A stretch of 64,000 nt of DNA from an uncultured Lachnospiraceae bacterium. Its GTDB lineage: Bacteria > Bacillota > Clostridia > Lachnospirales > Lachnospiraceae. The translations under genes and the position numbers were made by a program. This document shows, one piece after another, positions 1 through 64,000 of the stretch (position 1 is the first letter of the stretch; each line of letters starts with the position of its first letter). The notes beneath the pieces were generated by a model. It saw nothing but the letters and a program-made list of their open reading frames with translations. It did no database searches and was not told the DNA's origin. Where the stretch lies: contig CALWPY010000010.1 of NCBI GenBank assembly GCA_944383545.1, forward strand, positions 1 through 64,000. Reading direction: 5' to 3'.

Positions 1-122
1 AAAAATCATCTTCTGACGGATAGAAGAAGCCAACTGTCAAATTTTAATTTTTAATCAGTGCGTTTTGCTCATCTCTAATATTAAATTCTTATCTCTTTAT
101 TAATTATCATTTATTATAAGTG

Positions 123-1013
123 TCATACATATATTTCTTCATCAATATCTACTATATAGCATACCATCACACGACCAATTTTTCTATATCCTGCTCCTTC
201 ATAAAAAAAGTTATAAGGGTTGAAACGTGTCTTTGCGTACTAGTCCAGAATATTATAATCCTTCTTATTAGCATGGCAGAAAAGTAAGAATCCGTTGTCA
301 AAAACAGGAGCGGGCGCAATTATTTTTCCACTATAATTATCCCGCAGAACGCCAAAATTTTCAAAGTGATGCTCCTCATTATAAATCAGAGCATCAAATA
401 CCAACATACTTCCAATCTGTTCAGAAAAGTCCTGCCCTGGTCTGTCATAATATGCAAGTCAGGCAGCAATGCCTCCTGCTCGGGCAATATGTCCGATAAG
501 AATACACAAAGCGTCAATATCAGTAAACAAAGCGTATTTGGACGCCTTTATACCTTTCCAATTCTCCAGATTGTAATGCCCGTCATTAAGATGCATAGCT
601 TCAGCAATCTGTAATGCGTAATGCTTGCAGTATGGCTATCTGCCCATTTTGGACGCGCCCGTAGTCCTTCCTTTTTAATGAATATCCCGTCATGCTCTAC
701 ATATCGCCACGCCTTGAAAAGCATATCACCTTTAGTAAGCTCCATGGACGTAATAAAGGTCTGACGGCTCCCTTCTACACCAGTATAGGTAACCAGTGCC
801 AAGTTACCGAAAAACGATTTTCATAAAAATTATATTTGGAAAACTTTCCCTCAAAGCGTCCGGCACCACCCACCAGAAGCTATCGTTCAAGAACAGTCCT
901 TTACACACGTCAAAAATCTCCTTGGTGTCATTACAGCTAAAGTCCAAGGTTTTCAATATATTATCCACAAAATCCTCATTGATATAAATAATCTCTGCCA
1001 CCAGACCTGACAA
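123..1013 (-). pseudogene. Decayed HipA-like kinase toxin gene
   Basis: Reading frames on the minus strand carry successive pieces of a HipA-domain protein, but in different frames. The piece at 804-1013 has LNDSFWWVVP, the piece at 548-802 has LVTYTG, FITSMELT and KAWRY, and about 220-420 reads MLVFDALIYNE, NFGVLRDN and APAPVFDNG. These match the order of motifs in HipA-family serine/threonine kinases. Frames change near 803 and again before 540, and there is an in-frame TAG near 225. The catalytic-loop Asp (usually NEDRHFGNFG) is Glu here. The last 35 codons to the stop at 123 look more like the end of a GNAT protein, so a junction may lie there. The antitoxin-like HTH gene just upstream is intact. 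HipA family is fairly sure; loss of function is inferred from the broken frames. Confidence 0.7.
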
Positions 1014-1310
1014 TCATTGCTTTTCCATAGAAATGTGTAATAACTTCGTGTCATAGAGCCGGAGGCTATAAACATTATTTATAGGCTCCTCCATGTCGCA
1101 TAATAAAAGTGAAACATCTTTTTCCAATGCAGACGCAATTTTTAAGTTCATATCAAAAGTAAGATTTTGTGTTCCACTTTCAAGACGACAAATGGTTGGA
1201 CATTGGGTACCCAGACTTCTTGCCAACTCCGCTTGGAAAATGCCATGCTCCAGTCTGAGTTCCACAAGTTGTGATATGATTTTTGTCGTTGTAGTAATTC
1301 GTCTATACAC
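1014..1310 (-). CDS. XRE-family HTH regulator, HipB-like
   Basis: A 98-residue protein with a Cro/C1-type helix-turn-helix at about residues 13-57 (QAELARSLG, then TICRLESGT). It abuts the decayed hipA-like gene: its TGA stop is at 1014-1016 and the next frame follows at once. That arrangement fits an antitoxin/autorepressor placed before its toxin. The first codon is GTG, with an AGAGGTGA Shine-Dalgarno almost touching it, so the true start could be slightly downstream. With the toxin broken, this may now be an orphan repressor. Confidence 0.6.
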   Translation of the reverse strand: MYRRITTTTKIISQLVELRLEHGIFQAELARSLGTQCPTICRLESGTQNLTFDMNLKIASALEKDVSLLLCDMEEPINNVYSLRLYDTKLLHISMEKQ

Positions 1311-1394
1311 TCACCTCTATAATTTGACGTTAACATATATGATAACATTATACAAGAGAAAGGAAATCATAATTTTCGTAATTCGGAAAATCCA

Positions 1395-1424
1395 TCATAT
1401 ATACATCTCTTATTACTGTTTATT
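1395..1424 (-). repeat. Fossil CRISPR repeat beyond array end
   Basis: The stretch matches the array repeat at about 20 of 30 positions (shared ATACATCTC and TGTTTAT blocks). It ends exactly 36 nt before the first clear repeat at 1461, and 36 nt is a normal spacer length here. It is best read as the decayed leader-distal repeat with one remnant spacer at 1425-1460. Confidence 0.6.
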
Positions 1425-1460
1425 TTGTCACCCGTATAGTAGTTGGGAACATGGCACGAA

Positions 1461-4400
1461 ATTCAAATACATCTTATGTTATTGTTTATCCCAATCTCTT
1501 GGAAAGTTTGATGAATATTACGCTGATTCAAATACATCTCATGTTATTGTTTATCCGGACGGCGCCGTAAAGGCGCAGTCGCAGAGCGACAATTCAAATA
1601 CATCTCATGTTATTGTTTATCAGGCGCGGTTATAACATCTGGTGGAAGTATAGCCATATTCAAATACATCTCATGTTATTGTTTATCTTTGACTACTGTT
1701 CATCATTTGTTGCATAAACGCTATTCAAATACATCTCATGTTATTGTTTATCACAAGACCCGCTTGCGGTACCGCAGATACCTTGCCTATTCAAATACAT
1801 CTCATGTTATTGTTTATCATGTTGTTCATTATCGTTTTAAAGATTATTTTAGATTCAAATACATCTCATGTTATTGTTTATCTAGCGTTATAATCTACAA
1901 TAATTTTATGCACACGAAATTCAAATACATCTCATGTTATTGTTTATCGAACTATTGTTTTTAGGCACAAACCCATTCGTTTAATTCAAATACATCTCAT
2001 GTTATTGTTTATCTATTAGACAGCTTAAAAATAATACCTTTTTCTATATTCAAATACATCTCATGTTATTGTTTATCAAATTAAAAAAAGTGTCTTATAA
2101 GACAAATAATTATATTCAAATACATCTCATGTTATTGTTTATCAAACAATGCTTTCTTCCTGGTTTCTTGCAAACCTGCATTCAAATACATCTCATGTTA
2201 TTGTTTATCAGCTGTTTAAGCAGTATGATGTCGGGTTTGATTAATTCAAATACATCTCATGTTATTGTTTATCCATCTACCCCGTGGAGGAACAGCAAAA
2301 CTCTTGCATTCAAATACATCTCATGTTATTGTTTATCTTCGTATCTTCCAACAGGACTGCAGAAATATATATTATTCAAATACATCTCATGTTATTGTTT
2401 ATCATTTTGTGGATCGAGTTACTTAGTATCTATAAAAGAATTCAAATACATCTCATGTTATTGTTTATCTATAAAATTCTGTATTATTTCCCAAACAAAA
2501 ACATAATTCAAATACATCTCATGTTATTGTTTATCAAGACTGGAAGAAAAAATATGAAGAGTTAGACAGATTCAAATACATCTCATGTTATTGTTTATCT
2601 ATTAGCACAATTTTATCTTGTCTTAAATATTGTATATTCAAATACATCTCATGTTATTGTTTATCCGCTGTTGCAATATACTGTTAAGCAGGTCCTCACA
2701 TTCAAATACATCTCATGTTATTGTTTATCCAGAGGAGAGCCGTCTGAAGCAAGCAGTATTTCCATTCAAATACATCTCATGTTATTGTTTATCGTTATAC
2801 TCCTGACGGTATCATATCAGACGTCTAATTCAAATACATCTCATGTTATTGTTTATCCTCCTCCTTTTTATTAAATAAATCTTCGTATTTTTATTCAAAT
2901 ACATCTCATGTTATTGTTTATCCTCCATTTTTCCAAAAGGTCATTCCGTTATCGAAATTCAAATACATCTCATGTTATTGTTTATCACAGAAAACGCAAA
3001 CAATAAAACATCTACGATTGCATTCAAATACATCTCATGTTATTGTTTATCATTTCACGTTTCATAAACTCAGTTTCGGATTTTTCCATTCAAATACATC
3101 TCATGTTATTGTTTATCCCACCGTTCAATAACGGTTTCTACTGCCTCACACAAATTCAAATACATCTCATGTTATTGTTTATCAGATAACCGACATAGGG
3201 GACATAATAGAGGTTATATTCAAATACATCTCATGTTATTGTTTATCAAATGAGCAAATATACAACGGAAGTTAGATTCATATGATTCAAATACATCTCA
3301 TGTTATTGTTTATCCAAAACGTGGGTTGGACTGGATGGTCTAAAAATGGATTCAAATACATCTCATGTTATTGTTTATCAATACTTTGCAACTTCAATAC
3401 AAGCCTCTTTTGTGCATTCAAATACATCTCATGTTATTGTTTATCACAGAGCATATTCGGGGAAATGGGTTATCGAGGTATTCAAATACATCTCATGTTA
3501 TTGTTTATCATCACACATCATTGACAAACATTTGACTGTCAGTGATTCAAATACATCTCATGTTATTGTTTATCACCATTACCGGAGCCATATGAGCCGA
3601 AAGGAGAGATTCAAATACATCTCATGTTATTGTTTATCGAAAGTATTTTTTCCCGGCGCATACGGTTAGGACTATTCAAATACATCTCATGTTATTGTTT
3701 ATCTGCATAGGCATACAGGCGGCAAAGTGCTGATACTTATTCAAATACATCTCATGTTATTGTTTATCTCTATACAAAATTAACTACACCAACGGTTTTT
3801 GAATTCAAATACATCTCATGTTATTGTTTATCGAATACGTCTATTTCGTACGCAATTTCTGAAGTCATTCAAATACATCTCATGTTATTGTTTATCACCT
3901 TTCTTTAATGCCCAACGGACTATATCTTTTATTCAAATACATCTCATGTTATTGTTTATCGAGATGTAGTCGCTGAAATAGTGGAAACACACAAATTCAA
4001 ATACATCTCATGTTATTGTTTATCGAGCACAATAGGAGTTGCAACAAAAACAAAAGCATTATTCAAATACATCTCATGTTATTGTTTATCAAAAGCACTT
4101 AAAGCGTTAGGAATTTCACGCTTCAATTCAAATACATCTCATGTTATTGTTTATCGTATTGCCCTCACGGAAGCTCAAAAAATTAAAAAAAATTCAAATA
4201 CATCTCATGTTATTGTTTATCAGCAAAAGCTAGTACAGAAAAAGGAACAATGGGGAATTCAAATACATCTCATGTTATTGTTTATCCTTTAAAAATTTTA
4301 TTTGAACAAGGATTAACAAAAAATTCAAATACATCTCATGTTATTGTTTATCTCAGACAAATTAGAAAATAAGGAGGAGTAAAGCAAATTCAAATACATC

Positions 4401-5070
4401 TCATGTTATTGTTTATCATTGTGGAACAGATGTACTCGGCACACAATTACGAATTCAAATACATCTCATGTTATTGTTTATCTTTCAGAGGGGCAGACTT
4501 ATGACGGAAAATTAAGAAATTCAAATACATCTCATGTTATTGTTTATCCCTGCACCATTTAAAACAAACCCATTCGTTACCGCAATTCAAATACATCTCA
4601 TGTTATTGTTTATCCAGAACTGCTATTTTTAGGTACAAATCCATTTGTATAATTCAAATACATCTCATGTTATTGTTTATCAAATTTCAGCTCCATAACA
4701 CCGTCTGACAGCTTCATTCAAATACATCTCATGTTATTGTTTATCGTTTTTGGATAGGCTTTGATTGCGGGCATTGTTGATTCAAATACATCTCATGTTA
4801 TTGTTTATCAAGCAAGAATAGTGAACGTAAGGGAGGAATTTTTTGGATTCAAATACATCTCATGTTATTGTTTATCCTGTTACCGCTAATAGTAACTTGT
4901 CCAGATTCAACATTCAAATACATCTCATGTTATTGTTTATCAATAAATTATCAAAAAAAATATTAAGAGCAGATACATTCAAATACATCTCATGTTATTG
5001 TTTATCGGATTTCAAATGTTGTCGGAGCTGTTGTTACTCAATTCAAATACATCTCATGTTATTGTTTATC
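1461..5070 (-). CRISPR. Type I-B CRISPR array, 56 repeats, 55 spacers
   Basis: A 30-bp repeat beginning ATTCAAATAC and ending TTGTTTATC on the plus strand recurs every 64-67 bp, with unique 34-37 nt spacers between. I counted 56 copies, the first at 1461-1490 and the last at 5041-5070. Read on the minus strand the repeat ends in ATTTGAAT, which fits a type I-B 8-nt crRNA handle. The copy at 1461 has one C-to-T change, and a more degraded copy lies beyond it, so the old end is at 1461 and the leader lies at the 5070 side next to cas2. Precursor crRNA is therefore read on the minus strand. Confidence 0.97.
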
Positions 5071-5261
5071 CAAAATAAATATTACATTTATTACTACCAA
5101 TTATATCTAAACTACCTTTTATTTACAAGCAATATTCACTATTTTTACCAACCGGCACTATAATTTATCAAAATTATATAAAACATACAGCTTTTACCTT
5201 TATTTATTTACTTTCTTCAATATTTTTATAAATCCCGCCTGGTAAAAATCATTTAAAGGAA
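5071..5261 (-). promoter_or_regulatory. CRISPR leader with array promoter
   Basis: This is a 191-bp AT-rich region between the cas2 stop and the first repeat. On the minus strand it holds TTGTAA (5123-5128), a 17-bp gap, and TATAAT (5100-5105). That would start transcription about 23 nt before the first repeat. The position and the intact repeats on this side support leader identity. Confidence 0.7.
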
Positions 5262-5552
<291 letters not shown>

Positions 5553-6551
5553 TTAAAAACCTCCTTTTAAGCTATAAGGAATAAACTCTTTATCCTCCAT
5601 TATATATTTAATAAGCTTATAGCAATCCAATTTTATTGCTGTTCTATATGTAACCTTCCTTTTCAACTTAGGGTGTTCAAATACAGATTCCATTCTTCCT
5701 TCAAAAGCTTCAATAAATATCTTTCTGCCCTCGTCATTTAAAAGGCAATAATTTACCTTTTTATCAAAATGCTTATTAACTTGAATTTTTCTATTGTTCA
5801 CCAAATCAAAGATTGTCCTGTAAACTATTACCGGCTTAAAGACCTCACTCAAATCCAGACTTAAAGAAAATCTTCCTTCTGATGGTTCATGAAGAAAACT
5901 TATTCTCTGGTCCAAATGTGTCCTATATATGGCAGAAATAGTTTTTGTGTATAAAAGCGTATTTCCAAACGATATTAAAGCATTTATAGGATTATCCGGC
6001 GGTCTCTTTACTCTTTTATTCATAACAAAATCTTCAGGCAGAAAATATTTAAAATCATTATAAAACCGCATCCATAATTCTCCTTCTGCTGACATTAATG
6101 AACTTATATTTTCAGCTTTATCCACACTTATATAAAATGATTTTTTAATCCAATCAATAGTATTCTTTACCTCTTTTTTATCATGTTTATAATAGTGATA
6201 AAGTATTTCATATATATTAATACCTATTCCCTTTACAATAGCCTTAGCTATAACAATCCTGTCATTTTGAAACTTTTCCACCTGTTTTATAAGAAGTTTT
6301 CCACTCATATACTGCGATTTTGGATAAAATGTTCCGCTATATCCTTCATAATAATTAAAAAAGTGCACTACTATGTGATTTTGTGACAAGAAATCCAGTA
6401 ATTTACTGTTTATACTTACCTCATTAAGACAGTAAATCTCCTTAGTATTTTCAACAGGAATATATACATTTTTGCCGTTCTTCCTAAAACATAAGGAATT
6501 ATCCTTTCTGGTAAGCTCTCCCATTGATGAAATATATCTGGTACTTCCCAT
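5553..6551 (-). CDS. cas1: CRISPR-associated endonuclease Cas1, type I-B
   Basis: A 332-residue Cas1, normal length. An N-terminal beta domain is followed by the helical catalytic domain with the expected metal ligands: Glu in SAEGELWMRFY (about 156), His in FLHEPSEGR (about 221), and Asp/Glu in SLDLSEVFKP (about 233-236). Cas1 cuts and joins new spacers at the leader-proximal repeat together with Cas2 and, in this subtype, Cas4. AAGGAGG seven bases before the ATG supports the start. It lies 72 bp after cas4 in the same operon. All catalytic residues appear intact. Confidence 0.95.
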   Translation of the reverse strand: MGSTRYISSMGELTRKDNSLCFRKNGKNVYIPVENTKEIYCLNEVSINSKLLDFLSQNHIVVHFFNYYEGYSGTFYPKSQYMSGKLLIKQVEKFQNDRIVIAKAIVKGIGINIYEILYHYYKHDKKEVKNTIDWIKKSFYISVDKAENISSLMSAEGELWMRFYNDFKYFLPEDFVMNKRVKRPPDNPINALISFGNTLLYTKTISAIYRTHLDQRISFLHEPSEGRFSLSLDLSEVFKPVIVYRTIFDLVNNRKIQVNKHFDKKVNYCLLNDEGRKIFIEAFEGRMESVFEHPKLKRKVTYRTAIKLDCYKLIKYIMEDKEFIPYSLKGGF

Positions 6552-6623
6552 ATAAAATCCTCCTTCCCTGCAAAATATTTACCAACATACTTTTCCAGAA
6601 TTGTAAAATTACAATTTATTTCT

Positions 6624-7115
6624 TTAAATATAACAGTACTCATAATAAGCACACTTTTTACATTGTGGCTTATTTAATACTTCCGGAATATTTTTCTCCG
6701 ACAGAAGCAATTCAATTTCTTTAATATATTCCTCCAGCTTTTGCTCTTTTTCTTCTGTCAATTCTATTATTATTACTTTTTTATCTGTTTTGTTTTTTTC
6801 AATAAATTCCAGCTTTCCCTTCCTTAAAATCCCTTTATCCTTCAAAACCTTCAAATATAATATAAGCTGCCATTTTGAGGCCTCGACATCCGCATCTGAT
6901 TTTTTTACTTCAGTCAAATATTCTCCAGTAAGCTTATCCAATTTTATATTATCAATAGAAATTTCAGTATTTTCTTTTTCTGCACGTTCCTCATGAATAG
7001 CTCTGCCTATATTTACCTCCTCACTGTTATCTTCCATATTCAATCGATTCCCAAATAAATAGCATTGTCTCTTACAATGAAAATAATAGTTCATTAATGT
7101 GCCGTTTACCCGCAT
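6624..7115 (-). CDS. cas4: CRISPR-associated exonuclease Cas4
   Basis: A RecB-like nuclease of about 163 residues. It has the EVKKSDADVE core with a following Gln (KWQLILYL), an early Cys pair in FHCKRQC, and a C-terminal CKKCAYYEYC cluster that would bind an Fe-S centre. Cas4 trims pre-spacers and helps set PAM and orientation during adaptation. A GTG exists 15 bp upstream, but GGGAGG sits between that GTG and the ATG at 7115, so ATG is the better start. It lies between cas3 and cas1, the usual type I-B order. Confidence 0.92.
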   Translation of the reverse strand: MRVNGTLMNYYFHCKRQCYLFGNRLNMEDNSEEVNIGRAIHEERAEKENTEISIDNIKLDKLTGEYLTEVKKSDADVEASKWQLILYLKVLKDKGILRKGKLEFIEKNKTDKKVIIIELTEEKEQKLEEYIKEIELLLSEKNIPEVLNKPQCKKCAYYEYCYI

Positions 7116-7180
7116 TCTTTCCTCCCTCACATAACCTTATCAAAAATATGCCATTCCCTGTTATTTTTTATTTACATACT

Positions 7181-9757
7181 TTATATAAAATCTACAAAAT
7201 CTCCCACTTCGCCTTGAAGCCTTTCGCGATTTAATTTCTTGTTTTCAAAATACTTTTCGCCGTTTTCAATGTAATAAATCTCACCGATTTTATCATCATA
7301 AACAAAATTAGAATTCTTTTTAATCTGATAAATAAAATTATTCATTTTGCTTTTTACTTCAGAAAGTTTTATTCTTTTTTCAGCATATGGCATTGAAAAG
7401 TCATTTAAGAGTTCCTTATATTCACCCCAAATCTTTTCTCCATCCAGTTTTTCTCCTTTCTCATCATCTATTATTCTTGCCAGATAAACACTCATGCTCC
7501 ATTTGTCTTCATTAATTAACTTCAGCCTGTCTTTAATTTTTTCAAAATCAAGCTTAGCTACTGATGTTTCAAAAAAATCATCTAAACCTATATAGCTTTT
7601 ATTATCAATTCTGTTATGCTTTAAAACCTCCATTATTTTTTCATAATAATTATGAAAATCTTTATCTACTAAAAGATTTTGTATTTCGCTATCCTCCAGG
7701 GTAAATTCCTTGTGAATTCTAACATCGCCATCGTTATATACACTCTTTGCCTCATCAAGTTTGAAAAAGAACGCTTTACCCTCTCTAAGTGCTGAGCGGT
7801 TTATTCTTCCCAAAAATTGCTCTTCACTGTCTAACTTTGAAATATTCTTATATCCGATATCCATATCTATATCCACACCGGCTTCAACAACCTGAGTTGC
7901 AACAAGTACCATAGGAGACGATTCCTTTTTTATCAAATTAAGAATTCTGCTACGTTCAGCAATACTGTCATCTCCAGACATATATTCAACTCTACATATA
8001 CCTTTTAAATAGTCTGTTAATTTATCAAAAAAACGTCTGGCAGTTTTCTTTTTTATTAGTTCTACAAGCACTTTTTTCCCGCTCTTTGCCGAACAGCAGA
8101 TATGTTGCAAAATATCCTCCTCAGCTATATCTGCTTTTAATAATTCATAACTTATTTCTACTCTGTTTTTAAAACGTGCATTTAAAAAATATTTATCTCT
8201 ATTATTAATCAGTGAAGTTGTTTTATATATATTTTTTGTCAACATGTCAAAATCCGGCAAAGTAGCTGACATAATAATTATTCTGATATTAAGCAAATTC
8301 GAAAATACCTTTAAAAAATGAATAATTTCTCCCCATATCAAATTTTTATAGCTTTGAATTTCATCTAAAACAATCACACTGTTAATTAACTGATGGAATC
8401 CGAAAACTGATTCTCTCGAATCCCCAAACATGGTATCAAATAAACTTACATGAGTAGAAACAAGCATTGGATAGTTTAAAAACTGACGGTCTAATAAAGC
8501 CTTTTGATAATCCTGATAGTCTGCATATTCATCATCTTTATCCCGATTTTCTTTCCTCATTTTAATTGGTGTAAGCGAATTTATAACCGCTATTTCTTCC
8601 ATTATTCCTGGATAATTCCCAAAAACATCTTCTAAACTTTTTATATTTTGTTCTACAAGCGTATTAAACGGATATATATAATAAATTTTTTTCAGTCTTT
8701 GGTCCTGTTTCATTAGCTGGAAGCTAAGATTAACAGCTGTATTACTTTTGCCACTGCCGGTCGGAGCTTCCAGATAAAACATGGTTTGTTCAGGATTTCT
8801 TTTCAGCATTTTTTCTGCATCTATAAACAATTCCGACCTTAATACATTAATATCTTTTTCAAGAATCAAATCTTTATTTGGTTTTGGATACTTCGTTTTT
8901 TCATATGACCTTATTGAAGACATTCTATCTGTCTTTTCATAAATATCTATCCACTTGTCAATTTCATTTAAATCCCCACAATGATTTACTTCTTTTCCTG
9001 ACATAAACTCTGTCGTAGCATAATAATCTGATGCGACAAGCAGGGAATATATAGTTTTTTCATATGTATATAATGCAACGTTTTTTTCCTTATCAGCAGT
9101 TTTCATAAAGTCACGGCAGTTTTCCATATATGCATTAATTAAAATTTTACACTGTCCTTTATATTCAGGAAACTTTCCATCTACAATGACCTTTATTAAC
9201 TCATATCCTTCTTTTTCCTCTAAAGATGTCAAAAACTCACTAAACGCACACAGGTCACTGTGATGTCTGCTAATTATATATGCGTTTAAAAATACAAATG
9301 CTCTTAATACATTTTTTTCTGATTTGTTTTTTGTAAATAGCTTTATCTTATCAATATAGTACTGAATATATAAAACAGCAGATAATATGGAATGATTGCT
9401 TGAAATGATTCCTGAAATTTCTCCGTTATCTGAGATACCTTTATTTTTCATCTTCCTATTCTGAAACGCAGGATTTATTTTTCCAAAATCATGAAAGATA
9501 GGAACACTAAATATCATGTCCCTTAAAGCATTTTTAATTACATCCGTGGCATCCTCACCTATCAATACTTTACAAAAATTATCAAATATCACGTCCATTT
9601 CTTTTTCTTTCCATAATTGCTTAAAATATTTCATGGAAAGGGCAGTATGAGCTCTCAACGTCTCTTTCCTGGTTATAATTTTTTCCTTATTTTCATCAAT
9701 ATGAGCATAATACTTCTCTGGATTTACAATCAATTCGTTTATAAGTTCTAACCCCAT
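7181..9757 (-). CDS. cas3: CRISPR-associated helicase/nuclease Cas3 (HD-SF2)
   Basis: An 858-residue single-chain Cas3. The N-terminal HD nuclease has His at about 37, FHDFGK at about 88-93, His at about 122 and HH at about 165-166. The SF2 helicase follows with Walker A APTGSGKS (331-338), motif II DEIQ (465-468), SAT (497-499) and motif VI QFLGRINR. Cas3 is recruited by Cascade after R-loop formation and degrades target DNA. The AGGAGG before the ATG is sound. A GC-rich hairpin lies in the 55-bp gap after cas5 and might lower or stabilise cas3 expression. All key motifs are present. Confidence 0.96.
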   Translation of the reverse strand: MGLELINELIVNPEKYYAHIDENKEKIITRKETLRAHTALSMKYFKQLWKEKEMDVIFDNFCKVLIGEDATDVIKNALRDMIFSVPIFHDFGKINPAFQNRKMKNKGISDNGEISGIISSNHSILSAVLYIQYYIDKIKLFTKNKSEKNVLRAFVFLNAYIISRHHSDLCAFSEFLTSLEEKEGYELIKVIVDGKFPEYKGQCKILINAYMENCRDFMKTADKEKNVALYTYEKTIYSLLVASDYYATTEFMSGKEVNHCGDLNEIDKWIDIYEKTDRMSSIRSYEKTKYPKPNKDLILEKDINVLRSELFIDAEKMLKRNPEQTMFYLEAPTGSGKSNTAVNLSFQLMKQDQRLKKIYYIYPFNTLVEQNIKSLEDVFGNYPGIMEEIAVINSLTPIKMRKENRDKDDEYADYQDYQKALLDRQFLNYPMLVSTHVSLFDTMFGDSRESVFGFHQLINSVIVLDEIQSYKNLIWGEIIHFLKVFSNLLNIRIIIMSATLPDFDMLTKNIYKTTSLINNRDKYFLNARFKNRVEISYELLKADIAEEDILQHICCSAKSGKKVLVELIKKKTARRFFDKLTDYLKGICRVEYMSGDDSIAERSRILNLIKKESSPMVLVATQVVEAGVDIDMDIGYKNISKLDSEEQFLGRINRSALREGKAFFFKLDEAKSVYNDGDVRIHKEFTLEDSEIQNLLVDKDFHNYYEKIMEVLKHNRIDNKSYIGLDDFFETSVAKLDFEKIKDRLKLINEDKWSMSVYLARIIDDEKGEKLDGEKIWGEYKELLNDFSMPYAEKRIKLSEVKSKMNNFIYQIKKNSNFVYDDKIGEIYYIENGEKYFENKKLNRERLQGEVGDFVDFI

Positions 9758-9778
9758 TCACGTTCCTCCTAATAAATC

Positions 9779-9806
9779 GGGAGACCATATACCAGACAGG
9801 TCTCCC
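9779..9806 (-). other. Intercistronic hairpin between cas5 and cas3
   Basis: GGGAGACC and GGTCTCCC form an 8-bp perfect stem with a 12-nt loop, about 20 nt upstream of the cas3 start. There is no T-run after it on the minus strand, so it is not an intrinsic terminator. An RNA-processing or translation-tuning role is a guess. Confidence 0.5.
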
Positions 9807-9812
9807 TCAAAG

Positions 9813-10592
9813 TTAATAAAAGATTATTTTCTTTTTATCCGCCAACTGATAAACCTGTGTATTTTTAACTGTTACAAATTCATTAGTGTATAAAAATTTC
9901 TGTAAAATATATTGATTTGTCCAGCCATTCATTTTATAGGGCAGAGCTTCAACATATTTAAACTCATTAACAATACCCAGCTCTTCTTTATCATCAATAT
10001 CTAAATCTGCATATTCCACCTGTTCTACAGGCATAAAACAATCCATGCGTCCCATTTCAAAATTAAACTCACAGGCATTTTCTACAGTAACATTTTTTAT
10101 ATCGGCAGGGTGGTCATTTTTTCCGAGATATGGATAATATACACATTTTTTACCACATATGGCCTTTTTTACTTTCTCAGCCTCTTCAGAATCAATTAAA
10201 ACGCATATTTCCCATTTAGGATTTTCCAGCCATTGTTCATTTACAATAAGGTTTCCTCCTACTTCCTTTGATGCATACCCTACTGAATTATTAAACACCT
10301 GAATTTTCTTTGATATAAAACCCTTACTATTTTCATCAGCCGGTAATATGGAAATTTTTAAATCCTTCAGTCTTTCATAAAATTCAGGATATGTTTCCGT
10401 AAGCTTCTCCTTACTTTTCTTTTTATTAAAATCCTTAATCTGTGTATATCCGCCATATCCCAATAACGCACCGAATATACCTAATAATGCTATTTTATGG
10501 ATATTTCCATATGTAAAATAGCAATATGAATTTACTTCCGGTTTTTTAAAAAAAGCATTTTTCCCGCTCAATGTAAATCTCAATATTTCCAT
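9813..10592 (-). CDS. cas5: Cascade subunit Cas5, type I-B
   Basis: A 259-residue RAMP protein. The N-terminus has the Cas5 pattern FTLSGKNAFFKKPEVN followed by the glycine-rich GIFGALLGYGGY. In type I-B, Cas5 caps the 5' handle of the crRNA and contacts Cas7 and Cas8b. It is three bases from the end of cas7 and in the same operon. The order cas8b-cas7-cas5 with this N-terminal motif makes the call secure, though the family is divergent. Confidence 0.9.
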   Translation of the reverse strand: MEILRFTLSGKNAFFKKPEVNSYCYFTYGNIHKIALLGIFGALLGYGGYTQIKDFNKKKSKEKLTETYPEFYERLKDLKISILPADENSKGFISKKIQVFNNSVGYASKEVGGNLIVNEQWLENPKWEICVLIDSEEAEKVKKAICGKKCVYYPYLGKNDHPADIKNVTVENACEFNFEMGRMDCFMPVEQVEYADLDIDDKEELGIVNEFKYVEALPYKMNGWTNQYILQKFLYTNEFVTVKNTQVYQLADKKKIIFY

Positions 10593-10595
10593 AGG

Positions 10596-11522
10596 CTATA
10601 CCTCATTCTGAGTTCTTATATCATAGAGCTTCATGTTATCCATTACTCCTTTTAATTCCGTAGTATATGGATTATAGTAAACGTCTACCTGCTTAACTTC
10701 ATCTCCCATTTCCTTAAGTAAATCTCCAAAATACAATGCAATACAATTCTTTTTTTCACCCTTAGAAAAAGATATGTATTCTGACAGATTTGGAAGGTAT
10801 GTATCTGGATTTGTTTCCACAAATAATGCAAATTCGTTTTCACAACCTTCTTTTGAATTTGTCGCAAATGCCGTAGCAGACACCAGTGCCGTTCTTCTAA
10901 AATTCTGATAATCTTCTTCCGTATAACCTTCTGTCACTCCCATTTCTACAAGCTCTTTATATGCGAGTGGATTAATTACAAAAGGATAAAAATAATGAGC
11001 CTCATTACTTACTATTTTTGTTCCTAGCGTAGAATTCTTTGCATCGTCGTCTTTTGGGTCCCTAAATGGAGATAATATATGTTGTTCTTCAGGAACTGTT
11101 CCCTCATACTTGTTAAAGCCCTGACCAAATTGTACTGCTCCCGTGATAGAAATGTTATTGCCTTCTTCTGCAAAAGTAGCTCCAAAATTCTTAACATCTG
11201 TTGCTGACATAAGATTTTTTAACACTTCTCTAATGTCCTTGCAACTTTTCAAATTCTCAACCTGAAAGAGCATTTCATATCTTTCCTTAAGAGTTCTTGG
11301 TACAAGCCTTATCTCTCCTTTATCCTCTGATATTTTCATGGATTTTATATATAATACTTTCTTTCCTTCGTTCTCCCACATTTTTTTCATTGGATATTTA
11401 AGTGCTTTATCACTTCCAAAGGTTTCTCCTTCACTTGTAGTTTTCGGCAATCCCGAAAAATCCGCATTCCAATTAGCCATAATTGAAGAAATACCTAATA
11501 CACCATATACTCTCTTATTCAT
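10596..11522 (-). CDS. cas7: Cascade backbone subunit Cas7, type I-B
   Basis: A 308-residue RAMP protein starting MNKRVYGVLGISSIMANWNA, typical of the type I-B Cas7 (Csh2-like) family that polymerises along the crRNA spacer. The frame is open 42 bp further upstream, but the ATG at 11522 has AAGGAGG nine bases before it, embedded in the last codons of cas8b, so coupled translation from that ATG is favoured. It lies between cas8b and cas5. Family assignment rests on the N-terminus, size and operon position. Confidence 0.9.
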   Translation of the reverse strand: MNKRVYGVLGISSIMANWNADFSGLPKTTSEGETFGSDKALKYPMKKMWENEGKKVLYIKSMKISEDKGEIRLVPRTLKERYEMLFQVENLKSCKDIREVLKNLMSATDVKNFGATFAEEGNNISITGAVQFGQGFNKYEGTVPEEQHILSPFRDPKDDDAKNSTLGTKIVSNEAHYFYPFVINPLAYKELVEMGVTEGYTEEDYQNFRRTALVSATAFATNSKEGCENEFALFVETNPDTYLPNLSEYISFSKGEKKNCIALYFGDLLKEMGDEVKQVDVYYNPYTTELKGVMDNMKLYDIRTQNEV

Positions 11523-11523
11523 A

Positions 11524-13266
11524 TTATTTTTCCTCCTTGTAATAAATAACATTATCGCATGCATATCCTAAAATCAACATTTCCTGATTCACATTTTTAT
11601 TATCCGGCACATATCCTTCTACCATTGCAAGTAAAGCTTTTGCACGTATTGATATATCCGAAATATTATAATTATACTTTTTATATAACTGAATAATTCT
11701 TTTCTTGATTACACTATCTGTCTTAGCATTCATAAATGGATTAAGTAAAGACTGATTTCTATCCTTTGATTTGCTTAACGAAAGAAGAAATGCAACCAAC
11801 TGACCTACCGCATAATAATATTCATCATCACTTTCGATTGGAACAATTTTGCCGGATAGTACCTTACTATTCACTTTCTCTTTAACAGGTGTTATTATTT
11901 CTGCCATTTTCAATCCTCCTTCTGAAAAATATTCCCTAAAAGAATATCTTAAATTTAACTGCCACAATGCCCTCTCTCTGTATCCCTTTAGTAATGTTCC
12001 TTTAATCAAATCAAGGGATACAGCCTGAATTTTCTTGTCAATACCTCTGTCTATTCCTTTGAAAACCCAGTCAAAAATTACATCCCTGGAGCTTAAAACA
12101 TTTCTTTTTAATATACTGTCAGTAATATTAATATCTTTAGCGTCCATAGTATAATTTACTGAAAGATATTTTGAAAAAAAGACTTCATTTATAAGCTGTT
12201 CTACTTCCAAACGGGATGTATAAATCTTATACTTTTCTTCATATTCAGGATGCTCATACTCAGAATGACTTCGATTTAAAATGTTTTGGAATTTAAAGCT
12301 TTTCTTAAGTTTTACGCTATATCCCGGTATGTTATCCTGTGCATAAATTTCTGCCTCGGTTTTACCCTTTATTATTCTGAGATAATATCCTGTTTCAATC
12401 CTGTCCGGGGCCTCCCCGTTTCGGCAGGCTATTATATCTTTCTTTTCAGTATCAATATAAATATGATATTTTCCTGCAGATACCATGCTGTATAGGTAAT
12501 CAAAAAACTTCTTTTGAAAAAGAACTTCTTCTTCATTTAATAAATATGGAGCGGGATATTTTCTTGATTTAATGGATAAGAAAGGTTTCTTTGCATTCAT
12601 ACCCAAATTATTATCAGGCATGCCATAGACTTTACCTTCAATTTCCGTATTATAATCATTGCTGTTATAAATATTCGGAAGAAAATAGCGCCTTGCCTCT
12701 CTTTCATAAACCGAATCATCTGCTTCAAAAAATATCTTCAGATAATCCTTTTTGCTCAAGTCAATACCAGCCAGACTAAAGATATGTGACTTAATCCACT
12801 CTCTGTTTTTCTCTAATGCTTCTTTATCTATCTCGCCTTCTTTTTCTTCAAATAATTTGTAAATCTGACATGCTTCTTTTTTATACTTTTTTTCCAGCGG
12901 ATTTTTTAAGGTATCATAGTACCCGTCAATAATTTCATTTGTTAATTTTCCTGAAACTATACTTTCCTTTTTAACAGCAAAACTCAAATAGCTATTTGAA
13001 TGAATGATTTTTTTGCTGTCCATGGGCTTATTCATAGAAATCAACTGACTCTGATAATCGTAAAAGCAAACTTTAGGCAAAGCCGGATTAGTCCTGTCCA
13101 TATCTTTTGTTTTTTTATCTATAACAACTTCCACAATATCTTTACAATTTCCATTACTATCTATAATTAAATAAGTACCCTGAGCCGGAATATGTGAATC
13201 TACTATGAGATTTTCACCTTTTCTTTGTAGAAAAGCATCAAATACCTCTAAACATTCTTTTAGCAT
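11524..13266 (-). CDS. cas8b: Cascade large subunit Cas8b
   Basis: A 580-residue protein in the position of the type I-B large subunit, which recognises the PAM and recruits Cas3. Cas8 proteins diverge quickly; the call comes from size, order (after cas6, before cas7) and overall resemblance to the Csh1 group. The start ATG has GGGAGG seven bases upstream. The 3' end carries the ribosome site for cas7. No frame break was seen. Confidence 0.85.
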   Translation of the reverse strand: MLKECLEVFDAFLQRKGENLIVDSHIPAQGTYLIIDSNGNCKDIVEVVIDKKTKDMDRTNPALPKVCFYDYQSQLISMNKPMDSKKIIHSNSYLSFAVKKESIVSGKLTNEIIDGYYDTLKNPLEKKYKKEACQIYKLFEEKEGEIDKEALEKNREWIKSHIFSLAGIDLSKKDYLKIFFEADDSVYEREARRYFLPNIYNSNDYNTEIEGKVYGMPDNNLGMNAKKPFLSIKSRKYPAPYLLNEEEVLFQKKFFDYLYSMVSAGKYHIYIDTEKKDIIACRNGEAPDRIETGYYLRIIKGKTEAEIYAQDNIPGYSVKLKKSFKFQNILNRSHSEYEHPEYEEKYKIYTSRLEVEQLINEVFFSKYLSVNYTMDAKDINITDSILKRNVLSSRDVIFDWVFKGIDRGIDKKIQAVSLDLIKGTLLKGYRERALWQLNLRYSFREYFSEGGLKMAEIITPVKEKVNSKVLSGKIVPIESDDEYYYAVGQLVAFLLSLSKSKDRNQSLLNPFMNAKTDSVIKKRIIQLYKKYNYNISDISIRAKALLAMVEGYVPDNKNVNQEMLILGYACDNVIYYKEEK

Positions 13267-13278
13267 TTCTTTACCTCC

Positions 13279-13971
13279 CTACATCCATCTGTAATTAACA
13301 AATCCCGCGCCACGACTATTCATTTCGCATATTCCTGTTCCCAAAGAAAAATATGCAAGATTCTGCGCTGTATCATTATCTGCTACCTGAAGCCTGATTT
13401 TATCTCCCAAAAGAGTTATACCCTTATATGGCATTTTTATTGGCTTTTCATTTAAAAACTCCAAAAGAGTGTATAATTCAAAATTTTCGTCCAGCTTTTC
13501 TCCCGAATAATTATTCCACTTCTTAATTAAATTCACCTTTAGCCGTTCTTCAAACCCTGCTAAACTCATATTCTTTCTCCAATATCCATTATCATTCTTT
13601 AAAATAACGGGAGTAAGAGTATACAGAGTAGTTATAAATCTTTTTGGAATTATTCTTATTTCTGCAGTAAGTCCTTTCATATCTTCCGTAAACTGATTTA
13701 TACAGACTTCACTGAAATATTTTGCCAGGCTTTCATCAACCGTTCTGATTGTGGTTGTATATATACTTCCTTTATGGTATGTTTGGCTTTTATTAGCAGG
13801 ATAAAGTAAGTCAAAGCAATAATTTTTATATTGATTATTCTCATGAAAAGCTAAAAGTTTTTCATCTGTTTTAAATCCTTTATCAATTAAAGCCGCTATG
13901 CACTCTTGTATTTCATACAAGCCAATATCTCTAAGAAGATATACCTTTAAACGTACCTGATAAACTTTCAT
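13279..13971 (-). CDS. cas6: CRISPR RNA endonuclease Cas6
   Basis: A 230-residue Cas6. It ends with the glycine-rich loop SLGTGICEMNSRGAGF, and a candidate catalytic His lies in AFHENNQ (about residue 43). Cas6 cuts the pre-crRNA within each repeat, leaving the 8-nt 5' handle. It is the first gene of the operon, about 205 bp downstream of a consensus promoter, so Cas6 and Cascade lead and the adaptation genes trail. Confidence 0.93.
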   Translation of the reverse strand: MKVYQVRLKVYLLRDIGLYEIQECIAALIDKGFKTDEKLLAFHENNQYKNYCFDLLYPANKSQTYHKGSIYTTTIRTVDESLAKYFSEVCINQFTEDMKGLTAEIRIIPKRFITTLYTLTPVILKNDNGYWRKNMSLAGFEERLKVNLIKKWNNYSGEKLDENFELYTLLEFLNEKPIKMPYKGITLLGDKIRLQVADNDTAQNLAYFSLGTGICEMNSRGAGFVNYRWM

Positions 13972-14018
13972 AAATTCTCCTTTCTTAAAATGTCGTTTTT
14001 TGTTTAAATTTTGCTTGT

Positions 14019-14064
14019 ATAAATTTAGTCTGCAATATATAATGGTATTGCAGACTAAATTTAT
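14019..14064 (-). promoter_or_regulatory. 19-bp perfect hairpin in cas operon leader
   Basis: Arms at 14019-14037 and 14046-14064 are exact reverse complements with an 8-nt loop (core GTCTGCAATA / TATTGCAGAC). It lies in the predicted 5' leader of the cas mRNA. Upstream on the same RNA, 14073-14080 (AGACTAAG) can pair with the first arm, so two folds compete. It could be an RNA switch, an mRNA stabiliser, or a DNA operator. Confidence 0.55.
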
Positions 14065-14127
14065 TTTTAAATCTTAGTCTAACACCTCCTTGTTATCACA
14101 ACATGGTTAACCTGTTACGAATTTAAC

Positions 14128-14141
14128 TATAAGCGCTTTCA
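14128..14141 (-). promoter_or_regulatory. Possible CcpA cre site
   Basis: The minus strand reads TGAAAGCGCTTATA, matching the consensus TGWAANCGNTNWCA at all but one position. It lies about 40 bp downstream of the predicted cas operon start site, a roadblock position. One mismatch and no experimental support keep confidence low. Confidence 0.35.
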
Positions 14142-14184
14142 GACAAAACAAAAATATATATATTTGACTGTTTGTTTAATTAAA

Positions 14185-14212
14185 ATTATACATAATTTTT
14201 TATATTTGTCAA
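14185..14212 (-). promoter_or_regulatory. Promoter of the cas operon
   Basis: On the minus strand TTGACA (14207-14212) is followed after 16 bp by TATAAT (14185-14190). Both hexamers are perfect. Transcription would begin near 14178 and cas6 starts at 13971. Confidence 0.8.
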
Positions 14213-14294
14213 CAGTTATTTTTATTTTATTTACTATGAAAATTTATTTATGATTATCTCATTCAATAGAATGAATCAAAAAAATGGATATAAT

Positions 14295-14345
14295 AAAAAC
14301 TCCCTGCTGACAATACATTCAATCTATCGGTTACAGGGAGTTTTT
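14295..14345. terminator. Bidirectional terminator
   Basis: AAAAACTCCCTG and CAGGGAGTTTTT form a long stem with A and T tracts on the two sides. It lies just downstream of the arginase-family gene on the minus strand and separates it from the cas operon promoter. Confidence 0.75.
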
Positions 14346-14370
14346 CTCCGTTCTTTTAATTATTCTACTA

Positions 14371-15222
14371 CTATTCCGTAAATATATCCATGTTAGAAAA
14401 CATTTTATGAAGCTTAAACTCATCAAACGGCAGGTATTCTGCAATGCTGAATCCAACAATGTCCGAGCTTTCTTCAATACATTTCAAAACCCCTGTCAGT
14501 TTTTCCATTGTCATTTTTCCGCCTCCAGAGCCGTCTCCGACCAGCTCTTTGTTTGCAAAATATGTAGAGTGGAAAATGTTTTCATCCAATACATCAATAT
14601 CAAAATGAACAAGAATATGGTCAAACTGCTTTGCAAACTCCTTAATCTCATCATCTGAAACAAAGTTTTCCGTCTGTACCTTATAATTTACACCCATATC
14701 ATTCAGAAACTTTTCCTGATAGTCATGAAGTCTCTGCAGACCTACATATAAAATTTCATCTGCCTTGAACTTCTCATTTTTCATCATATCTCTAAGTGGT
14801 GCCGCACCGCCACCCATAAGAGAGCCAAGTATCATGGCATGAGCATTTGGATATCCGTCTTCTACTTTAGAAACATCAGGGTGGGCATCAATCCAGATGA
14901 TTCCGACATTATCATATATGCCATGCAGATAATCGAACGGTGCAAGAGAAACCATGCAGTTTCCCCCTATTGTTATAATCCTGTCAGGCTTTTCATATGA
15001 AATCTTCTTCATTGCATCAGAAATCCCCGCAAGAACTTCTTCCTTAGCATAAATACCATCAGTCACTACTTTTTCTTTTTCGTCAGGCGGTAGTATATCC
15101 ACCTTAATAAGCGGCTGGTTGTCATTTTCAGGAAGTATGTGTGACATCAGGTTTGCACCGAAATAATATTCCTCCAGACCACCGCTTATATAATCTGGAT
15201 AAAGTAATCTGATAGTTTTCAT
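14371..15222 (-). CDS. Arginase/agmatinase-family protein
   Basis: A ureohydrolase-fold protein of about 283 residues. Metal-site motifs are WIDAHPDV and HFDIDVLD, with NAHAMIL between them. The first motif, usually GGDH, reads GGNCMVS, replacing the His ligand by Cys; this occurs in a subgroup of arginase-family proteins whose substrates are not settled. ATG at 15222 has AAGGAG eight bases upstream and is preferred to a GTG 9 bp earlier. It is the last gene before a terminator, downstream of a PhzF-like gene. Hydrolysis of a guanidino compound is possible but not shown. Confidence 0.75.
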   Translation of the reverse strand: MKTIRLLYPDYISGGLEEYYFGANLMSHILPENDNQPLIKVDILPPDEKEKVVTDGIYAKEEVLAGISDAMKKISYEKPDRIITIGGNCMVSLAPFDYLHGIYDNVGIIWIDAHPDVSKVEDGYPNAHAMILGSLMGGGAAPLRDMMKNEKFKADEILYVGLQRLHDYQEKFLNDMGVNYKVQTENFVSDDEIKEFAKQFDHILVHFDIDVLDENIFHSTYFANKELVGDGSGGGKMTMEKLTGVLKCIEESSDIVGFSIAEYLPFDEFKLHKMFSNMDIFTE

Positions 15223-15260
15223 ATCCTTCACTCCTTAAATTATAATTATTTCATCTTCCC

Positions 15261-16115
15261 TTATTTTATATCTTCTTCATCAATGCTACATGAATCAACT
15301 GCATAATAAGCATTTTTATATTCTCCTACAAATAATTCTGCCTCGGAATACACTGCTGCCTTTCCGCTTATTCTGATGCGTTCTCCGTCAACACGGCAGT
15401 ACAGTACTCCGCCTCTATCAGATGCCTGATATGCAACTATATCCCGCTTTCCCGTCTTTTCCGTCCAATATGGAGCAATATGACAGTGTCCGGAGCCACA
15501 CACCGGGTCTTCAGGCACATTTAACTTTGGAGCAAAGCTTCGTGAGACACAGTCATAATCACTGCCTGCTGCCGTAACATGAAGTAAAAGCCCTTCCAAA
15601 GATTTTATTTTTTCCAAATCCGGGGATAATTGTCTGATTGTTTTGTCATCATCAAACACGCAGAGAAGGTCCCTTCCAATATAAGCCTCAAGCGGTCGCT
15701 TGCCTATGGCTTCCTCCATTTCGTCAGTCACATCCACTTTTTTCAGATTATACACAGGAAAATCCATCTCATACAGCGCCCCGTCCTTTTTAACTGTAAG
15801 TATACCGCTTAATGTCTGAAAACTGACATTCTCTGCCTCAGGCTCATAGTAATTCATAATCACAAATGCCGTTCCCAAGGTTGCATGACCGCATAAATCA
15901 ACCTCACCTCCCGGAGTAAACCAACGGAGCTTATACATTTTACCTTCTTTAACCGCAAATGCTGTCTCAGAAAGATTGTTTTCTTTTGTAATATTCATCA
16001 TCAAATTGTCAGAAATCCATTCATCCATGACGCATACGGCGGCAGGATTACCCGAAAACACCCTGTCCGTAAAAGCATCGACTACATACTGCTTAATGTT
16101 TTTTATCTTTTCCAA
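15261..16115 (-). CDS. PhzF-family isomerase-like protein
   Basis: A 284-residue two-fold repeat protein of the PhzF/diaminopimelate-epimerase fold. Diagnostic motifs are FSGNPAAV at about 20-27, LSETAF with the catalytic Glu near residue 50, LCGHATLG, and EDPVCGSGHC in the second half. Family members act on small hydroxylated or amino acids; the substrate here is unknown. The start is TTG with GGAGG ten bases upstream. It follows a flavodoxin gene on the same strand. Confidence 0.85.
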   Translation of the reverse strand: MEKIKNIKQYVVDAFTDRVFSGNPAAVCVMDEWISDNLMMNITKENNLSETAFAVKEGKMYKLRWFTPGGEVDLCGHATLGTAFVIMNYYEPEAENVSFQTLSGILTVKKDGALYEMDFPVYNLKKVDVTDEMEEAIGKRPLEAYIGRDLLCVFDDDKTIRQLSPDLEKIKSLEGLLLHVTAAGSDYDCVSRSFAPKLNVPEDPVCGSGHCHIAPYWTEKTGKRDIVAYQASDRGGVLYCRVDGERIRISGKAAVYSEAELFVGEYKNAYYAVDSCSIDEEDIK

Positions 16116-16176
16116 TAATAATCAGCCTCCTCTTCGGGTATCCATGAAATGAATGCTTCCTATTTCCGGTTGCACA

Positions 16177-16695
16177 TCATAATTCTGCCAAAATCGGAGC
16201 AATATATTTCTTATCCGTCCAGTCACAGTTTCCATCTCCGGCTTCCATGAGAGCTTTTTCCCAAATTTCATAATCCTCAGGATTCTTCTTTCCGACAGCC
16301 TTACGTAACATCTTGCATAAATTTCTGTCAACAATATTCATGGCATCCATATTCCACGCTCCCCTGCAATAATGGCAGGGAATATCAGACAATCCGTCCT
16401 TCATATTATGCTTTATAATTTCCTTCAGTGCCGATTCATCATATGGTGAAGCTCCGACACAAAATACTATAATTTTCTTTTCTCTCAACGCATCTAAATT
16501 CTTTTTCAAAAAAGATAATCCTGAAATTCCTGATGCATAAATACCACCACCAAGAATAATTACATCATAGTTCTGTAAGTCACTTAATTTAGTTTTCTTT
16601 GTTTCTTTGACGGAATATCCTGTTTCTTCGGATAACCAATCTGCATACTTCTTTGTGGCGCCATATTTTGATTGATAAAGAATAATTCCCTTCAT
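16177..16695 (-). CDS. Flavodoxin-domain protein
   Basis: A 172-residue flavodoxin-like protein beginning MKGIILYQSKYGATKKYADWL, with the FMN phosphate loop (T/S-rich SKYGATKK) at residues 8-15 and IILGGGIYASG near 46-56. It resembles the group related to HemG-type menaquinone-linked flavodoxins. AAGGAGA lies six bases before the ATG. It belongs to a run of redox genes (nitroreductase and another flavodoxin upstream). Electron-transfer partner unknown. Confidence 0.82.
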   Translation of the reverse strand: MKGIILYQSKYGATKKYADWLSEETGYSVKETKKTKLSDLQNYDVIILGGGIYASGISGLSFLKKNLDALREKKIIVFCVGASPYDESALKEIIKHNMKDGLSDIPCHYCRGAWNMDAMNIVDRNLCKMLRKAVGKKNPEDYEIWEKALMEAGDGNCDWTDKKYIAPILAEL

Positions 16696-16715
16696 TTATT
16701 TTCTCCTTCTGTTTT

Positions 16716-17384
16716 TCACTGATTCCACTTCCATCCGTTATTTCCGGCTCCAATTTCAAAATGATACTTTACAATTCCAAGGTCCATTTTTGTGTAAAAG
16801 CCATGTCCTGCCTTTACCGATACACGGTTATCCTTCAACGAAAACAAAAATTTCTGTTGATTCATAGCCGTGGGAGCAAGCAGTGCCGCCTCAACTCCTT
16901 TTTTAAACCATTCCGGGAGAGCACCCTCGGCCTTTACTACATCTTCTACTTTCTTGGATTTGTGCATCACTCCCTGCGTTTTGCCATAACCCAATGCAAT
17001 AACCACGCAAAGTTTTTCACCCCTTCGCACTTCAAAAGCCGTTTTAATCTTACTGTAAGTCATTGCCACCCAACAAGTATTAAGCCCGAGCTGCTGTGCC
17101 AAAAGGACAAGCCTTTCACCATAATATCCACACTTTTCATCAAGAGAAGCATTTTTCTCTCCAATCATTGCGATATAATTTGTCACACCGCTGAATTTGC
17201 CGTAGTGAGCCATGAAACCGTCAAATGCCTTAGGCTCATTTATAACAAGCTGAATATTCAGACCGCTTTCCTTATTGCAGGCGTCAATTTCTTTCTGCAA
17301 TGCAGAAATTACATCTTTACTCAAGGGTTTATCAATATACTGACGAACACTGTGACGTGCTTTCATTACTTCTGTCATATTCAT
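16716..17384 (-). CDS. Nitroreductase-family protein
   Basis: A 222-residue FMN-dependent nitroreductase. The N-terminal ARHSVRQYIDKPL motif (about 10-22) is the usual FMN-binding start, followed by GYYGERLVLLAQQLGLNTCWV and a C-terminal PTAMNQQKF segment. Such enzymes reduce nitroaromatics, quinones or act in other NAD(P)H-flavin reactions. GGAGG seven bases before ATG supports the start. It sits between two flavodoxin-like genes with short gaps. Confidence 0.88.
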   Translation of the reverse strand: MNMTEVMKARHSVRQYIDKPLSKDVISALQKEIDACNKESGLNIQLVINEPKAFDGFMAHYGKFSGVTNYIAMIGEKNASLDEKCGYYGERLVLLAQQLGLNTCWVAMTYSKIKTAFEVRRGEKLCVVIALGYGKTQGVMHKSKKVEDVVKAEGALPEWFKKGVEAALLAPTAMNQQKFLFSLKDNRVSVKAGHGFYTKMDLGIVKYHFEIGAGNNGWKWNQ

Positions 17385-17417
17385 TCCTATACCTCCATTA
17401 AATTACAAATCATTAAT

Positions 17418-17897
17418 TTATTGAGAAATAAGTGAATCAATCCAGCTTTTCAAAGCTTCCTCTGTAGGATGCCCATTCAACATTTTTCCCGGAAGCACTT
17501 TGCCATTGCAATTTTTTCTTATGGCTTCCACTGATTTTTCTATTCCGCTTCCGCCCGAAGTAGCAAAAGGAATAATTATTTTTCCACTAAAATCATAACT
17601 TTCCAAAAAGGTCTGAATAATCGTAGGAGCCGTGTACCACCAAATCGGATATCCTATAAAAACGACATCATAAGAATCCATTTCAGAAACCCTGTCTGCA
17701 ATTTCAGGGCGTGAAGACGGATTATTCATTTCCACACTGCTTCTGCTGTTTTTATTCATCCAGTTTAAATCCGCATCTGTATAAGGAATCTTTGGACGGA
17801 TTTCAAAAACATCAGCACCTGCTGCCTCTGCCAGCTTCTTTGCAGCTTTTTCCGTCACGCCACTGGCTGAAAAATACGCTACTAATTTTTTACTCAT
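17418..17897 (-). CDS. Flavodoxin-like NAD(P)H/FMN protein
   Basis: A 159-residue flavodoxin starting MSKKLVAYFSASGVTEKAAK, where FSASGVTEK is the FMN phosphate loop, with VVFIGYPIWWYTAP and FATSGGSGIEKS later, typical of the YSASGxT group of flavodoxins. The frame stays open to 18002, but ATG at 17897 has GGAGG eight bases upstream, and the longer version would read through an intergenic repeat element (17935-17987). It is probably co-transcribed with the nitroreductase. Confidence 0.87.
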   Translation of the reverse strand: MSKKLVAYFSASGVTEKAAKKLAEAAGADVFEIRPKIPYTDADLNWMNKNSRSSVEMNNPSSRPEIADRVSEMDSYDVVFIGYPIWWYTAPTIIQTFLESYDFSGKIIIPFATSGGSGIEKSVEAIRKNCNGKVLPGKMLNGHPTEEALKSWIDSLISQ

Positions 17898-17934
17898 ACC
17901 CAAAACCTCCATATCCAATTTTTTATTATTATAC

Positions 17935-17987
17935 ATCACCAATCCGAAGGATTGATGATGACGCGCGGAGCCACGCGAAGCGTTTTT
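17935..17987. repeat. 53-bp interspersed hairpin repeat, copy 1
   Basis: This 53-bp sequence is 51/53 identical to 42229-42281 in the same orientation. It starts ATCACC, contains the hairpin CAATCC-GAA-GGATTG, then a GC-rich ACGCGCGGAGCC segment, and ends GCGTTTTT. The two differences from copy 2 are a paired T-to-C and A-to-G change within the stem. Confidence 0.8.
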
Positions 17988-18001
17988 CATACACATATAC
18001 A

Positions 18002-18907
18002 CTATACCACAAGATTTACAACCAAACCCGTCAAAAAAGCATATACAATCGTAAACAGGATATAAAGTAAAAAACGCTTTACTCCCAACACAATTTTAAC
18101 TGCTCCAAGGTTTGTTATTTTTGTTGCAGGTCCCGTAATCATAAATGTCGCCGCGCTTCCCATGCTCATTCCGTCATAAAGCCATGCCTGAAGAAGAGGT
18201 ATGGTGCCTCCGCCACAGGCATATAAAGGAACACCTATTGTAGCTGGCATAAGGACACCAAATGCTTCATTTCCACCGAAAATCCTTGTCATAAGCTCCG
18301 ACGGTACATATCTCTGGAACAGAGCTGAAAGTAAAATACCAATAAGGAAATAAATTCCCGTCGCCCTGATATTTCTGCCCAGATTTTTCAAGAAACGAAT
18401 CAAAATATTCGGGTGTGTGTCCCTGTTTTTCGGCTCTTCAAATTTGTTAAAGTTAAAAAATGACTTCTTCATGTAAAACATGCGCACGAGAAGTCCCGCA
18501 ACACAACCGCACAAAAAGCAGGAAACAATACGCACAATAAGAGCAGTACGTCCAAGTGCAGCACTGTATATAATAAGCTGTGGATTCAGCAAAATGGAAC
18601 TCATCATAAAAGCCGCCAACCAGTCATCCTTTATTCCGCCTTTAGAAAAAGATGCGGCTATCGGAATTGTTCCATACATACAGAGCGGCGAAGCAATTCC
18701 AAGCGCACTTGCAAAAACAATCCCTAAAACACCCAGCTTTTTATCACCTAAAGCACGGAATGTATCATGAATTTTTTCTTTTACAAAAACCGAAATTATC
18801 GAGCCGATTACCATACCCAGCACCCAGTAGAAAAAAATCTGTTCAAACTGGACGCTGATATAGTACCATAAATAAATCGCCTCACGACGTATTACATCAA
18901 TCATCAA
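18002..18907 (-). CDS. Predicted permease, ArsP/DUF318 family
   Basis: A 301-residue membrane protein with about eight hydrophobic segments. Family signatures are ASPLCMYGTIPIA in the first half and its counterpart VPLYACGGGTIP plus FMITGPATKITNLGA in the second, as in the permease family that includes ArsP (organoarsenical efflux). The start overlaps the preceding DUF362 lipoprotein gene by 11 bp, so the two are co-translated and presumably work together. The substrate is not evident. Confidence 0.8.
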   Translation of the reverse strand: MMIDVIRREAIYLWYYISVQFEQIFFYWVLGMVIGSIISVFVKEKIHDTFRALGDKKLGVLGIVFASALGIASPLCMYGTIPIAASFSKGGIKDDWLAAFMMSSILLNPQLIIYSAALGRTALIVRIVSCFLCGCVAGLLVRMFYMKKSFFNFNKFEEPKNRDTHPNILIRFLKNLGRNIRATGIYFLIGILLSALFQRYVPSELMTRIFGGNEAFGVLMPATIGVPLYACGGGTIPLLQAWLYDGMSMGSAATFMITGPATKITNLGAVKIVLGVKRFLLYILFTIVYAFLTGLVVNLVV

Positions 18908-19961
18908 TATTCACCAATTCATATTCACGACTGCCTAAACCGATTTTTTCCGCATGCTCCAGTGTATGCAGGCCGTTTCTCGATTCAATACGATTCACAA
19001 GTGACTGTCCGTCCTCTGCGGCATACACAAGGTCGATACATGCCTGGTCAAGCGCAACAGGGTCCGTAGAAGCCAGGATTCCGATATCATGCATGTCTGG
19101 CTCCGCAGGACTTCCGTCGCAGTCACAGTCTACCGACAGCCTGTTCATTACATTTATATACAAAATATTTCCGTTCAGATAATCAACCACTGACTTTGCG
19201 GCCTCTGCCATAGACTCGAGAAAAGCATCCTGCTCGCCGCTCCACATACTGCCTCCTGTACCGCCACTGTGAATATGGGCTTTTCCTTCACTGGAAGCAA
19301 TACCGATAGATATATTTTTAATTGCTCCGCCATATCCCGCCATTGCGTGACCTTTAAAATGAGACAGAACTACAAAATAATCATAATTTGCAAAGTTTTC
19401 GCCTACATAATTTTCCGTAAGATTATCGCCTCCGACTACGGGGATTGTCATAGAGCCGTTTTCATCCATAATATCTACTTCTGCAATATCAGTGTAGCCA
19501 TGGTCTTCTGCCACCTGATAATGCATTGCCGTATTGGCCCTTGAGCCTCCGTAAGCCGTATTACATTCAACGATTGCCACGTCAGGAAATGACTGTACCA
19601 AATCTCCAATCAAATCAGTACTGAGATAATTGCTTCCCGGCTCACCTGTAGAAAGCTTGACAGCAACCCTTCCCGTGGGAGATACACCCAGTGCTTCATA
19701 TACAGAAATAAGACCTTCAGAGCTTATGTCCGCCGTCATGTAAACCACAGGTACGTCACCTTCAGGCTGACTTTCACTGTTTCCTTCAGACTGTGTGCTT
19801 TCTGTTCCTTCCATACCGGACTCACCTTCCGTATTTTCACTCTGAGAGGCCTGTGTCTCCTGATTATCCTCATTGGATGAATTTCCCGATTGTCCGCAGG
19901 CAACCACAGAAAATGTCATTATAAATGTTAATATAACCGCAATCCATCTTTTTTTCTTCAT
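18897..19961 (-). CDS. DUF362-domain lipoprotein
   Basis: A 354-residue exported lipoprotein with a lipobox at FSVVACGQ (Cys about 22), then an acidic Ser/Glu/Gln-rich linker to about residue 68. The DUF362 domain carries LSTGEPGSNYL, VVLSHFKGHAMAGYGGA and DCDCDGSPAEPDM. The function of DUF362 is unknown; the Cys/Asp cluster could bind metal. It shares the domain with the cytoplasmic paralogue at 21074-21964. It heads an operon with the ArsP-like permease, behind a strong promoter overlapped by twin operators. Confidence 0.8.
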   Translation of the reverse strand: MKKKRWIAVILTFIMTFSVVACGQSGNSSNEDNQETQASQSENTEGESGMEGTESTQSEGNSESQPEGDVPVVYMTADISSEGLISVYEALGVSPTGRVAVKLSTGEPGSNYLSTDLIGDLVQSFPDVAIVECNTAYGGSRANTAMHYQVAEDHGYTDIAEVDIMDENGSMTIPVVGGDNLTENYVGENFANYDYFVVLSHFKGHAMAGYGGAIKNISIGIASSEGKAHIHSGGTGGSMWSGEQDAFLESMAEAAKSVVDYLNGNILYINVMNRLSVDCDCDGSPAEPDMHDIGILASTDPVALDQACIDLVYAAEDGQSLVNRIESRNGLHTLEHAEKIGLGSREYELVNIDD

Positions 19962-19985
19962 TTAAATACTCCCTGCCATAAACTC

Positions 19986-20040
19986 TGACACCGTGTCAGC
20001 TATATACTTGCATTATAGTACTGTTCTGACACGGTGTCAA
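19986..20040 (-). promoter_or_regulatory. Promoter with twin 13-bp operators
   Basis: Minus-strand promoter TTGACA (20035-20040), 17-bp gap, TATAAT (20012-20017). TGACACCGTGTCA-type palindromes lie at 20027-20039, overlapping the -35 box, and at 19986-19998, downstream of the start. This is the layout of a repressor such as a TetR-family protein controlling the DUF362 lipoprotein and permease genes. No such regulator is encoded nearby. Confidence 0.7.
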
Positions 20041-20069
20041 ATGCGTTTTTGTTAATTATTTGTGTCTTA

Positions 20070-21964
<1,895 letters not shown>

Positions 21965-22037
21965 TTCCCTTCCTTTCTTTAAAATGTCAAAACTCCTTCT
22001 TCGGTAATCTGTCATCCTCCGCCATATTCTGTTTTTC

Positions 22038-23192
22038 TTACTTTCTGACAGGGAAGGATGCTCCCTTTTCAAATTTTTCCGCTACATCCTTTAAGTACTC
22101 TCTGATAGGAAGATGCTGAGGACATGCCTTTTCACACTGTCCACAGCCTATGCAGTCGCCTGCCTTTCCATGCCTTAATGAAATATTATTGTAATACACC
22201 GCCTGACTGGAAAAGCTTCCCGTTGTACGGGATATATTGTTAAACAGAGCAAAGTACTGAGGAATTGCAATGTTTTTCGGACATCCGTGAGTACAGTAAG
22301 CACAGCCGGTACAAGGAATCGGTGTGTTTTTCTCTATGATTACCTTTACCTGTTCTATGGTATCCATTTCTGAATCGGTAATCTGTTCAAAATTAAGGAA
22401 TGTCTTAGTATTGTCTTCAATCTGCTCCATACTGTTCATTCCTGAAAGAACTCTTGTAACCCCTTCCTGGCTTGCGGCAAAACGCATTGCCCATGCGGCA
22501 TTTGAGTCATACGGACGTTTAGCTCTAAGCAGTTTTTCCGCCTCTTCCGGCAGATTTACCAGAGTTCCACCCTTGCATGGCTCCATTACAGTTACAGGCT
22601 TACCGTACTTACGGGCAGCCTCCAGACAACGGCGGGACTGCACGTTAGCCTGTTCCCAGTCCATATAATTAATCTGCAGTTGGACAAAATCAATCTTTTC
22701 TCCGTATTCAGCGAGAATCTCATCCAGAAGCTCAGGCATATCATGGAATGACATTCCCACATTGCGAATTTTTCCCTCATTCTTTTTCTTTGCAACAAAT
22801 CCAAATGCATCATACTTTTTGCATTTTTCATAGACATTTGTCCCCATGTTATGTAACAGGTAGTAATCGAAATATTCCACTCCGCAATGTTCAAGCTGTT
22901 CATTAAAGATATTTTCTAAATCATCAGCATCCTTAAAATCCCTCAGAGGCATTTTGGTTGCCAAAAGAAAACTGTCACGCGGATGACGCTCAACAAGAGC
23001 CTTTCGTACCGCCTCCTCTGCGTGATAACCATGATAAGTATAAGCTGTATCGAAATAAGTAAATCCCTTAGCAAGAAAGGCATCAAAAAGCTGATTGATT
23101 TTCTCATAATCAAATGAATCCGGCTTATCTGCCTGTAATACCGGCAGCCGCATACATCCAAATCCAAAGTCCGCCTTTATTACCTCTGTCAT
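22038..23192 (-). CDS. Aldo/keto reductase with C-terminal 4Fe-4S domain
   Basis: A 384-residue protein: an AKR barrel (FGFGCMRLPVL at the start, YFDTAYTYHG, LATKMPL, LLHNMG) followed at about 300-375 by two ferredoxin-type clusters, CTGCAYCTHGCPKN and CIGCGQCEKACPQ. This fused form is common in anaerobic Clostridia. AGGAGG before the ATG is good. It heads the operon with DUF362 and a second AKR. Confidence 0.9.
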   Translation of the reverse strand: MTEVIKADFGFGCMRLPVLQADKPDSFDYEKINQLFDAFLAKGFTYFDTAYTYHGYHAEEAVRKALVERHPRDSFLLATKMPLRDFKDADDLENIFNEQLEHCGVEYFDYYLLHNMGTNVYEKCKKYDAFGFVAKKKNEGKIRNVGMSFHDMPELLDEILAEYGEKIDFVQLQINYMDWEQANVQSRRCLEAARKYGKPVTVMEPCKGGTLVNLPEEAEKLLRAKRPYDSNAAWAMRFAASQEGVTRVLSGMNSMEQIEDNTKTFLNFEQITDSEMDTIEQVKVIIEKNTPIPCTGCAYCTHGCPKNIAIPQYFALFNNISRTTGSFSSQAVYYNNISLRHGKAGDCIGCGQCEKACPQHLPIREYLKDVAEKFEKGASFPVRK

Positions 23193-23340
23193 TAAACATT
23201 CCTCCTGTCATTTGTCATAACCTGTTTTACCTATGCTCATAAATTTCACCTGATTTTCTATAATTATATTTTATTATTTTAATTATTTTCTTTCAATTAG
23301 GATTATCCGTGATTTCGATAAGTAAAACTTATATGTAAAA

Positions 23341-24339
23341 TCAATCTGAAAAAACTTCAGGAAAAAATGCAGCAGCCATATGTTCCACAGCATATGCCAT
23401 TCGGTTTCCGGGCAGGACACTTTCCAATGTAACAAACGCAAAACGCTCTTCCTTTACACAATCAAGCTGTGCCAATGTAGGATTGCTTTTAATTTCAGCA
23501 ATTTTTTCTTCCACGGAAGGGGAATCATAATCGTGAATTAAAATAACATCAGGATTTCGTGCCAGAATCTCCTCATAGCTTACAGTTATCCACTGTGCAT
23601 CTGTCATGTCAGAAAAAATATTATGACCGCCTGCAAGTTCAATCAAAAGTGATTCAAAATTGCTTCCCGAGCAGGTAAATACACCATTATTTCCGCTGTC
23701 ATATATCAATACGTCAACAGCTTCCCTGCCCGAAACAGCTTCCTGTACAGCCTCAATCCGTGCCTTCTGGTCACTTATAAACTCTTCTGCTTTATCCTCC
23801 ACACCGAATATTTTTCCTATGTCACGAATTTCCTGATATTGTTCTTCCAATGTTGTGGCAGAATTTACATAGACCGTCATTCCGTATTCTCCCACTTCCT
23901 CAATATTACAGCCCGTATCACTTATTTCCCAATCCAGTGCATAGATAAAATCCGCACCGCTCGAAATAATTGCTTCCCTCGTTGCCGATGAATAATTAAG
24001 CTGCGGAATAGAATTTACAGCGTCCGCATACTCATCTAACGGACCACGGCTGTGATTAACAAGAGACCTTCCCACTATGTAATCCTCAAGCCCCAGTGCA
24101 ACAAACAGCTCCGTACAGTTCGGTCCCAATGTCAGTACCCTTTCCGGACGTTTTGTAACGGTCACTTCACGGCCATAATTATCAAAAGTCATAGGGTATG
24201 AATCATTATCATAGCTCTGACTGCCAGAAGAATCTGTTACGGAAGCTTCACCACCTTCAGATGAATTATCTGTTCCACAGCCTGACAGAGCAGACATCAT
24301 AATTATCACCGAAATTATATAACAAATTATTTTTTTCAT
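23341..24339 (-). CDS. ABC transporter substrate-binding lipoprotein, FecB/BtuF type
   Basis: A 332-residue lipoprotein with signal and lipobox LSGCGTD (Cys about 21) and a periplasmic-binding-protein fold: RVLTLGPNCTELFVALGLED, ADFIYALDW, NPDVILIHDYD. This family captures siderophores, cobalamin or metal complexes for FecCD permeases. The ATPase and permease genes lie immediately upstream in the same operon, and larB precedes them, so a nickel or cobalt chelate is a reasonable guess. AAGGAGA supports the start. Confidence 0.88.
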   Translation of the reverse strand: MKKIICYIISVIIMMSALSGCGTDNSSEGGEASVTDSSGSQSYDNDSYPMTFDNYGREVTVTKRPERVLTLGPNCTELFVALGLEDYIVGRSLVNHSRGPLDEYADAVNSIPQLNYSSATREAIISSGADFIYALDWEISDTGCNIEEVGEYGMTVYVNSATTLEEQYQEIRDIGKIFGVEDKAEEFISDQKARIEAVQEAVSGREAVDVLIYDSGNNGVFTCSGSNFESLLIELAGGHNIFSDMTDAQWITVSYEEILARNPDVILIHDYDSPSVEEKIAEIKSNPTLAQLDCVKEERFAFVTLESVLPGNRMAYAVEHMAAAFFPEVFSD

Positions 24340-24353
24340 TTTTGTCTCCTTAC

Positions 24354-25130
24354 TTAAGCTCTTATTTCAGCAGGTAAAAATGTAATTGACATCTTACCTG
24401 TTACCGGATGTTTTTCTACAGAACTTTTTACACCGTATATATCATAAATATTTTTAGGAGTAAGTACCTCTTCGGGTGTTCCGTAAAAAGCCACTTTACC
24501 GTCTTTTAAAACATAAAGCCTGTCACAATAGAGTGCCGCCATATTTAAATCATGCATTGCCGAAAGCACGGTAACTTTCAGTCTTTTAATAAAATCAAAA
24601 ATTTGTATCTTATAGCTTATATCAAGATGATTTGTCGGCTCATCCAAGATAAAAAAGTCACTTTCCTGTGCTATAGCACGGGCAATCAAAACCCTCTGTT
24701 TTTCACCGCCCGACAAACGAAGGTAACTCCGCTTTGCCTGCTTTTCCATGCCTAAATGTTCCAAAGCGTGATGTACCATATATTTATCCTGCGGAGTATC
24801 TATATCAAACAATTTTTTGTGCGGAGACCGTCCCATAGCCACTATCTCTTCTACGGTAAAATCAAACGGAACTTCATTTTCCTGTCCCACCACTGCCATT
24901 TTTAAAGCAGACTTTCGGTAAGGCATGGTAAGCAGATTTTCACCATCCAGTATAATTTTTCCGCTGTCAGGCTTCAGACCACGATAAATATTTTTAAGTA
25001 CTGTGGATTTTCCACTGCCATTTGGCCCGATTAGTCCTACAAATTCTCCCTCATTAACATATAAGGATATATTATCTGCCGCCTCTTTATCTCCGTAAGA
25101 ATATGTCAGATTTTCTACCTTAAGTCGCAT
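24354..25130 (-). CDS. ABC transporter ATPase, FecE/BtuD type
   Basis: A 258-residue ATPase with Walker A GPNGSGKST (about 36-44), Q-loop VVGQENEVPF, signature LRLSGGEKQRV, Walker B FFILDEPTNHLD and the switch His in LSAMHDLN. It lies between the permease and binding-protein genes with 13-14 bp gaps. It powers uptake through the FecCD permease at 25144. Confidence 0.93.
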   Translation of the reverse strand: MRLKVENLTYSYGDKEAADNISLYVNEGEFVGLIGPNGSGKSTVLKNIYRGLKPDSGKIILDGENLLTMPYRKSALKMAVVGQENEVPFDFTVEEIVAMGRSPHKKLFDIDTPQDKYMVHHALEHLGMEKQAKRSYLRLSGGEKQRVLIARAIAQESDFFILDEPTNHLDISYKIQIFDFIKRLKVTVLSAMHDLNMAALYCDRLYVLKDGKVAFYGTPEEVLTPKNIYDIYGVKSSVEKHPVTGKMSITFLPAEIRA

Positions 25131-25143
25131 AACTTCATCCTCC

Positions 25144-26220
25144 TTATGTCCTTTCCCTGTTTGATGTTTTCAGCATCCAGATAAAAATCGGTCCGCCGAT
25201 TACCGCCGTGAGAATTCCTACCGGAAGTTCCTCGGGCGCAATTATCATTCTTGCGGCAACATCCACCCATACCACAAGTATTCCTCCTAAGAGAGCTGAA
25301 ACGGGAAGAACTTTTTTATGGTCTCCTCCCACAATAAGCCTCGTAAAATGCGGGACCATAAGCCCTACAAATCCGATGGAGCCACTTACGGAAATTGTGA
25401 CACCTGCCATGAGAGACGCTACCAGAACAAGCATTTTCTGAAGCCTTCTTACATTTATTCCCAAAGCACCTGCACTTTCATCACCAAGAAGCAAAAGATT
25501 AAGTCCCCGATAATTTATCATTAACACGGCCATGCATATGACAAGGACTGCCAGAGGCAGTGTAAGATACGCCCATCTTGCACCCGCCAGACTGCCTGCC
25601 ATCCAGAACTCTGCATTATGAAGCCCCAGAGTATTAGGGGCGCTTAATGTAATAATGTTTGTAATACCATCCATAATCATGGATATGGCAACACCTGACA
25701 AAAGAAGCTGTGTGATATTAATGCGTCCCCTGACACGTGAAATTGCATATACAAAAATAATTGTAACTGCAGAGCCTATAAAGGCACTTATTGAAAGTGA
25801 ATAAGTCCCCAAAAAAGAAAAAGCGCCAAAAAGCATACCCAGAGTTGCAAATGCCGCGGCACCATTAGACACTCCAAGGATAAACGGGTCAGCCAGCTTG
25901 TTTCTAACAAGCGCCTGCATGGTAACCCCGCAAACCGCAAGCGATGCACCCACTATCATACCGAGGCATACGCGTGGCAGTCTAAGTCCAAGAACGATAT
26001 TTTGCTCCAGAGGCTCCCACGTCTCAGGCACAAAACCTCCTATTCCGGGAATACGGCTAAGTAATATTTGAGCCGTCGTTTTTGGAGATACGGAAACAGG
26101 GCCTATACCCGTTGCTATTACAAGAGAAATAATTGCTGCTGCCGACAATGCACCTATAAGAAGCGGCATATTCAGTTCTTTATTATTAAATTTCTGTCTT
26201 AACTTCATGCTACTTACCAT
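25144..26220 (-). CDS. ABC transporter permease, FecCD family
   Basis: About 358 residues with roughly ten membrane helices and the FecCD patterns GLRLPRVCLGMIVGASLAVCGVTMQ (abridged: GLRLPR), LADPFILGVSNGAAAFA and GSIGFVGLMVPHFTRLIVGGDHK (abridged: GLMVPH). The ATG at 26220 is about 11 bases from a GGAGG located in the 3' end of larB; the frame is open a little further up. It forms the channel for the operon's importer. Confidence 0.9.
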   Translation of the reverse strand: MVSSMKLRQKFNNKELNMPLLIGALSAAAIISLVIATGIGPVSVSPKTTAQILLSRIPGIGGFVPETWEPLEQNIVLGLRLPRVCLGMIVGASLAVCGVTMQALVRNKLADPFILGVSNGAAAFATLGMLFGAFSFLGTYSLSISAFIGSAVTIIFVYAISRVRGRINITQLLLSGVAISMIMDGITNIITLSAPNTLGLHNAEFWMAGSLAGARWAYLTLPLAVLVICMAVLMINYRGLNLLLLGDESAGALGINVRRLQKMLVLVASLMAGVTISVSGSIGFVGLMVPHFTRLIVGGDHKKVLPVSALLGGILVVWVDVAARMIIAPEELPVGILTAVIGGPIFIWMLKTSNRERT

Positions 26221-26227
26221 TCTGTCA

Positions 26228-27004
26228 TTAATCCTCCGTTTTCGACATGACAATTTTCTTATTCATATGATTAATCATATTTGCGAGATATCCCGCACCA
26301 AAACCATTATCGATATTAACTACCGATACACCGCTTGCACAGGAATTAAGCATGGAAAGAAGTGCTGACAGGCCGCCAAATGATGCTCCATATCCGACAC
26401 TTGTAGGAACGGCTATAACCGGACAGTCCGCGAGACCGCCAATCACACTTGCAAGAGCTCCCTCCATTCCGGCAATGGCAATTATTACGCTTGCACCCAT
26501 TATGTCGTCAAGGTGTGTAAGCGTCCTATGCAGTCCGGCAACTCCGACATCATACAGACGTACTACTTCATTACCCAGAACATAAGCCGTAACAGCCGCT
26601 TCCTCAGCAATGGGAATATCACTTGTTCCGCCTGTTGCCACGACAATCTTTCCAATGCCGTCAGGGGCAGGTATTTTACCTATAACACCGCAACGTGCTT
26701 CCTTATAGTAGTCGACAGTATGTGTTTTTTTCACAATCTCAACTGCTTCTTCGGACAGTCTTGTTATTAAAATGGTGTCCTGCCCGTTTTTCAACATGGT
26801 ATTTGCAATGCCTGTAATCTGCTCCGGGGTTTTGCCCGCACCGTAAATAACTTCGGCAGTACCCTGACGCAGTTTGCGGTGCGTATCTACTTTTGCATAT
26901 CCGATATCTTCAAAAGGTTTCATTTTTAATTTTATTACGGCATCCTCCACTGAAACCTTTCCATTACGGACACCTTCCAATAATTCTCTGATATCATCAT
27001 TCAT
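26228..27004 (-). CDS. larB: LarB, nickel-pincer cofactor biosynthesis (P2CMN synthase)
   Basis: A 258-residue protein with the N-terminal LLEGVRNGKVSVEDA segment and the AIR-carboxylase-like domain VVATGGTSDIPIAEEAA, GMEGALASVIGGLADCPVIAVPTSVGYG (abridged: GMEGALASV). LarB carboxylates and hydrolyses nicotinate adenine dinucleotide in the first step to the nickel-pincer nucleotide. larC and larE are not in the window. It is the first gene of an operon with a FecBCDE-type importer, so metal supply and cofactor synthesis may be linked. Confidence 0.88.
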   Translation of the reverse strand: MNDDIRELLEGVRNGKVSVEDAVIKLKMKPFEDIGYAKVDTHRKLRQGTAEVIYGAGKTPEQITGIANTMLKNGQDTILITRLSEEAVEIVKKTHTVDYYKEARCGVIGKIPAPDGIGKIVVATGGTSDIPIAEEAAVTAYVLGNEVVRLYDVGVAGLHRTLTHLDDIMGASVIIAIAGMEGALASVIGGLADCPVIAVPTSVGYGASFGGLSALLSMLNSCASGVSVVNIDNGFGAGYLANMINHMNKKIVMSKTED

Positions 27005-27093
27005 ATTTCCGCCTCCAAATTACTTATTTTTCTTTTCTCCTTGTGACATTTTTAACACGTCATACAACAATATCTCCTATTTACGGGATAAAA

Positions 27094-27133
27094 ATAAGCA
27101 CACAAATTCCTCTTCTGAGAAACTGTGTGCTTT
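27094..27133 (-). terminator. Terminator upstream of larB
   Basis: AAGCACACA and TGTGTGCTT form a stem that, read on the minus strand, is followed by ATTTTTATC. It closes off the decayed gene at 27146-27475 and lies upstream of larB. Confidence 0.6.
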
Positions 27134-27145
27134 CTAAGCATACAA

Positions 27146-27475
27146 TTAAATAAAATAATCCAAGGTACTAAAAACCCGATACTTCTGTATCAGAAATTGC
27201 GGCTTCCTGCCGTCTAAAATCACTGTACCTGCATCAGCCAAAAATCGGCAACGGATAAATAAATTTACAATATTATAGTACTTCATCTATTTTTCCCTGG
27301 TCATGAGTTTTCTAAGTATGTCTGCAAATTCTTCAATATAATAGTTTGTACGGTCTTTTTTCCATAACGCTTTGTCTCATAAATAAGTTCATCAGTCTGT
27401 TCCAAAATAAATTTTGTAAAACTGTTACAGTCTATGACAGAAAAAAATATTTCATCTGTATGACCAGCATATCAT
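27146..27475 (-). pseudogene. Decayed gene of unknown family
   Basis: The minus strand has coding-like pieces in different frames. An upstream piece reads ILEQTDELIYETKRYGKK, shifts frame in an A-run, and continues DRTNYYIEEFADILRKLM to a TAG. A 46-codon piece from an ATG at 27286 follows (FLADAGTVILDGRKPQF, KYRVFSTLDYFI) and stops at 27146. I do not recognise the family. The frame change at a poly-A suggests a decayed or slipped gene; the 46-residue piece alone could in principle be a small protein. Confidence 0.4.
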
Positions 27476-27519
27476 AAAACTCATTTAGTTGCATATTGTT
27501 ATAAGTATCTTTTTACTAA

Positions 27520-27548
27520 ATTATATCTGAATAATATAACTGTTGCAA
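27520..27548 (-). promoter_or_regulatory. Promoter of the decayed gene
   Basis: TTGCAA (27543-27548), 17-bp gap, TATAAT (27520-27525) on the minus strand. It lies next to a hairpin module at 27571-27606 related to the 79-bp element at 40016. Confidence 0.5.
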
Positions 27549-27628
27549 GTTCATTACATTTCTCATTTCGCCTAGCGGCTCGATGTGTTTATTCGCATTC
27601 ACAATTTCTTCTTTATCTGCCGTATCTG

Positions 27629-28405
27629 TCAAAGAATTTCTTTATAAATCTCATAATCCTTCTGCTTAAACACATTAAATACAACTCTTTTCATACGTGT
27701 ATCCGTATTCAAAAAATTCCTCACTGTCTTAACTGCAATTTCCGCCGCCCTTTTTTGTGGGAAATGGAACTCTCCCGTGGAAATGCAACAGAAAGCAATA
27801 CTTTTCAGATCGTTATCTGCTGCCACCTCTAAGCAGGATTTATAACAGTCGGAAAGCTGTCTCATGTGTGATTTCGTAAGAAGCCCCGATACAATGGGTC
27901 CGACGGTATGAATCACATATCGGGAAGGCAGGTTATAAGCCGGCGTAATTTTGGCTTGACCAGTTGTCTCATCATATCCCTGATCATTCATAATCTTATC
28001 ACACGCTAAACGGAGCTGTATGCCACTAACACTGTGAATGACGTTATCCACACAGGAATGGCAGGGTACAAAGCACCCCCTCAAAGCACTGTTGGCTGCA
28101 TTTACAATAGCATCAATCTTTAGCGTTGTAATATCTCCTCGCCATAACACCAGACGGCTGTCCAAAGATGATGCAGGAAGCAATGCACTGTCTGTAATGC
28201 CTTTTTCTGCAACTTCTTCACTCAGATATTCATCCTGAATCTTTAAGAATTCATCATTTATCGGACGTGGAGCACGAATATTCATCAGACTCCGAAGAAG
28301 TCTTTTCTGTTCTTCCTCATTGTTTGGTATATCTAAATCACTGTATTGTGGAAGTTCTGACAATAATTTTTTAATCAGAAATATTCGTTTTTCTTGGTGT
28401 GTCAC
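27629..28405 (-). CDS. Zinc-type macrodomain ADP-ribosyl hydrolase
   Basis: A 258-residue protein: helical N-terminus, then a macrodomain (DITTLKIDAIVNAANSAL at about 90-107) with the zinc-binding insert GCFVPCHSCVDNVIH. Further on are HTVGPIVSG and FCCISTGEFHFP. This matches zinc-dependent macrodomains of Staphylococcus and Streptococcus that remove ADP-ribose placed by SirTM sirtuins. A SirTM-type gene lies 5 kb away at 33218, but no lipoate-carrier genes are adjacent. The GTG start has AAGGAGG seven bases upstream. Confidence 0.88.
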   Translation of the reverse strand: MTHQEKRIFLIKKLLSELPQYSDLDIPNNEEEQKRLLRSLMNIRAPRPINDEFLKIQDEYLSEEVAEKGITDSALLPASSLDSRLVLWRGDITTLKIDAIVNAANSALRGCFVPCHSCVDNVIHSVSGIQLRLACDKIMNDQGYDETTGQAKITPAYNLPSRYVIHTVGPIVSGLLTKSHMRQLSDCYKSCLEVAADNDLKSIAFCCISTGEFHFPQKRAAEIAVKTVRNFLNTDTRMKRVVFNVFKQKDYEIYKEIL

Positions 28406-28464
28406 TTTTATACCTCCTTAATCAGAAGACTCTGTAAGACATATCTGCCGGAGTTCCTCATACG

Positions 28465-28905
28465 TCAGGATTCTTTCGCAAGCAGTTCTTTAATACCCGT
28501 ACTCAAATCCTTAATTGTATATTTTTTCATTTCTTCTTCCATAGCATTCTGAATTGATTTCAGTTTATCATCCAGCAGTGCATGGATATTTCTTCCAACC
28601 GGGCACTTAGTACTTGGATTCTCGTGAAAACGAAAGAGATTTCCATCCTCCAATGGCTCTATTGCCTGATATACATCATAAAAGGTTATGTACGAAAGTT
28701 CTCTTGTCATTTCAATTCCACCGGTACCTCTGGCTACCGTAATAAGTCCCGCTTTCTTCAACTGTATGAGAATCTTTCGAATGATAACAGGATTGGTATT
28801 TATACTGGCGGCAAGGAAATCACTTGTCACCTTATGTTCATCCTTAAACATATCCACGCAGGTGAAGATATGCAGGGCAACTGTAAATCTGCTTGATATC
28901 TGCAT
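28465..28905 (-). CDS. Rrf2-family transcriptional regulator
   Basis: A 146-residue winged-helix regulator starting MQISSRFTVALHIFTC, with LAASINTNPVIIRKILIQLKKAGL as the recognition region (abridged: NPVIIRKIL) and a wing VARGTGG. It lacks the three-Cys Fe-S cluster of IscR/NsrR (only CPVG), so it belongs to the YwnA-like group. It lies 60 bp downstream of a SnoaL-like remnant on the same strand. Confidence 0.88.
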   Translation of the reverse strand: MQISSRFTVALHIFTCVDMFKDEHKVTSDFLAASINTNPVIIRKILIQLKKAGLITVARGTGGIEMTRELSYITFYDVYQAIEPLEDGNLFRFHENPSTKCPVGRNIHALLDDKLKSIQNAMEEEMKKYTIKDLSTGIKELLAKES

Positions 28906-28967
28906 AATATCTACCTCCTGTCACCATTTTACCCCAAATTCGGTGTAACTTCAATGATTACATTAAA

Positions 28968-29180
28968 TTATTTCATATAGATTCTGCCATGTTTCCTTTG
29001 CTGCACCAAGACCTGAAAGACCATCTGCAATTCATGATACTCATTTGCCATATATCCGTCAACCTGTGTATGTCCTGATGGATTTGGCTTTGCCTTATCA
29101 GCTAAATTATCCAAATGATCAGCAACCTTTCCTTCTGCGTCAAAGCGAAATATATCAAATACCTTTTCCTTATTTGTCAT
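28968..29180 (-). pseudogene. SnoaL-like protein, internally deleted
   Basis: This 70-residue frame has a normal start (AAGGAGA, eight-base gap, ATG) reading MTNKEKV, then jumps straight to FDIFRFDAEGKVADHLDNL and NPSGHTQVDG. That segment is the C-terminal part of SnoaL-like/NTF2-fold proteins, which are normally about 130-150 residues. An in-frame internal deletion of 70-90 codons explains this. The product is unlikely to fold as the normal enzyme. Confidence 0.6.
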
Positions 29181-29246
29181 AATTTTGTTCTCCTTAAAAT
29201 TAATTCAATGTATCATTTCAAATATTTCGTTGTAATCACAGCAGCT

Positions 29247-29295
29247 TCATCTTGTAATGTTAATATATAAACATCTTTATGTAATGTCATTAGTT
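29247..29295 (-). promoter_or_regulatory. Two-box element, copy A
   Basis: On the minus strand AACTAATGACATTACAT, 16 bp, TAACATTACAAGATGA. The same two boxes recur at 36523-36572 with a 17-bp spacer. Here it lies upstream of the SnoaL-like remnant and could act as a promoter or as half of a recombinase attachment site. Confidence 0.5.
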
Positions 29296-29318
29296 ACATC
29301 AATACTTTTTAAAAAATT

Positions 29319-29352
29319 TCCCTGCCGCCGATAAACTTTCGATAGCAGGGAG
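29319..29352 (-). terminator. Terminator after the ArsC-AlkD gene
   Basis: CCCTGC and GCAGGG form the outer stem with a partly paired interior. On the minus strand it is followed by AAATTTTTTAAAA, consistent with an intrinsic terminator. Confidence 0.5.
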
Positions 29353-29472
29353 TCTAAAATAAATATCTTTAATTATATCAATATCACTTACGGTACTAAG
29401 CTTATATACGCTCAAATCATATGATAGTTTTTTAATTTCATACGCGCCTCATATAAAGCAGTAATTGCCACT

Positions 29473-30510
29473 TTAAATATACTTACTGCCTTCTCTTATA
29501 CTTAAAGCTGCCATTTTTTCGCCATATTTATATATAAATTCTCTTACCCACTCAGGGTTTGTTTTTGAATACTCTCTCAAAGCCCATCCTATTGCTTTAT
29601 TTATAAAAAATTCACTGCTACCCAGAGAGTTCAGTATAATCTTTTCCAATAATTCGGTATCGGTATTTTCTTTCAGGCAAAGCTGGTGCTCTATTGCAGT
29701 TCTTTTTATCCAGATATTATCGCTTTCAGACCATTTGAGCATTAAGTTTTTTACCCTTTTGTCCCTTAAACCGATATCCCCTATTATCTGACACAGGAAA
29801 TCTATCGTGTCCCACCATGATTTTGCGACAATATACTCTTTTATCTTAGAAATATCTTCATAAGTTACATATGGTTTCATTGCTGTAAGATAATCGTAAA
29901 CCAAATACTGAAATTCCCTGTGATTATCTTCATAGCATTTATCGAGAAATAACCAGTCTATTATTTTTTCCTTTTTCTCTGATTTTAAAAACTCTCTGTA
30001 ACATTTTCTTCTTTCAGGCGAAGATATTCCGTAAAAATCAAAAAGATTTCTCATGTACTTTGACATTGAGACTGCATTTTCCTTATCTTCTTTTGCTTCA
30101 AATATCCCCTTTATCTCCTGAAATTTAGCTTCTGCCTTTAAATCGATTATGTTTTCCTCTATCTTTGAAATAATATTCATAAATTCCGCATCGCTTTTTC
30201 CCGTAGGGTCGTCCAATCCCCAGTTTAAGGTCTTTTTTCCGGGTATAACAGGGCATGCGGCGTTACATCCCATAGATACATATATGTCTGCTTCGGGTAT
30301 ATCCTCAAGTAGTTTTGAGTACTGGTCTTTTTCCATATTAATCCCATATTTCTGCTTCATAAGTCTTACGGCATCCTGATTTATCTCAGGCTTTGTTTCA
30401 GTTCCAGCCGAATACACTTCATAATAATCAGACAGGTACTTTTTTCCCAGAGCTTCCGCTATCTGACTCCTGCATGAATTATGAACACATATAAATGCTA
30501 TTTTTCTCAT
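29473..30510 (-). CDS. ArsC-type phosphatase fused to AlkD-like DNA glycosylase
   Basis: A 345-residue two-domain protein. Residues 1-130 are a low-molecular-weight phosphatase/thioredoxin-linked arsenate reductase: ICVHNSCRSQIAEALG (P-loop Cys 8), a Cys pair in MGCNAACPVIP, and the late Asp in LDDPTGKSD. Residues about 148-340 are a DNA alkylation-repeat (AlkD) domain: MSKYMRNLFDFYGISSPERR, SWWDTIDFL and FFINKAIGWALREY. AlkD removes bulky or charged alkylated bases. This fusion is unusual. It overlaps the DUF2262 gene by 4 bp (ATGA), so the two are coupled. Confidence 0.85.
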   Translation of the reverse strand: MRKIAFICVHNSCRSQIAEALGKKYLSDYYEVYSAGTETKPEINQDAVRLMKQKYGINMEKDQYSKLLEDIPEADIYVSMGCNAACPVIPGKKTLNWGLDDPTGKSDAEFMNIISKIEENIIDLKAEAKFQEIKGIFEAKEDKENAVSMSKYMRNLFDFYGISSPERRKCYREFLKSEKKEKIIDWLFLDKCYEDNHREFQYLVYDYLTAMKPYVTYEDISKIKEYIVAKSWWDTIDFLCQIIGDIGLRDKRVKNLMLKWSESDNIWIKRTAIEHQLCLKENTDTELLEKIILNSLGSSEFFINKAIGWALREYSKTNPEWVREFIYKYGEKMAALSIREGSKYI

Positions 30511-31673
30511 CCTTCAAGCTTCACTTCCTTAAATTCTCCGTTTACGTCAATTCCCACTGTTATTACGTGGTCGGTAAACATTCCGTCACTGTCAAACATA
30601 AGGCTCACACTGCCATCCTGAGAAATCTCAATCTCAGGTATTCCGATTCTTTTAATAAATTCTTCTTTTGTAACCTCATCTTCGTCTTCAGGAAGCCAGT
30701 CATCGTTTGCCAGTTCGAGCAGTTCTTCTGCAACAAATTTCCTTACTCTGCCGTCAAAAACAGGAAGATTATTAAATATTTCGTCCAGCTTCTTTAAATG
30801 ATTCTCCACCGTAATATCTTCCTCGGAGACATTCAGACAGACATCACATGTTTCTCCCAGATAATCCAGTTTTCCCTCAAACCGGTTGTATCGTCTGTTT
30901 AATATAAATTCTTTTTCCCTGTACATAAATGTAACAGGCTTCATGTATTCTTTCTTCACCTGTTCCAGGCGCTCATCCCTCACCTTTTTTATCACATCAA
31001 CGAGCATAAAGGAGTTTTCATTCTTTTTACTTTTTCTCGCCCTGATATGATATATACCCAAATCTTCAAAATTATATTTTATTTTTGAATTCGAGTTTTT
31101 CTCTATCCATCGAAGAGAAGCCGGTTTATTCTCCAACTCATTTGTTTTTAAATTAACCGAAGCAATGAAGGTTGTTCCCGGAGTTCTATAAGTCGAACTG
31201 TGCCCCCATCCGTATATCCTGCTTTTAATCAGTACCGCCATATCGAAAATTTCCTCACCAAATTCCGATTCAAAACGATATACCGGGTCAAACCTCTTAT
31301 CCTTAACGTCATATTCAAGCACATCATCTATATAATATCTTACAAATTTATCGGTCGGTTTATTTATATACTCTCTTGCCAGAATACGATATGCCTTTCC
31401 CTCTTCAAATTTATAACTGTATTTAAATCCAAAGGGCAGCTTCTTTTTCGGTGCCAGCCACTCAAGCCACTTAAATGCCACAGGTTTTGTATCCAGCATT
31501 TCTCCGGTTTTAACGTCCAGTGCCATGTCAAAACGGGCTCTGGCTTTGTAGCAGTTTTCTAAGCTTTCAAATTCTCCTGATTTGCCTTTTTTATAGCACC
31601 AGTCTATCCTGACAATCAGTTCCTTTTGTTCTTCTCTAAAGTTTTTCCTATATTCCTTAATACTTTCCGCCAT
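30507..31673 (-). CDS. DUF2262-domain protein
   Basis: A 388-residue cytoplasmic protein. The last 140 residues (VCLNVSEEDITVENHLKKL, FVAEELLELANDDW, IEISQDGSVSLMFDSDGMF) resemble DUF2262. The N-terminal 230 residues, rich in Arg/Lys and aromatics (WLEWLAPKKKLPFGF, YRILAREYINKP), are of unknown family and look like tandem beta domains. It is translationally coupled to the ArsC-AlkD fusion. No function can be assigned. Confidence 0.65.
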   Translation of the reverse strand: MAESIKEYRKNFREEQKELIVRIDWCYKKGKSGEFESLENCYKARARFDMALDVKTGEMLDTKPVAFKWLEWLAPKKKLPFGFKYSYKFEEGKAYRILAREYINKPTDKFVRYYIDDVLEYDVKDKRFDPVYRFESEFGEEIFDMAVLIKSRIYGWGHSSTYRTPGTTFIASVNLKTNELENKPASLRWIEKNSNSKIKYNFEDLGIYHIRARKSKKNENSFMLVDVIKKVRDERLEQVKKEYMKPVTFMYREKEFILNRRYNRFEGKLDYLGETCDVCLNVSEEDITVENHLKKLDEIFNNLPVFDGRVRKFVAEELLELANDDWLPEDEDEVTKEEFIKRIGIPEIEISQDGSVSLMFDSDGMFTDHVITVGIDVNGEFKEVKLEG

Positions 31674-31814
31674 AACCTTCTCCCTTTTTTATACATTCAA
31701 ATACGCTCCGCAATTAAATTTTAATTATTTTCTCCGAGCTTATTTTCATTTCCTTTGCCGATTTCAGCATCTTTTTTACCGATTTTTTATCTCCCGCCTT
31801 TTCTCATAATTATA

Positions 31815-32195
31815 TTAACTCCCCGACAGAATACTTACAAAAAGTGTCAAAACGCCCATAAAAATCACAAAACCCCAAATACACGTTCTTGTGTTTTTTC
31901 TGCTTTCTTCCAGAATATTTTTTATCTCACAAAGCTCCTTATCAGGATTTTCCAACACCTCTTTTAAATCCTCGTATGCCTCCTGATAGTCAGGATGATA
32001 ATGTGTGAGTTGCTCACCCTCTGCCCTATACTCTACATACACTTCTCCGGGCCTGTTATTATACACCACAATATCATACCCTTCCTCCAACCTGATACAA
32101 AAGTACTCATCATACATCTGATATATTCTGTTATCTTTATCCAAAGAATGCAGTTCTTTATACAGCTGTTCGTAATTTGTTATCTTTTTGCACAT
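31815..32195 (-). CDS. Hypothetical protein with C-terminal membrane anchor
   Basis: 126 residues: a soluble, acidic N-terminal part rich in Tyr and Glu (YDEYFCIRLEEGYDIVVYN, YHPDYQEAYEDL) and one hydrophobic segment at the C-terminus (CIWGFVIFMGVLTLFVSIL). GGGAGAG precedes the ATG. No family recognised. Confidence 0.6.
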   Translation of the reverse strand: MCKKITNYEQLYKELHSLDKDNRIYQMYDEYFCIRLEEGYDIVVYNNRPGEVYVEYRAEGEQLTHYHPDYQEAYEDLKEVLENPDKELCEIKNILEESRKNTRTCIWGFVIFMGVLTLFVSILSGS

Positions 32196-32201
32196 GAATA
32201 A

Positions 32202-32496
32202 ATCTCTCCCTGAAAATCATGCTAAAACTATGCTTAATATTGCATTTCCTTTTTCATTGTAACCCTGCACAAATAGTATAATGTATGTCAGCAGCAGTCC
32301 CAATGATAGAGCACGTCATCAAATTCCATATTCTCAAGTTTTTTGCTGTTTATGAAAAATTTCAAAAGGTCTTTTACAGTCTAACATAATACTGATAATG
32401 AAACAAGCAACTCACAGCTTTTACATATCTTTAAACCATTGATTTTATGACATTATACATTTCTTTAATCAAATATAATACTCTGCGTACTATGTT
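32202..32496. other. Gene-free stretch with possible coding remnant
   Basis: No intact gene. On the minus strand a short coding-like run (KFFINSKKLENMEFDDVLYH) ends at a TGA near 32299, possibly a trace of a lost gene. Confidence 0.3.
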
Positions 32497-32785
32497 CCGT
32501 CTTTATAATGATATTTACGGACTTTTTCTAAATTTCACTTATTTATACCGTAAGTTTTGATATTACTTTACGGTCCCTTTCTCCTTTTAGGTGATTTTTA
32601 CCGTAACTTTTTTCATTGCTTTACGGTCTGTTTTTTATTTGTGTAAAATAAACCGTAACTATCGCCTGTCCGTTACGGACATTTTTAGCAATTTTCCTAA
32701 TTTATCCGTAAGCTCGCCCTGTCCGCTACGGACTATTTCTGCATTTCGTCAGATTTATCCGTAACAGTACACAAAATTTTAGAGG
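32497..32785. repeat. Tandem 52-53 bp array of CCGTAA...TTACGG hairpins
   Basis: CCGTAA (CCGT in the first unit) begins at 32497, 32548, 32601, 32653, 32706 and 32759, giving steps of 51, 53, 52, 53 and 53 bp. In the first five units a complementary TTACGG (CTACGG once) follows about 20 bp later, so each unit can form a small hairpin. Sequence between the arms and between units is poorly conserved. There is no coding potential. Confidence 0.75.
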
Positions 32786-32845
32786 ACGAATTTACATTAT
32801 TATTTATTCGGTATAATTAAAAGCGACAAAATAAATGCAAAAATA

Positions 32846-32886
32846 CCTCTCGGGCAGATTATGTTTTAAGCTATCTGCCTGAGAGG
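32846..32886 (-). terminator. Terminator of the sirtuin operon
   Basis: CCTCTCGGGCAGAT and ATCTGCCTGAGAGG form a 14-bp stem with one G-T pair. On the minus strand it is followed by TATTTTTGC. It lies downstream of the GyrI-like fragment. Confidence 0.75.
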
Positions 32887-32954
32887 TTTATTATCAACAC
32901 GTCCCTCTGTTACTTTGATTTTTTCTTATCCTATACCTTCAAACTCTTTATATA

Positions 32955-33218
32955 TTATTTCTCTTTCACCGGAATCCATACTTCGGCATAATACTCTGCG
33001 TCCTGCGTTCCGTTCTTATAATTTGCAGAATTGCTGTAATATTCAATATTATACCCCTCGGGGATTTCATATTCCTCCAGATTCTTCTTTTTGGCCGCTT
33101 CAATTAAAAAATCATCTGCAATCATATAACGGAACTGATTTCCCGCCATTTCCTCGTCAAAGCAGACTCCGTACATTCCCATTACAGGCCTTTCATCTGC
33201 CTGAAAAAACATGAGCAC
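32955..33218 (-). CDS. GyrI-like effector-binding domain fragment
   Basis: 87 residues resembling the C-terminal half of AraC-effector-binding/GyrI-like domains: GVCFDEEMAGNQFRYMIADD, EEYEIPEGYNI and a final YYAEVWIPVKEK. Full GyrI-like domains are about 150 residues, so this is probably the remaining part of a larger gene. Its start shares a base with the stop of the sirtuin gene, so it would be translated by coupling. Confidence 0.5.
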   Translation of the reverse strand: MLMFFQADERPVMGMYGVCFDEEMAGNQFRYMIADDFLIEAAKKKNLEEYEIPEGYNIEYYSNSANYKNGTQDAEYYAEVWIPVKEK

Positions 33219-34228
33219 TAACTTAAAACCTCCTCCAATACCTCGCCGATATCCCCATCGATACAGATGGAACGCTCAGAAATCTCACCCGGTGAAACGG
33301 CCTCGCCGTAATTTACACAGGCATAAATGGCTTTCGGATTCTGATAAGTCATCTGCCAGAAAGGATATTTGATGATGACGGGCGTATTTGCTCCTGCTCC
33401 GAGCTCAAGGAAAAGCACATGAAGATTTTCATGTCTTCTCAAAAAATCCCAATATGCTGAAGACGCTCTGTGCCAGCCCTCGTCCTCCACAAAACTGTCA
33501 TCTGCCCGAAGATTCATAGTCATGTCACTTCCGTCATCAGGACATTTCGGAATCATTTCCGTAGGAATTTTCATAAGGATATTTTTATTCTCCGGCATCT
33601 GAAATACACCATCTTCATCCTTTACAAAGCCCTGTGCCTCCATTGCCTTCATCACCCATTCTTCGTTATCATAGGTCTTTTGAATGTCAGGATTAACGCT
33701 CTGAAACAGCCCATAATCGCCCTGTGTGTAAAACAGACGTTTTTTATCAAAGCCGGCTTTCTGAAACTGATGGTCCACATTGGTAGTTATTACAAAATAA
33801 TCCTTTTCCTTTACAAGTTCATACAGCTCGGTATAGACAGGCTTCGGAGCATCAATATAGCGGTTATAGTAAATGTGTCTTGCCCACCATGCCCATCTGG
33901 TTTCTTCATCAGGAAACGGATAAAAACCACCTGAATACATGTCACGTATATCATATTTAGCGGCAAAATCAAAAAAATACTTTTGAAATCTTTCACCGCT
34001 GTAGGTAAGGCCTGCCGAAGTAGAAAGACCTGCTCCCGCACCTATTACAATGGCATCTGCAGTCTTTATCTCATTTTTCAGTTTTAGCACACTTTCAAAT
34101 TTCCCTTCAGTATTTTCATTACTAATCAACTTATAAATTACCTTTTTGAATTTTTCCCTATCATTCTGATATGCAGCCAATAACTCATCAACATTTAATC
34201 CAAATAATAGTTTCTTCCCATGAATCAA
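33218..34228 (-). CDS. SirTM-type (class M) sirtuin
   Basis: A Sir2-fold protein of about 336 residues: NAD-binding DAIVIGAGAGLSTSAGLTYS, ITTNVDHQFQKAG, and TQGDYGLFQ, where Gln replaces the usual catalytic His as in SirTM enzymes. It also has KCPDDGSDMTMNLRADDSF in place of a four-Cys zinc site. SirTM enzymes ADP-ribosylate proteins. The first 45 codons (TTG start without a clear ribosome site) are uncertain; a GTG near residue 46 is an alternative. The matching zinc macrodomain is at 27629, but lipoylation genes are not seen. Confidence 0.8.
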   Translation of the reverse strand: MIHGKKLLFGLNVDELLAAYQNDREKFKKVIYKLISNENTEGKFESVLKLKNEIKTADAIVIGAGAGLSTSAGLTYSGERFQKYFFDFAAKYDIRDMYSGGFYPFPDEETRWAWWARHIYYNRYIDAPKPVYTELYELVKEKDYFVITTNVDHQFQKAGFDKKRLFYTQGDYGLFQSVNPDIQKTYDNEEWVMKAMEAQGFVKDEDGVFQMPENKNILMKIPTEMIPKCPDDGSDMTMNLRADDSFVEDEGWHRASSAYWDFLRRHENLHVLFLELGAGANTPVIIKYPFWQMTYQNPKAIYACVNYGEAVSPGEISERSICIDGDIGEVLEEVLS

Positions 34229-34256
34229 ATACGTTTGTTATTAATTTCTGTTTCAT
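34188..34256 (-). pseudogene. Remnant start of a GNAT acetyltransferase gene
   Basis: GGAGAT and ATG at 34256 begin a 22-codon frame, MKQKLITNVFDSWEETIIW, ending in TGA. That is how some GNAT-acetyltransferase proteins start, where more than 200 residues would follow. The rest appears replaced by the 5' end of the sirtuin gene, which overlaps in another frame. Confidence 0.4.
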
Positions 34257-34309
34257 TTGCTATCTCCATTTGAATATCTGTACAAATTGTGCTACAGCCC
34301 GTTGCACAA

Positions 34310-34783
34310 TTATAATAGACAAACCATTATATATTCTTCTTCATTTTCATCAACAATCTCGAAGCCTACATTTTTATACATTTTCACAGCATAGTTTTCC
34401 TTTTGCACTGCAAGAGAAGTCTTTTGATAGCCTCTTAATTTTAATTCCGCAAGCATCTGTTTCATCATTGCTGTTCCGATCCCAAGACCTCGGTATTCTT
34501 TATATAGTGATATCGCAAAAGACGGAACACCATCTTCTACGTGTCCATAGTCATCCATAATACGAACCCAGACAGCACCAACTATCTTTTCTTCCAATTC
34601 GGCAACAAAACAAATATCTCCTTCTTGCATACCAAAGTTCTGCACATAAACCTGTAATTCCGGTGCATTTATAATCTCTCTCGGTGGTGCATCTATACCC
34701 TCCGGGATAAAAATTGCTTCGTATAAAAAATCATCCAATACCTTATATTCATTGCTATTTATTTCTCTAATATTCATATTCAT
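34310..34783 (-). CDS. GNAT-family N-acetyltransferase
   Basis: About 157 residues with the acetyl-CoA loop YRGLGIGTAMMKQM and the later YKNVGFEIVDEN strand, typical of GNATs. The ATG at 34783 is six bases from GGAGG; an ATG 6 bp earlier touches the ribosome site and is less likely. Substrate unknown. Confidence 0.85.
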   Translation of the reverse strand: MNMNIREINSNEYKVLDDFLYEAIFIPEGIDAPPREIINAPELQVYVQNFGMQEGDICFVAELEEKIVGAVWVRIMDDYGHVEDGVPSFAISLYKEYRGLGIGTAMMKQMLAELKLRGYQKTSLAVQKENYAVKMYKNVGFEIVDENEEEYIMVCLL

Positions 34784-34870
34784 TTTCATCCTCCAATCAA
34801 TTTATTTTACTGATTAGATGTTATTCCACACATAGGTGTACCTCCTTAAAAATTAAATATGAATATCTCT

Positions 34871-35256
34871 TTATAAAAGAGTCTCTTCCAAGTCATAAAT
34901 ATATTTGAACTCCAGTAATTCTTTGGAATCTGCTGCCTGTCCCTCCAACTCTTCCTTTAAAGAATTTCCCTTATCAATAATAAAATAAATAATTTTACAA
35001 CCATATTCTTTTGCTTTTGGCATAAAGTACTGTGCACCCCATTCAGATCTTCTGGAATATTTTCAAATCCGTTCTTTGTATCAGCAACATAGTTACATCC
35101 TTCATGATCCTTAATAATATCAAGGGCACATTCAAGAGGCTTTCTATAATCCTCCATACAACAAAACTTCTTCCACTCTACTAATACCACATTATGTTTG
35201 TCTTCATATTTTACGTCACAAATTTCTGATAAATACACGATAATACTTCATATCTA
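34871..35256 (-). pseudogene. Frameshifted small protein of unknown family
   Basis: A frame from 35238 encodes LSEICDVKYEDKHNVVLVEW and YRKPLECALDIIKDHEG, then loses sense after ENIPED. The sense continues in another frame as WGAQYFMPKAKEYGCKIIYF and GQAADSKELLEFKYIYDLEE to a TAA at 34871. A further shift probably lies at the start (ATGAAGTATTATCG near 35254). The intact protein would be about 125 residues. Family not recognised; STAS-like fold is possible. Confidence 0.6.
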
Positions 35257-35697
35257 CATATCAATCCACTGTATAAATGCTGTCTTATCTGAACTGTTAT
35301 ATCCAGCATTTCTATAAAAATTCAATGTTCTCTCTTCCTTTGAACCGGTAAGCAACATCATCTTATAACAGTTATTCTCTTCCGCAATCCGCTTTGCGAA
35401 ATTTAAGCAGGCAGTCGCATAGCCCTTTTTACGGTACTCTCCATGCGTTACCACATTTTCTATAAACGCATAAGGGCGGACATTTCTTGTAAGATTCGGT
35501 ATAATCACACATACACATGACGCTACAATCCTACCATCCACCTCACAAATAATCAGATGATGATTTATATCATTTACAATACTTTCCCATGTATTTCTCA
35601 AATGTGCTGTATCTTCCGGAACACTTTCCTCGTGAAGATACAGATATAATTGTAATACATCGTTTAAATCATTTTTGTTTACTTCTCTAATTATCAT
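35254..35697 (-). CDS. GNAT-family N-acetyltransferase
   Basis: 147 residues starting MIIREVNKNDLNDVLQLYL, with the acetyl-CoA motif YRKKGYATACLNFAK and a C-terminal FYRNAGYNSSDKTAF. All GNAT core strands seem present. It is unrelated in close sequence to its neighbour at 34310. Substrate unknown. Confidence 0.87.
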   Translation of the reverse strand: MIIREVNKNDLNDVLQLYLYLHEESVPEDTAHLRNTWESIVNDINHHLIICEVDGRIVASCVCVIIPNLTRNVRPYAFIENVVTHGEYRKKGYATACLNFAKRIAEENNCYKMMLLTGSKEERTLNFYRNAGYNSSDKTAFIQWIDM

Positions 35698-35760
35698 TAC
35701 TATTATGTACCTCTAACATCAAAGTCCTATTTCGTTATTTACAAATGCTATCCGCCTGTA

Positions 35761-36261
35761 TTACTCGACAAGTTTCTCTAATGTATCCTTTCGAATCTCT
35801 TCTCTCAACTCTTTCAAATATTACGAAAAAGCAACCTTATCTTCTGCATAAATTTTATTCAACTCATACTCCTTCGGAATCCATGTAGACAAATCAGAAA
35901 TATTATGCTGAATCAATGCCTCTAAACTATCAATAGCCTTATAAACCTTTGCTTCAGTAGTTTCTCTTTTTTAAATTTCATCATATAAATCAAGCATTTT
36001 CTTTGCGTATTTCTCAGGTAAAGATTTCACCCAGTCGTATAAAAATCCTCTTCTGTTACTTCATTCGCCTTTGTCTTTTCAAATGTTGGAATATCACCAG
36101 TAAATGCTTCTCCTAAATCATGTATAATGCACATTTTGATAACTTTATCCATATCAACTTTCGGAAATTTGTCCTTCATAAAGAACGCCATTAAAGTCAT
36201 CATCCATGAATGTTCTGCTACACTTAATGCTTCTAATTTCTAATAATGTTCTTGGTTCCAT
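35761..36261 (-). pseudogene. Decayed YfbR-like HD nucleotidase
   Basis: The ATG at 36261 (MEPRTLLE, after GGAGG) is followed, after a frame change and a gap of about 25 missing codons, by LSVAEHSWMMTLMAFFMKD and IIHDLGEAFTGDIPTFEK, the two metal-binding blocks of HD-domain 5'-deoxynucleotidases. After EVTEEDF the frame shifts to DWVKSLPEKYAKKMLDLYDE, then meets in-frame stops before ending LVE at 35761. There are several inactivating lesions. Confidence 0.75.
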
Positions 36262-36524
36262 GGCTTCTCCTCCGGACACTGAGGCTGTCTACTATCCTCC
36301 GATTTAGGCAGGTTATAATTCTCCCCAACCTATATTCCACATTTCCTTTTTACCTGTGAAATATAGAGATTAGAAAACTTCAACCCATGCTCATTTAAGA
36401 CATAATCCTTAATCTCTGTCTAAGTTGCCTTGCTCTCTGCTGAAGTCAAATCCAGCTCATCCAGTTCTATCTCAACCTCGATTACGTAATCCGGTTTTTG
36501 TTGGGACAAAAGAACTACCGTCTC
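36262..36524 (-). pseudogene. C-terminal remnant of RlmD-like 23S rRNA methyltransferase
   Basis: The minus strand reads ETVVLLSQQKPDYVIEVEIE, then IKDYVLNEHGLKFSNLYISQ and PKSEDSRQPQCPEEKP with two in-frame stops. This matches the C-terminal extension found in clostridial RumA/RlmD-type methyltransferases. The coding similarity begins abruptly at 36524 with GAGACGGTAGT; upstream is unrelated sequence. Confidence 0.65.
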
Positions 36525-36572
36525 ATCTTGTAATGTTACTTTATCACTCTTTTTGATGTAATGTCAATAGTT
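36523..36572 (-). promoter_or_regulatory. Two-box element, copy B
   Basis: AACTATTGACATTACAT, 17 bp, TAACATTACAAGATGA on the minus strand, abutting the methyltransferase remnant. It holds TTGACA and a weak TAAAGT 18 bp on. It shares 32 of 33 box positions with 29247-29295. Confidence 0.5.
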
Positions 36573-36620
36573 ATATTATTTCAATCAGATTATATGGCTC
36601 TGTTTTCAATCCGATTCAAT

Positions 36621-36658
36621 AAAAAAGGCCAATCCACACAAGGCAGATTGACCTTTTT
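36621..36658. terminator. Terminator after the alpha/beta hydrolase
   Basis: AAAAAAGGCCAATC pairs with GATTGACCTTTTT; flanking A/T tracts make it usable on either strand. A second small hairpin (GAACAGC/GCTGTTC) lies at about 36667-36688 between it and the gene. Confidence 0.75.
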
Positions 36659-36713
36659 ATTAAAGCGGAACAGCTAACTCTGCTGTTCTTATTATATTTG
36701 TTACAAAAATTAA

Positions 36714-37700
36714 CTACAGCATTTTTTTAAAGAACTCCTCCATTTTATCAAACGGAATTATATCTGTTTTATCATAGAGGTCAGTGTGTACTGCATCAGG
36801 AATAATCATTAACTCCTTGTTATCAGAATAAGGATTATCTTTCACCATATCATTAAACGCATCTTTGCTGAAATAACATGAATGCGCCTTTTCGCCGTGA
36901 ATAACCAGTACCGCACTGCGGATTTCATTGCTGTACTTTAAAATCGGCTGATTCATAAATGACATACATCCTGTCACATTCCAGCCACCATTGGAATTAA
37001 GAGAACGTGCATGATATCCGCGCTCTGTTTTATAATAATCATAATAATCTTTTACAAAGAAAGGCGCATCCTCAGGGAGCGGGTCTACCACACCTCCGCC
37101 AAGCGCATAACTTCCGTTTTTATAATCTTCAAGACGTTGTGCATTTAATGTCTGTTTCTTAGCATAACGGGCTTCTTCGCTGTCCTCTGAGTCAAAGTAT
37201 CCATTGGCATTTACTCTTGTCATGTCATACATGGTAGAAGCTACAGTTGCTTTGATACGGGTATCTAAGGCCGCCACATTAAGAGCCATTCCACCCCAGC
37301 CGCAAATACCGATAATACCAATTTTTTCAGGGTCAACATCTTCACGCAGCGAAAGGTAGTCTACTGCTGCCTGAAAGTCCTCTGTGTTAATGTCAGGTGA
37401 AGCCATATAACGAGGCTGTCCGCCGCTCTCTCCCGTAAAAGACGGGTCAAAAGCCATAGTGAGAAATCCCCGCTCTGCCATTTTTTGAGCGTAAAGTCCT
37501 GATGCCTGTTCTTTTACGGCACCAAAAGGTCCGCACACTGCAATCGCTGCAAGCTTTCCTGATACATTCTTTGGCTTATAAACATCAGCGGCAAGAGTAA
37601 TACCGTAACGATTATGAAATGTAACCTTGCTGTGTTCTACTTTGTCACTCTTTGGAAAAGTCTTATCCCATTCTTCTGTTAAAACTAATTTTTCTTCCAT
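36714..37700 (-). CDS. Alpha/beta hydrolase, dienelactone-hydrolase-like
   Basis: About 328 residues. The nucleophile elbow is GICGWGG, with Cys rather than Ser, followed by an acid/base region at VIHGEKAHS and DAVHTDLYD. Cys nucleophiles occur in dienelactone-hydrolase-type enzymes. ATG at 37700 has GGAGG seven bases upstream; an earlier ATG at 37718 overlaps the previous gene's stop. It is co-transcribed with the small protein at 37715 and faces a divergent LysR gene. Confidence 0.82.
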   Translation of the reverse strand: MEEKLVLTEEWDKTFPKSDKVEHSKVTFHNRYGITLAADVYKPKNVSGKLAAIAVCGPFGAVKEQASGLYAQKMAERGFLTMAFDPSFTGESGGQPRYMASPDINTEDFQAAVDYLSLREDVDPEKIGIIGICGWGGMALNVAALDTRIKATVASTMYDMTRVNANGYFDSEDSEEARYAKKQTLNAQRLEDYKNGSYALGGGVVDPLPEDAPFFVKDYYDYYKTERGYHARSLNSNGGWNVTGCMSFMNQPILKYSNEIRSAVLVIHGEKAHSCYFSKDAFNDMVKDNPYSDNKELMIIPDAVHTDLYDKTDIIPFDKMEEFFKKML

Positions 37701-37714
37701 TTTTATTCCTCCAT

Positions 37715-37954
37715 TCATTCTTTATCCTCTTTTTCCATCATATAAACCATATGGTCAAGACAGTCTATTTTATATTGGTCATTATGCAGGGTTTCTAAGA
37801 GTGTTGCTTTATATCGGGAAAGCAGCAGATACTGTTCTTTCCTTTTCTTTTTATTATTCAGTTCCAGAAACTTTTCAATTAAAACCGCATCACATCCGGC
37901 ATCCGAGAGGTTTCTTCGTATTTTAAAAATACGTTCTTCTGAAAACTCTCTCAT
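37715..37954 (-). CDS. Small conserved hypothetical protein
   Basis: 79 charged residues, mostly helical (ERIFKIRRNLSDAGCDAVLI, LLETLHNDQYKIDCLDHMVY). Similar small proteins occur in Lachnospiraceae. Its stop overlaps the region before the hydrolase start, suggesting one operon read away from lysR. Function unknown. Confidence 0.6.
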   Translation of the reverse strand: MREFSEERIFKIRRNLSDAGCDAVLIEKFLELNNKKKRKEQYLLLSRYKATLLETLHNDQYKIDCLDHMVYMMEKEDKE

Positions 37955-38037
37955 TAAGTACCACCTCGCTTTCCTGATTTTATGATAAACCGCATTTTAA
38001 GGAATAGCAAATACCTTGTTTTTATTTCATGCCATGC

Positions 38038-38066
38038 TTTACAGGCATTATAATTAGCGATATAAT
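38038..38066 (+). promoter_or_regulatory. lysR promoter
   Basis: TTTACA (38038-38043), 17 bp, TATAAT (38061-38066). An ATGC-N-GCAT dyad around 38034-38048 may be a LysR-type T-N11-A binding site within the divergent region. Confidence 0.6.
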
Positions 38067-38133
38067 AGTGTATATCTTATGTTGCAATTAACTTTTTATT
38101 AATCCTTAAGGCCACAGAGAGGAGGCATTAAAT

Positions 38134-39024
38134 ATGGAAATACGGGTACTCAGATACTTTCTGGCAGTTGCCAGAGAAGAAAATATAACAAAAGCAGCTG
38201 AACTTCTGCATTTAACACAGCCTACTCTGTCACGTCAGATTAAAGATTTGGAAGATGAATTGGGAAAGAAACTTCTTATAAGAAAAAGCCACAGGGTAAC
38301 TCTTACATCAGAAGGTATTTTATTTAGAAAAAGAGCGGAAGAAATTATTTCAATGGTTGACAAAACCGAAGCCGAATTTGCTTCAATGGAAGATACAATC
38401 AGCGGTGATATTTATATCGGAGGCGGCGAAACTCAGGCAATAAAGCATATTGCTGAAATTATAAATGACCTTCGCGAAAGCTATCCCGATATCCACTATC
38501 ACCTTCACAGTGGAAATGCGGAAGATGTAACCGAACGTCTGGATAAGGGACTTATAGATTTCGGAATCTTAATACAGCCTGCTGACATTTCAAAATATGA
38601 TTACTTAAATCTTCCTTCTAAAGATTCGTGGGGAGTAATTATGCGAAAAGACAGCGAACTTGCTAAAAAAGAATATATTGAAAAAGAAGACCTTCTAAAA
38701 GTGCCTTTAATCTGTTCCAGACAGGCTATTTTGCCACATCGCTCAGGAAACGAATTCTCCGACTGGTTTGGCAAAGAATTTGATAATCTGAACATTGTTA
38801 CAACCTTTAACCTCGTATATAACGCTGCCATTATGGTTGAAGCAGGAATAGGTTATGCAATCACAATCGATAAACTTGCAAACACCTCAGAGGACAGTGT
38901 GCTATGCTTTCGGCCATTAAAGCCTGCACTGGAATCGGGACTGAATATTGTATGGAAAAAGTATCAGGTTTTTTCTCCTGCGGCAGAGCTGTTTTTAAAC
39001 AGGCTTAAAGAGCGGTTTTCATAA
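38134..39024 (+). CDS. LysR-family transcriptional regulator
   Basis: 296 residues: winged HTH in the first 60 (MEIRVLRYFLAVAREENITK, LHLTQPTLSRQIKDLEDELG) and a periplasmic-binding-like effector domain after about 90. It is one of few plus-strand genes. Divergent from the hydrolase operon at 36714-37954, which it probably controls. GAGGAGG precedes the ATG. Confidence 0.92.
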   Translation: MEIRVLRYFLAVAREENITKAAELLHLTQPTLSRQIKDLEDELGKKLLIRKSHRVTLTSEGILFRKRAEEIISMVDKTEAEFASMEDTISGDIYIGGGETQAIKHIAEIINDLRESYPDIHYHLHSGNAEDVTERLDKGLIDFGILIQPADISKYDYLNLPSKDSWGVIMRKDSELAKKEYIEKEDLLKVPLICSRQAILPHRSGNEFSDWFGKEFDNLNIVTTFNLVYNAAIMVEAGIGYAITIDKLANTSEDSVLCFRPLKPALESGLNIVWKKYQVFSPAAELFLNRLKERFS

Positions 39025-39033
39025 AAATCCTCC

Positions 39034-39549
39034 TTATGCTAAGGACATACTCATTTCATGCCATTTTTCCCCGCCCCATGTAGAATTGGCAATACCTTCA
39101 TCAGTAAATCCCATCTTCTTATACATCTCTACCTTTTCATCAAGGCAGGTAAGAATAAGCTTGCTGCGTCCATTTTCTCTTTCTCTTATTGCATATTCGG
39201 AAACAAGTGCTCTGGCAAGCCCATGTCCGCGATACTCAGGTAATACATCCAAACCAAGCAACATAATATTTTTTCCATTCGGCACATGAAGTCCTGCGTC
39301 CGTAAAAAATTCATCTCTGAATTTTTCCTCATTGGTAGCAACGCCATTGAAAAAACCTGCCATTTTGCCTGCTTTCCTGTCAAACGCCACGAGAAATAAA
39401 TCCGGTGCAATTTTTATTCTGTCTTTCATACTCTTTTCAGAGCAGGCTTCATTTGGCGGAAAACAGATTTTTTCAATTTCTACCGCCTGAGATGCCTCGC
39501 TTTCATAAATATTTCTGAATTCAAAAAATTCTTTTAAATCATTATTCAT
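39034..39549 (-). CDS. GNAT-family N-acetyltransferase
   Basis: About 171 residues with the CoA loop LPEYRGHGLARALVSEYA and C-terminal MYKKMGFTDEG. ATG at 39549 with a GAGGTA ribosome site is used; it overlaps the end of the HAD pseudogene by a few bases. Substrate unknown. Confidence 0.85.
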   Translation of the reverse strand: MNNDLKEFFEFRNIYESEASQAVEIEKICFPPNEACSEKSMKDRIKIAPDLFLVAFDRKAGKMAGFFNGVATNEEKFRDEFFTDAGLHVPNGKNIMLLGLDVLPEYRGHGLARALVSEYAIRERENGRSKLILTCLDEKVEMYKKMGFTDEGIANSTWGGEKWHEMSMSLA

Positions 39550-40415
39550 AAAAATATACCTCAATTACTTTCCTAACCCCATCCTCATCATTTGAGTCGG
39601 TTATATAATTTGCGATTTTTTTAACCTCTTCTTTAGCATTTCCCATTGCAACGCCGAGCCCTGCATATTCTATCATGCTTAAATCATTTATTTCGTCTCC
39701 TATTGCAATGGTTTCTTCCTGCTTAATTCCGTAATATTCTCCGATTTTTTTTATGGCTTCAGCCTTTGAAACATTTTTATTAAAGAGTTCCAGAAATACA
39801 GGCTGTGATTTACATAATGTTACCTCAGAAAACATGTCCTCTGAAAGTTCGCCTAATATCTCATCTATTCTTTCATGCTCGTCATACCAGAGAATCTTAG
39901 TAATACCCTGCTCTAACAATTTATTATAATCTGCCGGAAGCGGCTCCACTCCTGAAATCTTTTTATATTCATGTATTCTGTCATTCATTTTGTTTCCATA
40001 TAGCTGATTATTTGACCATGTCGCCTGCCGGCTCCATGTGTTTTTCGCATTATGCCGTCTTGCGCAAGCGCAATCCGTCGCAATGCTCATTATACCATAT
40101 GCACATGGTTACATCATATTTTTCACCTAATTCTAAGATTTTTTCAGAATCCTCCCTGATAAGTCCACGTTCAAATAAGACTTCGTGAGTTTCCACATCT
40201 ATGACTACGGCTCCGTTATAGGTTACTACCGGTCCTTTTAACTGAAGCAGAGAATTATATTTCTCCACTCCCTGAACAGGTCTGCCCGTTGCAACCGTAA
40301 ATATAACCCCTTCGTCAACTATCTTCCTTATTGAGGATAATGTCCCATCTGTAATTAATCCTTTGCTGTTTAGCAATGTACCGTCCATATCTGAGGCTAT
40401 TAATTTATACTTCAT
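39542..40415 (-). pseudogene. Cof-type HAD phosphatase gene split by a 79-bp insertion
   Basis: The N-terminal half reads LIASDMDGTLLNSKG and VATGRPVQGVEKYNSLLQLK up to VTMCIWYNEH; the C-terminal half resumes NNQLYGNKMNDRI and contains AIGDEINDLSMIEYAGLGVAMGN. These are motifs I to IV of the Cof/YidA sugar-phosphate phosphatases. A 79-bp hairpin element (40016-40094), 79 not being a multiple of three, breaks the frame between them. Removing it restores CIW-SNNQLY in one frame. Confidence 0.85.
40016..40094 (-). mobile_element. 79-bp hairpin element inserted in HAD gene
   Basis: It is flanked by a 4-bp direct repeat (ATGG on the minus strand). It begins TATAATGAGCATTGCG, forms a hairpin GCATT...TTGCGC-TT-GCGCAA...AATGC with an internal loop containing GACGGCAT, and ends GAGCCGGCAGGCGACATGG. 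Related pieces occur at 27571-27606 and 42571-42617. No coding capacity, so it would need a transposase in trans. Confidence 0.75.
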
Positions 40416-40518
40416 AGTCAATTTTTCATGCATCACTGTCTCTTGCCTTAAATAACTTTTTATATTTTTTAGCATTAAGCCGTCAATTTATATATAGCAA
40501 ATAGCTTTATGACATGTC

Positions 40519-40550
40519 AATAACAGGCGGGACAAATCCCACCTGTTATT
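40519..40550. terminator. Terminator
   Basis: AATAACAGGCGGGA and TCCCACCTGTTATT form a 14-bp stem with one wobble and a 4-nt loop, between the acyltransferase gene end and the HAD pseudogene. Confidence 0.75.
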
Positions 40551-40559
40551 TTATTTACA

Positions 40560-41906
40560 TTATCCTCTTTTTATAATTGAATCTCCGGGTGTAGTAAAGG
40601 AAATTGCCCCGCTAACCTTATACTCAACACTGAGCTTTTGCAGCTCTTTACAAAATGCGTCTACATATTTGTCTGACGGAAAATTCTGTTTAAAATCAAA
40701 TATGAAAGAATCTCCACATGCAATCATGTTGATTCCCAGTCCTATTGTACCTGAATTATAGAGGTGAATTTCGGAAACATACTTTTCATTTTCTCCCAGT
40801 TTAAACTGTCCCAGATAGCTTATGATATAGGTGTTTAAAAGCATCCCCTCATAGAATGTCATGATTTTTTGTTTTTCCTCATAGGATTCCAGAGTATCCA
40901 GCTTGTCAGACAGTCCCATCATGGCGTTTGCCTCTTTACGGCAATAATCACGGTCACGCTGTGCCTTTAATATTTCCCTGTATTCACCCGCCTGCTCAGC
41001 AAGACTTTTTTGGGAAAATTCTCTACTATAAGGTAAAATCATGCTTTTTACGCAGTTTTTGAAAGTGTTGGGACAATCAAGTGCCTCACGCATATCGGCA
41101 GCAACATTAGCGTTAATAGATTTATCATAATCAGGATATAATTCCGCTATACCATGACTCATAAGTAAAGAGAGTAAAATTACCGGGGTAGCATTATTCT
41201 CTTTACATATCCGCATAAACTGACTGTGGGAAACTTTTACCTCATATCGATAATTAACCTTTTCTTCTACTGCAACATTTTCCGGAATTGCAAATGCATC
41301 ACGTGATAAGCTGATAAATTCCTTATCTTTGTTAAACTCATATTCATGCATAAACGGGTCAACGGTTTCTCCCGGAAGTAGCGGCTCATCCGCGAGACGT
41401 ACTCCATCCGGCGGATTCTTAGTTCCATACTGCAGATTGCAGTAATAATAAATGATAGTTTCCACAAACGGCATAATGCCCCTGCCGTCACAAAGTGCAT
41501 GGTGAAAGGAAACAAAAACGGAATAATCATAATAGGTAATGTCAATCAAATGATATCCGCATTTGATATGCCCCAGTTGGGCAAGCTTTTGTGTACGTCT
41601 GGCAACCATTGACTGTTCATTTTGAACAATATAAAAGTCACCGCCCTTCTCAATTAACTTTGTATTAAAATAAGGAAAACGCTTTTCCGTCAAAAGCAAT
41701 GCCTGATTCAAAAATGAGCCAGATACTTTTTTCTTAAACCTTACCTCGATTACTTCGCTTTCCATTCCATATTTCTTGTAAAGATAACTCTGCCCCGAGC
41801 GAATCTTCTCATTTTTACTGTCGGACGTAGAGCCTGAATGATTAATCAAATAATCTTTTTCACTTTCCTTCATTTTATCATAAATATCATGGAATATATT
41901 TCCCAT
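40560..41906 (-). CDS. Condensation-domain-like acyltransferase
   Basis: A 448-residue protein of the CoA-dependent acyltransferase (condensation/wax-ester synthase/alcohol acetyltransferase) fold. The catalytic HxxxD-type motif is SFHHALCDGRG (about residues 134-144), followed by NANVAADMREALD and YISYLGQFKLG-type segments. Stand-alone members can acylate alcohols, amines or sugars. No NRPS genes are nearby. Substrate unknown. Confidence 0.7.
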   Translation of the reverse strand: MGNIFHDIYDKMKESEKDYLINHSGSTSDSKNEKIRSGQSYLYKKYGMESEVIEVRFKKKVSGSFLNQALLLTEKRFPYFNTKLIEKGGDFYIVQNEQSMVARRTQKLAQLGHIKCGYHLIDITYYDYSVFVSFHHALCDGRGIMPFVETIIYYYCNLQYGTKNPPDGVRLADEPLLPGETVDPFMHEYEFNKDKEFISLSRDAFAIPENVAVEEKVNYRYEVKVSHSQFMRICKENNATPVILLSLLMSHGIAELYPDYDKSINANVAADMREALDCPNTFKNCVKSMILPYSREFSQKSLAEQAGEYREILKAQRDRDYCRKEANAMMGLSDKLDTLESYEEKQKIMTFYEGMLLNTYIISYLGQFKLGENEKYVSEIHLYNSGTIGLGINMIACGDSFIFDFKQNFPSDKYVDAFCKELQKLSVEYKVSGAISFTTPGDSIIKRG

Positions 41907-42228
41907 ATATAAATCACCTCATTTCAAAGTTATTATACCGTGCAGTTGTTTTTGAAAGTTTAGCATAATGTTTCTAAAATATTAATTTTAAATACTCTAC
42001 ATACCTTTTAGTTGCGCGCGCTACTATATATGTGATATACTGTGTTTCGATTTATCTCCGCAGGACATTTTTCAGTATGAGCAGACATTGGTTAAATGAT
42101 GGAAAACATAGTATTCTTATGAATATAAAAAAATTTCTGAGGCATTTCGGCTTCCATTATCCTACTTTGTATAACTTTGAACGATGCACTGGCAAACCAT
42201 GCCACAAATGTTATTATTGTATTATGTT
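41907..42228. other. Gene-free stretch
   Basis: No supported gene. A plus-strand frame (42032-42310) is open, but it runs into the 53-bp repeat and lacks a convincing ribosome site. No clear RNA gene seen. Confidence 0.4.
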
Positions 42229-42281
42229 ATCACCAACCCGAAGGGTTGATGATGACGCGCGGAGCCACGCGAAGCGTTTTT
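42229..42281. repeat. 53-bp interspersed hairpin repeat, copy 2
   Basis: It matches 17935-17987 at 51 of 53 positions. The first stem is CAACCC-GAA-GGGTTG against CAATCC-GAA-GGATTG in copy 1, a base-pair-preserving change. It ends in GCGTTTTT, like a terminator on the plus strand. Confidence 0.8.
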
Positions 42282-42372
42282 ATGCGATGCGCTCACTTTA
42301 TTCATGGTAACACTATATTTAAACAAACCCAGTTACCTCATATATCATAATCTTATGAAATGGAGAGTTGTA

Positions 42373-42546
42373 ATGAAAGAATTAAAATCAAAAATAAGTC
42401 TGACTCTTGATACCTCAATAATAGAAAGAATACGTGTACTTTCAGAAGAAGATGACCGTTCACTTTCACAGTATGTAAATCTTATATTACGTGATTACCT
42501 GAGAAAGCTTGACGGCAAGGAGAATTCAGACATACAAGGTAAATAA
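42373..42546 (+). CDS. Ribbon-helix-helix DNA-binding protein
   Basis: 57 residues, MKELKSKISLTLDTSIIERI, then LSEEDDRSLSQYVNLILRDYL, a CopG/Arc-type ribbon-helix-helix. ATG at 42373 has GGAGAG five bases upstream; the frame is open further up but without a site. It precedes a hypothetical gene at 42665 and may be a small autoregulator or an antitoxin-like protein. Confidence 0.7.
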   Translation: MKELKSKISLTLDTSIIERIRVLSEEDDRSLSQYVNLILRDYLRKLDGKENSDIQGK

Positions 42547-42570
42547 GCATATATAAAATTAATTTGTGCT

Positions 42571-42617
42571 TTGTGGCAGATTGTGCCTGCACAAGACGGC
42601 ATAAAGCAAATATATTC
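42571..42617. repeat. Hairpin element with conserved GACGGCAT loop
   Basis: TGCTTT...TTGTGC-CT-GCACAA...AAAGCA folds as an imperfect hairpin whose right internal strand is GACGGCAT, exactly as in the 79-bp element at 40016, while both stems have changed in a paired way. Confidence 0.6.
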
Positions 42618-42664
42618 ATCGATACGATAGTCGAAATGGCAAAATATGCGGAGGTATAAATCAC

Positions 42665-43081
42665 ATGACGAAGTTGACACAACAAAACGCCGAGAATATT
42701 TTCAGAGACATGCTGATAGATGGTGAATACACTCTTTACCCTGTTTACTGCGGATTTCAGAAAACAGGATTCTTTGCCCGTCCGGGCAGAATGCAAATAG
42801 GTTATGCTGCATGCACCAATTTCGGAAGACTCTTTATGGCAAATTTGGGTTACGGCCTAGGAAGCTGTAACAGAAGCTGTTTTTTGGTTTCCTCGGCAAA
42901 ACAACTGAGCCTGCGCAAAAATCTTTTTGGACAAACCATTGTGGAAGCTGTTTTTCCCACAAACGGGAAAGACTTCAAGGTTAAAATGCAGATAGCATCA
43001 AAGGTATATGGTTGCGATTTTCCAAATCAACCACAGTATTCAGAAAAGCTGCTGGCTGTCTTACGGCAGTATGAGAGATGA
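42665..43081 (+). CDS. Hypothetical protein, possible PH-like domain
   Basis: 138 residues, LTQQNAENIFRDMLIDGEYT, YPVYCGFQKTGFF, IGYAACTNFGRLFMANLGYG. The pattern of short strands with a tested-looking YTLYPVYCG/TNFGRL repeat resembles bacterial PH-type domains, but this is a weak inference. GGAGG lies before the ATG. It follows the RHH gene on the same strand. Confidence 0.55.
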   Translation: MTKLTQQNAENIFRDMLIDGEYTLYPVYCGFQKTGFFARPGRMQIGYAACTNFGRLFMANLGYGLGSCNRSCFLVSSAKQLSLRKNLFGQTIVEAVFPTNGKDFKVKMQIASKVYGCDFPNQPQYSEKLLAVLRQYER

Positions 43082-43197
43082 CATTTTCTGGTAACCCAGT
43101 CAGCCTGTTTAGTTCCTCTTCTCCTTAGTTATATACGGATTTAACCAGCTCACTAAATTCTTTTCTTTCCGCTTTCCGTATCATATATGGCTGCAAT

Positions 43198-43470
43198 CGG
43201 ACAGGTAATGGTATAATAATCACGCAAAGCGTGATTGGAGCCGTTTCACGGCTCTGCATCGACTTTAGTCGATGCTTATACTATTCGCAACTATCGTTGC
43301 TCATACCATACCTCAGGAAGTAAATGCCGCCTGCGGCGTCGCTTACTTCCCTTACAGGCATGGTATAATGTACGCGAACATAATGAGCCAAGCGGCTGCG
43401 CAGCAGACATTTGACGAATGTGCGCGAACCATGATGTAGCGTAGCGAAATCATGGTATAATGAAACTTTG
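43198..43470. repeat. Cluster of palindromic elements with TGGTATAATG ends
   Basis: At least seven hairpins are packed here: ATCACGC-AAA-GCGTGAT, AGCCGT-TTC-ACGGCT, GCATCGAC-TTTA-GTCGATGC, GCAAC-TATC-GTTGC, GGAAGTAA...TTACTTCC enclosing GCCGC-CT-GCGGC, GCGCA...TGCGC enclosing CATT/AATG, and CATGAT...ATCATG. The motif TGGTATAAT (an extended -10 sequence) occurs three times, and ATACCA closes the first block, giving inverted ends. No coding. Confidence 0.75.
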
Positions 43471-43481
43471 AAAGCTGATAT

Positions 43482-43511
43482 AAGGCAGGATGCGTATATA
43501 CACCCTGCCTT
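43482..43511. terminator. Terminator after the ArsC/Spx-family gene
   Basis: AAGGCAGG and CCTGCCTT form an 8-bp stem with a 14-nt loop between the 43.2-kb repeat cluster and the gene's stop. Confidence 0.5.
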
Positions 43512-43543
43512 ATTGCTTGTCATATTTTCTTCAGAAGCTTTTC

Positions 43544-43894
43544 TTACTGCAACTTATCCGCCCACTCGGCTTCTTTAAAACCGGTAAGTACTGTTTCCCC
43601 ATTTACAATAAGTGGACGTTTTACAAGCATTCCATTTGTTGCGAGGAGTTTCAGCTGTTCATCCTCGCTCATTTCAGGGAGCTTGTCCTTCAGCTTCATT
43701 TCCTTGTAAAGCATACCGCTGGTATTAAAGAATTTCTTTAATGGAAGTCCGCTTTTCTCATACCATTCTTTTAATTCTTCATAAGAAGGATTATCCTCCA
43801 CTATATGACGGTCCGTGTACTGTAGTCTGTTTTCGTCCAGCCATTTTTTTGCTTTCTGGCAGGTTGAACATTTTGGATATTCTATAAATAGCAT
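43544..43894 (-). CDS. ArsC/Spx-family protein
   Basis: 116 residues, MLFIEYPKCSTCQKAKKWLD with a CxxC at residues 9-12, and MLVKRPLIVNGETVLTGF near the end, the conserved Arg region of the thioredoxin-fold ArsC/Spx/YffB family. It resembles the stand-alone reductase-like members rather than Spx itself. Physiological role uncertain. Confidence 0.88.
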   Translation of the reverse strand: MLFIEYPKCSTCQKAKKWLDENRLQYTDRHIVEDNPSYEELKEWYEKSGLPLKKFFNTSGMLYKEMKLKDKLPEMSEDEQLKLLATNGMLVKRPLIVNGETVLTGFKEAEWADKLQ

Positions 43895-44002
43895 TATTTT
43901 ACCTTCTTTCCGTAGTTTTTATTAATAATATCAAATACTTTATGAAGATACAATATAATCATAAATTGCCTGATATATAAATATTTGAAAGTGGACAAAA
44001 TG

Positions 44003-44317
44003 TTATAATTTAGCAAAATATTCACGAACTGATTTATTTGCCATAAGCAGACAGGCGCACAATATATCAATTACCGCCTCTGTCAAGTATATTATCTGAA
44101 TATGAGTTATATTGTGCCAAAAGTTTTTTCCAGCTGCAAAAACCAGTACAATAGCTACAATATAGTTGCTGTATGGAACTTTCAAATTAAATAAATACAT
44201 AATAATTACGCAAAAAAATAAGCCCAGTACATTCCACAGGTTAAATTCTAATGCAATATTCAGAATACTTTTTATAACAATCCATAACCCAATAATCTTA
44301 ACTATTGTTTTACCCAT
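44003..44317 (-). CDS. Small membrane protein
   Basis: 104 residues with three or four hydrophobic helices (IIGLWIVIKSILNIAL, VLGLFFCVIIMYLF, YIVAIVLVFAAG, AVIDILCACLLMA). GAAGGTGAG before ATG. No family recognised. Confidence 0.6.
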   Translation of the reverse strand: MGKTIVKIIGLWIVIKSILNIALEFNLWNVLGLFFCVIIMYLFNLKVPYSNYIVAIVLVFAAGKNFWHNITHIQIIYLTEAVIDILCACLLMANKSVREYFAKL

Positions 44318-44357
44318 TTTCTCACCTTCACTATGCTATCATAAAGTCTCCAACAAA

Positions 44358-44984
44358 CTATTCTCTAATAACAGTCACGGGATTACCCTTGTACAACACT
44401 ACAACACAATATCCCCTTTTTTTTGCAAAACTAAATATAAATTCCGGAAGTGTATCTTTTACCACCATAGGATTTCCATCAGAATCCTTAAGTCCGATTA
44501 ATGCTTCATATAAAGTAACTCCTTTAAATGCTCCTCTGTTTGGCACATATATCTCTTTATATTTGAGTATACAACCTTTAGTTTTTTGAAAATTATTTAA
44601 ATCCTTAAATACCTTATTTTTCTTCGCACTTCTGCTTATACATATGACACTAAGCAAAATAACCACGAAAAAAACAAGTATGATATATAATTCCGTCACC
44701 TCTTCTTTTCTCGATATATTAACCAGACCTAAAACTGCAAAAATATCAAGGACCACCGTAAATGCTGGAATTGCAATGCTATTTCTAAGTCTGCCACGCA
44801 CACGTTTTATATCCTCTTCGTTTATATTCTTATGAACAAAATCCTGAATCAAATCAATTTCTGTAGTATAAGGCTTAGAATCCCGCGTCTTTAGCTTTGG
44901 AACAGCCTTCATAAACAGAGCAAAAAAAGTAAGCGGAACTAACATAATAAGTATAAATATACTTAATATAATGAAAGATTCCAT
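44358..44984 (-). CDS. Hypothetical membrane protein
   Basis: 208 residues with an N-terminal helix (FIILSIFILIMLVPLTFFAL), two more in the middle (IPAFTVVLDIFAVLGLV and LYIILVFFVVILLSVICI) and a soluble C-terminal domain (VPNRGAFKGVTLYEALIGLK, GYCVVVLYKGNPVTV). GAGGATA precedes the ATG. Function unknown. Confidence 0.6.
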   Translation of the reverse strand: MESFIILSIFILIMLVPLTFFALFMKAVPKLKTRDSKPYTTEIDLIQDFVHKNINEEDIKRVRGRLRNSIAIPAFTVVLDIFAVLGLVNISRKEEVTELYIILVFFVVILLSVICISRSAKKNKVFKDLNNFQKTKGCILKYKEIYVPNRGAFKGVTLYEALIGLKDSDGNPMVVKDTLPEFIFSFAKKRGYCVVVLYKGNPVTVIRE

Positions 44985-45130
44985 ATATTATCCTCATTTC
45001 TTTAATATAATTTATGTATATTATAGTCATCCTAACATGCCAACGTATTTTTGTAAATAGACAGCATAAAAATACTTTCATCATCAACAATCAAAATATA
45101 TCCTATGTTTTTTATTTCCTTAAGTATTCA

Positions 45131-45349
45131 CTAATACACCTTCCCAATTTCCTCATCTATTCCATACATCCTCTTAAATTCCCTAATATCTGCCTCGCTT
45201 CTTATCAGCATGACCTCCTCGATTTTTCCGGTATGTATGTCTTTAAAGCCTGCAACCTGCTCCCCTGTGCATATGCTTGTCTTTATCACAGGCTTTTTGT
45301 TTAGCTTATCATATGTCAGAGTTGTGTTTTTCTTCTTAAACAATCCCAT
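45131..45349 (-). CDS. Small conserved hypothetical protein
   Basis: 72 residues, MGLFKKKNTTLTYDKLNKKP, SICTGEQVAGFKDIHTGKIE, FKRMYGIDEEIGKVY. Short proteins of this pattern are widespread in Clostridia. AAGGAG precedes the ATG. No function known. Confidence 0.7.
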   Translation of the reverse strand: MGLFKKKNTTLTYDKLNKKPVIKTSICTGEQVAGFKDIHTGKIEEVMLIRSEADIREFKRMYGIDEEIGKVY

Positions 45350-45535
45350 ATTATACTCCTTTTAATCCAGTACCATCTAATCTGTTCGTGATAGACTGTA
45401 CACGACCTTACAATGGCACGAGAGGACAGGAAGTACGTCTTTATTGTACAATGCCTGCCTAATGTTTAGGAAACATATCTACCATAAATTTTAAAATTAA
45501 CGGTTAATTCCTTACTTTCAGATAAAATTTACCCC

Positions 45536-46291
45536 TTACCTATTTTGTAAAAAATCGTTCACAACCTTTATCCATTTCTGCGGCTGGTAAATTACCTTGT
45601 AGCAGTGTACATCACCTTTAAAACAAACAACCTCAGTATCAGGATAATGTCTTTTCATAAGCTTAGCCGACCTCTTTGAAAGCAGCTCATTTCCCTTTGT
45701 TCCATGAATAAAGAGAATTCTGCTTTTATTATTAACACCTTCAATCTTTCCTCCTGCAAAAACTGAATTCACAATATTTTCTATGGATTTATCCGACATT
45801 AAATCTGCTATTTTCAAGTAACTTTCCAGATATTTCTCGGGCAGAAAATATTTCTTATAATTTTCAATAACCTTAGCATCTCTGAGTTTAGATTTATGTA
45901 TTATATCCTTATAATTTTTTATCATAATATTTACTGCAAATTTCGGACACTTAACCAAAGGTGCTCCGTCCATTACGAGATTGGAAATCTTTATCTTCCC
46001 ACTCTTCCATATTTCATGAACAATTTTCCCTCCAAGGGATATACCGCATAAAACATCTATATTATCAATGTTTTTCTCTTTTAAATGCTGAACAATTTCG
46101 TCTGATTCTGCCTTTACAGAAACAAATTCACTTTCCATCTCCATGGTATGTGCATTGAGGGCTATTGCATAAACATTATAATTTTCTTTAAAGACATTTA
46201 TACATGGCATCCATATGTACCATGGTGTAAGTAATCCGTGGACTAAAACCATAATAGGTTTGTTCCCGTCAGTAAACTCATATATAAGCAT
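45536..46291 (-). CDS. Alpha/beta hydrolase
   Basis: 251 residues with the oxyanion region VLVHGLLTPWYIW, nucleophile Ser in LCGISLGGKIVHEI (about 85-98), and a late His in GDVHCYKVIYQP. RILFIHGTKGNE gives the acid-bearing strand. Probably an esterase or lipase-like enzyme; substrate unknown. GGGGG precedes the ATG. Confidence 0.83.
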   Translation of the reverse strand: MLIYEFTDGNKPIMVLVHGLLTPWYIWMPCINVFKENYNVYAIALNAHTMEMESEFVSVKAESDEIVQHLKEKNIDNIDVLCGISLGGKIVHEIWKSGKIKISNLVMDGAPLVKCPKFAVNIMIKNYKDIIHKSKLRDAKVIENYKKYFLPEKYLESYLKIADLMSDKSIENIVNSVFAGGKIEGVNNKSRILFIHGTKGNELLSKRSAKLMKRHYPDTEVVCFKGDVHCYKVIYQPQKWIKVVNDFLQNR

Positions 46292-46580
46292 AATCGCATT
46301 CCCCCTTCTATAATCAATCTTTTAATTTCTCTGTTGCGGGTTAAAATCCTAATCTGTACATTTGCAGATGATTCGTTTTGTCTTCCACCTATTCGACGTC
46401 CATAGTCAGCGTATTTATATTTTCTTCCTCAAAGAATATGGCAGCAGATACTTGTATTCTTTTTGTTAGATTAATCTTTGCCCGCGATTACACACTCCTT
46501 TTTGTGTTCCTATTATAGTGTATAATATAATAAAGTGGTGTCAATTCTAAAAAAGCAAAAATATCGTATTTTTCGGATAC
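46292..46580 (-). other. Gene-free stretch with promoter-like sequence
   Basis: On the minus strand TTGACA (46539-46544) and TACACT 16 bp on, then AAGGAG and a 23-codon coding-like run (KRIQVSAAIFFEEENINTLT) ending in TAG. It may be a remnant of a lost gene upstream of the hydrolase. Confidence 0.3.
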
Positions 46581-46611
46581 AAAAAACGACGATACCTCCC
46601 CGATACCGCCG
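46581..46611 (-). terminator. Terminator after DUF4097 gene
   Basis: On the minus strand ACGGCGGTATC and GGTATCGTCGT pair over 11 bp with G-U wobbles, a five-base loop, then a run of six T. Confidence 0.65.
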
Positions 46612-46658
46612 TTTATTAATTTTCTCCAACCGCAAAACAACGGTTTTCAAAAATAAAA

Positions 46659-47320
46659 TTATTCATTTACAAACTCAATATCAACATTACCGTTATTACC
46701 GGTTACATTTAGCGTTTTTTCGCCGCTATCTTTATTATCCGGCATATTGCTTTCACCTTTTTTTATTTTTGACTGAATAGAAAATCATCATAACTTCCTA
46801 CAATCGCTCCGGAAATATCTCCATTTTTAATGTTCAGGGTCAGGGCACTACCTACATCTAAATCTCCAAAGGTAATATTTCCTCCATTAGAAGAAATATT
46901 TATACTTCCTGTTACAGCCAATGCAGAAAGTGTTATATCCTCATTTGTTGTGGATAGTGTAAGGTTTTCTAAAAGTGCATCCGGTATCTGCAACAATATT
47001 TTCCTATCTTCTGCAGAGGGTTTTACTCCAATATAATCCGTCCACTCTTTATCGCTTACACTTACCATAGTCAACACATTTTCATCAGAAACGGAAATAT
47101 CATAATACTCTTTACTGTTTTCATAATATTTAATATGGACTTGTTCGTCCTCGGACAACGACACTTCTATTTCTCTATCCTGTACATCAATTTTGATTTC
47201 ATTAATCTGTGTATCTGACGTATAGTTTTTTTCCTCAAATGGCTCGTTACTGCTCGAGCACCCGGACAAAATGAAACTGCTCAATATAAAACACAATACA
47301 AGTGAAATGATTTTCTTCAT
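46659..47320 (-). pseudogene. DUF4097 lipoprotein with one-base frameshift
   Basis: A lipoprotein (SFILSGCSSS lipobox, Cys about 21) with DUF4097 beta-helix repeats (LENLTLSTTNEDITLSALAV, SINISSNGGNITFGDL). The frame ends early at GSYDDFLFSQK, but the next frame continues IQSKIKKGESNMPDNKDSGE and VTGNNGNVDIEFVNE to 46659. One T missing in the TTTTCT at about 46780 explains it. It could be a true mutation, phase variation or a sequencing error. Confidence 0.75.
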
Positions 47321-47345
47321 TGTGATTCCTCCATAATGTTATAAA

Positions 47346-47794
47346 TTAAAATTTTAATTCATAGTAGTATTCGTCATTATCAATCTTTCCCGTGAAATGA
47401 AATCCGAAAGAAAGACATAGTTTTTTAGCAATTTTATTTGCGTCGTCTATCATTAAGATTACTTTTTTAACGCCTTGGATTTTTAGCCCCACAAGATATA
47501 CTCAAAGGCTTTTTTTCCAAGCCCTTTATGTTGAAATTGATAATCTATCATAAAGCGGCAAATAGTTGCTGTATCGGCCTGATTTTCTGCACGCTGATAC
47601 ATAAAAAAACCAATTAGCACATTGTTGTTATAGATTGCATTGGGGTGCATTTCTGAATTATATTTTGCTTCCGCTATGGAAATTGCGTTGCAGCAAAAAT
47701 CTCCCTCCATTGTCGTACCAATTCCATTTTTATTTGTCATTAATTTGCACACGTCCAGTATATTTTGTGCGTCAACTGCTTTTATCCGAATCAT
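47346..47794 (-). pseudogene. GNAT acetyltransferase with one-base frameshift
   Basis: The first 103 codons carry the GNAT core ATICRFMIDYQFQHKGLGKK to FEYILWG, then a stop. The following frame continues GLKIQGVKKVILMIDDANKI and LCLSFGFHFTGKIDNDEYYY to 47346, the expected C-terminal half. The shift sits in a GGGG run at about 47487. Confidence 0.75.
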
Positions 47795-47809
47795 AGCTAT
47801 CTCTCTTGT

Positions 47810-48457
47810 CTATAAAGTTTTTCTTTTTAATACCACAAGGCCTCCGAGAGATAATGCGGCACTTAGTAACAGACAAATGCAAATGTGCAAGACAGCATTG
47901 CTGTTAAACATGATAATCTGAAAAAATCCAGCCAAGATAGCGCGTAATGGTGCAATCGGTGTAAAAACACAAATAATTGCAACTAATAATGCGTCGGTCA
48001 GCCACCCATACCAATGTGTCTGCATGGATAACAGCACATGAAGAAAAACCATAACAAGCAGTAAAAAGAACATTTGCTGTAATCCGGCAACGATAATCCC
48101 GTTTTCAGTCCATTTACACACGTCCATCATATTGATAACTGTTTGCGCTGAATATACGGGGTCAATCAACAGATGTATTACTGTGTTGACAAGAGAAATG
48201 AAAAACGCCAAAAACCCATAACTGATTAGACAACCAAAAAAGTAATCCTTTTTGCTCGCCCCCAAATGCATTAACTTTGTGAAATCATAAAACACAAAAA
48301 AGAACGGGGTTAAGACAGCAAGCAGCCAGGTATAATTTCCGTTACTTAAAACAACATCGCCTGAAGATGTGGCACAAAGTACCACAAGAGCCGTAATGAT
48401 GAAACTGATTTTATTGCTTGCAAGCAAGCGTTTTACTATAGCAAAAATAGCTGTCAT
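47810..48457 (-). CDS. ABC-2-type exporter membrane protein
   Basis: 215 residues with about six hydrophobic helices (FIITALVVLCATSSG, WLLAVLTPFFFVFYDF, FLLLVMVFLHVLLSM and others). It overlaps the ATPase gene by 4 bp, and its ribosome site lies in the end of that gene. Together they form a MerR-controlled exporter, perhaps for a drug or peptide. Confidence 0.75.
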   Translation of the reverse strand: MTAIFAIVKRLLASNKISFIITALVVLCATSSGDVVLSNGNYTWLLAVLTPFFFVFYDFTKLMHLGASKKDYFFGCLISYGFLAFFISLVNTVIHLLIDPVYSAQTVINMMDVCKWTENGIIVAGLQQMFFLLLVMVFLHVLLSMQTHWYGWLTDALLVAIICVFTPIAPLRAILAGFFQIIMFNSNAVLHICICLLLSAALSLGGLVVLKRKTL

Positions 48458-49305
48458 CTTGTTGCACCTCCCTTATGACCTACCATTTGTATAAAGAAAT
48501 CCTGTAAAGACAGTGGATGAATTTCTAATGAAGCTGTTTGTTCCGGTGGGGTGTCAAATATATAACTTGTTACAAGACCTCCAACTGTATCACGTCCAAT
48601 GATATTCAGGTTTTGGGTTGCCGCTTCCACGTCTTTTTGCATCACGCTAATACTAAATGCCTTTTCTTCAACCGATTGTAATGTATCAAAAAAGCGGATA
48701 CTGCCTTTATCAATAATGATTAGTTTTTGAATTGTCTTTGCAATTTCCTCAATGATATGAGTGGATACAATAATAATTCGGGGGTGTTTCTGAAAACTCT
48801 CTGTCAGCATATCATAAAACTCCACACGCATAATTGCGTCGAATCCAAGAACAGGCTCATCTAAAAGAATGACATCTTTATTACTTGCCAAACAAATAAT
48901 AGTGGAAAACATTGTTTTCATACCAAGAGAAAGATGATTAAACTTCTTTTTTCCCTCCAACTCAAAGCGTTCCATCATTTCCGAAGCAAAGTCATAATCA
49001 TAGTTGGGGTTTACTTCCGAAGCAATCCGCAACAGTTTACGTACCGGAAGATTAAAATGCTTTGCAAAGTTTTCGATATAGCTAACGCCTGTATCCAAAG
49101 TGGATGTTGTTATTGTCTTACCGTCAACTTTAATAATACCATTTGTAATATTCTGATACCCGGCAATGGATTTAAGAAGTGTTGTTTTTCCTGCGCCATT
49201 CCTGCCAAGCAAACAGTAAATACCCGGTTTATCAATCAATAAAGTAATATTTTTTAGTACAGTTGCCTGCCCGTACTGCTTTGTTACTTGTTTTAGTTCT
49301 ATCAT
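48454..49305 (-). CDS. ABC transporter ATPase
   Basis: 283 residues: MIELKQVTKQYGQATVLKNI, Walker A LLGRNGAGKTT, a divergent signature HLSLGMKTM, Walker B DVILLDEPVLGFD, and VSTHIIEEI. It resembles the YtrB-like group of exporter ATPases. ATG at 49305 has AGGAGG nine bases upstream. Its promoter at 49372-49402 has the 19-bp spacer of MerR-controlled genes, and merR is divergent. Confidence 0.88.
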   Translation of the reverse strand: MIELKQVTKQYGQATVLKNITLLIDKPGIYCLLGRNGAGKTTLLKSIAGYQNITNGIIKVDGKTITTSTLDTGVSYIENFAKHFNLPVRKLLRIASEVNPNYDYDFASEMMERFELEGKKKFNHLSLGMKTMFSTIICLASNKDVILLDEPVLGFDAIMRVEFYDMLTESFQKHPRIIIVSTHIIEEIAKTIQKLIIIDKGSIRFFDTLQSVEEKAFSISVMQKDVEAATQNLNIIGRDTVGGLVTSYIFDTPPEQTASLEIHPLSLQDFFIQMVGHKGGATR

Positions 49306-49371
49306 GTAAACATTCCTCCTAAACAGCATTGTAATATCTATTGTTTTTCGCAATATCCTATGCTAAAATGA

Positions 49372-49402
49372 ATTATAAACTTTTGTGTAACACAAAGGTC
49401 AA
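49372..49402 (-). promoter_or_regulatory. MerR-type promoter of the ABC operon
   Basis: On the minus strand TTGACC (49397-49402), a 19-bp spacer, TATAAT (49372-49377). The spacer contains the palindrome TTTGTGT-T-ACACAAA (49382-49396). An overlong spacer with a central dyad is the hallmark of MerR-activated promoters. It also lies just upstream of merR, so autoregulation is likely. Confidence 0.8.
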
Positions 49403-49417
49403 TAGGAGAAAATAAAA

Positions 49418-50200
49418 ATGCAGAAATATTTTTCAGTTGGAGAAGCTGCAAAGGCTGTCCATACAACGAGCGAAACGCTGCGGCATTATGACCGTATCGG
49501 ATTAGTGAAGCCAAGTAAAAAAGACGAATGGACGAATTACCGCTATTATACCGAGCAGGACATCGTTCGCCTGAATACGGTGCGCGCTTTACAACTTATG
49601 GACTTGTCTTTACAGGAAATAAAAAAGGTTTTAGAATATGACGACCTTGAAAAAATTGTAGACTTTTTAGCGCAAGCAGAAAAAAAGGCTGATGAAAAAA
49701 TAACAGCACTTGAGTACAGTAAATCAAAAATTCAGTTAGCAAAAGCAGACTATGAAAGAAAATTGCAGATGCGCAAAAATCCTAACGGCACCTTTATCAA
49801 GGATTTTCCAGAGCGTGTTATTTTGCTTTCAGATACCTTAGAAGTGCCAACGCTTGATAATCTCTGGAATTATCTCAGCCATTTCTACGATAAAGTTACT
49901 CCTGTTTTAAAAGAGCAATTTTCTTTTGAGGATTTAGCTGGTATATACACCGAAAACGGAATAGCAAGGCTCTTTGCTGTCTGCATTCGTTATGTGAATA
50001 TAGACGGATTAAAGATATTGCCAAAAGGAAAATATTTATGTGCTGATTGCACCGAAGAAAACCGGGAACAAGTATTAAGTGAGGTAATGCATATAGCCCG
50101 AACAAAATATGGTGTCGAGCCAACATTTACAGTACAGTTAATCGTCGTATCGGGCATTTTACACTGGAATTATGAAGTACAAGTCTATATTGAGAATTAA
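49418..50200 (+). CDS. MerR-family transcriptional regulator
   Basis: 260 residues. N-terminal MerR HTH (YFSVGEAAKAVHTTSETLRH, YDRIGLVKPS, NYRYYTEQDIVRL), a coiled coil at about 80-120, and a GyrI-like effector domain at the C-terminus (LPKGKYLCADC). Such regulators sense drugs or organic cations. Divergent from the ABC exporter, with their shared operator between. Confidence 0.9.
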   Translation: MQKYFSVGEAAKAVHTTSETLRHYDRIGLVKPSKKDEWTNYRYYTEQDIVRLNTVRALQLMDLSLQEIKKVLEYDDLEKIVDFLAQAEKKADEKITALEYSKSKIQLAKADYERKLQMRKNPNGTFIKDFPERVILLSDTLEVPTLDNLWNYLSHFYDKVTPVLKEQFSFEDLAGIYTENGIARLFAVCIRYVNIDGLKILPKGKYLCADCTEENREQVLSEVMHIARTKYGVEPTFTVQLIVVSGILHWNYEVQVYIEN

Positions 50201-50307
50201 AACATCAAAAGCAGAAGCATTTTTCTTCGCTTCTACTCTGTTACATCATCTCTATATCGTAAAAACGGTAGGCAGTAGAAACGAAATTCTGAGTGTTCAG
50301 GTATAAA

Positions 50308-50355
50308 ATCCTTGCTTCTGTAAAATTGTGCCCGCCAACCGCATAAAGCAAGGAT
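50308..50355 (-). terminator. Terminator after the serine recombinase
   Basis: ATCCTTGCTT and AAGCAAGGAT form a 10-bp perfect stem with a 28-nt loop; TTTTATA follows on the minus strand. Confidence 0.5.
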
Positions 50356-50422
50356 TATTGAGATTTATCACCCGCAGCGTCAAACACCACATGGCGGGAA
50401 AAGTGCCTAAATCTAAGGACTT

Positions 50423-52105
50423 CTACAAGGGGACTCTTTGTAGCAGTACTACCGTCTCAACTGTTGTTTCGTTGTCCCAATCTAATTCGTATATCTCTTT
50501 CCCATTGAAAAATACAGGGAATCTAAACTTTAGACTACGAAGGATTCTTCCGTCCGCCTGCTCTTCCTCGTAAATACTCACATCCGCAAGGAAGCTCTTC
50601 ATAAATGTTTTCTTTTCAATATCCGTAAATTTGTCGTACAGCTTATCAAAGAATAATAAGAACTGGTACACATTGTCGCCGGATATTTTCTCCTGTCTAC
50701 TACAATACAGTCTGGTCTCCACTTCTTCAATCAGAGTTTCGATTTCTTCTATCTCATCATAAAGCTTGTCCAGACGCACCTGCATGTCCTCGTACTTCTT
50801 GTCATAATGCTTGTCGGATACGGATAAATTGTCCATCTGACTCGCCAGCTTATTCTTAGCACCGATTACTTGCTTTAAGCGTTCCTGTAAGCCTGTATGC
50901 TCTCTATCCAATTCCTGCGTATCAATGCTTTGTCCGATATGCTTCTTAATCTCTGTTTTGAACTTTGGATTATTCACTAGCTTACGGATAATCTCTTCCA
51001 CAGCCGCATTGATTTTATCCTCGCTCCACTGCTTGCGGTAAGTACATTTATGACCATTTACAAAGGTTCTGTGCTTGCAGGCATAGTAAAAATAGTCTTT
51101 GTAGTGTCCGCCGTCAGGATGCTTTTTACGATTTACATTACCATACATACCACTTCCACAGATAGGACATTTGATAATACCTGATAAAATATGCTCGTGA
51201 TCCAAGCTGTGAGTTTTGATGTTGGCAACTCCGGTTTCCTGTCTCTTTTTATGCACCTGATTCCACAATTCTTCTGACACAATGGCCTCATGGATACCGT
51301 CGTTAAGCATGTACTTGTCCTGCTTCACAATGTGGTACTCATTCCTTGTTCCCGGAATCTTCTCATTTTTTCTTCTGCCAAAAGCAAGCTTGCCACAGTA
51401 CACAGGATTATCCAATACACCTTTTACAAAGGATGTAGAAAAACCTTCTATGGTATTGTTCTGGCGAAGCTTTTTCTTGTATCCGCTGTTGTTTAGGAAT
51501 GTAGCGATGGCCGCAATTCCCATAGTGGTATTGGCAAACTTATCGTAGATAATCCGAATAATCTCCGCTTCATCTTCAGCAATGTGCAATTCGCCATTGA
51601 TAAGCTGATAACCATACGGAGCAAAACCACCGTTCCACTTACCTTCTCTGGCTTTCTGCCTGCGACCTTCCATTGTCTGCACCAATATATTCTCACGCTC
51701 TATTTCAGCCACCGCAGATAAGACGGAAATCATTAACTTACCTGCATCTTTAGAACTGTCGATACCATCTTCCACACAGATAAGATTAACACCAAAGTCC
51801 TGCATTCTCTGAAGGGATGATAAAACATCAGCTGCGTTTCGCCCAAATCGGGATAATTTGAATACAAGTACAAAATCGACATTGTCTTTACCAGATTCTA
51901 TGTCTTGAAGCATCTGTTGGAACTGTGATCTACCTTCCACACTTTTACCGGATTTACCTTCGTCAGAGTATTCACCGGCGATAATCATATCCTGATAATC
52001 AGCGTATTTATGTAATTTATCTTTTTGCGCATCTAAGCTGTAACCATCAACCTGCATGGAGGTGGATACACGGGCGTAGATGTAGCATCTCTGTTGTTTT
52101 TTCAT
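50423..52105 (-). CDS. Large serine recombinase
   Basis: About 560 residues. Resolvase domain with the catalytic Ser in YIYARVSTSMQVDGYSLDAQ, FKLSRFGRNAADVL and ENILVQTMEGRRQKA, then the recombinase domain (GFAPYGYQL, VLDNPVYCGKLAFG), a zinc ribbon (CPICGSGMYGN...YYACKHR...GHKC) and a C-terminal coiled coil. ATG at 52105 has AAGGAGG inside the end of the helicase gene. The last residues, VETVVLLQRV, resemble the ETVVLLS of RlmD-type genes, suggesting the att core lies here. Confidence 0.92.
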   Translation of the reverse strand: MKKQQRCYIYARVSTSMQVDGYSLDAQKDKLHKYADYQDMIIAGEYSDEGKSGKSVEGRSQFQQMLQDIESGKDNVDFVLVFKLSRFGRNAADVLSSLQRMQDFGVNLICVEDGIDSSKDAGKLMISVLSAVAEIERENILVQTMEGRRQKAREGKWNGGFAPYGYQLINGELHIAEDEAEIIRIIYDKFANTTMGIAAIATFLNNSGYKKKLRQNNTIEGFSTSFVKGVLDNPVYCGKLAFGRRKNEKIPGTRNEYHIVKQDKYMLNDGIHEAIVSEELWNQVHKKRQETGVANIKTHSLDHEHILSGIIKCPICGSGMYGNVNRKKHPDGGHYKDYFYYACKHRTFVNGHKCTYRKQWSEDKINAAVEEIIRKLVNNPKFKTEIKKHIGQSIDTQELDREHTGLQERLKQVIGAKNKLASQMDNLSVSDKHYDKKYEDMQVRLDKLYDEIEEIETLIEEVETRLYCSRQEKISGDNVYQFLLFFDKLYDKFTDIEKKTFMKSFLADVSIYEEEQADGRILRSLKFRFPVFFNGKEIYELDWDNETTVETVVLLQRVPL

Positions 52106-52112
52106 ATAGTTA

Positions 52113-55082
52113 TCAGCCTCCTTCAGATTCTGTTGTAGTGCCAAGTGAAATCTCTAACAGTTCTGCCGCCACCTGATGATTTTTGATACGCATTAAATTA
52201 TCCCATATATCTACCTTCCCAAGCAGATTCATACCTCCATGCCATACCAATTCATCATCTATAACAGCAAATCTTTCTTCAACTTCTGCCTTTGTTACTA
52301 CATTTATTCCCACCTGTTTCATTTCGTTTATCAACCCATAACATACATCCTCACTACCATAAACCACTTCTTCCGGGTCTGTTGTGATGACTGTTATAAG
52401 TACACCTTTTTCCTGACGGTCTTTGACTAACAATAACAATCTGTCAATCTTGTCCTGTCGTATATCCGGACTAGAAATTACAATTGATTTCTCCGCTTCT
52501 ACAATATCCTGCTCGAATTTTTCCGTATAATTACCAGAATCATATATAGCATTAATTATCTGCTTAGTATGTTCATCACCCGTCCATATGGAAAATCCGG
52601 TTCGCTTGTATGTTTTCAATCTTTTGCCATACATTTTATTAAAGAATCTCACATGGGCATCAATGTAATCATATACATAAACAGCTTCTTTCCCTTCGTA
52701 GTCACGATTTAATCTTCCTACATACTGTTCCAGACGCCCTTCAAAGGATACTGGTGCAGCAAGCATTAACACATCAAGTCTTGGGAAATCAAATCCCTCT
52801 CCTATCTTCTGTCCGGTTGCAACCAAAATAATGCTCTCTGTTCTAGGAACCTGCTTTAACTTTACTCGTATCTCTGTATTTTCCTTGTCTGAATTATCAC
52901 CATACAAAAGAAATATATGGTCAGCTTCATTTTTCAACGCATCATACAGAAGTTTTGCATGCTCCTTAAATCTGGTTAATATAACCGGAGTCTGATTCTG
53001 AGCAATACTTTTCTTCACATCACTTATAATCATATCATTACGTATCTTGCTTGTACTAATTAGACTATAAGCCTTGTTGATGTCATCTTTACTGTCAGCA
53101 GTGTCTACAACTCTTGTATACCTTGGTACAAAATAATGACCTATTCCCTGCTCCTGTGCTCTCTCCAATGCCGTAAATCTATGGCGAAGCGGTCCAAGTA
53201 GCATATAGATAATTTTATCTAAGCTATCTCCACGCTTCGGCGTCGCAGAAACTCCATATACATATTTGGCATTGATTTTCTGCAATAATTCCACAGACGT
53301 ATTGGATGCCGCATGATGACATTCGTCCATAATTACCATTCCATAAGAATTAATCAGGTCATTAAACTTACCTTTGCTATACATAGAGCCAACCATGGCA
53401 ACATCTACAATACCTGTCAATGTATTTTTACTACCATGCAAAATACCTATAACACTGTCTCTCTTTTTCTTTCTGCCTGTTTTGGTTTCATACTCCGGTG
53501 GTTCTTCCTTAATGTCCAAGAATTTGTTCAGCTCATCCACCCACTGATTCAGCAAATCCTTACTTTGTAATAAAATAAGAGTATTCACTTTGCGCTCCGC
53601 AATCAGATAACTACACACAACCGTTTTACCAAATGCAGTTGCTGCACTTAATACGCCATCTGAATAGGTCAGTAATTTTTCTGCTGCCAGTTCCTGCTGT
53701 GTCCGTAAATCACCTTTAAACGAAACTCTTATAGGACGCCCCTTTTCCCTTTGGTCAGATATTTCAACAGAAATTCCAGCTTTATTACACTCATCTATAA
53801 TCCGTTCTATTAGCCCTCTTGGAATTTGTATGTAGCCATCAATGTCTTTTCCCAAATATACAGCACTAAAATTATAGTAATTGGAATATCCCAGTCTCTT
53901 ATTTTTATAAAATTCCGGATTATCAAAAGCAGCCAGACTGCGAATCTGATTTTGTATTCTCGGCATAAGATTTAGCGTGTCAATGTAAACACCATTACTA
54001 AGCACCATATGTAGCTTACCAACCACATCCGCCTTAACAAACTCACACTTCTTTTTCCATGGTTTTGGTCTGTTATTTATATCGGTACCAGCAAGCATTC
54101 CCCGACTTTCTGCCAACTCTGCCTGCCATTTTGCCATATATTTTTCAATATCCTCTATACCTAATTTTTCTGTTTTATTCAGCAAAACATCCCACTGATT
54201 CGGATAGGCATTCCAGTTTTCATCCACAAATGCACTGTTACCATTTTTAAGTGCCTGTCCCTGCAAGGGCAATGCAATTAGATTCCCGATACTGCTTGCC
54301 ACATCCTGAGACGGATACATTCTGTCATAGTAATGAAAGGATTTTAAGTTAATAGATGCAGAACCTTTATCTAATAACAGAAATCCAAAATTTCTGGCTA
54401 CAGAAGCCGGTATTGCTTTCTTAAAGAAAATCCATACATGAGCACCTTTACCGGAACGAGAACGCTCTACCAATGGCCTAATACCATTTATCTCGCACAT
54501 TTTTCTAAGAGCATCCACTTCTTTATGCCACTCGTTATCTGTATTGGCAAAATCTGTCGCTTCTGCACCTTTTTCATGATTATCAAAATCAAATACAATA
54601 AATCTACACATCCCATTAGGCAACAGCGGATATACACCTATTACATCTGAGCCATCCTCTTTATACCCTAATAGATGTGCAATAATCTTCTTAACATCCA
54701 GCCGTGTCCACTTGGTATTTTCACATTCATCACAGAAAACCTTTTCACCTCTTTGTTTCGGACAAAGTCTGGCATCCCATCTATTATCACATTGCGGGAA
54801 ATAACCACCGTTCTTACCACGCTTGGCATAAACATCCTCTCGTCCCCAAAACATAGAAAAGAAGTGTGTCGCCATTTCCTCTGTTATAAACGCGGGATTG
54901 ACGATACGTTCTCCCTGATCAGGATCGTACTCTTCCACATTATCCATCGTCTCTTCAAAAGGATTTACCTCGTCATACGGAATATTTTCTTTCTTCAGTT
55001 TATCTTTCAGTATTCTATTTTCATACTCAAGGAGTCTGACGAGCTTTCTTAAAGACTCTGCATCATATGCTTCTATATTCAC
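52113..55082 (-). CDS. Primase-helicase-PLD protein, TOTE conflict-system type
   Basis: About 990 residues. N-terminal short coiled coil, a Cys cluster (CDNRWDARLCPKQ, FCDEC), an archaeo-eukaryotic primase-like domain with IVFDFDNHEKG and RSRSGKGAHVWIFF, then an SF2 helicase (ATAFGKT, MDECHH, SATPKR, QYVGRLNRDYEG at about 480-800) and a C-terminal degenerate PLD-like domain (LVWHGGMNLLG). This architecture fits proteins grouped as TOTE conflict systems, thought to defend against foreign DNA. GTG at 55082 with AGGTGA is favoured over a GTG 9 bp earlier. It is coupled to the serine recombinase. Confidence 0.85.
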   Translation of the reverse strand: MNIEAYDAESLRKLVRLLEYENRILKDKLKKENIPYDEVNPFEETMDNVEEYDPDQGERIVNPAFITEEMATHFFSMFWGREDVYAKRGKNGGYFPQCDNRWDARLCPKQRGEKVFCDECENTKWTRLDVKKIIAHLLGYKEDGSDVIGVYPLLPNGMCRFIVFDFDNHEKGAEATDFANTDNEWHKEVDALRKMCEINGIRPLVERSRSGKGAHVWIFFKKAIPASVARNFGFLLLDKGSASINLKSFHYYDRMYPSQDVASSIGNLIALPLQGQALKNGNSAFVDENWNAYPNQWDVLLNKTEKLGIEDIEKYMAKWQAELAESRGMLAGTDINNRPKPWKKKCEFVKADVVGKLHMVLSNGVYIDTLNLMPRIQNQIRSLAAFDNPEFYKNKRLGYSNYYNFSAVYLGKDIDGYIQIPRGLIERIIDECNKAGISVEISDQREKGRPIRVSFKGDLRTQQELAAEKLLTYSDGVLSAATAFGKTVVCSYLIAERKVNTLILLQSKDLLNQWVDELNKFLDIKEEPPEYETKTGRKKKRDSVIGILHGSKNTLTGIVDVAMVGSMYSKGKFNDLINSYGMVIMDECHHAASNTSVELLQKINAKYVYGVSATPKRGDSLDKIIYMLLGPLRHRFTALERAQEQGIGHYFVPRYTRVVDTADSKDDINKAYSLISTSKIRNDMIISDVKKSIAQNQTPVILTRFKEHAKLLYDALKNEADHIFLLYGDNSDKENTEIRVKLKQVPRTESIILVATGQKIGEGFDFPRLDVLMLAAPVSFEGRLEQYVGRLNRDYEGKEAVYVYDYIDAHVRFFNKMYGKRLKTYKRTGFSIWTGDEHTKQIINAIYDSGNYTEKFEQDIVEAEKSIVISSPDIRQDKIDRLLLLVKDRQEKGVLITVITTDPEEVVYGSEDVCYGLINEMKQVGINVVTKAEVEERFAVIDDELVWHGGMNLLGKVDIWDNLMRIKNHQVAAELLEISLGTTTESEGG

Positions 55083-55121
55083 GAATATCACCTACAATTC
55101 TTATGTGCTTAATCCCCTTTG

Positions 55122-55436
55122 CTACCTGTGTAAAAGAAAATCTACACTTTCTTTTAATTCATCACTAAAATCTGCCAAATCAGCAGTTGTGATTACACCA
55201 CTATTAATCAATGCCACAATATCGAAAATCATATTCCCTTTGCTTAATTCGAGCATTACTCCCGGATGTTTCTTATCCTTTTTTATTCGTTCTTCCAGCT
55301 TCCAGAACTTATCTGAAGCATTCTCTTCACCTTCTAATAAATCCATATATTCCTTAACCAAGCGTTCCATATACGCTTCCTGCCAATCCCCAATAGAAGT
55401 TCTAAATAATTTCCAATCGCTTTTTGAAACTTCCAT
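55122..55436 (-). CDS. Small conserved accessory protein
   Basis: 104 residues, helical: KSDWKLFRTSIGDWQEAYME, KFWKLEERIKKDKKHPGVML, VALINSGVITTADLADFSDE. Proteins of this type recur beside helicases in clostridial mobile elements. ATG at 55436 has GGAGG eight bases upstream. It precedes the primase-helicase gene by 39 bp, so it may be part of the same system. Function unknown. Confidence 0.65.
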   Translation of the reverse strand: MEVSKSDWKLFRTSIGDWQEAYMERLVKEYMDLLEGEENASDKFWKLEERIKKDKKHPGVMLELSKGNMIFDIVALINSGVITTADLADFSDELKESVDFLLHR

Positions 55437-55542
55437 GTAAACAACCTCCAATCTTATGCATTGATTTCATATGTTTTTTATTATCCCAACACAATTATAC
55501 ACCTGTTCCAACTATCTTTCAACACCGTTTCTTATAAGCAAA

Positions 55543-55571
55543 CCTCGGTAAAAGTTAAAATTCTACCGAGG
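55543..55571. terminator. Terminator after abiEii
   Basis: CCTCGGTA and TACCGAGG form an 8-bp stem with a 13-nt AT-rich loop, immediately downstream of the AbiEii-type gene. Confidence 0.5.
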
Positions 55572-55590
55572 TATACCTAATTACTCTTAT

Positions 55591-56394
55591 TTAACAAATT
55601 TTCCCCATAAACTCCAAAATCCCCTCCGTCACAACACCAATTTCTTCATCAATCCATCTTTTATCTGAAGTATCAAGTCTATGAATGTAACTCTTATCAC
55701 TAAAAGCGATTTTTAATCTCCTAACTATATCATTCCCGGTATTTTCCTTCATCGTTGTGTCATTGAATATATATGTATCCAAAGCTACCATCAATTTTTC
55801 TCTATTAACAGAATCCTTCAAGTAATACATATCATATACATCCTTATACCTTGTTGAAAATGGCCCAAATTTAAGAAGCGAACGCAATTTTTCTGCTAAC
55901 ATCTGCTCATCAGAATTAATCAACAAGCTTGCTCCTTCATCATCGTACGCAATATCGAAACAATATTCTTCCTGCTCCAATTCAAATCGATTATGTACAC
56001 CTAAATCAATCTTACTTCTGACTTGATTCCCCTCTGTATCTTCAATCAAAATGAATACTTGCTTTCCGCTATAATCCTGTTGCTTCAACTCTTCAATCTT
56101 ACCCAACCTGCTAATCTTGATTCCATCAAGACAATTCAGCTTGCTTATAAACGCATCTATCGATTCATCTGCCAAGGAATACTTAATAAAATCAATGTCC
56201 AAGTCCTGCGTAGCTCTTCTAACATTATTGGTCTTGCTGCGCATAACCACACCACCCTTAATTGTTACATTTCTACTCAGCGGTCCAACTGATAATGCTT
56301 TTAATACAATATCCTGGCATACTTTCGCAGATGCCTTATCTCCCTGATAACCGTTTTCATTTGCTTCCTCAATCAACTTCTGTATATTAACCAT
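55591..56394 (-). CDS. abiEii: AbiEii/AbiGii-type nucleotidyltransferase toxin
   Basis: 267 residues with the minimal nucleotidyltransferase core: VTIKGGVVMRSKT (GG motif) and RRATQDLDIDFIKY (DxD). Further conserved features are KIDLGVHNRFELE and LAEKLRSLLKFG. AbiEii enzymes act as toxins in abortive infection, likely by adding nucleotides to tRNA. Its ATG overlaps the stop of the antitoxin gene (TAATG). Confidence 0.88.
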   Translation of the reverse strand: MVNIQKLIEEANENGYQGDKASAKVCQDIVLKALSVGPLSRNVTIKGGVVMRSKTNNVRRATQDLDIDFIKYSLADESIDAFISKLNCLDGIKISRLGKIEELKQQDYSGKQVFILIEDTEGNQVRSKIDLGVHNRFELEQEEYCFDIAYDDEGASLLINSDEQMLAEKLRSLLKFGPFSTRYKDVYDMYYLKDSVNREKLMVALDTYIFNDTTMKENTGNDIVRRLKIAFSDKSYIHRLDTSDKRWIDEEIGVVTEGILEFMGKIC

Positions 56395-56936
56395 TATAAA
56401 ACCTCCAATCTTAAGATCTCCATAACCGTGTTGGATTTTGGTAATTCATACGCATATTCCGCAACTAAAGTCATATCCAACTCATGAACAATTCTTCTAT
56501 AACTCGCAATTATTTCTTTATAAAAATCAAAAGAAAATTTTCTTTTATTTCGTATCAATTCCACAAGAAGACGCTCTTTATCATAAATCACAATATCCAC
56601 ACCATCATAATTCATCTTGGTTTTTCCCATGTCAAAGGCTTTGCTATTTTCATAAAATTGCTTCACCCTTTCATCACTGATTTTTCTTGTGTTTTTCGGT
56701 GTGGCAACATAATAAAAATCAGGTATGGTATCCGTTAAACCATAATAATAAAAGGCACTATTCAGCGTAATAATTGCATTGGGATATTTCTTAGAAATAA
56801 TCTCCAGCTCCGGTACATATCTCTTATCTGAATAGATTCCCTTTTCTTTTACATACAGTTCCCCTTCTTGAACATGTTTTTTTATTTTATAATCTGTTCC
56901 ATATTTTTCCAAACATTCCTGATATGATAGTAACAT
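56394..56936 (-). CDS. abiEi: AbiEi-type antitoxin/regulator
   Basis: 180 residues. YVKEKGIYSDKRYVPELEII, IITLNSAFYYYGLTDTIPDF and DIVIYDKERLLVELIRNKRK are typical of Abi_C/AbiEi antitoxin proteins, which repress their own promoter through an N-terminal winged HTH. The N-terminal region (LLSYQECLEKYGTDYKIKK) is the probable DNA-binding part. Operator dyads flank the promoter upstream. Confidence 0.82.
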   Translation of the reverse strand: MLLSYQECLEKYGTDYKIKKHVQEGELYVKEKGIYSDKRYVPELEIISKKYPNAIITLNSAFYYYGLTDTIPDFYYVATPKNTRKISDERVKQFYENSKAFDMGKTKMNYDGVDIVIYDKERLLVELIRNKRKFSFDFYKEIIASYRRIVHELDMTLVAEYAYELPKSNTVMEILRLEVL

Positions 56937-56961
56937 TTTTCTTCACCTTCTTTCAACAAAA

Positions 56962-57082
56962 TGCAGGTATTAAAACATTTTTTACCTACATTTACTCAAA
57001 TTATACCATATAATGAAACATAGTCAAGATGTAATGTGAATTTTTAAAGGGAATGTAGGTATTTTTTTGTTTTTTACCTACA
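56962..57082 (-). promoter_or_regulatory. abiE promoter flanked by twin operators
   Basis: Promoter TTGACT (57022-57027), 16 bp, TATAAT with a TGG extension (57000-57005), minus strand. Two dyads of identical geometry, TGTAGGTA-N13-TACCTACA, lie at 56962-56990 (one mismatch) and 57054-57082. This layout fits cooperative autorepression by AbiEi. Confidence 0.8.
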
Positions 57083-57215
57083 CTCCCTTTAATATCATTT
57101 CTCATATTCACTCTATACTTATCCTTCATATATTTTAAGTATTTCCAGTTTTTACATATTTTTTGAACGCTCTATCATATGTATACATCCCACTCTCGCA
57201 GGATGCCGGTAATCC

Positions 57216-57410
57216 TTATGCCGCCTTCTCAAACCGCTTCAGAAATCTTCTCGCATAAGCCTCATACCGAAGTCTTTTTCCTTCTGCATCATCACACCAA
57301 GTTTCCGGTTCGTACTGAATCTCTACGGCGATGTCTCGCAAAACCTGTGCTCCGTACTTCTCCATCATCTCAGCCAGGAATGTGCAGCAGCGTTCAAATT
57401 CCTTGTTCAA
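57216..57410 (-). CDS. Small mobile-element protein
   Basis: 64 residues from a TTG start with GGAGG six bases upstream (NKEFERCCTFLAEMMEKYGA, LRYEAYARRFLKRFE). Short proteins like this are common in clostridial integrative elements. The frame extends upstream, but no ribosome site supports it. Function unknown. Confidence 0.6.
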   Translation of the reverse strand: MNKEFERCCTFLAEMMEKYGAQVLRDIAVEIQYEPETWCDDAEGKRLRYEAYARRFLKRFEKAA

Positions 57411-57645
57411 AACTTCCCTCCTTCCATAATCGCTTCTGCATCTTTTCGTCCGATAAGTCATCTATGACTTCTTGTCTTAATGATACAACTATGAATTGGA
57501 AAAAGCAATGATTCCGGCGAGAAAAAATTTCCTAAGTCATTTAAATTTCTTTAGGTGTCTTTTGCTAGATACGCATTTTGTATATCCATCGCAAAATGCA
57601 TCTAGTTAGGGGCAAAATCCCCTAAAACCCTGGATATTTATATAG

Positions 57646-57823
57646 GTGTGTCACTTTTTGACACACTTTTTGAAAAAGTACGCCACTTTTTGACACACCT
57701 TTTGGAAAAGTGCTCCACTTTTTGGCACACCTTTTTTAAAGATAATTTTTTGCGCCTTGGATGGTGTGTCACTTTTTGACACACCTTTTGAAAAATGGCT
57801 CCACTTTTTGACACACCTTTTTA
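57646..57823. repeat. Five iteron-like repeats, 32-bp period
   Basis: CACTTTTTG(A/G)CACAC begins at 57652, 57684, 57716, 57770 and 57802: steps of 32, 32, 54 and 32 bp. Copies 1 and 4 extend to GGTGTGTCA-CTTTT-TGACACAC(C/T), a perfect or near-perfect hairpin. The stretch 57462-57645 before it has no gene. It could be a replication or transfer origin, or a partition site, of the mobile island. Confidence 0.7.
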
Positions 57824-57854
57824 CAAGAACAAATTTCCTTCAAAAAAAGAATTC

Positions 57855-57938
57855 ATAATTTACATTATGAGAAGTTCGCCGATGGAACAGTGAAATGCAT
57901 TGAAGATGAGATACCGTTTGAAGTGCCGGAAGGGTGGG
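57855..57938 (+). repeat. 84-bp inverted repeat, left copy
   Basis: Reads identically to the minus strand of 62044-62127, starting ATAATTTACATTATGAGAAG and ending GGAAGGGTGGG. It lies at the start of the first TRD in both cassette A and hsdS. Confidence 0.85.
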
Positions 57939-58591
57939 AATGGTGTAGATTTGGTAGTGTTGTTACTTTGATGAGCGGGACAACGTATCCTGCGGAGAAA
58001 GAACTTCTATCTGGAACTCGTTTGTATGTAAAAGTAGGAGATATGAATCTTCCAGGGAACGAATATGAAATCAGTACATCCTCACGCTATCTTGATGAAT
58101 ATAATATTTCGCATTTGATACCAGTTAATAGTGTCATTTTTCCAAAACGAGGTGGAGCAATCGCAACTAACAAAAAAAAACTTGTACTGCGAGATGAAAT
58201 CCTAATTGATTTGAATACGATGGCATTTACGCCAATTTCACCAGTAAACCTGATGTATTGTTACTACTGGTTTCTTTCTATTGATTTGGGTAAAATCAAT
58301 AGCGGGTCCAGTGTACCGCAAATCAATAACAAAGATATTGAACCTCTTTTGTTCCCAGTTCCTCCTACTTTCGAGCAAGAGCGAATTGTACAGGCTATAG
58401 TTCCTCTATTAGATGCAGAACAAAAGATCAGTGCTGCAGGAGTTGAAGTCACGCAAATAATCAGTCGAGCTAAAGCTAGAATCCTCGACCTTGCTATTCG
58501 TGGTCAGATTGTACCACAAAATCCGGATGACGAGCCAGCTTCTGTACTCTTAGAGCGTATCCGTGCAGAAAAAGAAGAACTGATAAAACAG

Positions 58592-58654
58592 GGTAAAATC
58601 AAGCGAGATAAGAAGGAATCCATCATCTTCCGAGGTGATGATAACTCTTATTAT
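58592..58654 (+). repeat. 63-bp inverted repeat, left copy
   Basis: Identical to the minus strand of 61304-61366 (starts GGTAAAATCAAGCGAG, ends ACTCTTATTAT). It lies just before the second TRD, with imperfect homology continuing toward the central repeat. Confidence 0.85.
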
Positions 58655-59234
58655 CGTTATAAAGGAGAAAAAGAGGTTTGTATTGATGATGATTTACCTT
58701 ATAAACTTCCAGATGGATGGATATGGGCTATATTGCCAGAAGTAGTATTATTTCAAGAAGGTCCAGGTATACTAAAAAAAGATTTCAGAGATGAAGGTAT
58801 TCCTTTAATTCGTATTTCAGGTTTGCAATCTGACAAAGTTCTTTTGGACGGATGTAATTATTTAGATCCTGTTATGGTTGAAAACAAGTGGAAACATTTT
58901 AAACTTGAATTGGGAGATATAATATTGTGTACAAGTGCCTCTATAGGCAAAGCTTCAATTGTTGGTCCAGAAGCTGTGGGGGCAATACCATACACTGGTC
59001 AAATAAGGTTTAAGATGACCCAAGCTCTCATACGAGAATATTTTTTGTATTTTGCTAATTCAAATACTTACCTAAATCAGATTAATCGTATGAAAACAGG
59101 AAATTGCATACAGCATTATGGACCAACACATTTAAAAGAAGTGTATATACCAATACCACCTTTTAAAGAGCAAGAACGAATTATAAAACAAGTAGCTTCA
59201 TTACTTTCATCAATTCATGAAATAGAAGAAAGCA

Positions 59235-60038
59235 TTACCATGTAACAATCTTGTCAATCAAGGACTGCTGCTCTGTGGCAGTCCTTCTTAAATATATTCT
59301 TGTTGTTTCTATACTTTCATGCCCCATAAGGTCTGCAAGCAGAGCAATATCGTTGTATTTTTCCAAGAAATTTTTCGCATATAAATGCCTAAACGAATGT
59401 GGATAGATTACTTTTGAATCTAAACCATATTTATCAGCATAATTCTTAAGTTGCTGTGATATGCCACGTGCGGTAATACGTTCACCGAAACGATTTAAAA
59501 ATAGATACCCAGTTGTGCGTTGTTCTTCTAATAACCATTTCTGTGTTTCTTCCCGAAGCTTCTTTGGAATATACAATCGGCGCAGCTTGCCACCTTTGCT
59601 GTATAGGTCAAAATAACCAAGATTAACATGCTCTATTTTTATACGGATAAGTTCACTTACTCTTGCTCCAGTAGCACCTAAATACCATACAACAAAATAC
59701 CACTGCATATTACCATCTCTTTTCAACTGCTTTTTCAGAAATGTGTAATCTGCATTGCTTACAACATTTTCTAAAAATATTTTCTGCTGAATTTTAACTG
59801 CGCTTAATCGTAATTTGTCCTTTCCAATGTAGTCCAAATACTTGTTGATTGCTTGTATTCTAAGGTTTACGGTTTTAGGTTTGAAAAATTCCATCAAGTA
59901 TCCTTTGTATGCGTGAAGATTCTCAATGTTAAAATCTTTATAATTGGTTATAAAATAGTCTACCGTCCATAAATACACAGAAATCGTATGCTGTGATAGA
60001 TTTTCCTTCTTCAAATAGTCTTCAAATGATTGTTTCAT
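59235..60038 (-). CDS. Tyrosine recombinase (hsdS invertase)
   Basis: 267 residues. N-terminal SAM-like domain (SFEDYLKKENLSQHTISVYL), catalytic Arg in GATGARVSELI, Lys in SKGGKLRRLYIP, HSFRHLYAK, MGHESIETT and Tyr in TRIYLRR: all active-site residues present. ATG at 60038 has GGAGG six bases upstream. It sits between the two silent hsdS cassettes and inside the segments that would invert, as in known type I hsdS inversion systems. Confidence 0.9.
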   Translation of the reverse strand: MKQSFEDYLKKENLSQHTISVYLWTVDYFITNYKDFNIENLHAYKGYLMEFFKPKTVNLRIQAINKYLDYIGKDKLRLSAVKIQQKIFLENVVSNADYTFLKKQLKRDGNMQWYFVVWYLGATGARVSELIRIKIEHVNLGYFDLYSKGGKLRRLYIPKKLREETQKWLLEEQRTTGYLFLNRFGERITARGISQQLKNYADKYGLDSKVIYPHSFRHLYAKNFLEKYNDIALLADLMGHESIETTRIYLRRTATEQQSLIDKIVTW

Positions 60039-60096
60039 TCTGTACCTCCAATTGATGTGAATGTTAGCGAAATTCTTTGTCAATTGAAATTATAAT

Positions 60097-60705
60097 ATGG
60101 TCAAGAATGCTGTTTTCTCTTATTATGAGAAGTTTTTCGATGACAAGGAGCGTTGCATTGACGAAGAACTGTTATTTGAATTACCAAATGGTTGGGAGTG
60201 GTGTAATTTATCTATGATTGGAACTACTAATATTGGACTTACATATCGACCAACAGATATTATTGATGACGGTACGATTGTTTTGCGTTCAAGCAATATA
60301 GTAAATGATAAAATTGATTTAGATGACTTAGTTCGTGTGAAAACCCAAATTAGAGATAATCAGTATGTTCAGCCTAATGATATTTTGATATGTGCAAGAA
60401 ATGGTAGTAAGGCGCTTGTTGGAAAATGTGCTCTTATTGGCAATATGGAAGAGCCAGCATCATTTGGTGCATTTATGGCTGTTTACAGAACAGACTATTA
60501 CAAGTATGTTTTACATTATCTTCGTTCCAATTTGTTTCGCAACGTGTTTAACGATAGCAACTCAACAGCAATTAATCAGCTAACACAAGATATGCTAAAA
60601 AGAGCAGTAATTCCGTTTCCGCCATTTGAAGAACAACAACGAATTGTGGATTTGATAGACAAACTATTATTACAAATAAAGGACATAGAAAGGAGCCTCA
60701 ACTAA
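60097..60705 (+). pseudogene. Silent hsdS cassette B (second TRD only)
   Basis: About 200 codons: FSYYEKFFDDKERCIDEELL, LPNGWEWCNLSMI, a TRD, and IPFPPFEEQQRIVDLIDKLL to the stop. It corresponds to the second half of HsdS. No promoter or ribosome site. CTCTTATTATGAGAAG at 60117-60132 is shared, inverted, with hsdS (61298-61313), so it can be exchanged as a third second-TRD choice. It overlaps hsdS tail-to-tail by 8 bp. Confidence 0.85.
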
Positions 60706-62320
60706 GGCTCTTTTCTATGTTATAAAGTTTGGTATAAAATGAAATTATATAATGCATTATACGCTTTTGCTCTTGAATAGGTGGTAATGGAACAAGTAAC
60801 TGTTTCAATGTCAAAGGCTTTAATTCCTTTTGGTTTGTTGAACCTTCCCCCATTTTTTCTAGTTCACTTTGCAGTGCTTTCAGAAAAATATAAGCATAGT
60901 CCGAATTGATGCAATTGTATGTCCTGATTACCGTAACGTGAGAGTCCGGGACAATAGGAGAATTTTTAATATTGTCTGAAGCTCTATAAATTCCAACTCT
61001 ACCCAAAGTACCTGTACCCGTTGAATTGATAACCGTATCTCCATCTTGCATATATTCATCATCAGAATACTTTTTTAAAGTAGCTTCATCAAGATATAAT
61101 GCTAAACTTATATTTATTCCGTCGTATTTTGTATTACATTTTTGAGCAAAGACAAGTGTATTACCTATATCTGAATATTTAGGAGATTTTCCTCGTTTTA
61201 TTTCCTTTGAACAACAATTTTCAAGCCTGCACCAACTCCAATTATCGGGAACATCAAACGGTATTTCCTCGTCTATACAACGTATTTCATCACCTATCTT
61301 CTCATAATAAGAGTTATCATCACCTCGGAAGATGATGGATTCCTTCTTATCTCGCTTGATTTTACCTTGTTTTATCATTTCTTCTTTTTCTGCACGTATA
61401 CGTTCCAAGAGTACAGATGCTGGCTCGTCATTCGGGTCTTGTGGTACAAGTTTACCACGAATGGCAAGGTCAAGAATTTTTGATTTAGCTACCGACAGAA
61501 TTGTTTGCAAGTTTTCTTTTTCCATTTGTAATTTTTCTACATGGACAAGTGCTTTTTGAACCGCTTGAACAATGCGTTCCTGTTCATAAGTAGGCGGCAG
61601 GATGCAAAGATAGTTCATTGCTGTTGATATTGTAATAGTATCAACGGTTGTTCCCTTAGAGTTATCTTTCATTTGTGCTTGAATAAAGCTGGATTCAAGT
61701 AATATACGTGCGAATTCAGAATGCACAGCTCCAGTTCTATTCTCGAAACATAAAACACTTGCATCTTTGTAGTAAAAACGATCGTTAGATTTCACAATAT
61801 AAACCTTACCGATAGTCCCCACACCTGAAACCATTAAGTCACCTGGTTGTGGTACTCCATAGTCTCTGCTGAGAGAAACAAAATGCTCCTCTGAAATAAA
61901 AAGTTCGTTGTCTACAAAGCCATTATCGGATAACTTAACAATTTCACGTGCTCTATAAAAAGGAATCCCCGCCGTTTTCCATTCAGATTGAAGGACGCGT
62001 TTACTCGAACAAACATTGAAAATGTTTTTGAGCCTTGTCCACGCCCACCCTTCCGGCACTTCAAACGGTATCTCATCTTCAATGCATTTCACTGTTCCAT
62101 CGGCGAACTTCTCATAATGTAAATTATCCTCACCCACAAAGATAATTGTATCATTCTTAATATCCTTAGCTTTCAGCTTTCCTTCTTTCACCATCTGCTT
62201 TTTCTGCTCACGGATACGCTCCAGTAATACAGATGCCGGTTCATCATTCGGATCCTGTGGAACTAATTTACCACGAATAGCAAGGTCAAGAATTTTTTGT
62301 CTTAATGCTTTTGTATCCAT
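60698..62320 (-). CDS. hsdS: Type I restriction specificity subunit HsdS
   Basis: 540 residues: N-terminal helical conserved region (KILDLAIRGKLVPQDPNDEP), TRD1 from about 85, EQERIVQAVQKAL, central repeat with the same KILDLAIRGKLVPQDPNDEP, then TRD2 and C-terminal IQEQKRIMHYIISF. Each TRD reads half of a bipartite site. The start overlaps the hsdM stop (TAATG). It carries the inverted-repeat mates for both silent cassettes, so this sequence is one of several possible forms. Confidence 0.93.
   Translation of the reverse strand: MDTKALRQKILDLAIRGKLVPQDPNDEPASVLLERIREQKKQMVKEGKLKAKDIKNDTIIFVGEDNLHYEKFADGTVKCIEDEIPFEVPEGWAWTRLKNIFNVCSSKRVLQSEWKTAGIPFYRAREIVKLSDNGFVDNELFISEEHFVSLSRDYGVPQPGDLMVSGVGTIGKVYIVKSNDRFYYKDASVLCFENRTGAVHSEFARILLESSFIQAQMKDNSKGTTVDTITISTAMNYLCILPPTYEQERIVQAVQKALVHVEKLQMEKENLQTILSVAKSKILDLAIRGKLVPQDPNDEPASVLLERIRAEKEEMIKQGKIKRDKKESIIFRGDDNSYYEKIGDEIRCIDEEIPFDVPDNWSWCRLENCCSKEIKRGKSPKYSDIGNTLVFAQKCNTKYDGINISLALYLDEATLKKYSDDEYMQDGDTVINSTGTGTLGRVGIYRASDNIKNSPIVPDSHVTVIRTYNCINSDYAYIFLKALQSELEKMGEGSTNQKELKPLTLKQLLVPLPPIQEQKRIMHYIISFYTKLYNIEKSLS
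61304..61366 (-). repeat. 63-bp inverted repeat, right copy
   Basis: Mate of 58592-58654. The outer end also contains the 16-bp sequence (61298-61313) shared with cassette B. Confidence 0.85.
62044..62127 (-). repeat. 84-bp inverted repeat, right copy
   Basis: Mate of 57855-57938, located at the junction of the N-terminal conserved region and TRD1 of hsdS. Confidence 0.85.
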
Positions 62321-63750
62321 TATTCTTCCACCTCTCCTATAAGTGCTTCCAGCTCGGTTACAGCTTTAGATATGTTCGCTGATTTTTCCTTTATCTGTTC
62401 TAATAACTCTGCCAGAGTATAATCATCCGCCCCGGTATCACTCTTCATCCAAGTAATATCAAGGCTTGTCTTATCTCTTGCCAAAATCTCCTCATAGGTA
62501 AATTTTCTCCATCTACCGTTTGGATTCTCCTCGCTGTATGTTTCTTTACGGGCAGATAAATCACCATCTGCATAGCAAGCTACGAAATCGTCAAAATCCT
62601 CTTTTTTCAATGGATTCGTCTTACCAAAAGAAGGCATATCATTTCTAAGGTCATATATCCATACTTCTTTTGTATTGTCTTTATCAGTCTTTCCTCTTGT
62701 AAAGAAAAGAACATTTGTCTTAACACCCTGAGCATAAAAAATACCGGTAGGCAGTCTAAGGATTGTGTGTAAATTACACTTTTCCATCAAGTCCTTACGA
62801 ATACGCTCACCATCGCCATCTGCGAATAATACATTATCAGGAAGAACCACTGCAGCTCTCGCCTTACCATCAGTATTTAAACTTCTGTAAATATGTTGTA
62901 AAAAGTTCAATTGCTTATTGCTTGTAGGGAAAGTAAAGTCATCTCTGGTTGCACGTTCTCCACCCTTCTTTGTTCCAAATGGTGGATTTGTAAGTACCAC
63001 ATCATACCCCTTCATATCCTTACCGGCATTAGACAAAGTATCTGCAAGCTTAATCTCACCTTCAATGTCATGCAACATTGCATTCATCAATGCAAGTCTA
63101 TGAGTATCATGAACCAACTCACTTCCCGTAAATGCCTCTTCTCTTTCAAATTTTGCTGTATCAGCATCCAATTCGAATAAATCATCAGTATTCTCACGCA
63201 CATACTGACTTGCTGAAATCATAAATCCAAATGTACCACAAGCAGGGTCATTACAACGTTCACCTGGTTGAGGTTTTACCAATCTAGTCATAACATCAAT
63301 TAAAACTCTTGGTGTAAAATACTGACCAGCTCCGGATTTCTTTTCATTCGCATTTTTCTCTAATAACCCTTCATAGAGATTTCCCAATCCCTCTTCACGG
63401 GCAGAAAACCAATCAAGCCCATCAATTGTTGTAATAATCTTCTCAAGATTCTTAGGCTCATCAATATTAGTTGCTGAACCCTGATAAATCTCACGCACAC
63501 GACCGGTACAGTTCTCACCCAGATGATTTAATAACTCCTTATAAAACTTTTTCAGTTCCACACCACTCTTAGATTTTAAAACATCCCAGCGATAACCTTC
63601 CGGAATCTGCGCTTCTGCTCCTGTTTCTTTTGCCATTTTTAAGAACAAAATATATGTGAGCTCCGTTACATATTGGTGATATGTAATTCCATCATCTCGT
63701 AATACATTACAGAGATTCCAGAGCTTTGATACAATTTCCTGTGTTGTCAT
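62320..63750 (-). CDS. hsdM: Type I DNA methyltransferase subunit HsdM
   Basis: 476 residues of the N6-adenine methyltransferase family. GAGQYFTPRVLIDVMTRLV, motif I DPACGTFGFMISASQYV (Phe where Gly is usual in GTGGF) and motif IV VVLTNPPFGTKKGG. HsdM methylates the site that HsdS recognises and is also needed for cleavage by HsdR. It overlaps hsdS by one base and hsdR by four, so the three form one operon read leftward. Confidence 0.95.
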   Translation of the reverse strand: MTTQEIVSKLWNLCNVLRDDGITYHQYVTELTYILFLKMAKETGAEAQIPEGYRWDVLKSKSGVELKKFYKELLNHLGENCTGRVREIYQGSATNIDEPKNLEKIITTIDGLDWFSAREEGLGNLYEGLLEKNANEKKSGAGQYFTPRVLIDVMTRLVKPQPGERCNDPACGTFGFMISASQYVRENTDDLFELDADTAKFEREEAFTGSELVHDTHRLALMNAMLHDIEGEIKLADTLSNAGKDMKGYDVVLTNPPFGTKKGGERATRDDFTFPTSNKQLNFLQHIYRSLNTDGKARAAVVLPDNVLFADGDGERIRKDLMEKCNLHTILRLPTGIFYAQGVKTNVLFFTRGKTDKDNTKEVWIYDLRNDMPSFGKTNPLKKEDFDDFVACYADGDLSARKETYSEENPNGRWRKFTYEEILARDKTSLDITWMKSDTGADDYTLAELLEQIKEKSANISKAVTELEALIGEVEE

Positions 63751-64000
63751 GCGGTTCTTCCTCCATCATCGTACAGATACTCATTAAGTTCTATTACGAC
63801 ACTTTCTAATTTATTTCCAAATACTTTATTTATCTTTGCAAATCCACCCTGTGACTTAAAACGGCTGTCTTCATCAAAAACCTGTACATTAAGTACTGAT
63901 TCATTCAAAAGATAATCTTCCATACGCTTAATCCAATTTTGCTCCTGCATAGTAAAGGTATGTGCCTTGCGTAATCTATCAACAGCTTTTCTAATTCTTG
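63747..64000 (-). CDS. hsdR: Type I restriction subunit HsdR, C-terminal part
   Basis: The frame is open through the window edge: RIRKAVDRLRKAHTFTMQEQ, then IKRMEDYLLNESVLNVQVFD, FKSQGGFAKINKVFGN. This is the C-terminal helical region of HsdR, which couples to the methylase. The ATG at 63950 is internal, not a start. The helicase and nuclease parts lie beyond the window. Stop overlaps the hsdM start (ATGA). Confidence 0.85.
   Translation of the reverse strand, partial: RIRKAVDRLRKAHTFTMQEQNWIKRMEDYLLNESVLNVQVFDEDSRFKSQGGFAKINKVFGNKLESVVIELNEYLYDDGGRTA

Follow-up and report, generated by a model that had tools for sequence, protein, structure and literature searches.

Does the type I restriction-modification locus of this uncultured Lachnospiraceae bacterium switch specificity by DNA inversion, and how would its recombinase tell which sites to exchange? 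We addressed these questions by analyzing the locus within a window of 64,000 nucleotides and comparing it with 80 related genome loci (81 with the window). We are highly confident that the locus encodes a recombinase-driven invertible hsdS, with six specificities arising from eight arrangements via sites at the TRD starts. Moreover, the sequences of its relatives suggest how the enzyme distinguishes its swap sites.

Gene content, inverted repeats, and predicted HsdS forms

hsdR, hsdM, and one full-length hsdS are adjacent on the same strand, and the two extra hsdS genes have the opposite orientation and lack the N-terminal part (Table 1). We refer to the full-length hsdS as expressed because of its position behind hsdM; cassettes A and B are presumably silent. 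hsdR is complete just outside the window (1089 aa; L041 13748-17017). With two terminator-like sites found compared with 2.7 expected in shuffled sequences, the hairpin at the point of convergence is not above chance. A search for an att-site duplication between a serine recombinase (50423-52144) and rlmD found none.

Table 1. Features of the hsd locus and its proposed recombination sites (window positions)
Feature	Coordinates	Strand	Description
Expressed hsdS	60698..62320	-	540 aa; two TRDs; full N-terminus; PF01420 in two stretches; next after hsdM
hsdM	62320..63750	-	PF02384/PF12161
hsdR 3' end	63747..64000	-	Rest of gene beyond window edge
Cassette A	57855..59245	+	Two TRDs, without N-terminal segment; PF01420; ORF from GTG 57890 to 59245
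Cassette B	60097..60705	+	One TRD (TRD2 only); PF01420
Tyrosine recombinase, PsrA kind	59235..60083	-	PF00589; TTG start
Terminator-like hairpin	60693..60710	-	Point of convergence of expressed hsdS and cassette B
84-bp inverted repeat, cassette A copy	57855..57938	+	Exact
84-bp inverted repeat, expressed copy	62044..62127	-	Exact
63-bp inverted repeat, cassette A copy	58592..58654	+	Exact
63-bp inverted repeat, expressed copy	61304..61366	-	Exact
16-bp inverted repeat, cassette B copy	60117..60132	+	Exact
16-bp inverted repeat, expressed copy	61298..61313	-	Exact
Proposed 11-6-11 site, expressed TRD1	62107..62134	-	GGTGAGGATAA-TTTACA-TTATGAGAAGT
Proposed site, expressed TRD2	61297..61324	-	GGTGATGATAA-CTCTTA-TTATGAGAAGA
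Proposed site, cassette A TRD1	57848..57875	+	AGAATTCATAA-TTTACA-TTATGAGAAGT
Proposed site, cassette A TRD2	58634..58661	+	GGTGATGATAA-CTCTTA-TTATCGTTATA; diverged right arm
Proposed site, cassette B	60106..60133	+	AATGCTGTTTT-CTCTTA-TTATGAGAAGT; diverged left arm

The preliminary description of this DNA placed a complete tyrosine recombinase between the hsdS copies. Consistently, the ORF is complete, matches PF00589, and has R, K, HxxR, and H..Y, the motifs of the tyrosine recombinase family, at 139, 164, 228, and 254, with the catalytic tyrosine at residue 264 of the ORF. The protein is 67.9% identical over 265 aa to annotated PsrA of S. dysgalactiae and is predicted to catalyze inversion. 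Because many homologs align from approximately residue 15-18, translation may actually begin at the ATG of residue 16.

Three pairs of inverted repeats (84, 63, and 16 bp) are located at TRD starts. The 84-bp and 63-bp repeats shared by the expressed hsdS and cassette A had been described as perfect, and both are exact; two such repeats within 5 kb are not a product of chance. The 84-bp pair is embedded in an 89-nt pair (98% complementary) and the 63-bp pair in a 259-nt pair (81% complementary). Their earlier placement exactly before the TRDs calls for one refinement of wording: crossover is proposed to occur where the 84-bp repeat begins and where the 63-bp repeat ends.

When the native sequence was inverted in silico at each of the three pairs, with recombination permitted only between pairs of the same repeat, it generated eight arrangements and six distinct open HsdS (523-540 aa). 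As anticipated in the preliminary description, the 84-bp pair exchanges both TRDs, the 63-bp pair exchanges TRD2, and 2 x 3 = 6 HsdS forms result; cassette B enters via the 16-bp pair, which had not been named. We suggest that the locus-encoded PsrA-type recombinase would invert the DNA between sites marking each TRD start and that the single expressed hsdS would combine either of two TRD1s with any of three TRD2s, giving the six specificities and eight arrangements. Based on established knowledge of such systems, the expected result is a mixture of methylation and restriction specificities within one population. If the switch is active, one clone could alternate among six methylation/restriction specificities, with consequences for defence against phages, for the uptake of genes, and perhaps for gene expression.

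Inversion among close and distant relatives

A second genome, which is metagenome-assembled (L043), carries a locus 98-99.7% identical to that of the window, in which the segment corresponding to window positions 60117-61313 is inverted with 100% identity over 1197 bp. This segment is bounded precisely by the 16-bp repeats, and its flanks are 98.2% and 99.7% identical; from hsdS through hsdR into the following gene, the two loci are 99.1% identical over 6041 bp. Thus, a single fixed orientation in all strains, which the preliminary description had named as a finding that would refute its proposal, is not what is seen; the inverted segment in L043 shows that the switch has turned in nature. The expressed TRD1 of L043 is 30% and 27% identical to the two TRD1s of the window and, being another allele, indicates that the two genomes represent different strains. 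The window genome assembly has a single arrangement. Accordingly, switching at the 16-bp pair is seen in the sequence of a close relative, and in the window strain it is predicted from the locus.

The inversion in L043 is the sole natural one seen in this comparison with the window, and it concerns only the short pair. This would also fit a scenario in which the 84-bp and 63-bp repeats invert without the recombinase or RecA, as in pneumococcus, and the recombinase matters for the 16-bp pair only. According to PMC6620402, recombination at the pneumococcal 85-bp and 333-bp repeats requires neither the recombinase nor RecA, and the 15-bp pair alone is strictly dependent on the recombinase: in a D39 creX mutant, 333-bp events were at 12.7% versus 15.8% and 85-bp events at 1.7% versus 1.2%, while all 15-bp events were lost. 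Similarly, PMC4948785 describes intact IR2 and IR3 inversions after psrA deletion. However, both long repeats of the window contain, or end at, the common 11-6-11 core described below, and codon choice in this core is under DNA-level constraint. Also, according to PMC7096588, all three pairs can be inverted in vitro with purified PsrA; subsequent in vivo work cited in that paper found IR2 and IR3 inversions dramatically reduced without PsrA. We regard recombinase-independent inversion of the long repeats as possible but rather unlikely, and favor recombinase-driven inversion.

The recombinase lies between two opposed hsdS genes in 35 loci, of which 29 could be scored for the orientation of the inner block relative to hsdM; 12 were oriented as in the window and 17 in the opposite direction. 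These numbers supersede an initial tally (21 versus 20, plus 1 other), because that orientation cannot change where the recombinase sits outside the inverted pair. On the recombinase tree (30 rows including the window), orientation changes nine times compared with a mean of 9.9 after shuffling, and 183 of 500 shuffles were as low. Inner-block orientation is, therefore, not clustered on this tree. However, the tree leaves 12 of its 27 inner branches open, and those with good support require no more than three changes. That the repeats are instead remnants of an hsdS duplication, kept alike by gene conversion in a now static locus, would fit the 63-bp repeat lying within a longer homologous stretch and the assembly with one arrangement, but is highly improbable given the complete recombinase ORF with its catalytic motifs, the six open HsdS forms, and the unclustered orientation, and we rejected it because of the clean inversion in L043.

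Candidate recombination sites and their spacers

According to the comparison of the 80 related loci, the TRDs begin inside an 11-6-11 site, the arm of which is usually TTATGAGAAG. One arm is diverged in two of the five window sites, and the core ATTATGAGAA is present at four of the five, with the cassette A TRD2 site keeping only ATTAT. The 6-bp spacer is equal between the TRD1 copies in 27/27 loci and between the TRD2 copies in 27/27 loci, and the half-cassette spacer equals the TRD2 spacer in 30/30. In a scan in which T/C and A were forced at spacer positions 5-6 and 45 of the 81 loci were scored, the TRD1 spacer differed from the TRD2 spacer in all 45; the residues encoded there could be an alternative source of this difference. 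In 24/26 cases, identity between the half cassette and the opposed TRD2 sets in precisely with spacer base 1. In natural inversions on E. faecalis plasmids, the right arms swap and the left arms stay, placing the crossover within CGCCTATTAT, an interval of 10 bp that includes the spacer. From these patterns, the spacer appears to serve as an address code, common to exchangeable sites and different between TRD1 and TRD2. We propose that the recombinase acts on 11-6-11 sites with the TTATGAGAAG arm, that strands would be exchanged within the spacer, and that a site would recombine only with one that carries an identical spacer (TTTACA for TRD1 and CTCTTA for TRD2). According to this model, the HsdS halves would stay in register even though the arms resemble each other.

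The TTATGAGAAG core encodes a conserved peptide and might be conserved for its protein sequence (YYEK where the TRD begins) and not as a recombination site. In the [YH]YE[KQ] peptide, the Glu codon is GAG in 179/179 sites of 63 loci, compared with 64/115, 36/72, 8/56, 47/97, and 10/25 at further conserved peptides encoded by these ORFs; likewise, the Lys codon is AAG in 154/163 compared with 42/105, 32/65, and 4/56. The KEEL peptide in these ORFs is also one-sided (AAA 52/56, GAA 48/56) though it has no site. HsdS genes unlinked to the recombinase are unusable as a codon control because the codon-neutral pattern G[DE]DNx[YH]YE[KQ] matched a single genome, the window's own, among 391 from the class to which the window belongs. 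Nevertheless, codons are near-invariant at the core and mixed in most of the other conserved peptides counted, and similar arms with a 6-bp spacer are found in non-coding DNA upstream of flagellin genes, next to recombinases of this family (L082, L102, and L103). We consider it very improbable that the core is a peptide signature alone.

We lean slightly toward a broader interpretation of the sites as recombination sites, namely that PsrA-family recombinases recognize dif-like 11-6-11 sites in hsdS codons with the spacer as address code. The sites in non-coding DNA at flagellin genes would then point to a general inverton recombinase with sequence-predictable targets. A shared spacer would constitute a sequence-defined rule for which sites may recombine, with which such switches could be detected and predicted in assembled genomes. 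We did not find this rule in the open literature, where most subscription papers are missing, and hence claim no priority; a 2019 J Bacteriol paper reportedly concerns PsrA target sequences.

Site and enzyme do not always occur together: L132/L145 (G077) have TTCTCA-TTATGAGAAGT sites, yet their genome gave no recombinase match at E<=1e-30. The site pattern, with T/C and A forced at spacer positions 5-6, did not pick up any shufflon site at the S. dysgalactiae locus, where the repeats read differently. Of the 391 genomes from the window's class, 7 have the recombinase at E<=1e-60, and the site peptide pattern was absent from six of these seven, suggesting that more distant recombinases act on different sites or genes or that the pattern missed their sites. 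Among viral contigs, the recombinase query had one relative (L123) and the HsdS query none. An HsdS-like ORF was absent in 11 of the 80 genome loci; of the 69 loci with HsdS, 10 have the recombinase outside an inverted hsdS pair, nine of them Bacteroidota by record title.

Comparison with known systems

The recombinase matches solved XerC-like, XerA, XerD, and XerH proteins, but scored 98.4 bits against the curated XerC cut-off of 335 and 85.4 bits against the XerD cut-off of 330, and was also below the XerA model cut-off. The Xer/dif system has a 28-bp site with a 6-bp centre, as do the sites proposed here; in contrast, several sites would be used for inversion in the window. Compared with the E. 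coli dif sequence, the arms of the window TRD1 site match at 17/22 positions and those of the expressed TRD2 site at 15/22; because one unrelated 28-mer in the window also scores 17/22 and several score 15, this likeness is only suggestive.

The locus is a further example of the already known pneumococcal-type invertible type I restriction-modification system. Among the loci compared, this layout occurs in many Bacillota genera and other phyla, with variant layouts in Bacteroidota, but it is sparse, as the low count of recombinases in the window's class illustrates. The preliminary description had noted that the principle is known from type I systems, and layout, repeat sizes, and core match those of S. 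pneumoniae cod/SpnIII (Spn556II) with PsrA (CreX, IvrR), which, according to PMC7096588, PMC4948785, and PMC6620402, likewise comprises six genes (hsdR, hsdM, three hsdS, and a tyrosine recombinase). These papers give cod/SpnIII repeats of 15, 298 or 333, and 85 bp compared with 16, 63, and 84 bp here, similar in rank, although the middle repeat is much shorter here; the 10-bp core ATTATGGGAA differs from ATTATGAGAA by one base. cod/SpnIII is reported there to produce six expressed alleles by inversion, whereas the six forms of the present locus were obtained in silico. Shuffling of hsdS with a recombinase is also described for Bacteroides fragilis and Mycoplasma pulmonis (PMC4948785 and PMC6620402). 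Plasmid pRUMAL02 of Ruminococcus albus 7 (NC_014825) has the same gene order (hsdR-hsdM-hsdS-half cassette-recombinase-hsdS) and a recombinase 79.6% identical to that of the window; its TRD2 spacer is the same (CTCTTA), its TRD1 spacer is TTTGCA, unlike TTTACA in the window, and, also unlike the window, its locus resides on a plasmid typed as conjugative.

The invertible hsdS locus and its predicted products

On the minus strand at its end, the window carries a type I restriction-modification set of hsdR, hsdM, and a full hsdS; two cassettes and a recombinase accompany it (see the table). Both inverted repeats named in the preliminary description were found to be exact: the 84-bp pair links the expressed hsdS to the first target-recognition domain (TRD1) of cassette A, and the 63-bp pair links it to TRD2 of cassette A. 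The third exchange, with cassette B, which had been proposed without a named repeat, also stands, and we found that an exact 16-bp pair supplies its repeat. Because TRDs of one class in the window are just 23-30% identical, every swap would exchange a recognition half. Upon in silico inversion of the native DNA at each repeat pair, like with like only, until the arrangements were exhausted, we obtained eight arrangements. These would express six different HsdS proteins, each from an uninterrupted reading frame and 523-540 aa long, in line with the six forms predicted previously.

Features of the hsdS locus and of the flagellin loci
Feature	Position	Strand or orientation	Description
hsdR		minus	gene complete just beyond the window edge
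hsdS, full length		minus	540 aa
Cassette B	downstream of hsdS	facing hsdS	one TRD
Cassette A	downstream of hsdS	facing hsdS	two TRDs, no N-terminal part
Tyrosine recombinase	between cassettes A and B		282 aa
11-6-11-like site pair	L082 8913-9114	inverted	
11-6-11-like site pair	L102 8949-9154	inverted	
11-6-11-like site pair	L103 8948-9152	inverted	

A single fixed orientation in all reads and strains would have spoken against the preliminary description; for the 16-bp pair, a second orientation is seen in L043 (CAMEUH010000014.1, a MAG labelled Eubacteriaceae), which has the locus of the window. Identity is 99% for the recombinase, 99.7% on the side of hsdM, 98.2% on that of cassette A, and 99.1% over 6041 bp of common sequence that runs from hsdS across hsdR to the gene beyond it. 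Window positions 60117-61313, the limits of which are exactly the 16-bp pair, are inverted in L043 with 1197 of 1197 bases identical; therefore, the hsdS behind hsdM there ends with the TRD of cassette B, while the expressed TRD2 of the window occupies the cassette B place. L043 holds a third TRD1 allele, which argues that TRDs also pass between strains by other means. A palindrome, GGTGTGTCACTTTTTGACACACC, is repeated at window 57645-57821, adjoining cassette A, where gaps were required to align the window to L043; one more copy with one mismatch lies elsewhere in the genome (C1:349605).

Window 50423-56936 contains defence-like genes for a large serine recombinase, a TOTE-type primase-helicase, and an AbiEii-like nucleotidyltransferase with an adjacent partner ORF. 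The C-terminal end of the serine recombinase (VETVVLLQ) resembles VETVVLLS in a 563-aa protein, which we take to be RlmD, at 17770-19461 of L041, a stretch with a complete hsdR; a repeat linking these two genes was looked for and not found. A second type I system, its hsdS interrupted by the contig end, lies at G000 C8:5-547 (L005/L042).

The proposed 11-6-11 site and its spacer

The DNA at TRD starts consists of an 11-bp arm, a 6-bp spacer, and the right arm TTATGAGAAGN, which varies least at TRD1 and half-cassette (single-TRD gene) sites and has often diverged at full-gene TRD2 sites. Codon usage indicates that the codons here are constrained beyond protein needs. Among the HsdS ORFs of 80 loci, all 179 [YH]YE[KQ] sites, which come from 63 loci, encode the Glu by GAG (188 of 191 in a wider set including shorter loci), and AAG encodes the Lys in 154 of 163 cases. 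Further conserved peptides of these ORFs have mixed synonyms (GAG in 64/115, 36/72, 8/56, 47/97, and 10/25; AAG in 42/105, 32/65, and 4/56), and one of them, KEEL, is one-sided in the opposite direction (AAA, 52/56; GAA, 48/56).

Spacers were scanned with positions 5-6 fixed as T/C and A, leaving non-fitting loci uncounted, and at least one two-site gene was present in 45 of 81 loci (80 plus the window). The spacer was equal in both copies of TRD1 and in both copies of TRD2 (each in 27 of 27 testable loci), the half-cassette spacer equaled that of TRD2 (30/30), and the TRD1 and TRD2 spacers differed in all 45 loci, with ten spacers for TRD1 and nine for TRD2. TTCTCA is the TRD2 spacer in L013, L015, and L016 and the TRD1 spacer in L114; therefore, a spacer is not bound to one protein place. 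Identity between a half cassette and the opposed TRD2 begins exactly at spacer base 1 in 24 of 26 cases, and in L112 two full TRD2 copies stop being identical directly after CTCTTA.

A related locus is present on nine E. faecalis plasmid records, with at least six different block orders among the eight complete records. A one-base right-arm variant sits in a full hsdS in L160, L161, L162, and L166 and in a half cassette in L163, L164, L165, L167, and L168, while the left arms keep their places, arguing for exchange within CGCCTATTAT. This plasmid shufflon (L160-L168) includes two half cassettes; its records resemble each other closely and show several arrangements, and some have tet(O) nearby.

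Most likely, the locus switches by recombinase-driven inversion between equal-spacer sites, a rule that we infer from sequence comparisons: the recombinase would pair two inverted sites with equal spacers, strands would be exchanged within the spacer, and the DNA between the sites would be inverted. The spacer may thereby serve as an address code for site pairing. This code and the site definition are a possible addition to knowledge; neither was found in print in the literature searched, which excluded a 2019 study on target sequences of PsrA, the recombinase of the pneumococcal cod/SpnIII hsdS inversion locus.

Recombinase relatives and sites outside hsdS

In a scan of a genome collection we detected 115 recombinase relatives and surveyed the 80 best matches. 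HsdS-like ORFs were present in the fetched stretch of 69 of these 80 loci: in 35, two opposed hsdS genes flank the recombinase; in 10 (nine Bacteroidota by title), it lies outside such a pair; and 24 loci are cut or unassigned. hsdM was visible at 29 of the 35 loci; their inner block has the window's direction in 12 cases and the reverse in 17. When orientation was mapped on a quick tree of these recombinases and that of the window, it required nine changes; 500 shuffles averaged 9.9 changes, and 183 of them needed no more than nine. Support is weak for 12 of the 27 inner branches, and three changes are forced by the well-supported ones. Inner-block orientation thus does not group with lineage, the pattern that a frequently turning block would give.

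L082, L102, and L103 belong to the 11 of 80 loci lacking HsdS. In each, a PsrA-like recombinase gene, 70-75% identical to that of the window, lies just upstream of one for flagellin (PF00669, PF00700), and between the two lie two inverted sites with a common 6-bp spacer, 149-166 nt apart. In each pair, the 11-bp arms of the first site are near-palindromic (in L082, for example, AGTTCTCATAA and TTATAGGAACA around TATGTA), and one arm is retained at the second (TTATGGGAAGA in L082; TTCTGGGAATA in L102 and L103). Because these sites are non-coding, the 11-6-11 form is no by-product of HsdS codons. Each pair probably delimits an invertible flagellin promoter; a promoter scan of the segments gave a promoter-like match in L103 only. 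Site scans of L083 and L087, also without HsdS, gave no such inverted pair. Two contigs labelled viral have related arrangements: L123 (IMG/VR), with a similar hsdS switch at 82-5795 and the site within an exact 20-bp inverted pair, and L172 (MT836828), with a recombinase relative and paired sites.

Comparison with known hsdS inversion systems

According to a systematic REBASE survey, duplicated hsdS loci with inverted repeats occur in ~6% of type I systems, with Ruminococcus species among the hosts (PMC7394358). For the pneumococcus, published studies describe eight arrangements derived by inversion (PMC4948785) and six enzyme versions (PMC6620402), the tally computed here for the window locus, and a core, ATTATGGGAA (PMC6620402), one base apart from that of the window. 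They also report that the recombinase is strictly required by the short pair only (PMC6620402) and that, in vitro, PsrA in purified form can invert each of the three pairs (PMC7096588). By analogy, the window locus may have the same split, with the short pair alone strictly recombinase-dependent. Altogether, all testable features of the cod/SpnIII kind were found in the window locus, and we conclude that it is a new member of that kind.
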